This document shows, piece after piece, positions 1 to 43,104 of a stretch of 43,104 nt of DNA. The notes beneath the pieces were generated by a model. The model had not been told where the DNA came from. It saw only the letters and a program-made list of their open reading frames with translations, and searched no databases. The stretch is taken from positions 1 to 43,104 of IMG/VR virus record IMGVR_UViG_3300046794_000044; one strand, given 5' to 3'. The DNA is from a virus. The translations under genes and the position numbers were made by a program. Numbering within the stretch: position 1 is the stretch's first letter; each line of letters begins with the position of its first letter.

Positions 1-21
1 GCCAATTTTTGAACCGGGCAG
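1..21. repeat. Left copy of 21-base terminal duplication
   Basis: These 21 bases are identical to 43084-43104. They lie inside the exonuclease gene, and joining the two ends through one copy restores an unbroken reading frame. The duplication is therefore most likely a k-mer overlap left by assembly of a circularly mapping genome, and not a real virion terminal repeat. Confidence 0.95.
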
Positions 22-373
22 TTTCGAGGTACTCACGTACGAACGCCCAGTTCTTCGGCTTGTGTCCACCGCGTTGGCCTTGGTACGGCTTGACGGTTGC
101 GATGTGGAATCGCTTGCCCTTGTTCGACGCTGCGTGCGTCAGGTGGATCGTGCAGTGCGAGGCGCCGCTCAGGCTCCACGCTGTCTCGATCCGGGCATCA
201 GTGATGTACCGCGCTGTGCCTGCATCAGTCTCGGAACCGCCCGCACAGAAGTACGCGGCGTAGTCGCCGTCTATGTGGAGGGTGCGCTCGGGCACGACCT
301 CCTGTACATCGTCGGACAGTTCCTTGACTTCGGCTGCGGCAGCGGCGGCTTCAACCTCCGCTACCCAGTCCAT
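1..373 (-). CDS. 5'-3' exonuclease, N-terminal part (continues at 43104)
   Basis: First 124 codons of a 314-residue protein whose remainder lies at 42512-43104. The ATG at 373 overlaps the upstream stop as TGATG. The N-terminal part has an LHIDGDYAAY stretch typical of the first metal-binding Asp strand of PIN/FEN-type 5'-3' exonucleases. The continuation has IHTRDKDMRMLPG, matching the second acidic cluster (S/T-x-D-K-D). In T7 and phiKMV relatives this enzyme degrades host DNA and removes RNA primers. Place in the operon, between an SSB-like gene and endonuclease VII, fits that role. The assignment rests on motifs and gene order. Confidence 0.85.
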   Translation of the reverse strand, partial: MDWVAEVEAAAAAAEVKELSDDVQEVVPERTLHIDGDYAAYFCAGGSETDAGTARYITDARIETAWSLSGASHCTIHLTHAASNKGKRFHIATVKPYQGQRGGHKPKNWAFVREYLETARFKNW

Positions 374-1365
374 CAGAACGCGTTCAGCGGGTCGTCACCG
401 TCTTCGCCAGCGTCGCCGCTGTCGGCGGTGCTCTCGACTCCAGCGAACGCCTCAGCGGTGCTCTCCTCGGTCACAGTGGGCTTCGCCAACTCGGCTGCTG
501 CCTTGGCTGCTGCGGCGGCGTCCTTCGCGGCCTTCGCAGCGGCGGCTGCATCGCGCTCGGCCTTCACCTGCTCGGGTGTCTTCGCTGCCACGTTCAGGGC
601 TTCGTCCGTCACGCCCTCGACCAGTGCCTCGATCTGCGACCCGGCGAAGTTCTTGGCGGCACGGATGGCAAGCTGGTACTTGTTCTTCGACTTGGCAGGT
701 GCAGTCACCTCGCCCGTCTTCTCGTCCTTGCGCTCCTCGTACTCGCCGTCGATGTAGATGCTGTCCCACATCGCCTTGCTCGGGTGATCCCACAGGAAGC
801 ACTTCAGTTCCGTCAGTGCGGGCGGGATGTTGCGACGCTTGCTCTCGCCGGTGTCCATGTCCTCCACGAACGGAGCGCCGATGGTGTAGACGCCTGCCAC
901 CTTGTCGAACAGTTCAGCGGCCACGCCTTCCTTGCCGAACTTCGTCTTGTACGCACGGTGGACGACGCGGCCAATGAAGTCCTGACCGAGAAGCTGCGCC
1001 ATGATCTTGGCCTTGCCTTCCCAGTTCATCGCCTTGAACAGCTTGTAGTACCCGGCCTTCTCGTTCAGCGACTTGTTCAGTTCGATGGTGATGCGGTGCG
1101 GGAGCTTCTCGCCGCTGTCCAGCACCTTCGGCTCCCACTTCGGACCACTCAGTTCGAAGGTCAGGAACGCCTTGTCGCTCACCTTCGGCTTGCCTTGGTA
1201 CGTGCCCTCCTGCTTGCCGATCTCGATGTAGCCGACGAAGCGCAGGCCGCAGCGTCCTTCGGCAGGCGGGACGTAATCGCCACCGCCACCCTTCTGTGCG
1301 ACGTTCATGTCGGCGGATTGTTCGGCTGCTGCTGCGACTGCGGATTGAAGGTCGAATGTCGTCAT
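373..1365 (-). CDS. Putative single-stranded DNA-binding protein
   Basis: 330-residue protein lying between DNA polymerase and exonuclease. It begins with ATG eight bases after an AGGAG site. The first 220 residues look globular; then comes an Ala/Lys-rich stretch (about 265-295) and a very acidic tail ending DDPLNAF. An acidic tail closed by an aromatic residue is the hallmark of phage SSBs such as T7 gp2.5, where it contacts polymerase and helicase. I cannot show an OB fold from the sequence alone, so the function is inferred from tail and position. It is larger than T7 gp2.5 (232 residues). Confidence 0.55.
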   Translation of the reverse strand: MTTFDLQSAVAAAAEQSADMNVAQKGGGGDYVPPAEGRCGLRFVGYIEIGKQEGTYQGKPKVSDKAFLTFELSGPKWEPKVLDSGEKLPHRITIELNKSLNEKAGYYKLFKAMNWEGKAKIMAQLLGQDFIGRVVHRAYKTKFGKEGVAAELFDKVAGVYTIGAPFVEDMDTGESKRRNIPPALTELKCFLWDHPSKAMWDSIYIDGEYEERKDEKTGEVTAPAKSKNKYQLAIRAAKNFAGSQIEALVEGVTDEALNVAAKTPEQVKAERDAAAAAKAAKDAAAAAKAAAELAKPTVTEESTAEAFAGVESTADSGDAGEDGDDPLNAF

Positions 1366-1383
1366 GTGTGAGTTCTCCTAAGT

Positions 1384-3849
1384 TCAGTGAGTAAAGGTCG
1401 GGACGTAGTTGCCCATGAATTGCTTGCGAAGCCACGGTCGCAGGACCGCAACCATCTTCTCGAAGTTCGGGTCTTCGATCTTCTCCTCGGTGCCCATGTT
1501 CTTGCCCCACACCGTCTCGGTCGGAACCGGGAGGGCGATGGGCCATTGCGTGAACCACGAGAAGAAGTTCGATGCTTCCGACATGCAGGCGTGCAGCAGG
1601 GCTGCGGCCTTCGTCTTCACATCGTTGTGTGCGTCGGCGTACTCCGCGTCGTGGACTTGGTTCACGAGCAGCGCCTTCATCTGGAAGTTCTTGTAGTGGT
1701 AGAACGCTCGCACGCTCAGCCACATACCGGCCTTGGCGATCTCGCCGCCAGTGCCCTGCACTTCGTAGTTCTTGATCTCGGTCGGCTTGAAGCTGCGGAT
1801 CACGCCCTTGTCCACCATGAACTTCGGTGCGCACTGTTCCTTGTACGTGTACAGCTTGCCGTCCGGCGTGGTGCTGCTGCCTCGGCCTAGCTGCACCGTG
1901 AGGCCAGGAACGTCCGGGTGGGTGACGGTGATGCCTGTCGCCACTCGCGTCTTCTTGATCGCCTCGGACTTCATCTCGAAGTACGCCTTGATCTCCGGGT
2001 AGCGCAAGTCCTCGGCCTCGATCAGCGCCTTCACGTCGTCCTCGGCCATGCCGGTGGACTCCACAATGGCGGCGACGCCTGCACCGTACGCTCGCTGGAA
2101 CGAGAAGTTCTTCGCGCCGGTTCGCTTATAGTCCCATTCCGGGTCCGCGATGATCTTGCAGAGTTCGAACACCCGCTCGTACTCCATGCCTTCCTTCGCA
2201 GCGAGGCGCACGCAGTGCATGTCCTTGCCGGATTGAAGGTCGAGAATCAGGTTCACGGCCTTGGTCAGGATCGCTTGGACGTACACCTCCAGCGAGGAGA
2301 AGTCCGACTGGATCACCACGCCGTCTTCACCGAACCGCGACTCGAACATCAGCTTCACGTCCGACTTCTGTCCCTTGCTCAGGTTCTGAAGGTTCGGATT
2401 GCTCGATGACAGTCGCCCCGTCACCGTGCTCGTGTGGTTCAGCATGTGATGCACGATGCTGTCCAACTGGATCATCGTCATCATCCCGACGTGACGCTTC
2501 TTCTTCTCGTCGTACCGGATGAAGTACGTGCCCAAGTCCTTCGTCAGCGACTGCACCTTGGCGAGCGCCTTCAGGAACGGGATGTTGCGATTGCCCAGCG
2601 CCTCGATCACGTCGGCGGCTGTGCTGTACACACCCGGCTCCGCGCTCTGCCACTTGCTGCTCGGCTGGGTGTAGCCCTCGAACTCGAAGTAGTGCGGCTC
2701 GATGCGCGTCTTCGGCCCGCGCTCCTTGTCGGCCACCACCACCTGCTTCGTCTTCGGCTCGCCCTTGTTCTTGCCCCCGGCGAACAGCACCGGCAGCACG
2801 CGGGTCATCTCGGGGTTCAGACCGAGGTCGATGTCGTACGCCGTGCATTCAGCCGTCGTGCCGTCCGTCAGGAGGTAGTGCGTCTCCTTCTTCTGGTAGT
2901 ACGTGAACTCGCCGTCCTCGCCCAGCACAGGTGCCGGTGCGTCGTACTTCACCTTGCCACCGAAGATCAGCGCGCTCTTGTGGAAGCGGCTGTTCCAGTT
3001 GAACTCCAGATGCTCGGGCATCTCGGGCAGGTAGCCGTTGACTTCAGCCAGCGCATCGGCCAGCTTCGCTGCGGTCTTCTCGGCCAGTTCCTTGGCGAGC
3101 GGCTCGTTGACGTACATGCCATTCAGTTCGCACTCGATGGTGAACAGGAGCGAACCCATGTTCATCAGGATGCTGCGCAGTTGCCCGCGCTTCTTAGCGA
3201 TCAGGTACTGCGACCGGAAGATCAGTTCCGTGTTGCCGATGTCGCCGTGCTCCCACTTGCCGTCCGCCTCGAAGCCGACGAGGTAGTCCATGAGCAAGTC
3301 CTTCGGGATGTCGATGGTGTCCGTGTCTGCTTCCCACAGCTTCTTCACCTCGTCCAGCTTGGCGTTGCCACCGTGCTCGACTGCGGTGCTCCCGAGGTCC
3401 AGCATGTGCGACTCCTGCGCCTGTCCGTCCAGCAGGTACTGCGCAAGCTGTGTGTCCCACACGATGCCGCCACCAGCGACCCACTCCATCCACGCAGCGC
3501 GGTTCGCCTCGCGGTCGCAGTGCGGCGAGCCAAGGGCGTACAGCACGTCGAACTTGATGTTGTGACCGGCGAGAATCTTGGTGCCCGCCAACAGGTCAAT
3601 GAACCATCGCGTCGCCATCGCCTTCTTGCAGGCTTCGATCCGGTCCTCGCGCTCGGCGTCAGGTCCGGCGTAGTCCGGGTAGTACCGGCTGGAGATGCCC
3701 GCCAATGCGCGCTCCATTTTCGAACCGACCAGTTTGAAGGCTCGATGGGCGTTGGCGACGATGTAGTTGTCAGGGCTGAACGGGTTCGCCACCCGCTTGT
3801 ACTCCTGCTTGGTTGAGGTTTCCAAGTCCCATGCTTTGACCAGTGTCAA
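1384..3849 (-). CDS. DNA polymerase, family A (T7 type)
   Basis: 821-residue replicative polymerase with an N-terminal 3'-5' proofreading domain and a C-terminal Pol I-type domain. Exo I is WDLET (Asp8, Glu10) and Exo II is NIKFDVLYAL. Polymerase motif A is QSDFSSLE with Asp516; motif B is KNFSFQRAYGAG with Lys580; motif C is VHDAEY with Asp734. The start is TTG at 3849, overlapping the helicase stop as TTGA, with GAGG ten bases before it. Length is a little above T7 gp5 (704). All catalytic residues I looked for are present, so it should be active. Confidence 0.97.
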   Translation of the reverse strand: MTLVKAWDLETSTKQEYKRVANPFSPDNYIVANAHRAFKLVGSKMERALAGISSRYYPDYAGPDAEREDRIEACKKAMATRWFIDLLAGTKILAGHNIKFDVLYALGSPHCDREANRAAWMEWVAGGGIVWDTQLAQYLLDGQAQESHMLDLGSTAVEHGGNAKLDEVKKLWEADTDTIDIPKDLLMDYLVGFEADGKWEHGDIGNTELIFRSQYLIAKKRGQLRSILMNMGSLLFTIECELNGMYVNEPLAKELAEKTAAKLADALAEVNGYLPEMPEHLEFNWNSRFHKSALIFGGKVKYDAPAPVLGEDGEFTYYQKKETHYLLTDGTTAECTAYDIDLGLNPEMTRVLPVLFAGGKNKGEPKTKQVVVADKERGPKTRIEPHYFEFEGYTQPSSKWQSAEPGVYSTAADVIEALGNRNIPFLKALAKVQSLTKDLGTYFIRYDEKKKRHVGMMTMIQLDSIVHHMLNHTSTVTGRLSSSNPNLQNLSKGQKSDVKLMFESRFGEDGVVIQSDFSSLEVYVQAILTKAVNLILDLQSGKDMHCVRLAAKEGMEYERVFELCKIIADPEWDYKRTGAKNFSFQRAYGAGVAAIVESTGMAEDDVKALIEAEDLRYPEIKAYFEMKSEAIKKTRVATGITVTHPDVPGLTVQLGRGSSTTPDGKLYTYKEQCAPKFMVDKGVIRSFKPTEIKNYEVQGTGGEIAKAGMWLSVRAFYHYKNFQMKALLVNQVHDAEYADAHNDVKTKAAALLHACMSEASNFFSWFTQWPIALPVPTETVWGKNMGTEEKIEDPNFEKMVAVLRPWLRKQFMGNYVPTFTH

Positions 3850-5048
3850 TCCGTGAACCTCGCCAGTGGACCGTCGAACGTCACCTCGCGTCGTGGGTCT
3901 TGCGGCCCGCCGTCGCGTCGCTTCTTGTTCTTTGGTGTGCTAATGAATCGGGTGTTTTGAAGGTCGATGTTGGAGCTTCGACCCAGCATGATGACCGCGT
4001 CAGCAGCACCCGCCTTACCCGTCTTGGAGTTCGCCAGCATGGACAGCTTCGGGAACAGTTCACCGTCCGCGTCGCCACTCAACTGGCTCGTTGCGATCAC
4101 CGCGCAGTCGTACTTCACGGCCCAGATACGGGCACGCTGGTACATCCATTCGAGTAGCTGGTCCGTCCGTGTCCCGCCGTTGGTCGCCACGCTCACGTCG
4201 GCCTGCACGTTGTCGAGCATGTCCACCACGATGATGGCCGGGTTCAAGTCCTTGACGATGTCCTCCAGCCCGCCCATCGTGTAGTCATGCACATCGAAGA
4301 CGTGGATCAGGTCGCGGCCACCGATGGAGTTCAGGTAGTCCCCGTACACCGTGCCTGCCTTGCTGCGTGCAACCAGCCCTTCGTTGTTCTCGCCCAGCGC
4401 CGCGTTGAACAGGCGGTGCCGCAGCTTGCGACCCGGCCCTTCGTTGTTCAGCACGATGATGCTGCGATCCTGGCCCGGATACAGCGTGTCCACCTGCGCC
4501 GCCATGTGCGTCAGTTCGCTGGCGAAGAACGTGCTCTTGCCGCTATCGACGCGGGCTGCGACGATGATAAAGTCGCCTTCCCACAGTGGCTTCAGCGCCT
4601 CGTTCAGACAGTTCAGCCGCCAGTGGAAGCCTGTGTCGTTGGCCTCGGCAGTGAGCATGTCCTCGATGCGGTCCTTGACCTTCGGGTGCTTGCGCTCCCG
4701 AGCGATCCAGTTCTCGTGCCTGTCCGACAGAGCACGCAGGTTCGCCGTCAGGTCAGTCTCGCCATCGGCGTACTGTTCGAGCAGCGTTTGCAGCTTGGAT
4801 GCGGTGGCAAGCGATACGAGTCGTTCGCGGATGCCGTCCTCGACGCCCGGTGCGGGCTGGTGTTGAATCTCCTTGATGGTTGCGGTGTAGACGGCTCGTG
4901 CTTCCTCGGTCAGCTTCGGGTGCTTGATGAAGAAGTACGACATGAAGTTTTCGGGTGCGACCCGCTTCGCTTCGGGGTTGGACTTGAAGAACGATTCGAA
5001 GTCGCGGAGCACCGTCCGTGTCGTCGGCTCAAGTGAGTCAACGGGCAC
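3846..5048 (-). CDS. Replicative DNA helicase (DnaB/gp4 C-terminal type)
   Basis: RecA-fold hexameric helicase that unwinds the fork. Walker A is ARVDSGKST (Lys171 from this start) and Walker B is IIVVDMLD; ATSQLSGD fits the sensor region. Primase and helicase are separate genes here, as in phiKMV, while T7 fuses them. The start is uncertain. The GTG at 5048 has only a poor ribosome site, and the frame stays open upstream, encoding residues such as IALDQSLLRLLKERETFDRL that look like genuine helicase N-terminus. A strong AAGGAG (5130-5125) sits seven bases before an ATC codon at 5117. The real protein may therefore be 23 residues longer. Confidence 0.92.
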   Translation of the reverse strand: MPVDSLEPTTRTVLRDFESFFKSNPEAKRVAPENFMSYFFIKHPKLTEEARAVYTATIKEIQHQPAPGVEDGIRERLVSLATASKLQTLLEQYADGETDLTANLRALSDRHENWIARERKHPKVKDRIEDMLTAEANDTGFHWRLNCLNEALKPLWEGDFIIVAARVDSGKSTFFASELTHMAAQVDTLYPGQDRSIIVLNNEGPGRKLRHRLFNAALGENNEGLVARSKAGTVYGDYLNSIGGRDLIHVFDVHDYTMGGLEDIVKDLNPAIIVVDMLDNVQADVSVATNGGTRTDQLLEWMYQRARIWAVKYDCAVIATSQLSGDADGELFPKLSMLANSKTGKAGAADAVIMLGRSSNIDLQNTRFISTPKNKKRRDGGPQDPRREVTFDGPLARFTD

Positions 5049-5083
5049 GAACCTGTACAGCCGGTCGAATGTCTCGCGTTCCT

Positions 5084-5896
5084 TCAGAAGGCGGAGCAGG
5101 CTCTGGTCAAGAGCGATTTGATGTCTCCTTGGGAGAGAAGTTTAGGATCACGACTGGTCACAAGTTGGCTATGCTTCAGTCCGACAATGGACAGCCTTCG
5201 TTTGATGCCTCGCGCAGCGTCTCGGCCTGCGCCATCCGGGTCGAGCCACACGACCACCGGCTTGGCCTCACCGATCAGGCGGGCCAGCACCTTGTCCGTC
5301 AGAGAAGTTCCGAGCAGCGCGACGCCTCGGCTCACTTGGCCGACGCGGAACGCGGAGAGGATGTCTTCGGTCAGGACGCTGATGTCGTCCGTGCCGTACG
5401 CAGCGACGATGTGCCGCTTGTCGATGGCTGCGCCCATGTACTTCGGCTCACGCCCGTCGATTGACCGGGCCTGCCAGTACACAAGCTCGCCTGCATCGAA
5501 TACAGGCAGCACCACGCGGTTCGTAGGCTTGTGGTAGTACGCACCTAGCTGCTTGACGTGGCGACGGCCCACAGAGGCTTTGAGGAGCCACAGGTAGGCG
5601 TCGTCGGGCCACGTCGTTGGATCGAAGTTCATCGGCTGGGGTAACGCCGTCGTTGCGGCGATCACCTCGTCAGCTTCCTGTTCCTCCCGCATACGCTTGA
5701 CGCGCTCAGCGAAGGACTCCTTCGGTTTCCACTCGATCACTGTCTCGTGACAGCGGAAGCACCAGCCGCTCCACTTGTCACGCTCATTCGAGATCAGCAG
5801 CGTTGGGCTATTGCTCGACCCGGTGCAGCCGTGGAATGCACGGCCCTTACCACCGAGCTTCAGACGTTGCGCGGCCTTGAGCCACGCTTCGGCCAT
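5084..5896 (-). CDS. DNA primase
   Basis: 270-residue primase making RNA primers for lagging-strand synthesis. A zinc-binding head carries His22/Cys24 and Cys46-Phe-Arg-Cys49-His50. The TOPRIM catalytic part shows TEDILSA and WLDPDGAGRDAA. The ATG at 5896 overlaps the preceding stop as TGATG. The open frame runs about 95 codons further upstream, but there it overlaps the 122-residue gene completely and looks like a shadow, so I reject the longer form. The stop lies 36 bases before the helicase GTG, or inside the helicase if that starts at 5117. Confidence 0.93.
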   Translation of the reverse strand: MAEAWLKAAQRLKLGGKGRAFHGCTGSSNSPTLLISNERDKWSGWCFRCHETVIEWKPKESFAERVKRMREEQEADEVIAATTALPQPMNFDPTTWPDDAYLWLLKASVGRRHVKQLGAYYHKPTNRVVLPVFDAGELVYWQARSIDGREPKYMGAAIDKRHIVAAYGTDDISVLTEDILSAFRVGQVSRGVALLGTSLTDKVLARLIGEAKPVVVWLDPDGAGRDAARGIKRRLSIVGLKHSQLVTSRDPKLLSQGDIKSLLTRACSAF

Positions 5897-6264
5897 CAGT
5901 GCGCAGTTGCGACGTGCAGGAACAGGTCGGGTAGTTTCATGGCCCACACCTTGACGATGCGGGACTGGGCCTGCGGGCGCTTCGCCTTGGCGACACGATC
6001 CGTGGGTTCGATCAGCCCGCGCTTCACCGCAGCACGCGGTAGCGTGCCCCATGCGTTCGGCGTCGGCGGCTCCGAAGCCAGCCCCGACTCGCGGAACTGG
6101 TCGAAGTTCATCTCCTTGAATCCCCGCGCCGCCCGCCAGCGCAGCCACATCTTGAGGCGGAACAGTGCCTCCTCGCGCCACGCCTCGCCAGCGGCCTGCG
6201 CGGCCTTGGCTTGACCCTCGGCCTTGCGCTGCTCGCCCGTCTTGGTGTTAAAGAACGCGCACAT
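5896..6264 (-). CDS. Conserved-looking phage protein, unknown function
   Basis: 122 residues, ATG overlapping the previous stop (TGATG-type) and its own stop overlapping the primase start. It is basic, with an Ala/Glu/Lys-rich helical start (about 10-35) and then FKEMNFDQFRE and PNAWGTLPRAAVKRGLI, which has the spacing of a small winged-helix module as seen in some phage replication accessory proteins. Tight coupling to primase suggests a replication role. This is inference; no catalytic motif is visible. Confidence 0.75.
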   Translation of the reverse strand: MCAFFNTKTGEQRKAEGQAKAAQAAGEAWREEALFRLKMWLRWRAARGFKEMNFDQFRESGLASEPPTPNAWGTLPRAAVKRGLIEPTDRVAKAKRPQAQSRIVKVWAMKLPDLFLHVATAH

Positions 6265-6560
6265 CAGATGTCCTCCAGCGTGATCGTCGTGACCTTCGTC
6301 GGCTTCACGCGTCGGACCAAGAAGCTGGTCTTCACGATGCGATGCTCGATGATCTCGAAGGCGTCGCAGGTGTAGCGGTCGTGGTTGTCACGGATGAACT
6401 CCTCGGCATCCTCCAGCGTCACCGGGATGCGGGTCAGCGTGCGCTGTGCCGGAATCCCCAGCGCCTGCTTGCCGGTGTAGTGCGCCACGATCTCGAAGCG
6501 ATGGTCGAGGGTCATCGTCGGGCCGATGGGCGGCGCGTCGCCTGATGTGACTTGCGTCAT
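6264..6560 (-). CDS. Hypothetical early protein
   Basis: 98 residues, ATG after an AGGAG site, stop overlapping the next start. Predicted to be a small alpha/beta protein with alternating hydrophobic strands near the C-terminus (IVKTSFLVRRV, KVTTITLEDI). It has no membrane segment and no recognised motif. It belongs to the tightly packed early operon. Confidence 0.75.
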   Translation of the reverse strand: MTQVTSGDAPPIGPTMTLDHRFEIVAHYTGKQALGIPAQRTLTRIPVTLEDAEEFIRDNHDRYTCDAFEIIEHRIVKTSFLVRRVKPTKVTTITLEDI

Positions 6561-6563
6561 GTG

Positions 6564-6701
6564 TTACTCCTTGAAGAACAGTTCGTGATAGAAGTGCGGG
6601 AAGCCACGGTCGTCAATGACCGCGATCCACTCGCCGGACCGGCACAGGACTGCGTAGAACTTGCCGTCCGTCAGTCCGTCCATGTCGTACCGCGCAGTCA
6701 C
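6564..6701 (-). CDS. Small hypothetical protein (45 aa)
   Basis: The GTG at 6701 overlaps the previous stop as GTGA; an internal ATG at 6683 would give 39 residues. The product ends DDRGFPHFYHELFFKE. It reads like a genuine small globular protein, with codon use like its neighbours. The last codons contain the AAGGAG used by the next gene, so the two are translationally coupled. Function unknown. Confidence 0.6.
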   Translation of the reverse strand: MTARYDMDGLTDGKFYAVLCRSGEWIAVIDDRGFPHFYHELFFKE

Positions 6702-6970
6702 AGGGTCGCGCCGTACACGCGGGCCTCGGCCTCTGCGGCGGTGCGGACCAGCACGAGATGCGAGGCGGCGTTCGAGGCGAGGCGGTCCGCCCGAGCTTCC
6801 AGCGACCGGGCGATGCTCGCGGCCTCGGAGGCGTCATGAGCGATGCGTGAAGCGGTCCGGGCCTGCGCCTCAGCGACGCGCACCGTGAAGCGCAGGGAGG
6901 CACCGTGCAGACGCACAGCGAGGTCGTGGATGTTGCGGGTAGCGCGGGTAACGATGGCGGTCAGCTTCAT
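6698..6970 (-). CDS. Ala/Arg-rich helical early protein
   Basis: 90 residues from ATG after a perfect AAGGAG site. The middle is one long amphipathic helix rich in Ala, Arg and Glu (about 25-85), probably a coiled coil. No catalytic motif. Its stop overlaps the next GTG. Likely a small early accessory or DNA-associated protein; that role is a guess. Confidence 0.7.
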   Translation of the reverse strand: MKLTAIVTRATRNIHDLAVRLHGASLRFTVRVAEAQARTASRIAHDASEAASIARSLEARADRLASNAASHLVLVRTAAEAEARVYGATL

Positions 6971-7036
6971 GAGAACTCCTTATTTAATGGATTGAGATGC
7001 CGCACGCTCAGGGTGAGCACACGGCGGTCGGGCAGT

Positions 7037-7261
7037 TTAGTACGTGCGCTTGATCCAGATCAGCCCAGTCTTGTTGCGCAGCGGGTGCGCATCGGGCAGC
7101 GTGTGGGAGAAGCAAGCATGGGTGAGGCAGTCCTGACTCGGGCCGGTCGCATCCGGCGCAGCGCGGAACACGCAGCCGATGCAGTTCAGCGCGCTGCTCG
7201 ACGCCACGAGGGCCATGTCGTCACGAGCGATGATCTTGCCGTTGTATCGGGTCGTGCTCAT
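7037..7261 (-). CDS. Small cysteine-containing early protein
   Basis: 74 residues, ATG overlapping the previous stop as ATGA. It has four cysteines: CIGC around residue 30, another in DCLTHACFSH. The CxxC...C...C/H spacing could bind zinc. Sequence around it (DDMALVASSSALNC, THACFSHTLPDAHPLR) resembles no family I can name. Part of a chain of overlapping early genes. Confidence 0.65.
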   Translation of the reverse strand: MSTTRYNGKIIARDDMALVASSSALNCIGCVFRAAPDATGPSQDCLTHACFSHTLPDAHPLRNKTGLIWIKRTY

Positions 7262-7497
7262 GCCGGGTTCCCATTGCGTGAGAGGTGGAAGTGCTGGATG
7301 CGCTTCGATGCTTCAGCCTGCTTCGCTTCGAACAACTCCTTCGCCTTCACGTTCGCAGCCTTGAACGATTCGAACTGTCCCGTCCAGCCACCGGTGCTCG
7401 CATCGAACACGGACCAGCCATCGTTGCGACCTTGCACTTGATACGGGTGGAACGGCTCGCCCACTTCGGGCACGTTGGTACGCTTGTCTTGACGCAT
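7258..7497 (-). CDS. Hypothetical early protein (79 aa)
   Basis: The ATG at 7497 follows AAGGAG with good spacing; the frame is open further upstream but overlaps the next gene's coding region, so I use this start. The N-terminal half, around GEPFHPYQVQGRNDGWSVFD, looks like a small beta module. The C-terminal half (FKAANVKAKELFEAKQAEA) is helical. Function unknown. The stop overlaps the next start as ATGA. Confidence 0.7.
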   Translation of the reverse strand: MRQDKRTNVPEVGEPFHPYQVQGRNDGWSVFDASTGGWTGQFESFKAANVKAKELFEAKQAEASKRIQHFHLSRNGNPA

Positions 7498-7513
7498 GGT
7501 GAATCTCCTTGAG

Positions 7514-7690
7514 TTAGGCGAACAGGGCTTGCAATGCGCGCTTCGCATCGCGTTGCTTACGGCGCACGTTCGTGACGTGCAACTTGCTACGGCGGGCGTC
7601 ACGACCGGGCAGCGCGAAGCTGCGTTCTTCGACCGGGCCAGTGCAGTGAGCGGCGATGGTGGAACCGTTGCGGAGAGTGCGGGTAATCAT
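7514..7690 (-). CDS. Small basic early protein (58 aa)
   Basis: 58 residues from ATG at 7690, after AAGGA and overlapping the previous stop as ATGA. The product is strongly basic: RDARRSKLHVTNVRRKQRDAK. It may bind nucleic acid or be a host-takeover peptide, as is common in T7-like early regions; I see no specific evidence for either. Confidence 0.65.
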   Translation of the reverse strand: MITRTLRNGSTIAAHCTGPVEERSFALPGRDARRSKLHVTNVRRKQRDAKRALQALFA

Positions 7691-7854
7691 TTGGAATCCT
7701 TGCTGATGAGGCGAGCGAACGCTGCGCCCAGTTGAGAACCGAGCACGCGCTCAGCGATGTACTTCGAGGAGGACGGCACACGCACAGTCCGGCCGTTCGG
7801 CTTGACGATGGTGTGCGATGTCACGTTGGTTTCGATGCGACGCTTCACGCTCAC
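7687..7854 (-). CDS. Small basic early protein (55 aa)
   Basis: GTG at 7854 overlaps the previous stop as GTGA, the usual coupling in this operon; a longer upstream frame overlaps the neighbour and is rejected. Reads VSVKRRIETNVTSHTIVKPN, then VRVPSSSKYIAERVLGSQLG. Basic start, helical end. Function unknown. Confidence 0.65.
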   Translation of the reverse strand: MSVKRRIETNVTSHTIVKPNGRTVRVPSSSKYIAERVLGSQLGAAFARLISKDSK

Positions 7855-8225
7855 AGTTCCACCCGCTCGGCAGGCCGATGGAAGAACTGCTCTTTGAACT
7901 CGCCCCACTTCGTAGCAGCAGGACCGTACAGCTTGCCGCTCAGTTGTCCGAACGAATCGGACTTCGCCACTGCGATGCAGTCTTGGCCGAGCTTCTGAGC
8001 CACGCCGTACGCAGCGTTGTCGAGCGCCATCTTGGACTCGTACCGCACAGCAGCCACGAGGGTTCGCTCGGTGCCTTGCGCATGGGTCACGTCACGCATC
8101 TCGCCATGCAGCAGCATGAAGCCAAGGCGGTTCAGGTAAGAGACAGTGCGAAGCACCGTGTTATCGCCGGTGCCATCAGCACGAGCGAGTCCAACGTTAA
8201 TCAGGAGGTTCACAGCAGGCTCCAT
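7851..8225 (-). CDS. Hypothetical early protein (124 aa)
   Basis: Two starts are possible. The ATG at 8225 has a poor ribosome site. A GTG four codons later, at 8213, sits six bases after GGAG and may be the real one. The protein is mixed alpha/beta with no membrane segment, cysteine cluster or catalytic motif. It contains VRYESKMALDNAAYGVAQKL and a polar C-terminal part (FKEQFFHRPAERVEL). Function unknown. Confidence 0.7.
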   Translation of the reverse strand: MEPAVNLLINVGLARADGTGDNTVLRTVSYLNRLGFMLLHGEMRDVTHAQGTERTLVAAVRYESKMALDNAAYGVAQKLGQDCIAVAKSDSFGQLSGKLYGPAATKWGEFKEQFFHRPAERVEL

Positions 8226-8316
8226 TGGACCGTCAGTGCGGTCGTCAGTGAGTTAGGTAGGTAGCCACCAGCTAGGCGTCATGCGCCGCGCCATGAGGCG
8301 GAGGTACAGCGAGGGA

Positions 8317-8877
8317 TTACTTCTTGAGTGAGGCAGGCCCGATCAGGTCGAGGTTCTCCTCAGCGGGCGGTGCCGAGTGCGCAGCGTTCACGGAGGACTG
8401 GGCGTTCTCCAAGATCGCAAGCACGACCGGGTTCGTCACCTTGTCCTTGTTCGCGATGACTTGCTTCATGAAGGAGGCGAACTTCGCTTCGATGTCGAAC
8501 ACTTCCACGAGCGGCTTGTCCTTCAGCACGGCGTGCCACAGGGTAGCCTCAGCCTTCGCACGGTCGAGCTTGCCGTCCTTGTTCCACACGAGAGGCTTGA
8601 TTGCGAGGACTTCCTTCTCCTTCGTGGTGTTGGGCGTGAGCTTGCCGAACTTGCAGAACCAGACGGAGAGCGATTGACTACGTGAGCCTTTGGGCATTGC
8701 GACGATCAGACGGTTCACGATGTCGAGATCGTTGTGCTTGTGCGAATGATCCAGCACGTCGAGTGCCGTCTCTTGGACCAGCTTGTCGAACGCTGCGCCC
8801 TTCTTGCGAATGGACTCGATGTTCGCGTTGATTGCTTCGATGCTGCCAGCGGCAGGCTTTGCTTTGGGATTGGTCAT
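8317..8877 (-). CDS. Conserved-looking early protein, unknown function (186 aa)
   Basis: The ATG at 8877 follows GGAG by six bases. The frame continues upstream, but that extension overlaps the lipoprotein gene and has no ribosome site. The body is helical and Lys-rich: IESIRKKGAAFDKLVQETAL, a His-containing DHSHKHNDLD, then MPKGSRSQSLSVWFCKFGKL. Proteins of this general size and composition recur in podovirus early regions without assigned function. The C-terminal 30 residues are Ala/Pro-rich and probably disordered. Confidence 0.8.
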   Translation of the reverse strand: MTNPKAKPAAGSIEAINANIESIRKKGAAFDKLVQETALDVLDHSHKHNDLDIVNRLIVAMPKGSRSQSLSVWFCKFGKLTPNTTKEKEVLAIKPLVWNKDGKLDRAKAEATLWHAVLKDKPLVEVFDIEAKFASFMKQVIANKDKVTNPVVLAILENAQSSVNAAHSAPPAEENLDLIGPASLKK

Positions 8878-8945
8878 GCTAGGCTCCAGTCCGGCGTCAG
8901 TGCGCCATCTCGTGAGTAAAGGAAGGGAAGGTACTACGGGGCTAA

Positions 8946-8991
8946 TCAGCCCGTCACAGGCCCGCAGGGCGAGCCTATGGCTGGCGGACTC
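8946..8991 (-). other. Conserved hairpin, copy 1 (processing site or terminator)
   Basis: Directly follows the lipoprotein stop. In the minus-strand RNA it forms ATAGGC-t-CGC, a short loop, then GCG-g-GCCTGT, with an outer AGCC/GGGCT pairing. A second copy with the same stem but a different loop sits at 9169-9217. There is no U-run, so an RNase III processing site, as between T7 early genes, is as likely as a terminator. Confidence 0.55.
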
Positions 8992-9124
8992 AGGCGTCCT
9001 TGTCGTGACTGAACAGGCAGCTTGCACCACCGGTAAGCATTGCCGCACCGACTGAGCCACACACAGGAGTGTGGGAGCAAGCGGACACGGACAGCACGAC
9101 GAACAACAGGTACAGGTACTTCAC
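8990..9124 (-). CDS. Small lipoprotein (44 aa), possible superinfection-exclusion factor
   Basis: The GTG at 9124 sits seven bases after GGAG. The product starts VKYLYLLFVVLSVSAC, a textbook lipoprotein signal: basic residue, hydrophobic core, lipobox VSAC with the modified Cys at residue 16. The mature part is only about 29 residues and has two further cysteines. Small early phage lipoproteins often block adsorption or DNA entry of related phages (T5 Llp and Cor-like proteins). That role fits a phage able to lysogenise, but is inference. It is flanked by two copies of the same hairpin. Confidence 0.7.
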   Translation of the reverse strand: MKYLYLLFVVLSVSACSHTPVCGSVGAAMLTGGASCLFSHDKDA

Positions 9125-9168
9125 AGGATGTCTCCAACAGGGCAAAAAGGCCCGTATTGTACGACGAG

Positions 9169-9217
9169 TCAGCCCGACACAGGCCCGCTAAAACGCGAGC
9201 CTGTAGCTGGTTGATTC
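9169..9217 (-). other. Conserved hairpin, copy 2 (processing site or terminator)
   Basis: Follows the stop of the 72-residue membrane protein gene. The minus strand reads ACAGGC-t-CGC, loop GTTTTA, GCG-g-GCCTGT, then GTCGGGCTGA. The stem matches copy 1 (8946-8991) while the loop differs, which suggests that the RNA structure is what is kept. Confidence 0.55.
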
Positions 9218-9434
9218 AATGGACGAACAGTTTGGCGAACGCAGCCGCCGCGCCGAAGAAGCCGATTGTGTAGACAATTGGCATCCACTTGTTCTCGCGC
9301 TGGATTTTCAACGTCTCGGCGTGGAGCTTCTCAGCCTCGATGTTGAGCTTGCGGATGTCAGCACGCATCTTGATACGGTCCAAGGGAACCTCCCGCTTGA
9401 GCAGACGGAACCCGGACATTCTACGCTGGTTCAT
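9216..9434 (-). CDS. Small tail-anchored membrane protein (72 aa)
   Basis: ATG at 9434 overlaps the previous stop as ATGA. A basic N-terminus is followed by a helical Lys/Glu-rich segment (about 18-48), then one hydrophobic segment, MPIVYTIGFFGAAAAFAKLF (about 51-70), right at the C-terminus. This gives a cytoplasmic coiled coil anchored by its tail. It sits next to a lipoprotein and another tiny membrane protein, so a role at the envelope during early infection is likely. The actual function is unknown. Confidence 0.7.
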   Translation of the reverse strand: MNQRRMSGFRLLKREVPLDRIKMRADIRKLNIEAEKLHAETLKIQRENKWMPIVYTIGFFGAAAAFAKLFVH

Positions 9435-9622
9435 GACAGGTGCCTCACGTCCACATGAGTGAAGCCGTGGTCGTGCGCCCACTTGCGGGCCTGTTCGAGC
9501 AGCTTCTGCTGTAGCTCCAGCCCTGCCGCACGGTACAGGAGCTTCCCCCTGTACAGCACGTCAGCGGACTTACACGAACGCGTCCCGAAGACGTGGTACA
9601 CCTCGATAGTGGCTGTCTTCAT
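9431..9622 (-). CDS. Hypothetical early protein (63 aa)
   Basis: ATG at 9622; the stop overlaps the next ATG. Sequence runs MKTATIEVYHVFGTRSCKS, then a helical LQQKLLEQARKWAHDHG and a His-rich end (FTHVDVRHLS). Alternation of strand and helix suggests a compact fold. No known motif. Confidence 0.65.
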   Translation of the reverse strand: MKTATIEVYHVFGTRSCKSADVLYRGKLLYRAAGLELQQKLLEQARKWAHDHGFTHVDVRHLS

Positions 9623-9624
9623 AG

Positions 9625-9714
9625 TCACCCCAGGATCAGGGAGATCAGCACGCAGCAGGCGCCTGCAAGGCACAGGCAACCAGCCAGCATCCATTGTGCG
9701 GCACGGTCAGTCAT
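9625..9714 (-). CDS. Tiny membrane protein (29 aa)
   Basis: ATG at 9714 follows GGGGTGA; the upstream gene stops four bases earlier. The product has one hydrophobic segment, MLAGCLCLAGACCVLISLIL, preceded by a short polar start with an Arg, so N-in topology is likely. It fits the gap between its neighbours exactly. Too short for family assignment, and could be chance. Confidence 0.5.
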   Translation of the reverse strand: MTDRAAQWMLAGCLCLAGACCVLISLILG

Positions 9715-9717
9715 CGC

Positions 9718-10617
9718 TCACCCCGCATAAGTGTAGGGATGAACCTTCACGGCACGCCCGTCCTCGTACCAGCCGACGAAGCACGAGTGCTTCTCGGACC
9801 AGCGCAGGCCACGATCACCGCCCTTGATGTGGTCAACCATCTCGCACCACGGATTGCTGGAGTAGCCGACGCTGAAGCGTTCGTTCTCCTGAACTTCGGA
9901 GCCATCGCTATAGGCCACGTTCCAGCCGAGCATCCAGTCCAAGAACCCAGCGTCCACGAGGTCGTCCACGCTGTACAGTCGGATTCGACCGTAGTTGCCA
10001 CGAACGTCGCCGCCCTGATGAACCTCGATTGCGACGAAGGCACGCTTGGCGTAGCACCAGTCAGACGAGCCAGCAGGGTAGTACACCTGCCACTGGAAGT
10101 CAGACGAGAAGTCGTTCTCGTTGTTGTACGTGTTGTCCACCGAAGTGCACACGTACTCCTCGCCCATCTCGGCTTCAATCGCCGCCTTGATGTCGTCCTC
10201 AGCCTGCATGAGCCACTGGCCGTCAATCTTCGACTCCAGCGACACATGCTCACAGCGAATCCAGTACGCAAAGCCGCACACGGTGAAGGCAACCTCGCCA
10301 TCGTCGTCAGGCTCCTCGTCCAAGCATTCGCGCAGTTCTTCAATCTGCTCCTCGGAGAAGCCCAGCGCGTCGCCGTCCTCCTCCAGTTCATCCAACCGCT
10401 CACTCAGTGCGTCACGGAGAGCGATCAGTGCGTCGCTTGCACGGTCGTACGTCTGCGGTTCCATGTCCGGCATGTAGCCCGGCATGTTGTACCCGAAGAC
10501 ATACGTCGGCAGCGTCAGGTCAGACCTCTCGGAACCCAGCACGGCTGTGAGCCATGCCTCGGTATCGAGTGCTGTACATTCCGGCCACTTCTCATCTATT
10601 GCGATCAATCCGCTCAT
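9718..10617 (-). CDS. Large acidic early protein (299 aa)
   Basis: The ATG at 10617 follows GGGG by six bases. The protein is very acidic, with runs such as RLDELEEDGDALGFSEEQIE and CLDEEPDDDGE (about 75-115), and rich in Trp/Tyr in the second half. It is the largest of the very early products, in the place where T7 has the DNA-mimic anti-restriction protein Ocr. An anti-restriction or host-inhibition role is plausible from charge and timing but unproven; no motif identifies it. Confidence 0.75.
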   Translation of the reverse strand: MSGLIAIDEKWPECTALDTEAWLTAVLGSERSDLTLPTYVFGYNMPGYMPDMEPQTYDRASDALIALRDALSERLDELEEDGDALGFSEEQIEELRECLDEEPDDDGEVAFTVCGFAYWIRCEHVSLESKIDGQWLMQAEDDIKAAIEAEMGEEYVCTSVDNTYNNENDFSSDFQWQVYYPAGSSDWCYAKRAFVAIEVHQGGDVRGNYGRIRLYSVDDLVDAGFLDWMLGWNVAYSDGSEVQENERFSVGYSSNPWCEMVDHIKGGDRGLRWSEKHSCFVGWYEDGRAVKVHPYTYAG

Positions 10618-10662
10618 GGCGAACCCCGTCTTTATTTTGAGGACTCCTGAACTAGCAAGCCC

Positions 10663-10686
10663 GAGAAAAGGCCACACGAGGTGGCC
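10663..10686 (-). terminator. Intrinsic terminator after the first early gene
   Basis: The minus-strand RNA forms GGCCAC, loop CTCGT, GTGGCC, followed by UUUUCUC. It lies 14 bases after the stop of the 83-residue gene and before the acidic early gene, so it would cut the early transcript after one gene unless polymerase is made resistant. Confidence 0.75.
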
Positions 10687-10699
10687 GGTGTACAGCCCT

Positions 10700-10951
10700 T
10701 CAGACGCGCACTTCTGCGCCGATCAGGGTGTCGAGAACATCCTGCTCAACTTCCACGACATTCTCAGCATCCTGCTCATGCAACCACTCCCGAACGCTGT
10801 AACGCGAGGCGGCAGTCAGTTGCTTACTGGTCTTCATCCAACCGCGAACCGGATCAAAAGCAGCCACGACATCAGCGTAGCTGAACAGGACTTTCACGCC
10901 ATTGCGAAAGGTCAGTTCTCGGCACTCGCCAGTTATCTTGCGCAGCTTCAT
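10700..10951 (-). CDS. First early gene, small conserved-type phage protein (83 aa)
   Basis: ATG at 10951 preceded by GGGGTAGGTC. The sequence starts with ITGECRELTFRNGVKVLFSY, then TSKQLTAASRYSVREWL. Small proteins with this strand-rich start (F..G..VLFSY..PVA) and a Y/S..I..WL second half are widespread in phages with no known function. It is the first gene read from the tandem host promoters, separated from them by a leader of more than 550 bases, and is followed at once by a terminator. Confidence 0.75.
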   Translation of the reverse strand: MKLRKITGECRELTFRNGVKVLFSYADVVAAFDPVRGWMKTSKQLTAASRYSVREWLHEQDAENVVEVEQDVLDTLIGAEVRV

Positions 10952-11015
10952 GACCTACCCCGGATGATTGTTATTAGGGATTGTATCCAATGAAAAATAC
11001 GGTTGGTTGATTCTA

Positions 11016-11178
11016 TGAATCAGGACAGACACTAGCCACGCTCGCTTCACGTACCGCACGCCGCGCTACTCGCTTGGTTCCGCCTGACGCTTAATTCTCA
11101 CGTCATAACCATACCCATGCGCAGTGCGTGGAGCCTGTAGTCCCTCGCTTTGTGGATGCTAATGTCTGTTCTGATTCA
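11016..11178. repeat. 16-bp inverted repeat in the early leader
   Basis: TGAATCAGGACAGACA at 11016-11031 and TGTCTGTTCTGATTCA at 11163-11178 are reverse complements with one difference, separated by 131 bases. In plus-strand RNA the odd pair is a permitted G-U; in minus-strand RNA it is an A-C mismatch. Confidence 0.65.
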
Positions 11179-11290
11179 TCCACGGTGCAGCATGGCAGAC
11201 CCATGCTTTACAGACACCTTGTGGAGTCAGTGCGGTTCTCACCACGTCACTACCTGCTATCGCTGGCGTCAGACGTAGGGTTCCCGCTCC

Positions 11291-11306
11291 TAATTGTTAA
11301 AGATCA
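11291..11306 (-). promoter_or_regulatory. boxA-like antitermination element
   Basis: The minus strand reads TGATCTTTAACAATTA, which differs little from rRNA-operon boxA (TGCTCTTTAACA). BoxA RNA recruits NusB/S10 and makes polymerase resistant to termination. It lies in the early leader, about 205 bases after the nearest promoter and 605 bases before the terminator at 10663-10686. No boxB hairpin is obvious, so it would act like the rrn system, not like lambda N. Confidence 0.5.
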
Positions 11307-11513
11307 CGCTCTCGCTGTATCGGCCAGTGTCTGAACCCGCACGCAGTGACGTGGCTATTCCGCCAACCCGAAGGTCGTCACCTTGCACGGTAGGTCCGTG
11401 ACCCGGTTACTCGCCATGACGCGTTAGACCGTTCCCCGCACCGTACACCGTCCTACCCAGCATCGCAGGAGCGCATCGCGCATCCTACTCGCTTACTACC
11501 TACCACACTTCGC

Positions 11514-11541
11514 ATTCTACAGACATTCAACCGTCTGTCAA
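11514..11541 (-). promoter_or_regulatory. Early host promoter A
   Basis: Minus strand: -35 TTGACA (11541-11536), 16-base spacer, -10 TAGAAT (11519-11514). Best match to the sigma-70 consensus of the four tandem copies and nearest to the genes. The 17 bases just upstream of the -35 repeat the block GGGACAGTAAATAG plus three bases seen at copies C and D. Confidence 0.75.
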
Positions 11542-11602
11542 CTGCTATTTACTGTCCCGATTCGTTACTGCCTGAACCGTCCTGCCTTGCTGCTAGGTTC
11601 CC

Positions 11603-11631
11603 AGTGTCGCAGAACCCGTACCGCTTGTCAA
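11603..11631 (-). promoter_or_regulatory. Early host promoter B
   Basis: Minus strand: -35 TTGACA (11631-11626), 17-base spacer, -10-like GACACT (11608-11603). The -10 is weak against consensus but identical in copies B and C, inside the shared context GACACTGGGAACC. The upstream block is a variant, GGGACAGAAAAGG. Confidence 0.5.
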
Positions 11632-11792
11632 CTGCCTTTTCTGTCCCGATTCGCTGCTACTTGAACCGCCCTACTCAGTGTCTCGCCACTGTCGCGCCGT
11701 TCGTAACGCCAGAACGGTAAGACGTTTAAGGTGCCGCTCTAGTCTTACTGCCGACTGAGTGCCTTCCTTGGTGCTTCGTGCTGCTGGTTCCC

Positions 11793-11821
11793 AGTGTCTC
11801 TGAACCTGTCCTGCCTGTCAA
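11793..11821 (-). promoter_or_regulatory. Early host promoter C
   Basis: Minus strand: -35 TTGACA (11821-11816), 17-base spacer, -10-like GACACT (11798-11793). Upstream block GGGACAGTAAATAG is identical to copies A and D. The -10 region lies in GGTTC-N11-GAACC, a short inverted repeat that could bind a regulator. Confidence 0.5.
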
Positions 11822-11916
11822 CTGCTATTTACTGTCCCTGCATCCTCAGAACCTTACCGCGCTTTCACCCTTGGGTTACTCGGCGTTCTCGTGCTCTGCG
11901 TGCTGCATTGGTTCCC

Positions 11917-11945
11917 ATTAGACCGGAACATTCTGCATGTGTCAA
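11917..11945 (-). promoter_or_regulatory. Early host promoter D
   Basis: Minus strand: -35 TTGACA (11945-11940), 17-base spacer, -10 TCTAAT (11922-11917; five of six to consensus). Upstream block GGGACAGTAAATAG as in A and C. It is the most distal of the four from the genes. Confidence 0.65.
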
Positions 11946-12068
11946 CTGCTATTTACTGTCCCCGCTACTCATTCCTCTCAGAGATCAATCCTGCTGGGCT
12001 GTCCCAGTCACTGCGCTTCTAGGTCACTGCCTGTCCGCGTCTCTTGTGTCTGTCAACCGATGGAAAGG

Positions 12069-12103
12069 ATTGTAGGGTGTGCGTAGTTCAGGGTAATCCC
12101 TGA
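12069..12103 (-). promoter_or_regulatory. Possible operator overlapping a promoter
   Basis: TCAGGG-TAAT-CCCTGA at 12088-12103 is a perfect 6-bp palindrome with a 4-base centre. On the minus strand a good -10, TACAAT (12074-12069), lies so that the palindrome covers the -35 position, which itself is poor (ATTACC). The layout suits a repressed or activated promoter, but is judged by eye only. Confidence 0.35.
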
Positions 12104-12129
12104 TATAGCGCCAAAGATGCCTCCTGTTC

Positions 12130-12480
12130 GCCTCTTAGGTGCACTTGCTGTCCATCTCTTGTCCTGCTCTCCCTTGTCCTGTCTGTATCCTGTCCATTCG
12201 GTCAGATTCTTACCGTTCTAGCAATGGTCTGTTGCTGGGTTCCTGTGGCTCTCCTGTCCTCTCATCTCCCAGGGTGATTGTGTGCTGGGTTCCTGTGCTG
12301 TCCCTGTGTCCTCTCCTGTGTCCTGTTCTCCTGTGCTGTCTCCGTCCGGCCGTCCTGTGCTCTCCTGTCGGCTGTCCCTGTCTCCTGTGTCTCTCTGTCG
12401 GCTGTCCTGTGCTGTCGTGGTGTGTCGTGCTCCTGTCACGGTCAGGCTAGGCTCCTGTCCTACCGTGCTGGCAACAGATC
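12130..12480. repeat. Pyrimidine-rich tract of degenerate CTGTCC/TCCTGTG repeats
   Basis: Plus strand is almost purely C, T and G, made of overlapping units such as CTGTCC, TCCTGTG and CTCTCCTGTCGGCTGTCC; the unit GCTGGGTTCCTGTG occurs twice. The minus-strand RNA would be purine-rich (GGACAG, AGGAG). The open frames across it are low-complexity and I do not call genes. It lies directly downstream of the phage promoter at 12492-12511, so it would be transcribed as a leader. Possible roles are an origin, a binding array or part of the virion end. Confidence 0.6.
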
Positions 12481-12491
12481 GAACGCTCTCT

Positions 12492-12511
12492 GTCTTTTGG
12501 TCCAGCGAAAT
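12492..12511 (-). promoter_or_regulatory. Phage RNA polymerase promoter 1
   Basis: Minus strand ATTTCGCTGGACCAAAAGAC, one of four identical 20-mers. It matches the SP6 promoter at 12 of 20 positions, including ATTT, the TG at 8-9 and AGA at the start site. By that alignment RNA starts at G12494 and runs leftwards through the purine-rich tract towards the early genes. It resembles T7 phiOL in lying next to the probable genome end. Confidence 0.8.
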
Positions 12512-12931
12512 TGAAATAGGACAGATACCCGCACACCTGCGCTCCGGGTTCTGCGACGCCTAGCACCACGTTATCCCTCCTGATACCCTGTGAGCCGTGC
12601 GCCTATGCCACTGCGACGCGTCCACAGCCCCTCTGCGCCCCTGTTGCCCCTGTCCGGGTACATGCCCCGCCTCCAGTGTCCCCAGCCTGTCCCAGCCCCT
12701 GTGGCGCCCCTTGCTGCGTATGCGCTGTCACCTGCCGTGCGCAGGCAGAGACACAGAGGAGCATTCGCGTGCGTCGTGCGTGCGGCGTGTGCGTGCGCGT
12801 CAAGAGGGCTGCATGGGGGCGCGGGAGCGCGGGCGGGCGGCGTAAGGCCCCGCAGAAATCTGGATCATTTTCTGGCCGAGTGGCCGATGCGAGGGTGCCG
12901 GTGTTCGGTCCGGTGGGACAGCGAATGGCAG
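12512..12931. other. Non-coding GC-rich stretch between phage promoter and integrase promoter
   Basis: No gene with a ribosome site is visible on either strand. Around 12770-12845 there is alternating purine-pyrimidine sequence (GTGCGTGCGGCGTGTGCGTGCGCG) followed by G-rich runs. The orientation of the GGACAG hexamer flips within this stretch. A physical virion end or direct terminal repeat could well lie here, but nothing in the sequence proves it. Confidence 0.5.
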
Positions 12932-12960
12932 TTGACGGGGACAGTTATTTCTGGGACACT
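12932..12960 (+). promoter_or_regulatory. Probable integrase promoter
   Basis: Plus strand: TTGACG (12932-12937), 17-base spacer, GACACT (12955-12960). Spacer and -10 equal those of early promoters B and C. The -10 lies inside the first 18-bp direct repeat, so any protein binding the repeat would affect transcription of the integrase. Confidence 0.45.
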
Positions 12961-12970
12961 ACAGGGACAG
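12953..12970 (+). repeat. 18-bp direct repeat, copy 1
   Basis: GGGACACTACAGGGACAG, repeated exactly at 13116-13133. The two copies flank the attP core. Candidate arm-type site for integrase or a directionality factor. Confidence 0.65.
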
Positions 12971-13038
12971 TGAGCCTCCGGGACAGCGTGGTGGGTAGTC
13001 GGGATCGCCCGCCAGTGGCCGTTGAGGGCGCAAGAGGC

Positions 13039-13086
13039 GCCTTCACACGGCAGGGGTCACTGGTTCGATCCCAGTACCGCCCACCA
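13039..13086 (+). other. attP core: 3' half of tRNA-Val(CAC)
   Basis: These 48 bases fold as the 3' half of a tRNA: anticodon loop TTCACAC (anticodon CAC, Val), 3' anticodon stem GGCAG, variable loop GGGTC, T stem-loop ACTGG-TTCGATC-CCAGT, 3' acceptor strand ACCGCCC, discriminator A and CCA. The 5' half is missing: no D arm, and no proper acceptor partner. A tRNA 3' half beside an integrase is the classic attP, which rebuilds the host tRNA gene on integration. Identity with the host tRNA appears to begin at the 5' edge of the anticodon loop. Confidence 0.9.
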
Positions 13087-13115
13087 GCTTCTCAGGGGAT
13101 TCCGCCAACAGCGCG

Positions 13116-13133
13116 GGGACACTACAGGGACAG
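13116..13133 (+). repeat. 18-bp direct repeat, copy 2
   Basis: Exact copy of 12953-12970, 29 bases beyond the attP core and 28 bases before the integrase ATG. Together the copies bracket the core asymmetrically, as arm sites do. Confidence 0.65.
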
Positions 13134-13161
13134 CGGTGGTCAACCGAAGACCGGGGAAATC

Positions 13162-14166
13162 ATGGGGACAATCTCTCAACGCCCTTCTGGCCGCTGGCAG
13201 GTGAAGATTCGCCGCGCTGGAGCCAAGCCACTCAGTGCCACCTTCGAGACGAAGGCAGACGCACAGAAGTGGGAGCGGGACCAAGAACGCGGTATCGACC
13301 GAGGACTGATCGGGACACTCGATGCGTCCCCGCTCCTCCGGGATGTTCTGGCCCGCTATCTCAAAGAAGTCTCTCCTCTGAAGAAAGGTGCATCCGTCGA
13401 GGCTTGGAGGCTGAATGCCCTCCAGAGGTCTTGGATCGCCCAGCAGCCGCTCGGGAAACTCACCAGTGCGATGGTAGCCAAGTACCGCGACGAGCGGCTC
13501 AGCGGGGCTGGGGACAAGCCTGTAAGTGGGTCAACCGTCAACCGGGAACTGAACTTGCTTCACCACGTCCTCGAAGTGGCGCGGAAGGACTGGGCCATCG
13601 GTACTGGCACCAATCCGGTGCATGATGTTCGCCGCCCGAAGCACAGCCCTGCTCGTGATCGTCGGCTGACGGATCAGGAGAAGGCGGTCCTTCTGGAAGC
13701 CTGTCGGCAGTCCCAGAAACCGTACGTCGCTCAGGTGTTCGAGCTTGCACTGGAGACTGGGATGCGACAAGGGGAGATCGTGAACCTCCGGGTGGAGGCG
13801 GTCGATCTGGAGGGATGTGCGGTCAGCCTCAAGGCGGGAGCCACGAAGACGGACGAAGCCCGGACGGTTCCTCTCTCCAGCCGAGCGGTGGCGATCCTGA
13901 AGGAAGCCATCGGTGGACGGAAGGAGGGCCGGGTGTGGCCGGGGCTGACCAGCGAAGCGATAAAGCGGGCCTTCATCCGGGCGAGGGACAGGGCCGGTCT
14001 GGAGGATGTGACCTTCCATGACTCCCGGCACCACGCCACTACCCGGTTCGTGGAACTGGGTCTGACGGACACCGAGGTCATGAGCATCACCGGGCACAAG
14101 ACCCAGTCTATGATGCGTCGGTACACCCACCTGCGGGCGAAGGACTTGGCGAAGAAGCTGGGCTGA
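13162..14166 (+). CDS. Tyrosine recombinase (phage integrase)
   Basis: 334-residue site-specific recombinase for integration at the tRNA-Val(CAC) gene. The N-terminus (1-50) looks like an arm-binding domain, then a core-binding SAM-like domain (55-150) and the catalytic domain. Catalytic residues are all visible: Arg202 (ETGMRQGE), Lys229 region, His286 and Arg289 (FHDSRHH), His312 (TGHKT) and Tyr321 (RRYTH). I start at ATG 13162 after GGGGA; the frame is open upstream but runs through attP and the repeats, so that part is not coding. It is the only plus-strand gene and overlaps the lysis-end gene by 59 bases tail to tail. Confidence 0.96.
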   Translation: MGTISQRPSGRWQVKIRRAGAKPLSATFETKADAQKWERDQERGIDRGLIGTLDASPLLRDVLARYLKEVSPLKKGASVEAWRLNALQRSWIAQQPLGKLTSAMVAKYRDERLSGAGDKPVSGSTVNRELNLLHHVLEVARKDWAIGTGTNPVHDVRRPKHSPARDRRLTDQEKAVLLEACRQSQKPYVAQVFELALETGMRQGEIVNLRVEAVDLEGCAVSLKAGATKTDEARTVPLSSRAVAILKEAIGGRKEGRVWPGLTSEAIKRAFIRARDRAGLEDVTFHDSRHHATTRFVELGLTDTEVMSITGHKTQSMMRRYTHLRAKDLAKKLG

Positions 14167-14467
14167 CAACCGGCGCGCACAGGGCGTACAGGTGGTCCAG
14201 CAGGTAGCAGAACGGTTCGTCCGAGGCGGAGCACACTGGGTGTCCGATGTGCTCCATCACCCGGATGGCGGCGTGGCCTAGCTCGTGGACGAGCGTAGCC
14301 AGCGACCGATCCAGCACCGCGACGTAGAGCACGCCCCGGTGCATCCAGCAGACGCCTGCCGCAGGCAGCGCATCAACGCCGCATCGAGCGGCCCAGTTCG
14401 CAGTCTCCTTCTCGCCGGTCAGCAGCCGCAGCGTCAGCCCGTACGGGTCGATGCGGAAGGTTCTCAC
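14108..14467 (-). CDS. HExxH putative zinc peptidase-like protein (119 aa)
   Basis: GTG at 14467 overlaps the Rz1 stop as GTGA. It carries LATLVHELGHAA with His61, Glu62 and His65, the zinc-binding signature of metallopeptidases; a third ligand could be Glu83 or His91. The last 20 residues are Ser/Pro-rich and lie over the end of the integrase gene. It is last in the lysis operon. It might cut peptidoglycan or a host protein, or act as an ImmA-like protease on a repressor. None of this is shown beyond the motif. Confidence 0.7.
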   Translation of the reverse strand: MRTFRIDPYGLTLRLLTGEKETANWAARCGVDALPAAGVCWMHRGVLYVAVLDRSLATLVHELGHAAIRVMEHIGHPVCSASDEPFCYLLDHLYALCAPVVSPASSPSPSPAGGCTDAS

Positions 14468-14709
14468 TTCCGTGGGGCGTAGAACGCCCGCAGCCCGGTC
14501 AACTGGTCGTTGCAGTTGTCGAGCGAGGTCTGATAGTCATGGATGGACTGCACCAGCCCGCCGAGCGTATGGTCAGCGGGAGGTGCTGGCTCCGGGCACG
14601 CCTGAAGCAGGGACGCCGGAGGCTGCATGGGGACGGTTGCCGTACAGGCCGTCAAACACGTCATCAGGCACAGCAGTGCTAGTCCAGTCCGGGTGTGCTT
14701 GAAGCGCAT
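14464..14709 (-). CDS. Outer-membrane spanin (Rz1-like lipoprotein)
   Basis: 81 residues with a lipoprotein signal: [18 protein letters not shown], then LTAC with Cys22 as the lipidated residue. The mature part starts with a Pro-rich section ([14 protein letters not shown]), typical of Rz1. The gene overlaps the Rz gene in another frame, the usual nested spanin layout. Together the pair fuses inner and outer membranes in the last step of lysis. Confidence 0.85.
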
Positions 14710-14935
14710 GTGTCACCTTCGTCTGGTTGGTTGAGGCACGAGCCTGCGTGACCGCCTGCGCCGTCTTGTAGGCGTCGAAGGCGGCTTGCGAGGCCACGAG
14801 GGAGGCGGTGAGCGTGGCAACCTGTTCGGAAGCCTTCTCAGCGCGTGTGTGTTCTACGTAGACCGCGGTCCCCAGCCCGCTCAGAACGAGCAGGCCAGCG
14901 AGGGCGATCAGCAGTCGGTCGATCAGCGGTGTCAT
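14573..14935 (-). CDS. Inner-membrane spanin (Rz-like)
   Basis: 120 residues. The ATG at 14935 overlaps the endolysin stop as ATGA; a longer upstream frame is inside the endolysin gene and is rejected. An N-terminal membrane segment ([20 protein letters not shown], about 8-27) is followed by a helical periplasmic part with [16 protein letters not shown]. The C-terminal end overlaps the start of Rz1. Membrane anchor plus periplasmic helix plus a nested lipoprotein identify an i-spanin. Confidence 0.85.
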
Positions 14936-15387
14936 TTGATGCACGTCTCGTATTCGGCCTGACGGCGGCGAACGAGGCCGGGGAGTTCCTGGCCCTTGGC
15001 GTACACCCACTTCAGCAGTTCCCGGCAGGCACCGAGGTGGTCGCCAGCGTTGAACTTGCGCAGCAGCGTGGACGAGGCGAGGTTGCCTCGGCCCACGTTG
15101 AAGGTGAAGTCGGTGAGTGCCGCGAGTTCGTTCGCGTTGATCGGACCTTGGGTGAGGTCGAGCACCGCGCCCATCGCCACGTTAGAGTCCGCGCTGAGTA
15201 GGTCGGTGCACTCCTTCGGGGAGTACACACGGCCCACGCGAACGTCCGCGCCGGTGTGCCCGGTGCAGGCTGTGGGGATGCCCACCGGGTCGCGGTAGGC
15301 TACGGGCTTGGTGCCTTCGAAGTGAAGCGTGAGGGCTGTGGCCGCTGCCGCCGCCAGCGCGATCACGCGAGCAGCGACGCGGGCCAT
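14932..15387 (-). CDS. Signal-anchor (SAR) endolysin, lysozyme family GH24
   Basis: 151 residues from ATG 15387, which overlaps the previous stop. The start is a weakly hydrophobic Ala-rich segment, [18 protein letters not shown], the look of a signal-anchor-release domain. The catalytic triad Glu24-x8-Asp33-x5-Thr39 is intact ([17 protein letters not shown]), as in T4 and P21 lysozymes. It cleaves the glycan backbone of peptidoglycan. With a SAR domain it can be exported by Sec and wait in the membrane until the holin depolarises it. Gly/Cys content near residues 41-45 (CTGHTG) may also matter for control. Confidence 0.9.
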
Positions 15388-15611
15388 TACGGCAATACGC
15401 CGTCGGTCACGATGCCGTCGCCACCGGCTGCGGTGTCGCAGGCGTTCGCGCAAGCGATGAAGAAGTCGCGGAGCTTCTTGGCCGAGGCGACCCCGCCCGA
15501 ACCCTTGGGTGCGGCGAGTTGAACGTAGCTGATCGCGTCAGCCGCGTCATAACGAAGGTCTGCCCCGCCGCTGACGCAGCGTTCGAGGGAAGGGAGTGCA
15601 TCTGCACGCAT
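15387..15611 (-). CDS. Hypothetical protein between terminase and endolysin (74 aa)
   Basis: ATG at 15611 follows AAGGAG. The stop overlaps the endolysin ATG. Sequence: RYDAADAISYVQLAAPKGSG, then KKLRDFFIACANACDTAAGG. No membrane segment, no known motif. T7-like phages often carry a small gene here, some affecting lysis or virion structure. Function unknown. Confidence 0.7.
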   Translation of the reverse strand: MRADALPSLERCVSGGADLRYDAADAISYVQLAAPKGSGGVASAKKLRDFFIACANACDTAAGGDGIVTDGVLP

Positions 15612-15622
15612 GGTGTTTCTCC

Positions 15623-17416
15623 TTAACGTCGGTACTTGTTGAAAGCGGAGCCACGGCTGGATGCCTGCGGTCCCCGGAGGTTTTGGTTACGGCCGAGCGG
15701 GTTCTTGATCCACTCAGCGAACTCCTTCTCACGAACGGCCTGAATGGCGCGCTCCTGATTCACACCCATCTGCTCGACCCAGTACCGGCAGGCACCCGCG
15801 AGGGCATCAAGTCGGTCGTCGTGCTGGAGGGCGTTCTTCTCACGCGTGATGTGCGCGATCTGGTGAAGGAGGGAATACGATGGTCGGCGTTCAGCCGGGT
15901 ATTGCTGGAGGGACTTCTCCTCGTCTCGCATGATCTCGTCGTTGAAGACGAGCGAGCCTCGGGCGATGATGGGTTCGAGAACGTCGATGATCCGAAGCTC
16001 CTTCTGCCCGCTCTCCCACGTCTCCTCAATTGCACAGCCACCACCCACGGTCTGCGGGTAGCCTGCGCGGAGGAGCGGAAGCCACGTATGGAGGTACGCC
16101 CCGTTGCCGAAGTTCTTCTCGACAAGGATGCGGTTCACCTTCCACCGGGCTGCGATGCCGGTCAGCTTCTCGAAGTTCGCACTGTCGAAGCCGCCCTTCA
16201 CGCCACCGACTTCCAAGGCGTACAACGTGCCGTTCAGGAAGCCGACGACGGCGTATCCAGTCTCGTCGCCGTTCTTGCCGCCGCCTGCCGGGTCAACGTA
16301 CATGACGATGCCTTGCAGGCCGGTGCGATCCGGTGACACGCTGGAGGGAATGCCGAGGGTGTACGTGGTGCCGTTGATCGAGTACTTGATGACCTCGTGA
16401 ACGAGGACACCGGGAGTGACGGTCAGCGGGTACGCGTCAGCCAAGCGCATGGACAGAATCTTCGCGAGGCGCAGAGGGAATCGTTCCGAGTCCGCGAGCT
16501 TCGTGTTCAGCATGTGCTGAAGCTGGAAGTACGCTGGGCCTTGGTCGTTCTCCTTCTTCGCGAGGAACTCCTCGTTGCCTGCTGGTAGTTCGAGGTCCAC
16601 CGGCTGGCCTTGGTCGCCCAAGATGCCGCCGCCGATGCCAAGGCTAGGGTCTGCCTTCAGCTTCCGCACGATCATCGGGGCGAGCATGTCGCCGTAGTTC
16701 TCCAACTGCTTCAGCGTCGGGTAACGACCAGTCCAGATGCGGACGGTGTAGCCACGACCGGGTAGCGTGTTGTAGATCGAGTTGATCGACTGCGGTGTGC
16801 CGAGGTAGATGATTCGCCCGGTGGAGCAGATAGAAGGGAAGTCACGAGTCAATTGAAGCAACGCCTGCCGTTGGTGCTCGGTCAGGGAGTTCTTCGCACT
16901 CTCAATGTCGTCCGCGATAAGTAGGTCGGCGCGCTTACCCTGCAAGTTGCCGGTGACGCCTACGCACGCCACGGATGGCGACTTATCAAGACCCTTGAGG
17001 GTGTGATGCACGTCGAATGCTTCGACCGATGTCCGGTCGCCTGCGTTGCGGTCAGGGCGTAAGCATTCCAGAATGTCCATCGTCATGATGACGCGGACGA
17101 CTAGGGTACTGATTTCGTTCGCTTGTGTTCCACCGGCTGAGATAATCAGGATACGGTGCTTCGGGTCGTGGATCAGACACCAGACTGCGAACAGTGCGCA
17201 GATGGTGGTCTTAGCTTGGCCCCGCTGAGCCTGCACCATGAGGTAGTGCGGGCCGAACTCCATGAACTCAGCGATGTCGGCTTGAACCTCCGAGAGGGAG
17301 AAGCCTAGCTCGATCATCCCGTCTTCGCAGAAGGGAATGAAGTGAGGGTAGGCACCCTGAAGGATTTCTAGCTGCGCGATGCGCTGTAATGCGGCCTCTA
17401 ATGACTCACGAGCCAA
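15623..17416 (-). CDS. Terminase large subunit
   Basis: 597-residue packaging motor and nuclease. Walker A is AQRGQAKT (Lys69) and Walker B is LLIADDIE; the C-terminal RNase H-like nuclease begins YVDPAGGGKNGDETGYAV with its metal-binding Asp. Length is near T7 gp19 (586). The start is TTG at 17416, overlapping the small-subunit stop by 11 bases; no ATG or GTG lies nearby in frame, and TTG gives the normal N-terminus length. In this group the enzyme cuts concatemers to give direct terminal repeats. Confidence 0.96.
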   Translation of the reverse strand: MARESLEAALQRIAQLEILQGAYPHFIPFCEDGMIELGFSLSEVQADIAEFMEFGPHYLMVQAQRGQAKTTICALFAVWCLIHDPKHRILIISAGGTQANEISTLVVRVIMTMDILECLRPDRNAGDRTSVEAFDVHHTLKGLDKSPSVACVGVTGNLQGKRADLLIADDIESAKNSLTEHQRQALLQLTRDFPSICSTGRIIYLGTPQSINSIYNTLPGRGYTVRIWTGRYPTLKQLENYGDMLAPMIVRKLKADPSLGIGGGILGDQGQPVDLELPAGNEEFLAKKENDQGPAYFQLQHMLNTKLADSERFPLRLAKILSMRLADAYPLTVTPGVLVHEVIKYSINGTTYTLGIPSSVSPDRTGLQGIVMYVDPAGGGKNGDETGYAVVGFLNGTLYALEVGGVKGGFDSANFEKLTGIAARWKVNRILVEKNFGNGAYLHTWLPLLRAGYPQTVGGGCAIEETWESGQKELRIIDVLEPIIARGSLVFNDEIMRDEEKSLQQYPAERRPSYSLLHQIAHITREKNALQHDDRLDALAGACRYWVEQMGVNQERAIQAVREKEFAEWIKNPLGRNQNLRGPQASSRGSAFNKYRR

Positions 17417-17735
17417 AGCGAGGGTTAGCCATTGCTACGGCTTGAGCGACGGCGGCTTCTGCCTCGTCGTCGGTTACTGTCGGGGGAACGATTGACACGA
17501 CGCTGCCCGTACGGTTCTTGCGTCGGTCCTGCATCTCCTGAATCTTCTTCTGCATCTCGCTCAGCGCGGTGTTGTCCTCCACGACGGCGGTGATGCTGTT
17601 GTCCTTCAGGAACTTCGTGGCCGCGCCGAGGATGGCCGCGTTGCAGAGGTCCGGGTCAGCCACGAGGCTGGCGAACGTCTGCGCCACGAGGGCGTGCAGT
17701 TCCCCCAGTGCTTCTGCACTGGCGGTCTTGCTCAC
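17406..17735 (-). CDS. Terminase small subunit
   Basis: 109 residues from GTG 17735, seven bases after AGGGAG and overlapping the holin stop as GTGA. Helical: an N-terminal LGELHALVAQTF..LV, a central coiled-coil segment (SEMQKKIQEMQDRRKNR), and a C-terminal acidic stretch. Size, helical make-up and position just before the large subunit match T7 gp18 (89 residues). Confidence 0.85.
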   Translation of the reverse strand: MSKTASAEALGELHALVAQTFASLVADPDLCNAAILGAATKFLKDNSITAVVEDNTALSEMQKKIQEMQDRRKNRTGSVVSIVPPTVTDDEAEAAVAQAVAMANPRFGS

Positions 17736-17917
17736 TTGAATCTCCCTTTGATAGTTCGGATGACCTTCGGAAGGATCACGACGAACTGACACACGAGGTA
17801 CGCTGCCGTACCCCACATGACTGCGTCGTTGAGCGGAACTCCGAAGATGGATGCTCCGGTGATGACCACCGGCGGCGCTGCTTGTACTGCTGCGGTGGCA
17901 TGTTCACCGAAACTCAT
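17732..17917 (-). CDS. Holin
   Basis: 61 residues from an ATG after AGGAGG. One clear membrane segment, AVMWGTAAYLVCQFVVILPK (about 33-52), ends in a basic tail (RTIKGRFK). Size, single segment and place before terminase small subunit match the T7 gp17.5 type II holin. It sets lysis timing and, with a SAR endolysin, probably acts by collapsing the membrane potential. Confidence 0.8.
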   Translation of the reverse strand: MSFGEHATAAVQAAPPVVITGASIFGVPLNDAVMWGTAAYLVCQFVVILPKVIRTIKGRFK

Positions 17918-17931
17918 TAGGTCCTCCTAAG

Positions 17932-19998
17932 TTATTTGGATACGGCTTCGAGCGCCTTTACGCGGTCGTTAAGCTCCTGAATGGTACGCAGGGCCAGGAT
18001 CAGCAAGCGGCTGGTGTCCGGCGTCTGCGTCTGGTCGGACAGCGTGTGAACGTAGTCCGGGTCAATCGACGCAAGCTGCTGGGACGTGACACCGAGCTTC
18101 CAGTGCTCCCCACTGTTGTACCCCGGCGCGTAGTCGAAGGAGACGAACTCCATCTTCTCGACATCCTCCATGAACGGCTTCGCCACAGGCGTGATGTTCC
18201 GCTTGTAGAACTCGTCCGAGGTGAAGTAGTTGCAGCCGACCGAACCGATGTCCGTCGTCCACTCGATGTAGCCGTTGGAGCGCAACGGGAGGTTCACCGT
18301 GTTGGACCCGTTCTTCTGCGTCACGAACCACGAGTACGTCCCGTTGTTCATGAAGTACGGGAGGTCACGGTTGCCGCTGGCAAAGCCAAGCTGCTGGCAC
18401 GAGTCGAAGTTCATCTTACCGTTCGCGCCGTTGCACTGGATGGTGAAGTCGGTAATGAACGCACCTTGGTGCTGACCGTCAACGTACCCGCGCAGGTGCC
18501 CGTCCCAGTTGATCTGGATGTAGTTCGACCCTGCCCGGACGTAGTTGCCCGAGTCCTGCTTCGCGTTGAAGCGGTTGGTCAGGTTGTTCGAAAGCCAGTC
18601 GTTGCCCCACGCGCTACCGTACAGGTTGCCGTCACCCGCTACCTGCCCGTTCCCCCCAACGAACACGTTGTTGCGATGGACTGCGGTCCCGTCGTCACGC
18701 ACTGCGAAGTTCACGGCCGTGTTGGCCGAGTTGATAAATTCGACCGACGAGGTATTGCCGCTGGCGCGGATGATCGGGACGTACCCGCCACCGTTCATTC
18801 GGATCGAGTACGAGTACCCACCGGATGCGGTGTTGAGGTTGAGGTCGCTCCCCATGCCGATCCCATGCCCGGACCCGCCGAGCGTGAGGTAGCCGTTGCT
18901 CGGGCTATACATGATCGGGCGGAACGTGTTGAATGTGCCCCGCTGGTCCCCCGGCGACGTGGACAGGAGATACCAGTTGTTGTTGTCCTGATGCCACATG
19001 ACACCGTAGCTGCCGCTGATGGAGCGGTACTGAAACGTGGGAGCCGTGGACAGGATCGAACCCGAGACATCCCCACCGGACTTCTGGTACGCGTTGCCTG
19101 CCGTGGTTGCGGCGGCATTCGCGGTGGACAGGGCCGTGTTCGCATTCGTCTGCGCAGTGCCCGCCGTGCTCAACGCGGAGGTCGCCTTGGCATCCACTCC
19201 GTTGGCCGTGGTGAGGGCCGTGTTCGCGGTGGTGACTGCGCCATTGGCCGTGGTGACGGCTGCTCCCGCTTGGGTTAGGGCCGAGGTGGCCTTTGTGTCG
19301 ATGCCGTTGGCCGTGGTGACGGCGGTGTTCGCGTTCGCGAGCGCGGAGGTCGCCTTGGCGTCAATCCCGTTCGCTGTCGCGGTCGCCGCGTCGGCGGTGC
19401 TCTTGGCGGTGTCCGCCGTGGACTTCGCCGTGTTGGCGGTCGTCACTGCACCGTTAGCGGTCGCGGTCGCGCCGTTCGCGGTGGTCACTGCGCCGTTGGC
19501 CGTAGCCGTGGCTGCATTCGCCGTGGTGATGGCGGTCGCCGCCTTGGTCTGCGCATCCGCCGAGTTCAGGAGCGCCAGCGTCGAGCCGTCGTTGACGGTG
19601 TCGAAGCGGTCGGTCATCTCGGCTGCGACGAAGATGGTCTGGTCGGCCATCATGTCGAGGTTCGCCTCGTTCATGATCGCGCCGTTCGTGAAGTCCACGA
19701 GGGGCGTGGTCTTCTGCGTGTCGCGGTAGATCACGAAGTACTGCCCGCTCGGGATTGCTGCCGAGAGGGTGATCTGATTGGTCCCGGTGAACATCGCCGG
19801 GGTGAGAGTCACTGCGGTCGTGACCGAAGTAACCGGGTCGTACTTGTACGCCTTCACGTCGGACTGGCTGATGTAGCCGCCCGCGAAGTTGAAGTTGAAC
19901 ACGCGCTGCACGCCGTCGCTCAAAGTAGCTTGCATCGAGTTACGCAAGCCGCCTTGACCCGACGCGTTAAGCCACGGAATGAGGTATGACGAGGGCAT
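17932..19998 (-). CDS. Tail fibre with self-cleaving peptidase S74 chaperone
   Basis: 688 residues; ATG after GGAG. Residues 1-140 resemble the virion-attachment domain of T7 gp17 (around VQRVFNFNFAGGYISQSDVK). Residues about 150-300 are Ala/Thr repeats (TANGAVTTANGA and variants), a long trimeric coiled coil. A receptor-binding region follows. The last 100 residues form an intramolecular chaperone: SDEFYKRNI and the Lys/Asp-containing stretch to KLGVTSQQL match peptidase S74, which helps trimerise the fibre and then cuts itself off. A single fibre gene sets host range. The S74 type is common among endosialidase-like fibres but not in T7 itself. Confidence 0.93.
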   Translation of the reverse strand: MPSSYLIPWLNASGQGGLRNSMQATLSDGVQRVFNFNFAGGYISQSDVKAYKYDPVTSVTTAVTLTPAMFTGTNQITLSAAIPSGQYFVIYRDTQKTTPLVDFTNGAIMNEANLDMMADQTIFVAAEMTDRFDTVNDGSTLALLNSADAQTKAATAITTANAATATANGAVTTANGATATANGAVTTANTAKSTADTAKSTADAATATANGIDAKATSALANANTAVTTANGIDTKATSALTQAGAAVTTANGAVTTANTALTTANGVDAKATSALSTAGTAQTNANTALSTANAAATTAGNAYQKSGGDVSGSILSTAPTFQYRSISGSYGVMWHQDNNNWYLLSTSPGDQRGTFNTFRPIMYSPSNGYLTLGGSGHGIGMGSDLNLNTASGGYSYSIRMNGGGYVPIIRASGNTSSVEFINSANTAVNFAVRDDGTAVHRNNVFVGGNGQVAGDGNLYGSAWGNDWLSNNLTNRFNAKQDSGNYVRAGSNYIQINWDGHLRGYVDGQHQGAFITDFTIQCNGANGKMNFDSCQQLGFASGNRDLPYFMNNGTYSWFVTQKNGSNTVNLPLRSNGYIEWTTDIGSVGCNYFTSDEFYKRNITPVAKPFMEDVEKMEFVSFDYAPGYNSGEHWKLGVTSQQLASIDPDYVHTLSDQTQTPDTSRLLILALRTIQELNDRVKALEAVSK
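19088..19550 (-). repeat. Coding repeats in the tail fibre coiled coil
   Basis: Many imperfect copies of a 12-24 base unit, on the plus strand of the type GCCGTGGTGACGGC, encode TANGAVT / TANTAK / KATSAL heptad-like segments. Such repeats can change number by slippage and alter fibre length. Confidence 0.75.
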
Positions 19999-20016
19999 GG
20001 TTGCTCCTGTGTTGTT

Positions 20017-20036
20017 GTCTTTTGGTCCAGCGAAAT
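20017..20036 (-). promoter_or_regulatory. Phage RNA polymerase promoter 2 (tail fibre and lysis)
   Basis: Identical 20-mer to 12492-12511; expected start G20019. It lies directly upstream of the tail fibre ATG and would drive fibre, holin, terminase and lysis genes. Confidence 0.85.
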
Positions 20037-20041
20037 CGGAG

Positions 20042-20058
20042 GCCCGCGCTGGGCGGGC
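20042..20058 (-). terminator. GC hairpin after internal virion protein gene
   Basis: GCCCGC, five-base loop, GCGGGC, between the stop of the largest gene (20069) and promoter 2. There is no U-run on the minus strand, so as a terminator it would be weak. It repeats the hairpin-then-promoter pattern seen before the capsid gene. Confidence 0.4.
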
Positions 20059-20068
20059 TTCTCCGGGC

Positions 20069-23000
20069 TTACGGGGTGACGCCGTTTACGAGCGCGGTCC
20101 CGAGGAAGGTGTTACCGAGGGGCACGGTGCGCAGGGTTGCCGCGACCGTCTTGTGGATGTCCGCCGTATCTGACCCCGAAATCTGACCACCGATCTTGCT
20201 GATGGCTCCGGCTGCGGTCTTCAGGTATCCCATCGAGGCGAACGGGCTGGTGCCGTTGGACTGCCCGCCGAACACCATGTTGGTGGCGTCCAGAGCGTCC
20301 GAGGCGATACCGGAGATGTTGGTCATCGAGGAGACACCCGAGGCCAGTTCGATGCCGCTGAACTTGTGGGCGAGGTACTTGTCCCGCTGCGCATCCGACA
20401 TCCCTGCCGTCGAGGCCATCGTCTTGGCGTAGTACAGGCCAGCCGCCCATGCCGCGTTCGAGATGCCGGTGACGACTGCGGTGCGGTCAGCGTGCGCCAT
20501 GTTGCGCGCCACTTGCTTCTCCGCGCCGACCATGCCCTGATTGCGGAACTGGGTGAAGAACTTGCCCATCGCCGTTTCGACTTGCCAGCGCGGCTGCTCG
20601 CCAATGAAGGCTCGCTGGAGCACCTGACCGGTGACGCGGTGAATTGCGCCGATCATGTCCTCCGCCGTACCGGGCGCGGCCTTGTCCCACAGGTGCCAGT
20701 TGATCTGGTCGCCCACTTGCCGGCCCGCGTCGTGCTCTGCCAGCATGGTCTGGATACCGCGCACGCGATCCGCATCGAGGCCCGTCTCCACCAGTCGTGC
20801 CGGTGTGAGGGTCTTGCTGCCGGTGGACACGATGGTGCCGTGTTCATCGAACTTGGTGCCTTGGATCGCCTTGACCAGTTCCTCCGTGATGGCCGGAACC
20901 GCAGCGCGGTGCGTCATCATCTGGATCGGGCGCGAGAGGGACATCCACGACAGGCTGGTGTTCAAGCCTTGGCGGATGTTCTTCCACATCGTCGGGTTCG
21001 TGAGCATCGAGCCGGTGTGCGGTGTGATGCCCGACGTGGACTCAGCCATGTGGATGCGGTGATCCATGCCGAGCGCCGAAGTCGCGCAGACCTTCAACTG
21101 CGCCATCAGCGCCGTGTCCTTGCCGAAGCTGTTCACGAATGCGCCGAGGAAGCCCTTCATGCCGACCGCGCCCACGAGCGCGCCCGCATCGCCCAGCCCG
21201 TTCAGGCCCACCTTACCCATGAGGGCGAGGGAGGTGGCGGACTGGAGAGCCTGCGCTGCTGCGTTCTCCGTGACGTGGTGCTCGTCCTTCAGGGACTTGT
21301 ACGCGAACTCCAGGTTGTCCAGCTCCTCGTTCGAGGCGCCGTGCTTGGTGAGCACGTCCTTGAACGCCTGCCAGTGCGTGTCGTCCTTGATGCCGCGCTT
21401 CGCCAGCGAGATCGCGCCCGCGTAGTGCGAGGTGTTCTGCTGCACCATGCGACCGTAGTCCGTGTCGAGATAGTCCAGCATCCGCTTGCCACCGACTTCC
21501 TTCAGCAGGTCGAACTCCGTGCGGCTCTTGTCCGACATCGTTGCGATCAAGTCCTTGCGGAAGTCCGAGATCAACTGCTTCGTCAGGCGCGTGGCCTTGC
21601 GACCGTTCAGCGCCCGTACGTCGTCCAGCATCTTCGCAGCGACGTTGGCGAAGTGGTCATCAGCACCGAGCACACGGCCACCCTGATCGCGCATGATCTG
21701 CGTGAAGTAGTCGTCCGTCCGGTCCTTCGCCATCTGCTCGACACGCTGCATGAGCGTGCGCTCCTCCACCGGGCCTGCCTTCGACATCTTGGCCCGCAGC
21801 GGATCGGTGAGCTTCTGCACGTACTGGTCGCGGAAGTTCTGACGCAGGCTGTTCCACTCCTCGGCCTTGGCCGGGTCCGTCAGCGCCTCCTTGTACAGCG
21901 TGCGGAGTGCCGCGTCATCGAAGCGGTACGGGACGTAGCCCTGCCAACCGGACTTGCCGATCTTCGTGGATGCGCCCTCGCCTGCTGCCGTGCCCTTCTC
22001 GGTGATGTCCTTGAACATGCCGTCCATCGCCGCCGCGAGCTTCTGGATCGCCGGGTGTGCCTGCGACTCATACTCCGTGCCGTTCAGGCGTGCGTTGCGG
22101 TGCTGGAGTCGTTCCTCCTGCACTTGCTTGCCGATGCGCTTCAGCGTCTCGTCGCCCATGCCAGCCTGCACCAGTGCCTTCTCCTTCGCGGTCATCAGTT
22201 CGGGAGAGAGTTGGTTCCACAGGTTCGCCATCGGCGTGCGCCAGTTCGAGGCCATTGCGACCTTGTCGATAGCTGCCGAGGTGCCGCCTGCGCGGGATGC
22301 GCCGGTGGCGTCTTCGATCATCATGTTCGAGACAGCGCGGACCATCGGGTTGTCGGACAGGCCGAGCTTCACGCCCACCGAGTCCAACAGGCCGAGCGCC
22401 CGACCGATGCCGGTCTTGCCACGCCAGTTCTGATACCACTGCTTTGCGCGGGTGCGCATCGCCTCCAGTTCCTTCGGCATGGGCTTCTGCGCCATCGTCG
22501 TAAGCTGCGGCTCGATGCTCTGCGCCAGCGGCCCGAGCGGGATGTCCTCGCGGTCGTGACCGGGTTCGAGGAACACGTCCCGTCCCGGCTGGACCGTGTG
22601 GGTCGTCATGCCGTCCTCCTTGCCGCGAATCGCGATCTTCTGCTTGATGTCGAGCTTGCGTTCGAGGATGGCGTCGTGGATGCCCATCGCACGCGTCAGG
22701 CCGTTCACTTCGTCAGGCTCCATGCCGAGGAGCGAGCGGATGATGTCCACCGCCTTGCCCAGCAGGTTCGTGCCCTTGCCGACTTCCGTGCGCTTCAGAA
22801 GCTGGAGGAAGTGGTCGTGGCCGCTGAACAGGCCCGCGCTGAACTCGTGCGCGTTCGTGAGGTAGTACCGGGTGTGGTGCTCCGCATGAACTGCCGCCTG
22901 CTCGTCGTAACCCGGCTTGCTCTCGGCCAGCTTGCCCTCCTTGTTCAACTGGCGCAGCGCGGCTTGGCGCAGCTTGTTGAACTGGAGCACGAGTTGACCA

Positions 23001-24973
23001 TGCACCGTGTCTGGGTGCGCGAGGCCGTACTCGATCTTGCCTGCCGTGAGGCTGTGCGTGATCTCGTGCAGCATCGTCTGGTCGTTCGTCATGCCGTTCG
23101 GCTTCTTGGCGAGCGGGTCGCCAGAGGTGTCCTCACCGATCATGATCGAGTGGCGTGCGATGGTGTAGTTCGAGCGGATCGGCTGACCGTGCTTGTCGAG
23201 CGGCTGGCCGTAGATGGCCGCAGGGTCGCGCACGAAGTTCAGCAGGTGCGCTGCCAACTTGGCGATGCCTTCGTTCGCGCTGTTCGTCAGCTTCTTCAGT
23301 TCCGTGACCGAGTCCGACACCCACGTCGCCTTCGCCACGCGGGAGTCATGCGCCCGCTCGCCGGTTCGCGTGGAACCCCACGTCTGACGCCACTCCTCCG
23401 TGACTGCCTGCTCGACGCCCGGAGCCACGGTGCGGCCTGCTTCGGTGTCTTCGTCCGCTGCGGCCTTGGCCTTCGCTTCTTCGTCGCCCGAGGCGTTCGC
23501 CTGCTCCGTTGCCTTGGCCTTCTCCTCGTCGGCCTTGGCACGCTCCTCGTCCGCCGCTGCTCGCTCGACTGCCGAGTCAACGTGGCCTTGATGCCCGCTG
23601 GCTTCGGTGCCCGTCTGAACGTGCTCCGTCGCCGCTGCGTGCGGGTCCACGGTGCCCGCGTTGTGGCCTTCCAGTCCCGGCGTCTCGATGTTGTTCTTCG
23701 CGGTCAGCGAGTCGATGACTTGGTTCGCCGTGTGCTCTGCGCCTGCTGCCGCGTGATCGACGCCGTCCGGCTTCACGCCGGGGTCTTTCTCGCTCAGCTT
23801 GGACTTCGTGTGGACGAGGCCACCGATCAGGCCGAATGCTGCGCCTGCCGTTGCCTGCGATACCACGTCCTTCCAGCCGAAGTGCTGGTTGTCCATGTCG
23901 GCCATGATGCCGCCGAGGGCCACGTTCGTTGTCGCGCCTTCTGCAACCGAGCCTGCCGTGCGGGCCAGCATACTTGCCTCTGCGCCGGTCTTCATGACGC
24001 TCAGCGCGCTGCCGAGGCCCATCGTTGCGACGAGGGTCACAGGGTCGGCCATGCCGGACATCAGGTTCACGAGGCCGTCGCCCGCGCCGATCAGGCCGTG
24101 CGTGTTCTCGTACCGCTGTTGGAAATCGACGTGCTGGTTCGCCGCGTCGAGGCGCGACTCCAGATTCGACTGGCTGCTCGCGCCGAGGACGTAGTTCCGC
24201 ATCTCCTCGTTCGCCCAAATCTGCGGGTGCTGTTGCGAGAAGTTCTTCTTGTCGTCGTCCGTGAGCTTGAAGTTCGGATCGGCCTTGTCCTCGAAGAAGT
24301 GATCCACCATGCGCCCGGTGATCGTGTTCCACTCCAGACCCTGCTGGAGCGTGCCGAGCATCGAGGCGTGCTGCGTCTCCTGCGCCACCTCCCGCGCCGA
24401 CGTATCGGCTGCTTGGGTGTACAGCGAGGTGTTCAGGTCCGGGCGGCTCATGGCCGTGCCGTTCGCTGCGCCCGCGTTGTATCGGAGCACGTCCTGCGCG
24501 TTCGATTCGAGGGCGTTCGCCGCTTCGAGCTTCGTCTGCGTGTGCGGGGTCTTGAAGTTGATGCCGCCTTGGTCAGCCGGTGCGACGCCGCCGAGGATCG
24601 CGGGCGCGTAGCCCTGCGTCTCGGTGTTGTTCCACTTCGACTTGTCCCAGCCGCCGTTGTATGCGCTCAGCGCGTCCGGGAGGTTCCCGAAGTGCGCGAG
24701 GTTCTGCTGCATGACCGTCTTCTGGATCAGGAGCGAGTCCTGCCAGTTCGTCGGGTCGAGGTCACGCCCGAGTTGCTTGTTCAGCGACGCCAGTGTCTTC
24801 GGCATCACCTGTGCGAAGCCGACAGCACCCGCCGGGGAAACGGCGTGGGCGTTGTTGCGGGACTCTTGCATGATCTGCCTGCCGGACGTGCCAACAGGGA
24901 TGTTCAGGTCGCGGTCGTTGTTTTCGAGGTCCGCGATCTGGTCTTCAGTAAAAGGGTTTTCTTGCAGGTTCAA
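20069..24973 (-). CDS. Internal virion protein with lytic transglycosylase domain (T7 gp16-like)
   Basis: 1634 residues, a little longer than T7 gp16 (1318). Start is TTG, seven bases after AGGAG. Residues about 10-120 form a transglycosylase: IMQESRNNAHAVSPAGAVGF with catalytic Glu37, then AYNGGWDKSK. A charged Ala/Glu/Lys coil lies at about 470-525. A second motif, MLHEITHSL (His636-Glu637-x2-His640), is a zinc-peptidase signature not present in T7 gp16 as I know it. The rest is helical and probably builds the core and the ejected channel. In infection this protein is ejected, opens the peptidoglycan and helps the DNA through the envelope. Confidence 0.93.
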   Translation of the reverse strand: MNLQENPFTEDQIADLENNDRDLNIPVGTSGRQIMQESRNNAHAVSPAGAVGFAQVMPKTLASLNKQLGRDLDPTNWQDSLLIQKTVMQQNLAHFGNLPDALSAYNGGWDKSKWNNTETQGYAPAILGGVAPADQGGINFKTPHTQTKLEAANALESNAQDVLRYNAGAANGTAMSRPDLNTSLYTQAADTSAREVAQETQHASMLGTLQQGLEWNTITGRMVDHFFEDKADPNFKLTDDDKKNFSQQHPQIWANEEMRNYVLGASSQSNLESRLDAANQHVDFQQRYENTHGLIGAGDGLVNLMSGMADPVTLVATMGLGSALSVMKTGAEASMLARTAGSVAEGATTNVALGGIMADMDNQHFGWKDVVSQATAGAAFGLIGGLVHTKSKLSEKDPGVKPDGVDHAAAGAEHTANQVIDSLTAKNNIETPGLEGHNAGTVDPHAAATEHVQTGTEASGHQGHVDSAVERAAADEERAKADEEKAKATEQANASGDEEAKAKAAADEDTEAGRTVAPGVEQAVTEEWRQTWGSTRTGERAHDSRVAKATWVSDSVTELKKLTNSANEGIAKLAAHLLNFVRDPAAIYGQPLDKHGQPIRSNYTIARHSIMIGEDTSGDPLAKKPNGMTNDQTMLHEITHSLTAGKIEYGLAHPDTVHGQLVLQFNKLRQAALRQLNKEGKLAESKPGYDEQAAVHAEHHTRYYLTNAHEFSAGLFSGHDHFLQLLKRTEVGKGTNLLGKAVDIIRSLLGMEPDEVNGLTRAMGIHDAILERKLDIKQKIAIRGKEDGMTTHTVQPGRDVFLEPGHDREDIPLGPLAQSIEPQLTTMAQKPMPKELEAMRTRAKQWYQNWRGKTGIGRALGLLDSVGVKLGLSDNPMVRAVSNMMIEDATGASRAGGTSAAIDKVAMASNWRTPMANLWNQLSPELMTAKEKALVQAGMGDETLKRIGKQVQEERLQHRNARLNGTEYESQAHPAIQKLAAAMDGMFKDITEKGTAAGEGASTKIGKSGWQGYVPYRFDDAALRTLYKEALTDPAKAEEWNSLRQNFRDQYVQKLTDPLRAKMSKAGPVEERTLMQRVEQMAKDRTDDYFTQIMRDQGGRVLGADDHFANVAAKMLDDVRALNGRKATRLTKQLISDFRKDLIATMSDKSRTEFDLLKEVGGKRMLDYLDTDYGRMVQQNTSHYAGAISLAKRGIKDDTHWQAFKDVLTKHGASNEELDNLEFAYKSLKDEHHVTENAAAQALQSATSLALMGKVGLNGLGDAGALVGAVGMKGFLGAFVNSFGKDTALMAQLKVCATSALGMDHRIHMAESTSGITPHTGSMLTNPTMWKNIRQGLNTSLSWMSLSRPIQMMTHRAAVPAITEELVKAIQGTKFDEHGTIVSTGSKTLTPARLVETGLDADRVRGIQTMLAEHDAGRQVGDQINWHLWDKAAPGTAEDMIGAIHRVTGQVLQRAFIGEQPRWQVETAMGKFFTQFRNQGMVGAEKQVARNMAHADRTAVVTGISNAAWAAGLYYAKTMASTAGMSDAQRDKYLAHKFSGIELASGVSSMTNISGIASDALDATNMVFGGQSNGTSPFASMGYLKTAAGAISKIGGQISGSDTADIHKTVAATLRTVPLGNTFLGTALVNGVTP

Positions 24974-25041
24974 TGTAGTTCTCCTAAAGGTTGAACACGG
25001 ATGGCACAGCGCCCTGTTGCCAAGGTGCTGTACCGCCGTGC

Positions 25042-27348
25042 TTACAGACCGCCGCCGATTGCCGATGCTGGCACGTCGAGCGACTTGTCGTGATAAGTGG
25101 GTTGAGCCGCGAGGATTCGCTGACCCAGTTCTGTGCCGTCCACAACGATGCGGAGGGGCGTACCGTCCTTCTTGTTCAGGACGAGGTTCATCTTGCCGCC
25201 GCCGAGGTACTGGCCGTACGACACCGAGTAGTCCTTCGCTTTGAAGTTCTCCTTGTCCGCGTTCGGCAGGCTCGTCACCGCAGCCGTGATCTTCTCGTCA
25301 ATCAGCTTGCGGAACGTGGTCTGGTACAGGCCGTCCTGCTGGCCGATGTTGGCGCTGCCGCCCTTGCTGACGTACGCGGAGAATGACTCCTCCTTGCCCC
25401 AGCGACCGCGGTCTTCGGGGACGTACGTTCCGGGCACGAGGTCAGCGTCGCCCATGATCTGCGTGAACGCGGCCTTCGCTGCGGCATCGCTGCTCATGTT
25501 GAACGCCTTCTTGTTCTTCGCCATGATCGGTGCCATCTCGCTCGCCATGTTCTCCTTGGCTTCGTCCGAGAGGTCAGCGCCGGACAGCGAGCCACCCGCC
25601 CAAAACTTCCACCACGACGGGTCTTGCGACTTCACGTACGAGACTGCGTCCTTCTTGTCCTGCGGCGATGCCACCGCACCCTTGCCCCGAGACAACTGGA
25701 GCTTCACGTCCGTGTAGGCCGCTGCGTTCGTGGTGTCAACGTGCGAGTCCAGGATTCCGAGGACCGCTTCCGCTTCGTCACCGAAGTACGACTTCACCGC
25801 GCCGATACCACCCGGCCCGCTGCGCAACTGCTGAGCGATCTGGAGCACGCGCTGCTGGTCCGGCGTTGCCGGTGCAGTGCCGTCGAGGATGCCCGCCGAG
25901 CCGTGGACGATGTCCTCCTTCAGCGAGGGGACGATGAACGCCGAGTCGTGCGCGTTCGCGCTGGCGTGCGCCCAAAAGGATTGCTGCTCCTCGGGGCTGG
26001 CGTCCTGCCGCATTGCGCTGGAGTAGATCGAGTTCAACTGCGCGAGGCGCGGGGCTTCTTCGACCGGCTTGCCCTTGATGATGTCCGGGCGGTTCGATGT
26101 CCAAGCCTGCGTCACGAAGGTCGCGGCCTCGTTGTAGTTCGCTTGCTTGTTCTGCACCTTCGCCGCGAGCGTCTGCTGCCGCTGGTTGTTCGCGTCCATC
26201 TGCTTCAGGACTTCGGCCTGCTGCTCTTGCGTGAACACCGGAGTGGCGTCACCGTTCAGCAGCTTGTTCTGCTGGTTCACGGCTTCCATCGCGTTGATCG
26301 CTGCCGCGTGGCCCGACGGCGTCGAGTCGAAGGGACTCTGCCCTCGCGTCATGTTGAACACCAGCCCCTCGCGGGAGTTCATGATGTCCATCGTCTTCGG
26401 GTTCTTCGCTGCCGCGTTCGCTTCGAGGAGCGGAATCTTGGTGCTCAGTTCCTCCTTGACGAGCGGGTCGAGCGCCTGATACTCGGGCATCTCCTGCATG
26501 GCGCGGACTGCGTGCCAGTTACCCGCCTGTGCGTTCGACACGATCTGATCGTGCAGCGACTTCTGGTACGCGTCGGTCGTCATGTTGTCCGGCTTGAGCA
26601 CCTGATTGCGATAGTTCGCATACGCCGCTGCCGTCGTCTCGGGTGACAGGTCGTTGTCCGCCGCGAGCGTCGCCTGCATGGCCTTGGCCGAGGACACGCC
26701 CATGTTGTCGAAGCCCTGCTTGTTCTGCTCCTGAGTGAACTGCACGTACTGCGTCATGTGCGTCTTCAGCATGTCCCCGTACATCTCGGGAATCTTGCCT
26801 TGGATCATGGCGTCCGTGTACGGGTCGCCGGTGCTCTGCATACTCGCGGTCTTGTCCACGAGGTACTGGCGCACCTGATCCGGCGACTTCTCCCGAAGCT
26901 GCGGCATGGCCTGCATGAAGTCCGTCTGCGCCTGATTCATCGCAGCGTTCACGTTGTACATCTGTGCGCCCTGCACCGTGGCGTCCGGGCCGTAGATGGC
27001 CGAGTACCACGGCTGCTCGGCTTGGATGTCCGCCAGTGCCTTGCCCTGTGCAGCCTGCGCCATACCCTGCGCGTACTGCTCCTTCTTCTGCCGGTCGATG
27101 TACGGCTGGATCATGCCCTGCGTCAGCTTGTCGAGTGCTTCGAGGCTGACGCCCGAGCCGAAGACGCCTTGCGCCATCTCCGCTTTTGAGAACGCGTTGA
27201 GGTCTGTACCGCCGTTGGCGACGCCGCCACTGGACTGCCCAGTGACGCCGCTGCTCCCTTGGAAGCTGCCGGAGCCGCCGACGCCCAGCGTGCTTTGCTG
27301 CGTTACTACGTCACCGCCTGAGTTGAGGCTGAAGCTCACGCCTGCCAT
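25042..27348 (-). CDS. Internal virion protein (T7 gp15-like)
   Basis: 768 residues, close to T7 gp15 (747), ATG after AAGGAG. The N-terminal 60 residues are Gly/Ser-rich (GGSGSFQGSSGVTGQSSGG), the rest mainly helical and Gln/Ala-rich. Lies between the gp14-like and gp16-like genes, the conserved order of the internal core proteins that are ejected to form a channel through the cell envelope. Assigned by order, size and composition. Confidence 0.85.
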   Translation of the reverse strand: MAGVSFSLNSGGDVVTQQSTLGVGGSGSFQGSSGVTGQSSGGVANGGTDLNAFSKAEMAQGVFGSGVSLEALDKLTQGMIQPYIDRQKKEQYAQGMAQAAQGKALADIQAEQPWYSAIYGPDATVQGAQMYNVNAAMNQAQTDFMQAMPQLREKSPDQVRQYLVDKTASMQSTGDPYTDAMIQGKIPEMYGDMLKTHMTQYVQFTQEQNKQGFDNMGVSSAKAMQATLAADNDLSPETTAAAYANYRNQVLKPDNMTTDAYQKSLHDQIVSNAQAGNWHAVRAMQEMPEYQALDPLVKEELSTKIPLLEANAAAKNPKTMDIMNSREGLVFNMTRGQSPFDSTPSGHAAAINAMEAVNQQNKLLNGDATPVFTQEQQAEVLKQMDANNQRQQTLAAKVQNKQANYNEAATFVTQAWTSNRPDIIKGKPVEEAPRLAQLNSIYSSAMRQDASPEEQQSFWAHASANAHDSAFIVPSLKEDIVHGSAGILDGTAPATPDQQRVLQIAQQLRSGPGGIGAVKSYFGDEAEAVLGILDSHVDTTNAAAYTDVKLQLSRGKGAVASPQDKKDAVSYVKSQDPSWWKFWAGGSLSGADLSDEAKENMASEMAPIMAKNKKAFNMSSDAAAKAAFTQIMGDADLVPGTYVPEDRGRWGKEESFSAYVSKGGSANIGQQDGLYQTTFRKLIDEKITAAVTSLPNADKENFKAKDYSVSYGQYLGGGKMNLVLNKKDGTPLRIVVDGTELGQRILAAQPTYHDKSLDVPASAIGGGL

Positions 27349-27357
27349 AGAGTCTCC

Positions 27358-28281
27358 TTATGAGAGTGAGAAGTTGAAGTTGCTGGACGAGCCGTTCTGA
27401 CCGCCACCGCCGCCACTTGAGCCGCTGGAGTTGTCAAGCGTGAAGCCGTACGAGTTACCGCCGCCCGCGTTCGTCTGCGACCAGCTATCGTTCGTGGACT
27501 CGACGCCGTTCAGGATCGTCTGTGAGGAGTAGCCCTGCGTGCTGCCAGTCGAGCCGTTGTAGTCGTCGCCCGAGCCGCCGAGCGTGGTGCCCCGGTTGTT
27601 GCCTTGGCTGAACTGCTGGAAGCCACCGCCGCCAGCCGCGCCCATGAGCAGCATCTGCGCTGTCGTAAGCTCGGGTGCCTTCATCGGTGCGATTGTGGTC
27701 TGCGGGATGGCCGTCTGGTAGTTCATGTTCGCGACGGTCGTGCCGTAGTCCTGCGACATGATGAGGTTCGAGCGCAAGCCAGCGGAGGCCATCATCGCGT
27801 CGAAGGACATGGTGTTGACCTTCTCCTGCGCGTTGTTCGCCTGCCGTGCCTGCGTGCTCCGCATCGTGCTGCGCATGATGTCTGCGGACCCGCCACCGAC
27901 GCCCTTGGCCGCTGCGTCAGCGCGCAGCGCGCCGAGGACTGCCGAGCTTTGAATCTGCTGCTCGACGGTGCCCTTGACGGTCGCGTCCAGCATTCGGATC
28001 ACGTTCGTCTCGTGCGTGTTGTACTGCGAACCAATCGCCGCGCTCGTCTGTTGGTTCTTGATCGAGCGTTGCGTGTTGGACAGTGCCGCCTGCGCGGCGG
28101 CGAAGTCATTGCCTGCCGCCCGCAGTGCGTTCGTGTTGTCCGCTTGGTCCTTGGCAAGCAGGTTAGACGCGTCGGTCTGCGCCATCTGGACCGTGTACTG
28201 CGCGGCGTTCTGCGCATTCATGATCGTGCCGCGATAGACCCCTTCGACTGCACCCACTGCCATGTTAAGGAATGAGCACAT
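27358..28281 (-). CDS. Internal virion protein (T7 gp14-like)
   Basis: 307 residues from ATG 28281, which overlaps the tail tubular B stop as TAATG. An upstream in-frame ATG exists but lies inside the tubular gene. The N-terminal half (residues about 20-150) is helical and Ala/Gln/Asn-rich, around VQMAQTDASNLLAKDQADNT. The last 90 residues are Gly/Ser/Asn-rich and low complexity (GGSGDDYNGSTGSTQGYSSQ). In T7, gp14 is ejected first and sits in the outer membrane. Assigned by order and composition. Confidence 0.8.
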   Translation of the reverse strand: MCSFLNMAVGAVEGVYRGTIMNAQNAAQYTVQMAQTDASNLLAKDQADNTNALRAAGNDFAAAQAALSNTQRSIKNQQTSAAIGSQYNTHETNVIRMLDATVKGTVEQQIQSSAVLGALRADAAAKGVGGGSADIMRSTMRSTQARQANNAQEKVNTMSFDAMMASAGLRSNLIMSQDYGTTVANMNYQTAIPQTTIAPMKAPELTTAQMLLMGAAGGGGFQQFSQGNNRGTTLGGSGDDYNGSTGSTQGYSSQTILNGVESTNDSWSQTNAGGGNSYGFTLDNSSGSSGGGGGQNGSSSNFNFSLS

Positions 28282-30872
28282 TAGACTCGCCTCCCGGAAG
28301 TAAAGAATTGACCGACCCACTCCACCGCTGAGATCGTCATCGGGAGAACGGGCTTGCTTTGGAACGTGACCTTGTGTTCCGTGTTGGCCCGACCCACAGG
28401 CACCGGGAATACCGATGTCGTGATAGGGATGCGGCCCACGAGGTTGTTCGAGTGACCGACTAGGCGTGCGTTGTACGCCGCCGTCTTGACGTTGGTCCCG
28501 TTGTAATCCGTCAGGAGTACGTCACAGCCACTCGTATCCGTGAAGCTCACGGTGTACTTGTTGACGACGAGCCGCCCGTTCACGATGGCCTTGTCGTGGT
28601 CGTCCCGGAAGTACGGCGCGGTCAGCGTGACGTAGCTCGGGTAGTCGAAGCCGACCACCATGTTGGCCCCCGCGATGGCCGGGTACTGCGCCACGAACGT
28701 GCCCCACCCAGTCATCTTCGCGTTGATGAGGAACTCGGCCTTGGTGCTGTCCGGCGTCACCCTCGCGTCCGCCCACATCTTCGTGGTCTGCCAGTTACCC
28801 CACTGTCCATTGATCGGGCCTGTGGACGTGATCGGGGTTTGGAGGTCAATGAAAGGTCGTGACCGGTCGGTCGTGTCCATGTTGAACTCCGCGACCACCG
28901 CGAGGATGTTCGATCCACCCGCCGCTGCATCCGGCATGAACCAGAACGTCAGCGGGCGCTGGCGGTACTGCGACATCGCTGCGATGTGCCCGCATGAGGC
29001 CGAGCATTCCCAGCGGCTCCACGAGTCGAACTCGCGGGACTGCGTGCCTGCCGCGTCGAGGTAGCTGTAGACGTAGAAGCCGTTGTCCACGCCGTCCGTG
29101 CGTACGAACAGTGTCGAGGGTGTATTCAGCGCCTCCAGTTCGATGGGTCGGCCCTTGATGTACCGGGCAAGCTGCTTGCTGATCTGGTACGTCTCGGGCA
29201 CGTCTTGGAACAGGCCAAGCTGGAACTGGCTGATGATGCCGCTGTATGACTGCGTGCCACCCGCCACTGCGGCGGTGCCGTAGAAGACGAAGTTGCCCGA
29301 GGTCACAGGCTGAGCCGTGCTCGCGTCCCGCTCGTGTGCCACCGCGCCCACCGACACGTCCTTCGGAGTGGCGAGTGAGTTGCCGGGGATGACGTACTGG
29401 TTCCGCAGGCCGAACATGAACAGGTTCTTGTTGTACGTGACGCACTTGGAGATCGTGTCGTCCTGCGCGCCGAGGGCGTACACCTGAATCGGATCGTCGT
29501 CCTGCACCGAGAACATCGTCTGCCGGAACCAATTGAAGTAGTCCCCGCTGCGCGACATGAAGATCGTGCCGTCCGCGACTATGACGAGGCGGTCCTGAAA
29601 CATCGTCATGAGACTGATCTTCTTGCCGAAGAAGTACGGGATCGCTGCCGTCTGGTCCTTGTCACCGCATACGCTCGGGGTGAACTGGGGGCATGTGAAG
29701 GTGCCGCCATTGTTCAGCACGCTCGGCGTAGAGCCAATGCAGAAGCTGTTGCCGTCCGGCGTGATGCCCGCGACCGCGAACACCTGTCCCGGAGTGATGA
29801 CTTGAGCCGGACCTTCCACCCACTTGCCGGTGGACCAGTAGCTGCCATCGTCGGTCTTGAACACCATGTAGTACGGGTCCACTTGGTTGTTCGCCTTCAC
29901 CTGCACCACCTTACCGTTACCGTGGATTGGCGACAGCTTGGCTACGTCATCGAGCGTGTTGTGGATGCCCCGGAACAGGGTGCCGTCACCGCCGTCGTCA
30001 ACGGACAGACTGGTGATGTGATCCATGAAGATCGTGCCGCCCATCGTTCCGAGGTTGGTGTAGCCCGCCGCATTAAGCTGGCTCGCAAGCTGTGATGCGA
30101 TGTTCTGTGGCGTGATCGACGCGGCTGCGTCACCGATCCACTTGTTCACCGCTGAGTTGTACGCGTTCACGCGGTCGTTCACCTGCTTCTGATAGTCCGA
30201 CGCGCCCGAGACGATGTCCGCCGTGCTCAGCAGGTTCGGGTAACTCGAAGCCATCGTGGTGTACGAGGCCGAGAAGACATGCCCGTCATCCGAGCGCGTG
30301 ATCTTGATCGTGTACGTGCGGCTGTACGCACCACCTCGACACCATGCGACGCCCTGCGTTGCGGTCTGCGCATAGCGGTCGTTGATGCTGTAGCCCGGAC
30401 CCAGCGTGTTCGCCGCGATGGCGAGGTAATCGCCCACCGTCGCGAGCGCGCTCACGCCACCTGTGATCCACGGCGCGAGGCCAGTGGCCGCTGCCGGGTT
30501 GGCGGTGCCGCCGTCCATGTACCAGACACCGAGGAAGCGGGCGTCCGTCTTGCAGTAGCAGAGGAACGGTGGGAGTTCGTACGGGCCAGCAGCGGCTGCT
30601 GTGCGGTACAGGAGGCTGTACTCCTTGCCCCGGTTGAAGAAGGTGTACTCGCGGTACAGGCGGATGTCGTTCTGCATGTTCGCAGTCAGCGCCGCCCCAG
30701 CCGCTGCCGTGACCATCGCCTTCAGGCTCGAACCCGGACGGCGTGCGAGGCCGACCACCGGGTCCGAGATCATGTTGACTTGCTCCCACATCTGACCGGG
30801 ATGCCGATCCTGCGGGACTTGTTCCGATACGCCGCGAGTCACGCTGGCGTAGGAGCCGACTACTTTACTCAT
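28281..30872 (-). CDS. Tail tubular protein B (nozzle)
   Basis: 863 residues (T7 gp12 has 794), ATG after AAGGAG. Starts VVGSYASVTRGVSEQVPQDR and is rich in beta strands, Trp and aromatic residues, as expected for the nozzle beta-propeller. RQTMFSVQDDDPIQVYALGA is a typical stretch. Lies just after tubular A, the fixed order in this family. It closes the tail tube and carries the fibres. Confidence 0.92.
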   Translation of the reverse strand: MSKVVGSYASVTRGVSEQVPQDRHPGQMWEQVNMISDPVVGLARRPGSSLKAMVTAAAGAALTANMQNDIRLYREYTFFNRGKEYSLLYRTAAAAGPYELPPFLCYCKTDARFLGVWYMDGGTANPAAATGLAPWITGGVSALATVGDYLAIAANTLGPGYSINDRYAQTATQGVAWCRGGAYSRTYTIKITRSDDGHVFSASYTTMASSYPNLLSTADIVSGASDYQKQVNDRVNAYNSAVNKWIGDAAASITPQNIASQLASQLNAAGYTNLGTMGGTIFMDHITSLSVDDGGDGTLFRGIHNTLDDVAKLSPIHGNGKVVQVKANNQVDPYYMVFKTDDGSYWSTGKWVEGPAQVITPGQVFAVAGITPDGNSFCIGSTPSVLNNGGTFTCPQFTPSVCGDKDQTAAIPYFFGKKISLMTMFQDRLVIVADGTIFMSRSGDYFNWFRQTMFSVQDDDPIQVYALGAQDDTISKCVTYNKNLFMFGLRNQYVIPGNSLATPKDVSVGAVAHERDASTAQPVTSGNFVFYGTAAVAGGTQSYSGIISQFQLGLFQDVPETYQISKQLARYIKGRPIELEALNTPSTLFVRTDGVDNGFYVYSYLDAAGTQSREFDSWSRWECSASCGHIAAMSQYRQRPLTFWFMPDAAAGGSNILAVVAEFNMDTTDRSRPFIDLQTPITSTGPINGQWGNWQTTKMWADARVTPDSTKAEFLINAKMTGWGTFVAQYPAIAGANMVVGFDYPSYVTLTAPYFRDDHDKAIVNGRLVVNKYTVSFTDTSGCDVLLTDYNGTNVKTAAYNARLVGHSNNLVGRIPITTSVFPVPVGRANTEHKVTFQSKPVLPMTISAVEWVGQFFTSGRRV

Positions 30873-30881
30873 GCGTTCTCC

Positions 30882-31493
30882 TTACCAGCCCGCACGAGCA
30901 CGGTTCCACCGCGACATGGGTCGCACGAGGCGGAGCTTCTCTTGCATCGAGGCGGACTGGAATAAATTAACTCTGTTCTGCCGAATGTTCTCGGCCTTGA
31001 GGAGGCGTTCCGCGATGGTGTATTCGCCGCCGATCTTGCTGTACTTGTTGTCGTCGCCGTCATAGGCGGATTGGAAGTCCAGCTTGGCCCGCGACGACAC
31101 GACTTGCTGTGCGAGCATCGGGAGGTCCGCGAAGGCGAGTTCGCGGACAACGGACACTGTTACCGGCGCGGTGCCGAAGATGGGCCGCAGGTCATACGAG
31201 GACGCGCTGCGGTCGTACAGCCGTGCGCCACGCTTGATGACTGCCGATGTACCGGCATCTACGTCAATCGCGTCCGGTGGCGCGTACACGAAGCCCAGGT
31301 CTGGATCGACGTTAAGCTGCGTGATGTCAGTGTTGAACCACCACCCTTCGCCTTGGACGAGAGTGCTGGCGTTCTCCAGCGCGTTCAGCGCGGACTGGAC
31401 GAACGGATGGTCTGCGTCAATAGCCTGCAAGGGCGCTTCACCCATCGTGCTTATACAGGCGTTGACGACATCGAGTTGCGACAGGCTACTCAT
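30882..31493 (-). CDS. Tail tubular protein A (adaptor)
   Basis: 203 residues (T7 gp11 has 196), ATG after GGAG. N-terminal LSQLDVVNACISTMGEAPLQ and ENASTLVQGEGWWFN are characteristic of the family; further on IAERLLKAENIR. It joins the portal to the nozzle and gives the gatekeeper ring onto which fibres dock. Follows the terminator after the capsid gene, so it depends on read-through or on the upstream promoters. Confidence 0.92.
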   Translation of the reverse strand: MSSLSQLDVVNACISTMGEAPLQAIDADHPFVQSALNALENASTLVQGEGWWFNTDITQLNVDPDLGFVYAPPDAIDVDAGTSAVIKRGARLYDRSASSYDLRPIFGTAPVTVSVVRELAFADLPMLAQQVVSSRAKLDFQSAYDGDDNKYSKIGGEYTIAERLLKAENIRQNRVNLFQSASMQEKLRLVRPMSRWNRARAGW

Positions 31494-31507
31494 GGAGACT
31501 CCATACG

Positions 31508-31545
31508 AAAAAACCCCGACTCCTTTTGAGAGCCGGGGCTGGGTT
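31508..31545 (-). terminator. Strong intrinsic terminator after the capsid gene
   Basis: The minus strand forms CCCCG-g-CTC, loop, GAG-t-CGGGG followed by TTTTTTC. It lies between capsid and tail tubular A, the same place as T-phi in T7. It should lower expression of tail genes relative to capsid. Confidence 0.92.
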
Positions 31546-31555
31546 TAACTACCGC

Positions 31556-32566
31556 TTATGCGGACTTGAGCACGCCTGCGAAGGCGGGGTTGTTCGGAGC
31601 AACGCCGAAGCTCAGGTGAGCGTCGATGAACCACAGCTTCGTGATCGGGTCGTAGAACACGTCCGACGTGAGCGGGATCGTCTCGCCTGCGAGCAGGGCA
31701 CGCGGGCTGAACACAGCCGCGACCGTCTTCGAGAAGTCACCGTCGTACGCGTTCGAGTTGCCCGCGTTCGAGAGGTAGTGACCCGACACGTTCGTGGTCG
31801 GCAGGTTGTTCGAGAAGTAGATCGGCACGCCAGCAGCCGAGATCGCCTTCGTCTTGATGGTCGTGCCATCCGACGTGACCAGTTCGCGGTCGATGAGGCG
31901 GTTGTTCTGGAGCAGCGTGTAGAAGTACTTCGGCTTCGTCACGATGACCAGACCGTCGTCATGCGGGTCCACGTCCTTGTCCGCCATCGCGGCGAACAGG
32001 TCCAGCAGCTTCGCTTCCAGCTTCACCGGATCGGTGTCGTCGCCGACTGCCGAGAACGCTGCCGAGGTGCCGGGTTGCCAGCCAGCCGGGTACTGGCTCA
32101 TGTCGGTGATCTGCGCGGCCTTGATCGCTTGGATGAAGAACGACTGGTCGAAGAACTTCGCGATCTCGATGCCGTGCTCCGTGCCGATTGCGGCGCGAGC
32201 GTCGTACGAGCTTTGGAAGTCGTCCAGCAGCGGCACCGTTGCGCGGGCATTCACCAGCGTGTCGATGGTCAGCTTGACCTTCTGCGTGCCGTTCACGGTC
32301 GCGTCGGGAGCCGTACCCGGCGTCACCTTCGAGAGCGTGGACTTGCCCACTTGGTAATTCGAGATCGTGCTCGTGCCCTTGACCGAACGGACCGGGACGA
32401 AGTTGCGGACGATGGAGCGACGCGCCAGCGTGTGTTCCACGACGCCGCCGTACTCCTCGATGACCAGCTTCAGCGGATCGGCTGCGCCGCCCGTACCGAC
32501 TTGCGTGTTGTTGCCGGTTTGCAGTTGCGCCATCGGGCGCGAGATGTTGACAACGGAAATACCCAT
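31556..32566 (-). CDS. Major capsid protein
   Basis: 336 residues (T7 gp10A has 345), ATG after AGGAG. Contains the early segment PLKLVIEEYGGVVEHTLARR typical of the T7 capsid E-loop region, IVRNFVPVRSVKGTSTISNY, and the C-terminal LWFIDAHLSFGVAPNNPAFAGVL. It has its own phage promoter just upstream and a strong terminator just downstream, as expected for the most abundant virion protein. No frameshift site for a gp10B-like minor form is evident. Confidence 0.95.
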   Translation of the reverse strand: MGISVVNISRPMAQLQTGNNTQVGTGGAADPLKLVIEEYGGVVEHTLARRSIVRNFVPVRSVKGTSTISNYQVGKSTLSKVTPGTAPDATVNGTQKVKLTIDTLVNARATVPLLDDFQSSYDARAAIGTEHGIEIAKFFDQSFFIQAIKAAQITDMSQYPAGWQPGTSAAFSAVGDDTDPVKLEAKLLDLFAAMADKDVDPHDDGLVIVTKPKYFYTLLQNNRLIDRELVTSDGTTIKTKAISAAGVPIYFSNNLPTTNVSGHYLSNAGNSNAYDGDFSKTVAAVFSPRALLAGETIPLTSDVFYDPITKLWFIDAHLSFGVAPNNPAFAGVLKSA

Positions 32567-32609
32567 TGAGGACTCCTATTTTTGAGATTGGCGGATGACA
32601 CGGTTGTGT

Positions 32610-32629
32610 GTCTTTTGGTCCAGCGAAAT
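32610..32629 (-). promoter_or_regulatory. Phage RNA polymerase promoter 3 (capsid)
   Basis: Identical 20-mer to the other copies, expected start G32612, 46 bases before the capsid ATG. Equivalent of T7 phi10. Confidence 0.88.
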
Positions 32630-32652
32630 TAAAAGACCCGCCGAAGCGGGCC
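32630..32652 (-). terminator. Intrinsic terminator after the scaffold gene
   Basis: Minus strand CCCGC-TTCG-GCGGG followed by TCTTTT, with an extra-stable UUCG-type loop. It ends the scaffold transcript and abuts promoter 3, giving a terminator-promoter module. Confidence 0.85.
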
Positions 32653-32658
32653 GTGGGA

Positions 32659-33495
32659 TCAGCCTCGGAAGGCCGCTCGGCGCTGCTGGAGCGCCTTGTA
32701 TTCAGGGGAGCCGTCCACCTGACGACCGCCTTGGCGCAGCTTCGCGACTTCCGCCGAGTACTGGGCCGGCGACAGGGCGTACGTTCCGGCCCCAGCACCT
32801 GCGCCCGCTGCGTTGGCGTTCACGGCCTTGGCGGTCGGGTTGTACGTCACGCCGCTGGCCGAGCGGTACTGGCTCACGAGGTACGCTGCCATCGCCTCGG
32901 CTTGGATGCCGCCTGCCGCGAGGGCCGCGTTCACCTGCTCCTTCTCGTGCGGCTCGGCGTTGGCGCTGCCCCATGCGAGCGTGTCCGCCCACATCTGCTC
33001 GTCACCGTCCGTGGCGTGGAGACACGCGGCCTTGATCTGCGCGTTCTTCTCCGCTGCTTGGCCTTGGAAGCGACCGTACGCCTCCTTGGCGAGGCCGAGG
33101 TGCTGCTCCCAGCCCGCGACACCCTTCTCTGCCAGCGCAGCCGCCAGCAGGCCGAAGTCGCCGCTTGCTGCCGCGATCACTGCCGGGTGGCTGTGGCTGA
33201 AGCCAGCGCGGGCCACGAAGTCCAGTGCCACGTCGAGCGCGGCATCGCCGGTCTTCTCGTAGCTGACGCTACCCTTGCCGGGATCGACCCAGCCGGATGC
33301 CTCGTTCGCCAGCGCCGCGACGGCGGCTGCATTGGCCTTGTCCTCGGGCGTCTCCGTGACGGAGTTGAGGGCCATGCTCGCGGTGAACTCGGGCGCTGCT
33401 GCGCCTTCCGCACCTGCTGCGGGACCGCCGCCGCCTGCGCCGCCTTCCAGCGCCATCTCGTCCATTACTGCGTACTTCTTACCGAATAGAATCAT
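32659..33495 (-). CDS. Capsid assembly scaffold protein
   Basis: 278 residues (T7 gp9 has 307), low in aromatic residues and rich in Ala, Gly and Glu. The N-terminus has disordered stretches (GGAGGGGPAAGAEGAAAPEF). A core follows with FDFVARAG-like and LGLAKEAYGRF segments, and the C-terminal end is basic (KALQQRRAAFRG), which typically binds the capsid protein. The ATG follows AGGGAT; the portal stop is two bases before. Position between portal and capsid settles the call. Confidence 0.9.
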   Translation of the reverse strand: MILFGKKYAVMDEMALEGGAGGGGPAAGAEGAAAPEFTASMALNSVTETPEDKANAAAVAALANEASGWVDPGKGSVSYEKTGDAALDVALDFVARAGFSHSHPAVIAAASGDFGLLAAALAEKGVAGWEQHLGLAKEAYGRFQGQAAEKNAQIKAACLHATDGDEQMWADTLAWGSANAEPHEKEQVNAALAAGGIQAEAMAAYLVSQYRSASGVTYNPTAKAVNANAAGAGAGAGTYALSPAQYSAEVAKLRQGGRQVDGSPEYKALQQRRAAFRG

Positions 33496-33497
33496 CG

Positions 33498-35057
33498 TTA
33501 TCCCTGTGCGTTAGGTTGATTGGGCTGGCCGCTCATGACGGCCTGTGCGACTGGGCGGGCTACCTGCTGCGCCAGTGCTGCTTGGTTTGCGTCCTGCATG
33601 TCTGCTGCCTGCTGGTCCGGCGTCTTGATGTACGTGTCCATGCTCACGCCGCGCCCCATGAAGATCGCCGTGGCGATGGCCGTGAGGTTCAGGACCGCGA
33701 GTGCCTGCGGCGGCATACCGCTGACCCCAGCGAGGTCTTGTAGCGCCAGCTTCAGGTTGTCGAGGTCGCCGTTGCGGGAGAGTGCGTCCAGACCGGTGAT
33801 GACCATCGGCTTGATGGCCTTGCCACCGATGTTCACGCCGCTGCGCGCCGTCAGCCAGTACGCCATCGGCATCTGGAAGTCGATCGCCAGCCGCGAGTAC
33901 ACGCCACCGAGGCTCGTCTCAAGCTCGTTCGCCTGCATACGAATCTCCTCCGCCGTCACGCGCTCTGCGTCACGAACCACCGATGAGCCGAGCAGGAACG
34001 CCTTGCCGATCCGGTTGATGTACTTCGTCGCCACCGTGTCGATGTACTGCATCGAGGCGCCGGTGCCGCTGTTGAGCGGGACGATGTCGTTAGCCACGCC
34101 GGGGAGCGCCGCGCCGTTCGCGCTGTTCTCCACGTCCTCGGGCCGCGTCGTGCCTGCCGGGTTCACCAGCCAGCGGAACTCGGATGCGAGGATCGCGCCC
34201 TTGACCTCGGCTTCGGACAGCATCGAGAGCGAGGCGAGGTCGCCTGCGATCTGCTCGACAAGGCCGGTGCCGTAGTCGTTGTCGTCGTGGAGTTCCCACG
34301 TCAGCGGGCGGTACGGGAGCGTCTCGTCCGTGTACTTGCCGTTGTACTTCTCGGGCAGGTCCAGGTCGTCAACGTGATGCGTGACGATGTAGTTCGCCTT
34401 GCCGTCCCACTTGACCCATGTGAAGTACTTGACCTCGGGGCAGTTCTGGTCGTCGGTGTTGGCGTACTTGTGGCTCGACGCCGCGCAGAAGTCCTGCACC
34501 TCCTGCTCCAGTTCATCGAACCGGACCTTCTCGTGGATCACGATCTGGAGGAGCTTGCCGCTCATGGACCGCTTCACGCAGTACCGCTTCAGCGACAGCA
34601 CGCGCATCGGCGTTTCCTTCTTGTCGTCCGCGAGGATCAACAGGCAGTTCCCTGTGACGATCAGGTGCTTCGCGGACTCGTACAGCTTGGGCCGGACGCC
34701 CATCTGATCGAGTTGCTTGATGCAGCCGCGCTCGGCCTCGGCCAGCATCTTCTGGATGTCGTCCGGGTTGAGCTTGAGTTGCTGCTGCAATGCCTGTGCG
34801 AACTTCGCGTCAATCTCATAGCGAAAGAACGGGCGGCTGGGTGCGAACAGGGCCAGCATCAGCTTGTTCGCGAGGTTGTTGACACCCTGCGCTCCGACGG
34901 ATTGGAAGTCCGTCTGAAGCTCCTCTAACTCCTCGTTGTAGCCGGGAGGTGTGATGAGGGTTGGCAGGGTGAACGCGCTGTACTTCTCGCAGCGCGTCAG
35001 CAGTGGGCGCTTGATCCCGCTAAGGGATTCCCACGCCTGCTCTGCCGTATTCCGCAT
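33498..35057 (-). CDS. Portal (head-tail connector) protein
   Basis: 519 residues (T7 gp8 has 536). ATG overlaps the previous stop as TGATG. Typical segments: EKYSAFTLPTLITPPGYNEE at the start and QGVNNLANKLMLALFAPSRP, then LGSSVVRDAERVTAEEIRM, which matches the family's clip/crown region. Forms the dodecameric ring at the packaging vertex, through which terminase pumps DNA. Confidence 0.96.
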   Translation of the reverse strand: MRNTAEQAWESLSGIKRPLLTRCEKYSAFTLPTLITPPGYNEELEELQTDFQSVGAQGVNNLANKLMLALFAPSRPFFRYEIDAKFAQALQQQLKLNPDDIQKMLAEAERGCIKQLDQMGVRPKLYESAKHLIVTGNCLLILADDKKETPMRVLSLKRYCVKRSMSGKLLQIVIHEKVRFDELEQEVQDFCAASSHKYANTDDQNCPEVKYFTWVKWDGKANYIVTHHVDDLDLPEKYNGKYTDETLPYRPLTWELHDDNDYGTGLVEQIAGDLASLSMLSEAEVKGAILASEFRWLVNPAGTTRPEDVENSANGAALPGVANDIVPLNSGTGASMQYIDTVATKYINRIGKAFLLGSSVVRDAERVTAEEIRMQANELETSLGGVYSRLAIDFQMPMAYWLTARSGVNIGGKAIKPMVITGLDALSRNGDLDNLKLALQDLAGVSGMPPQALAVLNLTAIATAIFMGRGVSMDTYIKTPDQQAADMQDANQAALAQQVARPVAQAVMSGQPNQPNAQG

Positions 35058-35542
35058 CAGCTAAGCGAGATGCCTGCGCCGTTGCCGGATGCACCCGACA
35101 TGCGGCTCGAACCGGCTGCTGCGAACTTGCGTCGCGGGTCGTTCGCGTCCAGCGCGGCGGTGGCTTCCGAATTCTGGCTAGTGTCCACCTTCGCCGTGCT
35201 CTGCGCGGCCTGCGAGGCTGCGTCGGCCTGCATCGTCGCTGCGTGCTGGGTATTCAGCGCGTTGTTATTGATCGCTGCCGTCTGCGCGGCTGCTTGGGCC
35301 GCTGCCGTTTGGCGTGCTGCCTCGGCTGCTGCTTGGGCCTGCTGTGCCTGCTGCGCGGCGGCTGCGTCGGCGGATGCCTTCTGGCTCGCTGCTGCTTGGG
35401 CCGTCGCTGCGGCCTGCTGGTCGGCTGCTGCCTTGATGGCTGCGGCTTGGTCGGCTGCGCCGCTGGCTTGCGCCGTGTCGTTACCACCGATGCCGAGCAC
35501 CTTCGTGATGGGCTTGATAATGCTTTTGAGAAGACCGCTCAT
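35057..35542 (-). CDS. Ala/Gln-rich head-associated protein (161 aa)
   Basis: ATG after GGAG. The first 20 residues (MSGLLKSIIKPITKVLGIGG) form an amphipathic, possibly membrane-seeking helix. Residues about 25-125 are almost only Ala, Gln, Ser and Asp, a very long low-complexity helix. The end reads DPNDPRRKF-like (DANDPRRKFAAAGSSRMSG). Genes of this kind precede the portal in phiKMV relatives and are annotated as head or virion-associated proteins. The stop overlaps the portal ATG. The role in head assembly is inference. Confidence 0.7.
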   Translation of the reverse strand: MSGLLKSIIKPITKVLGIGGNDTAQASGAADQAAAIKAAADQQAAATAQAAASQKASADAAAAQQAQQAQAAAEAARQTAAAQAAAQTAAINNNALNTQHAATMQADAASQAAQSTAKVDTSQNSEATAALDANDPRRKFAAAGSSRMSGASGNGAGISLS

Positions 35543-35545
35543 GTT

Positions 35546-36001
35546 TTAAATCTCCAAGTAAAGGGAATGGGCTGCGGTCGAGAATCCGAACCGCTCATAG
35601 ACGCGTGCCAGTTTCCTGTCGGACGGGTTTAGGGATGTTCCCGCCGCAACGCCCGCAGCGCCGGTGATCGTGGCGCAATGAATGAGCGCCTTGATGACCG
35701 GTCGAATGTTTGAGGCCGCTGGATCGACCTTGAGCAGCAACTGCTCGTACAGCACCTTGTCCCCGGCGCTCCACCACGGCACGTCGATGGACATGGCGAG
35801 GAGGTAGCCCCGGATCAGGATCAGTTCGAATGCACCGGAGCGCAGGACTTCTTGGACCCGCTCGCCGCTGACCGTGCCGAACCACTTCTTCGGCTGGCCT
35901 TCCATCGCCGCGCACTGGCGGTCAACGGCGGCATCCACAGCCGCCCACTGGTCCGGCGTGAAGTCCACGCCCCACACTGCGCCGTCAAGTGCCGATGACA
36001 T
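35546..36001 (-). CDS. GNAT-like or virion-associated protein (151 aa)
   Basis: ATG after GAGG, overlapping the previous gene by 17 bases. The C-terminal end, DRKLARVYERFGFSTAAHSL, has the YERFGF signature of the last strand-helix of GNAT acetyltransferases, but the acetyl-CoA loop (R/Q-x2-G-x-G/A) is not clear; GAAGVAAGTSLN could be a relic. Similar genes stand next to the portal in other phiKMV-like phages. Enzyme or structural protein remains open. Confidence 0.65.
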   Translation of the reverse strand: MSSALDGAVWGVDFTPDQWAAVDAAVDRQCAAMEGQPKKWFGTVSGERVQEVLRSGAFELILIRGYLLAMSIDVPWWSAGDKVLYEQLLLKVDPAASNIRPVIKALIHCATITGAAGVAAGTSLNPSDRKLARVYERFGFSTAAHSLYLEI

Positions 36002-36146
36002 AACCGTTCCTCAATCGTTGGAGAACCGTCTGGACGCCGAGTTGATACCCGGCCATCAGTTCGCTGGTTGAATTCGTGACTACTGGCGGCGGGAGTTCTT
36101 TCTCCAGCGCGGCCAGCATCTCAGGGGTAAGTCTTACTACTTCCAT
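35985..36146 (-). CDS. Small hypothetical protein (53 aa)
   Basis: ATG at 36146 follows GGAG. The frame is open upstream, but there it runs through the promoter and back into the RNA polymerase gene, so the short form is right. Starts MEVVRLTPEMLAALEKELPP and ends with a helix (QLGVQTVLQRLRNGY). First gene transcribed from promoter 4. Function unknown. Confidence 0.75.
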   Translation of the reverse strand: MEVVRLTPEMLAALEKELPPPVVTNSTSELMAGYQLGVQTVLQRLRNGYVIGT

Positions 36147-36164
36147 TGCGGCTCCTTTGTGTGC

Positions 36165-36184
36165 GTCTTTTGGTCCAGCGAAAT
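36165..36184 (-). promoter_or_regulatory. Phage RNA polymerase promoter 4 (head genes)
   Basis: Identical 20-mer to the other copies; expected start G36167, running left into the 53-residue gene and the portal operon. It lies directly after the polymerase gene, as the first structural promoter. Confidence 0.87.
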
Positions 36185-36193
36185 CAGAATCCG

Positions 36194-36213
36194 AATTCAA
36201 TGGACCAAAAGAC
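36194..36213 (+). promoter_or_regulatory. Divergent promoter variant, antisense to RNA polymerase gene
   Basis: Plus strand AATTCAATGGACCAAAAGAC matches the phage promoter at 17 of 20 positions, with identical bases 8-20 and changes at 2, 6 and 7. If active it would start at G36211 and read antisense through the polymerase gene. Two of the changed bases lie in the recognition half, so strength is uncertain. Confidence 0.5.
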
Positions 36214-36222
36214 AGAGAAACG

Positions 36223-38676
36223 TCAGGCGAAGAAGAACGCGGAGTTTTGAACCTCAGCCAGATTGAGATCGCCCCGGCTCGGCAAAGCCGGGAGGTCTTC
36301 GAACTGATTGCGGAAATCAGCGAGCGGATCATTGCTTTCATACATCTCCACGAATGTGCGGCGAATCGCCTCGTACAGCTTCTGCGTGTCAGCAGCGTGA
36401 GTGCCGTAGTCGTCGTGAATCATCGCCAGTGAGTTAATCCCCAGCCGTTTGCACTCCTGAACGGTCAGGGTCAAATGTGCAGCGTCCATGCTGTGAACGA
36501 AATTCGGAGCCATGCCGTTCTTGTGGCGTCGCCCGTCCTGACAGTCACCGCGCATTGCCACTCGAATCTGCGTAGCGCCGAGGAGCTTGGTGTTGACGTG
36601 GATGAAGTCCATCTCCGCATACTCCTGAGCGACGATAAAGCCGCTGGGTGCGGTCCACTTGATCTGTTGCAAGCCTCGCTTGATGAGAGCCGACGCAGCC
36701 TTCTGAAGCCACGCCATTGCAGAAGCAGCCGCAATGACTACCTCTCCAATCGAGTCCCACACAAGATGAGACAAGAATTCAGATGCGTGGCGGTACTCAG
36801 TAGTCTCGAACTCGGTAGCCTCTCCCTTCCTCAGATAATCCTGAACGATGAACTCAGCACAGGAGAACCGAGTGGAACCGTACGGCAGAGTCATGACAGA
36901 CCGCTTCACGATGCTCCGGGTAATGCGATGGTTGAACCACTTGTCCCGGAAATACAACTTGCGCTCGTCTGCGGTGAACAATTCTCGGTCGGACAGTTTA
37001 GCCATCACTACGTCAGCTACTCGCTGGTAGATGTCTTCTGGCTTAATACCGGGCATGAGATTAACCGCCCGTCCTCCAACAGAATCTCGAAGCATTGCCG
37101 AGAAGTGCTGAAGGCCGTTGCAACTACCGTCGAGGCCAACAGCGAGGCGAGATACGAAAGCCTCCGGTCCACGTCGCCACTCGGCATACTCGAAGCACCA
37201 CGCCAGAAACTGAATGGGCGCATCAGCCTCCCTCCATCCGGCGTTTCCAACAGGATCACTGGCAAATGCGATGATGTGTCTTTCATTGTCCTCCACCCAC
37301 TTAATGCGGTCAGCGAACGGAACCTTGTCCACGCCGAACCTGTTTGCGCCTGCAATGGTGAACCAGCGCACCGCCTCTGGCGTATCGAGCGGCTTGCCTT
37401 CTGCGAAGTGCAGGAGCGCCTTCTGGAGGTCGCTGCCCTGCGGTGAGATGCCGGTCGTCAGTGCGTACAGTCGGCCCCGGAAGTCCGCCTGATACATGAA
37501 GTGCAGCACCGGGTACTCCTTGAACTTGTCCGCGATCCGGGTAGCCATGTAGAAGCGGCCCCACTTCGCACCGCGCAGCTTGCGCTCCGTGTGCCAGTCC
37601 GCGACCCGGCGTTTCCAGTTCGAGAACTCGCCCAGTTCGTCGCCGGTCATCTCCTCCTTCTTCATCTCCTCGGTCAGCCAGTCCGGCTTGGCTGGCTTCG
37701 GAATCTCTGCCTGCGAGAGAATCTCGTCCATGTCGATGCCGTGGCGAGCGCAGTCACGCACCGCGTCCAGCACCTTCGTATTCACCGCCCACTTCACCTG
37801 CTGCAAGTGGTTCACGGCTTCCATCACGGTCGGCATGTCCATCGCCTTCAGGTCGTCCAGCGACGTACGCTGGCTAGTGAAGTTGATGATCGCGGGGCAC
37901 TGCGCCCGCATCTGCGGCGTGTGGTATCCGCCGTCCGTGGTGCTGACCCAGTCCTTCGGCTGCTCGATGAACGGAAGGGCGTACGGCATCGTGTAGGCCA
38001 CCGTGGAGCGGATGGACTCGACCACCTTCATCGCGGTAGGCGACAGGATGATCGGCATCTGCGTGACCGCTGTGCGGCCCTTCTTGACGACGATCTTGTC
38101 CACCTCGACCAGACCCAGCAGGCGAACCTGCTCGATCAGCCACAGCGCCACCTGCTCGCGGTCGCCCGCCGTCCAGATCGGAATCTCAACGTCATGCGTG
38201 TTCGCCGCGTTGCGGATCACGTTCACTCGGTGGCTCGTGGACTTCGACTGCTTCTTCTGGAGGTTGTGCAGCAGGGTCCAGTAAATCTCGGGCTGGATGT
38301 GCTCGAACGTGGCGAGCACCAGTTCACCGTAGATGTCGCGGCCCATGAGGCGGGCCACCTCCCGCGAGTCCTGCGTCGCGTCCTTCAGCAGCGACACCAG
38401 GATCGAACGCACTGCGATGTGCGCCACGGCTCGCGGGTCCAGCGGCTTCAGGAGCGACACATGCGCCGCCCTGCGGCCCGCCTTGCCTGTGCTCATGACC
38501 TCAGCTTCGATCACGTCAGCCAGCGGCAGGAGCCACCGGCGGTACACCGCTGCCGCGTACGGGTTGGTGTCCGCATGTCCCTCCTGCTCGCGGCGATCCA
38601 TCATCGCCACAGCGCGTGCTCGGCCTGCCTCACGAGTCTCACGCTCAAGTTCAACCTGCGTACGCGGCGTCGTCAT
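36223..38676 (-). CDS. Single-subunit DNA-directed RNA polymerase (T7 family)
   Basis: 817 residues (T7 gp1 has 883). Motif A LAVGLDGSCNGLQH with catalytic Asp516; motif B KRSVMTLPYG with Lys591 and Tyr599, spaced exactly like Lys631/Tyr639 of T7; motif C MAPNFVHSMDAAH with Asp731. The protein ends SAFFFA, matching the essential aromatic-Ala C-terminal foot of T7 RNAP. ATG overlaps the ligase stop as TGATG. It transcribes the head, tail and lysis genes from the four identical promoters. The late location, after the replication genes, is the phiKMV arrangement. Confidence 0.98.
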   Translation of the reverse strand: MTTPRTQVELERETREAGRARAVAMMDRREQEGHADTNPYAAAVYRRWLLPLADVIEAEVMSTGKAGRRAAHVSLLKPLDPRAVAHIAVRSILVSLLKDATQDSREVARLMGRDIYGELVLATFEHIQPEIYWTLLHNLQKKQSKSTSHRVNVIRNAANTHDVEIPIWTAGDREQVALWLIEQVRLLGLVEVDKIVVKKGRTAVTQMPIILSPTAMKVVESIRSTVAYTMPYALPFIEQPKDWVSTTDGGYHTPQMRAQCPAIINFTSQRTSLDDLKAMDMPTVMEAVNHLQQVKWAVNTKVLDAVRDCARHGIDMDEILSQAEIPKPAKPDWLTEEMKKEEMTGDELGEFSNWKRRVADWHTERKLRGAKWGRFYMATRIADKFKEYPVLHFMYQADFRGRLYALTTGISPQGSDLQKALLHFAEGKPLDTPEAVRWFTIAGANRFGVDKVPFADRIKWVEDNERHIIAFASDPVGNAGWREADAPIQFLAWCFEYAEWRRGPEAFVSRLAVGLDGSCNGLQHFSAMLRDSVGGRAVNLMPGIKPEDIYQRVADVVMAKLSDRELFTADERKLYFRDKWFNHRITRSIVKRSVMTLPYGSTRFSCAEFIVQDYLRKGEATEFETTEYRHASEFLSHLVWDSIGEVVIAAASAMAWLQKAASALIKRGLQQIKWTAPSGFIVAQEYAEMDFIHVNTKLLGATQIRVAMRGDCQDGRRHKNGMAPNFVHSMDAAHLTLTVQECKRLGINSLAMIHDDYGTHAADTQKLYEAIRRTFVEMYESNDPLADFRNQFEDLPALPSRGDLNLAEVQNSAFFFA

Positions 38677-39599
38677 CAGTCGCGGTCCACCTTGTCGAAG
38701 CGGACGCCCTTGAAGACAGGCTCACGTAGCTCACCCGAGGGCAGGCGTTCGAGGCAGGCCACCTCACCGATCTTGCCCCGGATCGTTTCCGGTGCGCGGA
38801 ACCACTCGTCGCGCTCTGCGGTCGTGCCGCCTGCGGCCTTGACGATGGTGCCGTCCTTGAACGCCAGCACCACCTTGCCGGTCGTGCCCTTGTACTTGCC
38901 CTCGCCTTCCTCGACGCCCATGATGCAGAGGTCGTACGTGGCGCGGGGCTTGGCCTTGATGATCGCGCCGTCACTGCCCGCTCCAGCCTTCCAGCCAGCC
39001 ATCGGGTTACGCAGGATCGCGCCGTCGAAGGCACGCTTGTCGCCGTAGCTGCACAGTTCGTCAGCGCGGTCCATCGGGTCGCCGTACGTGCCTGCCGTGA
39101 ACAGCGGGCAGAGGAACACCGGGTCGCTCTCGTTGTGGCCTCGGATGTGGAACGCCAGTTGTTCGTACCGGGTGCCGAACTCCACGTCGCTTGCGCCCGC
39201 CTCGAAGTCCGTCAGGTTGAGCACATCGAACGCTGCGAACTGGAGCATCGACGCCTGCTCGTGCTTGCGGAACCAGCCCGAGATGCGCGGCTGCGGGTAG
39301 CCCTTGGCCCACGCCTCGCCCAGCACCACCACGCCGACGCCACGCTCCAGCGTCTTGCGGAACAGACCCAGCAGGCGGTGGCCGATGTGGTCCATGCTGC
39401 GGACCGTCTCGCCGGTGCGGGAGATGATCTCGAAGGTCGAGATGTTCAGCAGCTTGACGATGCAGTTGCAGCCGTCGTACTTGTACTGGAGGTCGTACTT
39501 GTCAGCGAGGTCGCTGATCGTGGTTGCGCCGAGGCGCTTCTTGCCTGCTGCGGAGAGTGCGGTGAACTCGACTGCTTTGTGAACGAAGTATCGTGCCAA
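38676..39599 (-). CDS. ATP-dependent DNA ligase
   Basis: 307 residues, a compact ligase. Motif I is LQYKYDGCN with the AMP-accepting Lys40; motif III LQFAAFDVL; motif IV FDGAILR; motif V GAIIKAKP; then a C-terminal OB domain. The start is TTG at 39599, after AAGGAG; there is no nearby ATG. It seals nicks in replicated DNA and joins Okazaki fragments. Confidence 0.95.
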   Translation of the reverse strand: MARYFVHKAVEFTALSAAGKKRLGATTISDLADKYDLQYKYDGCNCIVKLLNISTFEIISRTGETVRSMDHIGHRLLGLFRKTLERGVGVVVLGEAWAKGYPQPRISGWFRKHEQASMLQFAAFDVLNLTDFEAGASDVEFGTRYEQLAFHIRGHNESDPVFLCPLFTAGTYGDPMDRADELCSYGDKRAFDGAILRNPMAGWKAGAGSDGAIIKAKPRATYDLCIMGVEEGEGKYKGTTGKVVLAFKDGTIVKAAGGTTAERDEWFRAPETIRGKIGEVACLERLPSGELREPVFKGVRFDKVDRD

Positions 39600-39614
39600 T
39601 GTGGACTCCTTAAT

Positions 39615-40325
39615 TTAATGGGCGAAGAAAACGGCGTACGAGGACAGCAGGGCGCGGACGTTCCAGATGAGGTCGTCCAGCGTTCCGTCGTTGTCGATGA
39701 AGTTCATGTTCGGGATCGAGATGGTCCCCGCCGTCAGTGCAGCGGCGAAGTGCTCGCTCTCGTGGTCAGCGACCGGGGCAACGCCGGGGCGTCGGATCAG
39801 CACGATGCTGTCTGCGGCCTCGACTTCGTTCGGGTAGCGACAGTCCGTGACGAGGACGTAGCCCTGCGCCTTCGACCACTTCTCCTCCGCGAGGTCGATC
39901 CAGAACGTGTCGCGCACCTTGCGGCCCGCCGTGCCCAGCGTCTGCATCAGCGTGCGGGGGCTGATCTGGTAGTACCCACCGCCAGTGCTCCAGCGGTCCT
40001 TGAGGAAGCTGGCCTCCATCTCGTCCATGAAGTACGCCCACAGCGCGGCGAGGTCACGGTTCGGGCAGTAGCGCCCGAGGTGAATCTCGAAGGCGGCGTA
40101 CATGCGGTCCTCGAACTCGTTCAGGCCGACTACGTGGTCCAGCTCCTTCCGGGTCCGGTCGAACGGGTCCAGCCCGATCTCCTTGCTGATCTTGCGGAGC
40201 GGGTCCGCGAAGCCACCGATGAGGACGTGCTTCGCGCCCAGCACCTTCAGTTGACGCTCCATCATCAGAGCGACCGTGTCCTTGCCTGCACCTGACAGGC
40301 CCATGAGGGCGATTACCTTAGCCAT
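39615..40325 (-). CDS. Deoxynucleoside monophosphate kinase
   Basis: 236 residues from ATG 40325 after GGAG, overlapping the previous gene by 8 bases. A P-loop GLSGAGKD (Lys15) starts the protein, followed by FADPLRKISKEIGLDPFDR and RTLMQTLGTAGRKV, and VLVTDCRYPNEVEA near residue 165. These match the T4 gp1/T5-type dNMP kinases, which phosphorylate dNMPs and let phages recycle nucleotides from degraded host DNA. The 15 codons upstream of this start are less likely. Confidence 0.88.
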   Translation of the reverse strand: MAKVIALMGLSGAGKDTVALMMERQLKVLGAKHVLIGGFADPLRKISKEIGLDPFDRTRKELDHVVGLNEFEDRMYAAFEIHLGRYCPNRDLAALWAYFMDEMEASFLKDRWSTGGGYYQISPRTLMQTLGTAGRKVRDTFWIDLAEEKWSKAQGYVLVTDCRYPNEVEAADSIVLIRRPGVAPVADHESEHFAAALTAGTISIPNMNFIDNDGTLDDLIWNVRALLSSYAVFFAH

Positions 40326-40560
40326 TGAGTTTCTCCATGTAGTCTTTGTGTTCCGAGCGGTAGATGACATCGAACCGCACCTTGTCGATGACGCCCTGCT
40401 TGATGAGCGCGTCGATCAGTGCCACCACCTGCGCTGCCTCGTCCGTGAGGTTCACGCGGCGCCGGGTCTTCTTCAGTGCAAAGCGGATCGCCGCTTGCGT
40501 CAGTTCACCGCACTCCTCCGCGAGGAGGAGCAGCCCGGTCTTGATTCCCTTCGCGCTCAT
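40318..40560 (-). CDS. MazG-like nucleotide pyrophosphohydrolase
   Basis: 80 residues, ATG just after AAGGAG. Contains LLAEECGELTQAA with Glu14/Glu15/Glu18 and NLTDEAAQVVALIDAL with the matching Glu and Asp, the metal-binding pattern (E-E-x2-E ... E-x-x-D) of all-alpha NTP pyrophosphohydrolases. Probably cleaves non-standard dNTPs or (p)ppGpp-like molecules and adjusts nucleotide pools. At 80 residues it is near the minimum for the fold, which works as a dimer. Lies with kinase and ligase in a nucleotide-metabolism block. Confidence 0.82.
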   Translation of the reverse strand: MSAKGIKTGLLLLAEECGELTQAAIRFALKKTRRRVNLTDEAAQVVALIDALIKQGVIDKVRFDVIYRSEHKDYMEKLNG

Positions 40561-40657
40561 ACATCTCCTTGAGTGTTTGCTTGACGTGGGCGCGGCACGC
40601 AGCCATGCGCCCTTCTTCGTACAGTACTAAGGCGTGCGAACCTTTACCCAGACGCAC
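40505..40657 (-). CDS. Possible small gene after the metallophosphoesterase
   Basis: Frame reads VRLGKGSHALVLYEEGRMAA, then CRAHVKQTLKEMYEREGNQD. It looks protein-like but lacks a good start: GTG 40657 has GAGG only two bases away, and ATG 40606 has a weak site. It also overlaps the MazG-like gene by 56 bases. The sequence may only be an untranslated remnant. Low confidence. Confidence 0.3.
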   Translation of the reverse strand: MRLGKGSHALVLYEEGRMAACRAHVKQTLKEMYEREGNQDRAAPPRGGVR

Positions 40658-40660
40658 GCC
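40631..40660 (-). other. Perfect GC hairpin between genes
   Basis: GGCGTGCG, 14-base loop, CGCACGCC, 17 bases after the metallophosphoesterase stop. In the minus-strand RNA it is followed by UUAGUACUGU. It could be a weak terminator or an RNA processing site. Confidence 0.45.
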
Positions 40661-40676
40661 CTCGACGTAGACCGCC

Positions 40677-41876
40677 TTAGTTGATGTGACCAAGCTGCAC
40701 CGTGAACGTGTCGTACAGGGTGAAGCGGGAGTCAGCACGCGGCGTGTGGAAGCCCATCCACTGCGCGGGGACCGACGAGAAGCCTGCGATGCTGCTGTAC
40801 TCGATGCCCGCTGCGTCGCTACCGAAGAACGCACCGTTGACCACGTACTGCCCGGAGTTGAACGACGACACGTTGTGCTTGTCGCCCATGCGGAAGAACG
40901 TGATGTACTTGCCGAGTTGCTCGCTGCGCTTGATCTTGTGAGCCTTCATCGAAGTCTCGGTGACGCTCACGCCGACGCCGTGCTCGTACAGCACCGTCTG
41001 ACCGTAGATGTCCACCGTGGCGTAGATGCTGTCCACAACGTCGAACGAGACATGCGCCAGCCCTGCGACTCGACAGAGCATCTCCAGCGCCTTGTACAGC
41101 GGGTAGCTCAACTGCTCGCGGCCCGGTCGGAACATCGTGATGCCGTGTCCGTCCCAGTCGTGGTTGCCGGTGACGCAGGGGATGTCCACCTGAACGCCCA
41201 GCGCAGCGAGCGGCTGGATGACGTACTCGAAGATGCCGACCGTCGCATCGTGAATCTGTTGTGCGGTGCCGGTGTCGGTTGCTCGCGCCGAGTTGTCGTG
41301 CTTCTTGTCCGACTCGATGATGTCCCCGATGATGGCGAGGACGATGCGCTCGACCTTGTAGCCAGCCGCAGCCTTCTGCTTGATCTGGAACACGAGGGCT
41401 TCACCGAACTCACGCAGCCGCTTGAACGCGATGGGCGTGTCGTACGCTGCGCCGAGCTTGCCGATCTGGAGGTCGCTCAGCAGAATCTCCACCGTCACCG
41501 GCGTGTGCGTCGTCGGGTGCTTCAGCGGACGGCCTCGGGTCAGGCGCTTCGTGTTCAGCGTGCTGACCGCGTCAGCGATGCCGTCCAGCAGAGCGCCCTT
41601 ATCACCGACAGCAGCGAGCGCATCGTTAAGAGCACGGCGCAGGCGGTTGTTCTCTGTGCGGGTGTTCCGCAACGAAGCCAGTTCCTTAACCCGGTCCTGC
41701 TCGACCGGAAGTTCGGTCGTGTCCAGCTTGCTGATCCAGTAGCGGGCCAACTGCGGGCTGACCTTCCCACGACCGAGGTCCGTGAGTGCGGTTGCGATTG
41801 CTGCCACACGACCTTCGTGTTCTGCGTAGGCGTCCTGAATTTCTGCATCGTTGAAGTCCTTACGTGATACCGTCAT
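40677..41876 (-). CDS. Calcineurin-like metallophosphoesterase
   Basis: 399 residues, ATG after GGAG, one base after the previous stop. The first 120 residues are helical, including a HTH-like VAAIATALTDLGRGKVS part. The catalytic domain has LLSDLQIGK (Asp135), IIGDIIESD (Asp184), TGNHDWDGH (Asn-His at 237-238), and a later LYEHG/GDKHN. In the first motif Gln137 replaces the usual His of DxH. Enzymes of this family in phiKMV-like phages have unknown substrates; nuclease or phosphatase activity is likely. It follows endonuclease VII in the DNA-metabolism block. Confidence 0.88.
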   Translation of the reverse strand: MTVSRKDFNDAEIQDAYAEHEGRVAAIATALTDLGRGKVSPQLARYWISKLDTTELPVEQDRVKELASLRNTRTENNRLRRALNDALAAVGDKGALLDGIADAVSTLNTKRLTRGRPLKHPTTHTPVTVEILLSDLQIGKLGAAYDTPIAFKRLREFGEALVFQIKQKAAAGYKVERIVLAIIGDIIESDKKHDNSARATDTGTAQQIHDATVGIFEYVIQPLAALGVQVDIPCVTGNHDWDGHGITMFRPGREQLSYPLYKALEMLCRVAGLAHVSFDVVDSIYATVDIYGQTVLYEHGVGVSVTETSMKAHKIKRSEQLGKYITFFRMGDKHNVSSFNSGQYVVNGAFFGSDAAGIEYSSIAGFSSVPAQWMGFHTPRADSRFTLYDTFTVQLGHIN

Positions 41877-42173
41877 TTACACTCCTTGGAATAGTTGCTT
41901 CTTGATTTCGGTGAGCACCATGTGATGCAGGCGCAGGCTGTCGTACTGGGCGATGTCGTCCCGGTTGCCCCGGTACATGTCGATCTCGTACTCGTTGTGC
42001 TCGATCTTGGCGAAGTACACCTGACCGTCCTGCACCACGCGGATGCTCGACTCGTACCAGACCCGCTTGTACTCGCGGACCCAATGTTGTTTGAAGGGGC
42101 GGGCACCTTCCGGCTCGTAGTGGCCGGGGATTACCTGCTCCTTGCGCTCAAGCAGCTTGACTGTCTTGAGCAC
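41877..42173 (-). CDS. Hypothetical protein (98 aa)
   Basis: Starts with GTG at 42173 after AAGG, overlapping endonuclease VII by 26 bases. Reads VIPGHYEPEGARPFKQHWVR, rich in aromatic and charged residues (YKRVWYESS, YDSLRLHHMVL). Predicted alpha/beta, no metal motif. Function unknown; it lies in the DNA-metabolism operon. Confidence 0.7.
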   Translation of the reverse strand: MLKTVKLLERKEQVIPGHYEPEGARPFKQHWVREYKRVWYESSIRVVQDGQVYFAKIEHNEYEIDMYRGNRDDIAQYDSLRLHHMVLTEIKKQLFQGV

Positions 42174-42534
42174 GTTTAGCCTTGGCTCGTGCGAGGCGTG
42201 CTCGCTTGTTCTTCAGGAGGCGCTTCTCGTCCTCCGTCTTGTGCGTCGGGTAGATCACCGACTTGCGTGGCCCGTTCGGGCCGAGGTAGTTGTGGACCGC
42301 GCCGATGAACGCGACCGGGTCGATGCCCTGCCCGATGCGTCCGGCCCAGTTCTCGATCTTGCCGAGGATGGAGTTGCACCAGCGGCACAGCACCGCTCGC
42401 ACCTGTCCGTTGCCGTGGTCATGATCTACCACCGTGTCCTCGCCCATCTGTCGCACACAGAGTGGACAGTTCGGGTTCTCGCGCTGCCACCGCTTACGGT
42501 AGCCAGCCAGTTCAGCCTTCGACAATCGCCGCAA
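42148..42534 (-). CDS. Recombination endonuclease VII
   Basis: 128 residues. Starts with TTG at 42534, seven bases after GGAG and overlapping the exonuclease by 23 bases. Zinc ligands Cys23-x2-Cys26 and Cys50-x2-Cys53 frame the beta-beta-alpha-metal core VVDHDHGNGQVRAVLCRWCN with catalytic Asp-His-Asp-His at 37-40 and Asn54, as in T4 endonuclease VII. It resolves branched DNA and Holliday junctions before packaging. The C-terminal tail is basic. T7 uses the unrelated gp3 for this task; phiKMV-like phages use this type. Confidence 0.93.
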   Translation of the reverse strand: MRRLSKAELAGYRKRWQRENPNCPLCVRQMGEDTVVDHDHGNGQVRAVLCRWCNSILGKIENWAGRIGQGIDPVAFIGAVHNYLGPNGPRKSVIYPTHKTEDEKRLLKNKRARLARAKAKRAQDSQAA

Positions 42535-43104
42535 TTCGTTTCTCCTGTTCGGTTACTCGTGCTTGTAGTCGCGCCACAGCGACCAGTACGTCTCGGCTGC
42601 TTGGCACAACTGATAGAAATTCGTGAATGGGTGCCCTGCTGGTAGTTCGTATCCAGAGAAGGCCAGCTTGCTCCACCAGACGGTCGGCCCACTGCTCACC
42701 GTAGGTCGCGGCATAACAACGGGATACGACCTCCCACGCTTCCTCGTTACAAGTCGTACCGAGTAGCAGTTCCTGCGCAGTGACGGGACCGACGTTCTTG
42801 CCGTCATACTTCTCCAGTCCGGGGATGAAGTCCGCGCCGTCCCCATGCAGCATCTGCAACCAGAACCACTTGTGCCCGTACGTCTCGCCATCGCCACCGA
42901 TGACTTCGTACGCGCCGGGTGGCACATGGACCAGCAGATAATCGACCCACGTAAGGTGCGTACCCGGAAGCATTCGCATGTCCTTGTCGCGGGTGTGGAT
43001 CACGGTTCGGGTTTGGGGATTCATGACGCTGGTTGCGAGGCCAAGGCCGTCGTCGGCTTCTCGATCTCGCCAGCAGATGCGCTGCCAATTTTTGAACCGG
43101 GCAG
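42512..43104 (-). CDS. 5'-3' exonuclease, C-terminal part (starts at 373)
   Basis: Continuation of the gene starting at 373; circular joining through one copy of the 21-base overlap gives 314 residues. The join reads FKNWQRICWRDREADDGLGL with no frame break. The acidic cluster IHTRDKDMRMLPG provides metal ligands of the FEN/PIN fold, followed by the H3TH-like EKYDGKNVGPVTAQEL. The C-terminus ends EQEKRIAAIVEG, overlapping endonuclease VII. Confidence 0.9.
   Translation of the reverse strand, partial: ARFKNWQRICWRDREADDGLGLATSVMNPQTRTVIHTRDKDMRMLPGTHLTWVDYLLVHVPPGAYEVIGGDGETYGHKWFWLQMLHGDGADFIPGLEKYDGKNVGPVTAQELLLGTTCNEEAWEVVSRCYAATYGEQWADRLVEQAGLLWIRTTSRAPIHEFLSVVPSSRDVLVAVARLQARVTEQEKRIAAIVEG
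43084..43104. repeat. Right copy of 21-base terminal duplication
   Basis: Identical to 1-21; see that entry. True circle length is then 43,083 bases. Confidence 0.95.

Follow-up and report, generated by a model that had tools for sequence, protein, structure and literature searches.

Tandem early promoters of an integrase-bearing T7-like phage share a six-letter box with its putative attachment region

The stretch of DNA analysed here, hereafter the window, is a virus record of 43,104 bases (IMG/VR IMGVR_UViG_3300046794_000044; G000 in our set) from a T7-like phage that is read on the minus strand and carries a tyrosine integrase on the plus strand (Table 1). Besides a single-subunit RNA polymerase and a large terminase, the window encodes DNA polymerase, helicase, and primase-like genes. 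By DNA similarity, Burkholderia phage Paku comes nearest among cultured phages (49% of a 23-kb query matched at 76%); it too has an integrase, and a tRNA-Ser fragment is annotated at its right end. Searching the window for Rfam families and tRNAs gave no hits, and scans of genome collections for prophage hosts found no match. The reading frame at 7851-8225 (minus) weakly matches the S-adenosylmethionine lyase family (E 0.0034, below the cut-off) and possibly encodes an anti-restriction protein. Another at 14108-14467 (minus), between the spanin and integrase genes, encodes a small, metallopeptidase-like HELGH protein, counterparts of which were seen only in G011-G014 among the 15 records compared.

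Table 1. Features of the window referred to in the text, with positions counted from its first base.
Feature	Position	Strand	Details
First early gene	10700-10951	minus	83 aa; phrog_5643; considered and disfavoured as box binder
Early promoter 4 (predicted)	11514-11558	minus	box GGGACA 11553-11558; -35 TTGACA 11536-11541; spacer 16; -10 TAGAAT 11514-11519
Early promoter 3 (predicted)	11603-11647	minus	box GGGACA 11642-11647; -35 TTGACA 11626-11631; spacer 17; -10 GACACT 11603-11608
Early promoter 2 (predicted)	11793-11838	minus	box GGGACA 11833-11838; -35 TTGACA 11816-11821; spacer 17; -10 GACACT 11793-11798
Early promoter 1 (predicted)	11917-11962	minus	box GGGACA 11957-11962; -35 TTGACA 11940-11945; spacer 17; -10 TCTAAT 11917-11922
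Putative phage-RNA-polymerase promoter	12491-12510	minus	TTTCGCTGGACCAAAAGACA; upstream of early promoters; position like T7 phiOL
Box pair, 11 bp apart	12677-12693	minus	TGTCCC at 12677 and 12688 on the plus strand
Predicted integrase-directed promoter	12915-12960	plus	GGCAG 12927-12931; -35 TTGACG 12932-12937; spacer 17; -10 GACACT 12955-12960
Direct box pair, 11 bp apart	12953-12970	plus	GGGACACTACAGGGACAG; boxes at 12953 and 12964; exact repeat of 13116-13133
att core candidate, 49 bp	13038-13086	plus	ends as tRNA 3' end with CCA
Second direct box pair	13116-13133	plus	boxes at 13116 and 13127; between att core and integrase start
Tyrosine integrase	13162-14166	plus	334 aa; PHROG integrase on longer ORF 12676-14166; PF00589; AF2 model; lambda Int match
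Large terminase gene	15623-17416	minus
Single-subunit RNA polymerase gene	36223-38676	minus

The first early gene and the integrase are separated by a 1.6-kb gap without convincing genes, in which TTGACA occurs four times on the minus strand, each time preceded by GGGACAG, an A-rich stretch, and GCAG. An earlier note made from the sequence had described these as four tandem early promoters that share the sequence upstream of the -35 and differ at the -10, and this description stands: a 23-mer, GGGACAGTAAATAGCAGTTGACA, is identical in three copies, the fourth copy is slightly diverged (GGGACAGAAAAGGCAGTTGACA), and the -10 elements do differ, GACACT alone occurring twice (Table 1). The 23-mer has exactly three occurrences and no further one in the window even at three mismatches, the expectation for such a triple is 0 (100 shuffles), and it is the sole 23-mer found at least three times in the window. 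TTGACA itself is not enriched (11 seen vs 15.3 expected), and a fifth minus-strand copy at 12051-12056 lacks the block. The unusual features are the clustering of TTGACA and the common flank, not its abundance. The further claim that sharing is limited to the upstream part did not hold in full, as GGGAACC directly follows the -10 in three of the four copies, and over a 45-nt stretch that spans both boxes the identity between copies 2 and 3 is 82%. A GGTTC-N11-GAACC inverted repeat over the -10, noticed by eye in promoters 1-3, was dropped as an operator candidate; it is missing in promoter 4. The block region, used as a DNA query against phage records, returned no match. In two relatives, L019 and L020 (~14555-15022), a lipoprotein-like gene (an ORF in L020) lies between the integrase/att region and the early promoters, and no counterpart of it was seen in the window.

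The repeat TTTCGCTGGACCAAAAGACA has four near-identical minus-strand copies in the window, one listed in Table 1 and the others at 20016-20035, 32609-32628, and 36164-36183, and is probably a phage-RNA-polymerase promoter. A copy with three mismatches is found on the plus strand at 36195-36214. A phage-polymerase promoter was rejected as an explanation of the block, since this genome-wide repeat is a different sequence. The window reads, in order, phage-polymerase promoter candidate, four sigma70-type promoters, a leader of ~550 nt, and the first early gene. In T7 the order is phiOL, A1, A2, A3, and gene 0.3, and because the order of elements is identical, the block can be taken as the equivalent of A1-A3. 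Its tandem -35/-10 layout with spacers of 16 or 17 nt, inside the 16-18 nt range and upstream of the first early gene and after the phage-polymerase promoter candidate, is that of T7 A1-A3-like promoters, which are likewise tandem sigma70 promoters ~90-190 bp apart that precede a long leader. The block is, on this sequence evidence, a set of four tandem predicted early promoters for the host RNA polymerase, in place of T7 A1-A3.

Relatives were gathered from viral contigs with one pattern scan and two scans by protein, and carry two to four such promoters each. A search of 23 records for integrase orthologues found them in 13; G008 and G010 have a distant integrase only, and no integrase was found in JG068, Cd1, phiKMV, P14, Brevundimonas AA, G006, G007, or G009. 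T7 is not known to carry an integrase, and it, Andromeda, and others were classed as integrase-less from general knowledge. JG068 has been reported as obligately lytic (PMC3765740).

From phage to phage, an orthologous promoter retains its -10 and spacer (TCTAAT/17 in the first, GACACT/17 in the middle, and TAGAAT/16 in the last promoter of the window, L006, L012, and L014), and the upstream block is near-uniform within each phage, as would be expected of a block that responds to a trans-acting factor. Over the 11 nt before the -35, within-phage identity is 0.82 in the window, 0.88 in G001, 0.82 in both G005 and L049, and 0.76 in Paku, all integrase-bearing. The values are 0.30 in JG068, 0.27 in Cd1, 0.47 in phiKMV, 0.23 in P14, 0.27 in Brevundimonas AA, and 0.18 in Andromeda; T7, with a pairwise identity of 0.52, has promoters that are far less alike upstream than those of the window. 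The integrase-less G007 (locus L052), with 0.61 for 11 nt and 0.43 for 22 nt, shows the opposite pattern, in which the -10 boxes are nearly identical (0.92) and the upstream sequences are not. Several integrase-bearing records score low (L012 0.48, L006 0.53, L019 0.62, L020 0.45, L047 0.45, and L048 0.39) because unrelated or variant promoters entered through the automatic rule; for the counts of box positions given below, early promoters were hand-picked. Four integrase-less records have no pairwise value, namely Lullwater, P26059B, and BL198, each with no promoter, and PollyC, with one. Pasto, taken as a MarR-type control, had no early promoters under the promoter rule used.

A comparison of the block among related phages, as the earlier note had proposed, brings out a six-letter word at a fixed distance from the -35 that switches type in concert between lineages. 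The word is GGGACA in the window, G002, and G015; GAGACA in G001, G011, G012, G013, and G014; GCTACA in Paku and G005; and GGTACA in G003, G004, and G017. In 13 of the 14 phages that have an orthologous integrase, the phage's own box stands in promoter orientation at 35 of a total of 38 early promoters, starting either 16 nt (11 times) or 17 nt (24 times) before the -35 and thereby located at about -52 to -46. The box versions of other lineages are found at none of the 38. Of the remaining three promoters, one in G013 has GAGGCA, one in Paku has GATACA, and one in G002 has GGGACA at that position but inverted. No label permutation out of 20,000 reached the observed box match, a figure that is not a probability because the relatedness of the phages is uncontrolled. 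Within the 26 nt upstream, each early promoter has a single box rather than direct repeats spaced by a turn, and no box is seen at the early promoters of those integrase-less relatives that were examined. Box labels were assigned with knowledge of both the promoter and the att words, and att counts alone would give the same label (12 phages and L023). L023 (G015), examined after the tables were made, fits, with GGGACA 12 times in its att region and in both promoters, and G016, the fourteenth integrase record, is no clear case.

GGCAG-TTGACA precedes the integrase without an upstream box in G011, G012, L006, and L015, and in G017 it takes the form GGCAGTTGACA, followed by CACACT and GGGTACAA. 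Since GGCAG is found boxless at integrase promoters, it would belong to the promoter and the box to a regulator, and GCAG-TTGACA is best described as a predicted extended -35 that is separate from the six-letter box. The earlier suggestion of an operator or UP-like element overlapping the -35 survives in its first half: there is partial support for an operator that binds a protein immediately upstream of the -35, as this fits the comparative data better than a UP element or a bare promoter, and the supposed overlap gives way to a box distinct from GCAG and the -35.

The same word recurs in the att/integrase region, a link that is new and was not foreseen in the earlier note. In each of 12 phages the own box occurs there 4 to 12 times, more often than any of the other three words, and it is over-represented relative to the rest of the genome in all 12 (p for the best upstream word 8.5e-5 to 2.5e-14). 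Its ranks among the 2080 six-mers of the att region are 1, 1, 1, 2, 2, 3, 3, 3, 5, 5, 10, and 34, the last two being those of G003 and G004. The counts include a box at the start codon of the window integrase, which the ranking excludes. Box pairs on the same strand at 11 bp number 18 and are found in 11 of the 12 phages; any other spacing occurs at most three times.

Boxes flank the putative att core of the window on both sides, and this core is identical to that of G001 (L046:98-146, other strand). Those at 12915, 12938, and 12953 overlap the predicted integrase promoter, GGGACAGCGAATGGCAGTTGACG-N17-GACACT. The integrase promoters of G003 and G004 have boxes over their spacer and -10, which suggests self-repression of the integrase, as has been reported for KplE1 intS. 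In the window type of arrangement, the predicted integrase promoter lies across the candidate att core from the gene, and the core is a tRNA 3' end that points at the integrase. The core is oriented oppositely in Paku, G003, G004, G005, G013, and G014, in which the integrase promoter stays beside the integrase.

The real start of the integrase is most likely at 13162. The catalytic motif of lambda-type integrases comprises R, K, HxxR, H/W, and Y, and the corresponding R202, K229, H286, R289, H312, and Y321 are invariant in 13 integrase sequences. An AlphaFold2 model has a predicted beta-beta-beta-alpha N-terminal domain and aligns with lambda Int (1z1b_A) over residues 2-334 (Z 18.2, rmsd 15.3, 301 residues, with the domains displaced). 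The Pfam arm domain was not listed for the window integrase in the domain search, and is sub-threshold in relatives (E 0.009-0.14). In Mantel comparisons of 12 phages, which omitted G015 and G016, box type correlated with the integrase (r 0.45 for the core and 0.38 for the N-terminus); the partial correlation with the N-terminus given the core was 0.08 (p 0.21, not significant). For the first early gene, r was 0.19 and the partial correlation given the integrase N-terminus was -0.22 (12 phages). As far as these sequence comparisons go, box type tracks the integrase and not the first early gene. The integrase-bearing phages form one clade, and the presence of the integrase and that of the box may therefore be one event.

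Our preferred reading, to which we give a probability of roughly one half, is that the boxes are putative operators for a protein of the integration module. This would most likely be the integrase, which would use its putative N-terminal arm-binding domain to occupy the attP repeats, the integrase promoter, and all the early promoters, and so dampen early transcription. Both the binding of integrase to the boxes and a repressing, as opposed to activating, effect of that binding are inferred. Each early promoter would thus possess an upstream operator, GGGACA, of the same sequence as the arm-type repeats of the phage's own attP. Early in infection integrase would be scarce and the early promoters would fire from their perfect -35. 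Accumulating integrase would then fill the attP arms, limit its own promoter, and, at the boxes around -50, hinder RNA polymerase at every early promoter. The supply of lytic proteins, phage polymerase included, would drop through box occupancy, and integration would thereby be coupled to the damping of early (lytic) transcription and to self-regulation of the integrase. In the window type, integration would place the integrase gene downstream of a host tRNA gene, because its promoter lies across the core and the tRNA 3' end of the core points at the gene.

A lysogen of the window phage is plausible because an integrase is encoded. Whether all early transcription could be shut off together in it, as the earlier note supposed, is a stronger proposition. 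It would make the catalytically intact integrase the lysogenic repressor that silences all host-recognised early promoters, with recombination itself locking the switch and no separate repressor; we consider this possible, if rather doubtful. Genes of the classical CI-like or MarR-like repressor kind (HTH_3 or MarR) were not recognised in the window. HTH_3 and HTH_17 were found in none of 14 records, integrase-less JG068 among them, and MarR_2 was not found in 13 of the 14, with no hits in the window; all three were discarded as dedicated repressors of the window phage. That no repressor gene was recognised does not mean that a repressor is absent. The sole MarR-like winged helix among the 14 records is a weak one in G017 (G017:C1:36086-36238; E 3.8e-6, under the cut-off).

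Instead of the integrase, an excisionase or regulator of the Apl/Cox type, that is, a recombination directionality factor, could bind attP and the early promoters from an unrecognised small early gene, possibly the first one. Apl of phage 186 is described as doing so: it binds six-bp operators that form direct repeats at a spacing of 10-11 bp, both at attP and at the early promoters (between pR and pL). In P2-like phages, the early operon is said to begin with the gene for such a factor (PMC7498355). The phages studied here resemble the Apl system and that of the Cox proteins of P2-like phages, as so described, in that one short word forms direct repeats at attP, spaced by about a helix turn, and recurs at the early promoters. 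The first early gene is also present in 12 of 12 integrase-bearing records and in none of 3 integrase-less ones. We nevertheless judge this unlikely, as box type does not follow that gene. G001 and Paku are 89% alike in it, yet their boxes differ at two positions, and G001 and G011 are 44% alike in it, yet have an identical box and more similar integrases. Its product has a predicted bbbbb-a-b-a fold and not a winged helix, and the model gave no PDB match at E<=0.001. Distant relatives of the product occur in unrelated phages, e.g., P-SSM2, which we take to be strictly lytic. This wide distribution, the lack of co-variation with the box, and the predicted fold also disfavour the first early gene as a repressor. 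The described Apl/Cox binder is a small helix-turn-helix excisionase, whereas none was recognised in the window phage (HTH_17 being found in none of the 14 records). The boxes stand on either side of the att core, and the early promoters studied here, unlike those described for Apl/Cox, have single boxes and are arranged in tandem rather than face to face.

Ordinary sigma70 promoters with a UP-like A-rich tract, made similar by duplication or gene conversion, could also account for the block if the likeness to att were low-complexity sequence. The similarity of copies 2 and 3 across both boxes and the A-rich tract adjoining the -35 agree with such an origin, as do ACAGGA-like words, which are abundant in the intergenic region and outrank the box in some att regions. 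This explanation is improbable in our view. Duplication would have to accommodate orthologous promoters that keep their own -10 beside a box that is uniform within each phage, a constant part that contains G and C (GNNACA, GCAG) next to a variable A tract, and a box that switches type with the att repeats at exactly the same spacing. Similarly improbable is that the box is the site of an activator (integrase or some host factor) that raises early transcription: a fixed distance upstream of the -35 is compatible with activation too, and GACACT, a weak -10 that matches TATAAT at 3 of 6 positions only, would need it, but all 38 mapped promoters have a perfect -35, the -10 of T7 A1 (GATACT) is similar, the boxes over the spacer and -10 of the G003 and G004 integrase promoters point to occlusion, and the switching between lineages speaks against a single host factor.

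Operators for the integrase would have partial parallels in other phages. IntS of KplE1, like other autoregulated integrases, has arm sites that overlap the integrase promoter beside a tRNA att site, and is described as negatively autoregulated, acting on the integrase gene itself and not on lytic early promoters (PMC2951348). MrpR of SPbeta is presented as a lysogeny repressor with a tyrosine-recombinase fold that binds a short repeated element around the prophage and has no recombination activity (PMC10516654); the window candidate, by contrast, has the catalytic residues and would be a working integrase. SroF of phi3T is a parallel of the same kind, and its structures are among the fold matches of the window integrase model. 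LUZ100 and Pasto are likewise T7-like phages with a tyrosine integrase, for which a MarR-like helix-turn-helix gene directly before the integrase has been proposed to act at the phage-RNA-polymerase promoter (PMC10134795). In the records compared here, unlike in LUZ100 and Pasto, MarR_2 occurs in only one of 14 (G017), and weakly. The arrangement would resemble the Apl, MrpR, and LUZ100/Pasto systems in its working and fits none of them exactly.

The proposed role of the boxes bears on how T7-like phages without a known repressor could stay silent as prophages. It offers a specific candidate, with immunity groups that would be predictable from the six-letter word, and, if true, would place an active integrase among the repressors that have a recombinase fold. 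It also suggests a route by which the loss of one module could make a temperate phage virulent. In the open-access literature, as covered by titles and abstract openings, we found no description of integrase-type sites at the early promoters of T7-like phages. The window further contains, upstream of its early promoters, a simple T-poor tract with ACAGGA/GACACAGG words (12100-12480, minus), and CCTGTC-rich tracts that resemble it are found in the att regions of G013 and G014.

Follow-up and report, generated by a model that had tools for sequence, protein, structure and literature searches.

A tRNA-Val(CAC) segment as the probable attachment site core of a T7-like phage, with comparison to related prophages and satellite-like elements in Burkholderiaceae

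Introduction

T7-like phages are often assumed to be strictly lytic. The viral record IMGVR_UViG_3300046794_000044 from IMG/VR, whose full 43,104 nucleotides are called the window here, carries part of a valine tRNA gene next to a tyrosine integrase gene. This raises the question of whether the tRNA segment is the site (attP) at which the phage integrates into the chromosome of its host. A first-pass annotation of the letters alone had proposed that the phage is T7-like, that it integrates into the host tRNA-Val(CAC) gene, and that it rebuilds that gene. The segment, its neighborhood, and its counterparts in related genomes were explored to answer this question.

The phage genome

The features that identify the phage are as follows.

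1-21 and 43084-43104, no strand assigned: terminal direct repeat of 21 bp
14573-15453, minus strand: spanin and lysozyme genes adjoining the integrase (phrog_5151, PF00959)
15623-17416, minus strand: large terminase subunit, homologue of the annotated Paku TerL (80% over the part compared; 85% in the genomes G404 and G375)
20069-28320, minus strand: internal virion (ejection) proteins, three large ORFs at 20069-24973, 25042-27348 (phrog_3883), and 27358-28320, with homologues in phages and in the elements described below
31556-32566, minus strand: major head protein (phrog_267)
33498-35057, minus strand: portal, or head-tail connector (phrog_449, PF12236)
36223-38676, minus strand: T7-type single-subunit RNA polymerase (phrog_414, E 3.6e-288; 75% to Paku over 817 aa)

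Since the record begins and ends with a direct repeat, it is probably a complete circularised genome. The T7-type portal, head, scaffold, tail, ejection, and terminase genes form one collinear block. The structural genes and the RNA polymerase gene are on the minus strand, with the polymerase gene in the middle, and the integrase gene lies on the plus strand. Among named phages, Burkholderia phage Paku (MZ326863) is the nearest relative, with an RNA polymerase 75% identical and an integrase 52% identical. The polymerase, the collinear block, and an intact integrase adjoining the lysis cassette place the phage in the AMP1/Paku group of the Autographiviridae, and the T7-like character given to it in the annotation is borne out by the phrog_414 polymerase, the virion genes, and the kinship with Paku. 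One early ORF (7851-8225, minus strand) has a sub-threshold match to the S-adenosylmethionine lyase family.

The tRNA segment and the integrase

Four features make up the probable attachment region.

12915-12985, plus strand: putative arm sites on the outer side, GGGACA at 12915, 12938, 12953, 12964, and 12980, the densest GGGACA cluster on the strand
13039-13086, plus strand: probable attP core, nt 28-75 of tRNA-Val(CAC) including CCA, 48/48 against the host tRNA-Val(CAC); the same phase bounds the prophages of G124 and G008
13116-13132, plus strand: putative arm sites on the integrase side, GGGACA at 13116 and 13127, an 11-bp pair that recurs in relatives
13162-14166, plus strand: tyrosine integrase of 334 aa with an ATG start (PF00589 5e-26, phrog_1), grouping with tRNA-Val(CAC) integrases

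The sequence at 13039-13086 is GCCTTCACACGGCAGGGGTCACTGGTTCGATCCCAGTACCGCCCACCA. It opens with the final three bases of the anticodon stem's 5' strand and runs on through the anticodon loop with CAC, the opposite strand of that stem, the variable loop, the T arm, and the 3' acceptor strand to CCA. This is approximately the last two-thirds of a valine tRNA gene. The fold described earlier, from the anticodon loop to CCA, is thus correct, and the segment is slightly longer than had been listed, because it takes in the 5' strand of the anticodon stem from the third base onward. The 5' part of the tRNA is absent, as had been stated; no tRNA similarity was found in the window upstream of the counterpart of nt 28. 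ARAGORN called no tRNA in the window and Rfam gave no match for the fragment at E up to 1, so that neither a full tRNA nor another RNA family was found at this position.

The core is identical in 48 of 48 positions to the 3' part of a bacterial tRNA gene, as in attachment sites that target tRNA genes. Full tRNA-Val(CAC) genes identical over these 48 nt are found in Burkholderia sp. Bp8963, in G375 and G404, and at the loci L004, L006, and L010. Bacterial tRNA-Val(CAC) genes with the matching 3' end that the annotation had asked for therefore exist. The match is not a chance one, because three further lineages (G124, G008, and L056-L059) have a tRNA segment in the same 48-nt phase.

The integrase ORF begins 75 nt downstream of the core. 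The gap had been given as 76 bases, and this value should be replaced; the intact tyrosine integrase reported beside the fragment is present. In a tree of 32 integrases, it groups with those of the tRNA-Val(CAC) phages (support 100/99), as sister to Paku and L060. The core is flanked on both sides by GGGACA repeats that look like integrase arm sites. The five outer copies are all in direct orientation, and a further copy is located at 13165. With this copy included, there are 8 in 378 bp, as compared with at most 2 in windows taken elsewhere on that strand. The integrase-side repeats form an exact 18-nt repeat with 12953-12970. A pair spaced by 11 bp is also present on the integrase side in G124, L040, and L017, in the form GAGACA in G124 and L040. 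The clustered GRGACA repeats that flank the core are conserved in position among relatives.

Related prophages at tRNA-Val(CAC)

The relatives of the phage can indicate how such a site is used. The Burkholderiaceae genome G124 contains a complete T7-like prophage of 41.3 kb between an intact tRNA-Val(CAC) gene and an exact 48-nt repeat. The intact gene, at attL, ends 71 nt before the integrase match. An exact copy of tRNA nt 28-75, at attR, is found 41,321 bp away, beyond the early region. Four congeners of G124 (L135, L137, L143, and L145) have an empty site, in which the tRNA gene is joined directly to the DNA found beyond the attR of G124. A second prophage, G008, comes from a sequenced isolate (IMG 2808606867). 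It has the full gene set in the order of the window cut at attP, and its integrase is 66% identical. At its attR end, phage DNA is followed by the exact 48 nt and then by host DNA, which resembles Burkholderia and shares 80% identity with the sequence downstream of tRNA-Val(CAC) in Burkholderia sp. Bp8963. The record of G008 ends at the integrase start codon, so that its attachment evidence is the attR end. The bounding of a prophage by an intact tRNA gene and a 3'-part repeat is thus seen in relatives, at both ends in G124 and at attR in G008. Prophages beside tRNA-Val(CAC) with their genes in the order expected from cutting at attP, which the annotation had proposed to look for, were found in these two relatives.

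Other relatives agree with this arrangement. The metagenomic phages L056-L059 have a core in the same phase, 85% identical to the reference tRNA, located 40 nt before an integrase of 65% identity. In Candidatus Paraburkholderia calva (L040), an intact tRNA-Val(CAC) gene is followed by degraded remnants of an integrase and of lysis genes. A close relative in isolate 2808606905 (L014/L055) is on a contig that begins at the integrase, with the attachment side outside the record. Close T7-like prophages were found in 3 of 398 Burkholderiaceae species genomes. No lysogen of the window phage itself was found among the genomes searched, and the prophage evidence is that of its relatives.

Several other matches were considered and set aside. 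L002, L003, and L007 carry a 46-mer of the core, but their integrases are only 28-42% identical and no other window protein is matched; these are other elements. A comparable tRNA-Val fragment of 47 nt is present in Labrenzia phage vB_LagS-V1. In the 6 kb around it, a lysozyme-type endolysin was the only homologue seen of the T7-like genes of the window, and this phage therefore shows only that the tRNA-Val site is popular. The genus of G124 shows repeated insertion at tRNA-Val(CAC). Extra copies of the 3' part, with related integrases, lie 5.5 to 32 kb away in G097, G258, and G161 (L149, L150 with L151, L152).

Proposed integration and alternative explanations

It is very probable, judging from the sequence comparisons, that the phage is a temperate T7-like member of the AMP1/Paku group whose functional attP has the 48-mer as its core; its host is probably a member of the Burkholderiaceae. 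The neighboring integrase would recombine this core with its exact 48-nt counterpart in the tRNA-Val(CAC) gene of the host, probably while bound to the GGGACA repeats on either side as arm sites. The exchange would likely take place in the anticodon region. Upon integration, the 5' part of the host gene and the 3' part from the phage would form an intact tRNA gene, attL, beside the integrase, and the 48-nt remnant of the tRNA would be left at the far end as attR. The shared core, the attL and attR structure, the gene order cut at attP, and the empty sites are established by comparison with relatives. From these, we infer that the window phage itself integrates in the same way and that its integrase binds the GGGACA sites. 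The rebuilding of the host gene, as first proposed, is likewise supported by attL and attR of the relatives and by the empty sites in the congeners of G124.

Two observations count against this explanation: a lysogen of the window phage was not found, and neither a repressor nor an excisionase could be recognised in those early genes that were tested. The lack of a recognised repressor could be expected if the tRNA fragment and the integrase work, but integration is only a transient or rare event in an essentially lytic life. Such integration has been demonstrated for T7-like cyanophages, which integrate without stable lysogens (PMC8776855), and therefore integration need not mean classical lysogeny. 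In addition, integration of AMP1 could not be detected (PMC8917201). However, complete collinear prophages of the relatives are fixed in sequenced chromosomes, and their presence in three of the species genomes surveyed speaks against a purely passing event. A transient role is thus considered unlikely, at roughly one chance in several, and it is the most serious competitor of a functional attP in a temperate phage.

The fragment could also be a passive scar of captured host tRNA DNA with no attachment function. Fragments of tRNA genes do occur in phages, and ARAGORN calls no tRNA at the site. This is very improbable, as four lineages retain the complete core in one and the same phase, and the core adjoins the integrase, has repeat arms on both sides, and marks the ends of real prophages; for the relatives, the idea is contradicted. 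Even less credible is the expression of the fragment as a functional phage tRNA or as a tRNA-derived regulatory RNA. The T arm, variable loop, and CCA are kept, yet the missing 5' half and the negative Rfam and ARAGORN results leave almost no room for it. A functional attP core thus remains the preferred reading.

Different tRNA targets on a conserved backbone

Val-CAC, Arg-CCG, and Arg-TCT tRNAs all serve as targets among the closely related T7-like genomes, in both orientations. Paku and L060 carry the 3' half of tRNA-Arg(CCG), inverted relative to the integrase. In Paku, this segment is annotated as tRNA-Ser (L012:195-259, Paku 42469-42533) and reads as an inverted tRNA-Arg(CCG) 3' half. 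It is probably the attP of Paku. Two further T7-like prophages, G404:C1:2375000-2418700 and G375:C1:2559000-2604400, were considered as tRNA-Val cases, and their junctions placed them at tRNA-Arg(TCT). Their TerL is 85% identical to that of the window and their integrase is a different one. Since closely related genomes have different targets and integrases, it appears that the integration module is swapped while the T7-like backbone is conserved.

Satellite-like elements

While the attachment site was being followed into relatives, a group of small integrated elements emerged that had not been predicted beforehand.

L008:1025-13084, on an isolate contig (G404:C1:1224074-1236133): element with 12,008 bp between two copies of the tRNA-Val(CAC) 3' part
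L170:4028-16187: element of 12,106 bp at tRNA-Arg(TCT)
L169:2548-14828: element of 12,117 bp, apparently in a protein gene
L016:8727-20200: element in Burkholderia sp. Bp8963
L205:5168-18056: element with two integrases
L206:6020-17531: element with two integrases
L208:5676-19354: element with one integrase detected

Besides a serine recombinase and a DUF4145 protein, the element at tRNA-Val(CAC) encodes two T7-type internal virion proteins and two tandem integrases, which are 45% and 43% identical to that of the window. The DUF4145 protein (L008:1383-2138) has a weak match to the PD-T7-4 anti-phage family. The genome G404, in which this element is found, also holds one of the T7-like prophages, so that the two reside together. 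L205, L206, and L208 were obtained by searching the 398 genomes with the shared uncharacterised protein of the elements alone. All three have the order recombinase, uncharacterised protein, ejection protein, and one or two integrases, with flanking repeats 11.4 to 13.6 kb apart. An eighth match, L207, has the recombinase and the uncharacterised protein only. Common to the seven elements, which measure 11-14 kb and all come from Burkholderiaceae, are a serine recombinase, the conserved uncharacterised protein, one or more T7-type ejection proteins, and either one or two tyrosine integrases from the same family as that of the phage. Each is integrated and has an integrase of its own but an incomplete set of virion and packaging genes; the RNA polymerase, terminase, portal, and head or capsid genes of the window were not found in any of the seven.

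It is possible, though this is put forward tentatively, that these elements are satellites that travel in T7-like particles with ejection proteins of their own. They would form an apparently undescribed family, of which one member shares the tRNA-Val(CAC) site of the phages. The main alternative is that they are decayed T7-like prophages. This is made less likely by a gene order that recurs with a non-phage protein in common, by the similar size of the elements, and by the open frames of their ejection proteins, and the satellite reading is preferred. In the open-licence literature, no published satellites of T7-like phages that match the elements were found, which is weak evidence of novelty. 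If confirmed, the elements would be parasites of T7-like phages that bring their own DNA-ejection proteins.

The phages and the elements also share a non-coding sequence.

12811-12870, plus strand: conserved non-coding element of about 60 bp, common to AMP1/Paku-group phages and four satellite-like elements

It has a counterpart in 4 of the 7 elements. A pattern made for it gave 11 sites in 10 of the 398 genomes and none in the reversed control. At L187-L191, the conserved sequence is present and other element or phage genes are found only as fragments; in L187, it adjoins a fragment 94% identical to the DUF4145 protein of L008. The Paku record opens inside the conserved sequence, and the true ends of Paku are unmapped (PMC9022590). 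The sequence is absent from JG068, in which a 216-bp repeat is annotated at the ends. It is possibly a genome end or a packaging signal.

Comparison with known systems

Paku resembles the window phage in being T7-like and in having, next to its lysis cassette, an integrase that adjoins the 3' half of a tRNA. It differs in the identity and orientation of the fragment, an inverted tRNA-Arg(CCG) half annotated as tRNA-Ser. The genome paper of Paku does not discuss the fragment as an attachment site (PMC9022590). AMP1 is also T7-related and has an integrase beside an incomplete tRNA gene, and ten AMP1-related prophages flanked by repeated tRNA genes have been reported in Burkholderia, Ralstonia, Pandoraea, and Rhizobium (PMC8917201). 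Unlike in the window, the fragment in AMP1, which was compared by its published description only, matches tRNA-Arg/Ser (PMC8917201). Besides integration that could not be detected, AMP1 has a cold-sensitive phenotype that is independent of the integrase (PMC8917201). The main text on the ten prophages does not mention tRNA-Val (PMC8917201), and the use of tRNA-Val(CAC) may already be among them.

The T7-like cyanophages P-SSP7 and S-TIP37 likewise have an integrase and an attP that matches a host tRNA. Experiments demonstrated that they integrate into tRNA-Leu in a transient manner that depends on the integrase and attP (PMC8776855). They differ from the window phage in the tRNA used, in an attP located downstream of the integrase, and in forming no stable lysogens (PMC8776855). 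LUZ100, Pasto, and HTVC019P are T7-like phages with temperate features and, like the window phage, a tyrosine integrase; integration has been reported for Pasto and HTVC019P (PMC10134795). In LUZ100, the integrase is upstream of the RNA polymerase and a MarR-like regulator is present; no such regulator was recognised in the window.

The first-pass annotation had named AMP1-type phages and some cyanophages as integrase-bearing exceptions among T7-like phages, and it overstated the novelty of the present case. The principle has been published for AMP1-type phages, cyanophages, and others (PMC8917201, PMC8776855, PMC10134795), and the novelty is therefore modest. What is added for this phage group is evidence from attL, attR, and empty sites. 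This is relevant when T7-like phages are chosen as obligately lytic. The window phage is a further case of the known AMP1-type principle, and the apparently undescribed family of satellite-like elements, one of which shares the tRNA-Val(CAC) site, is more unusual.
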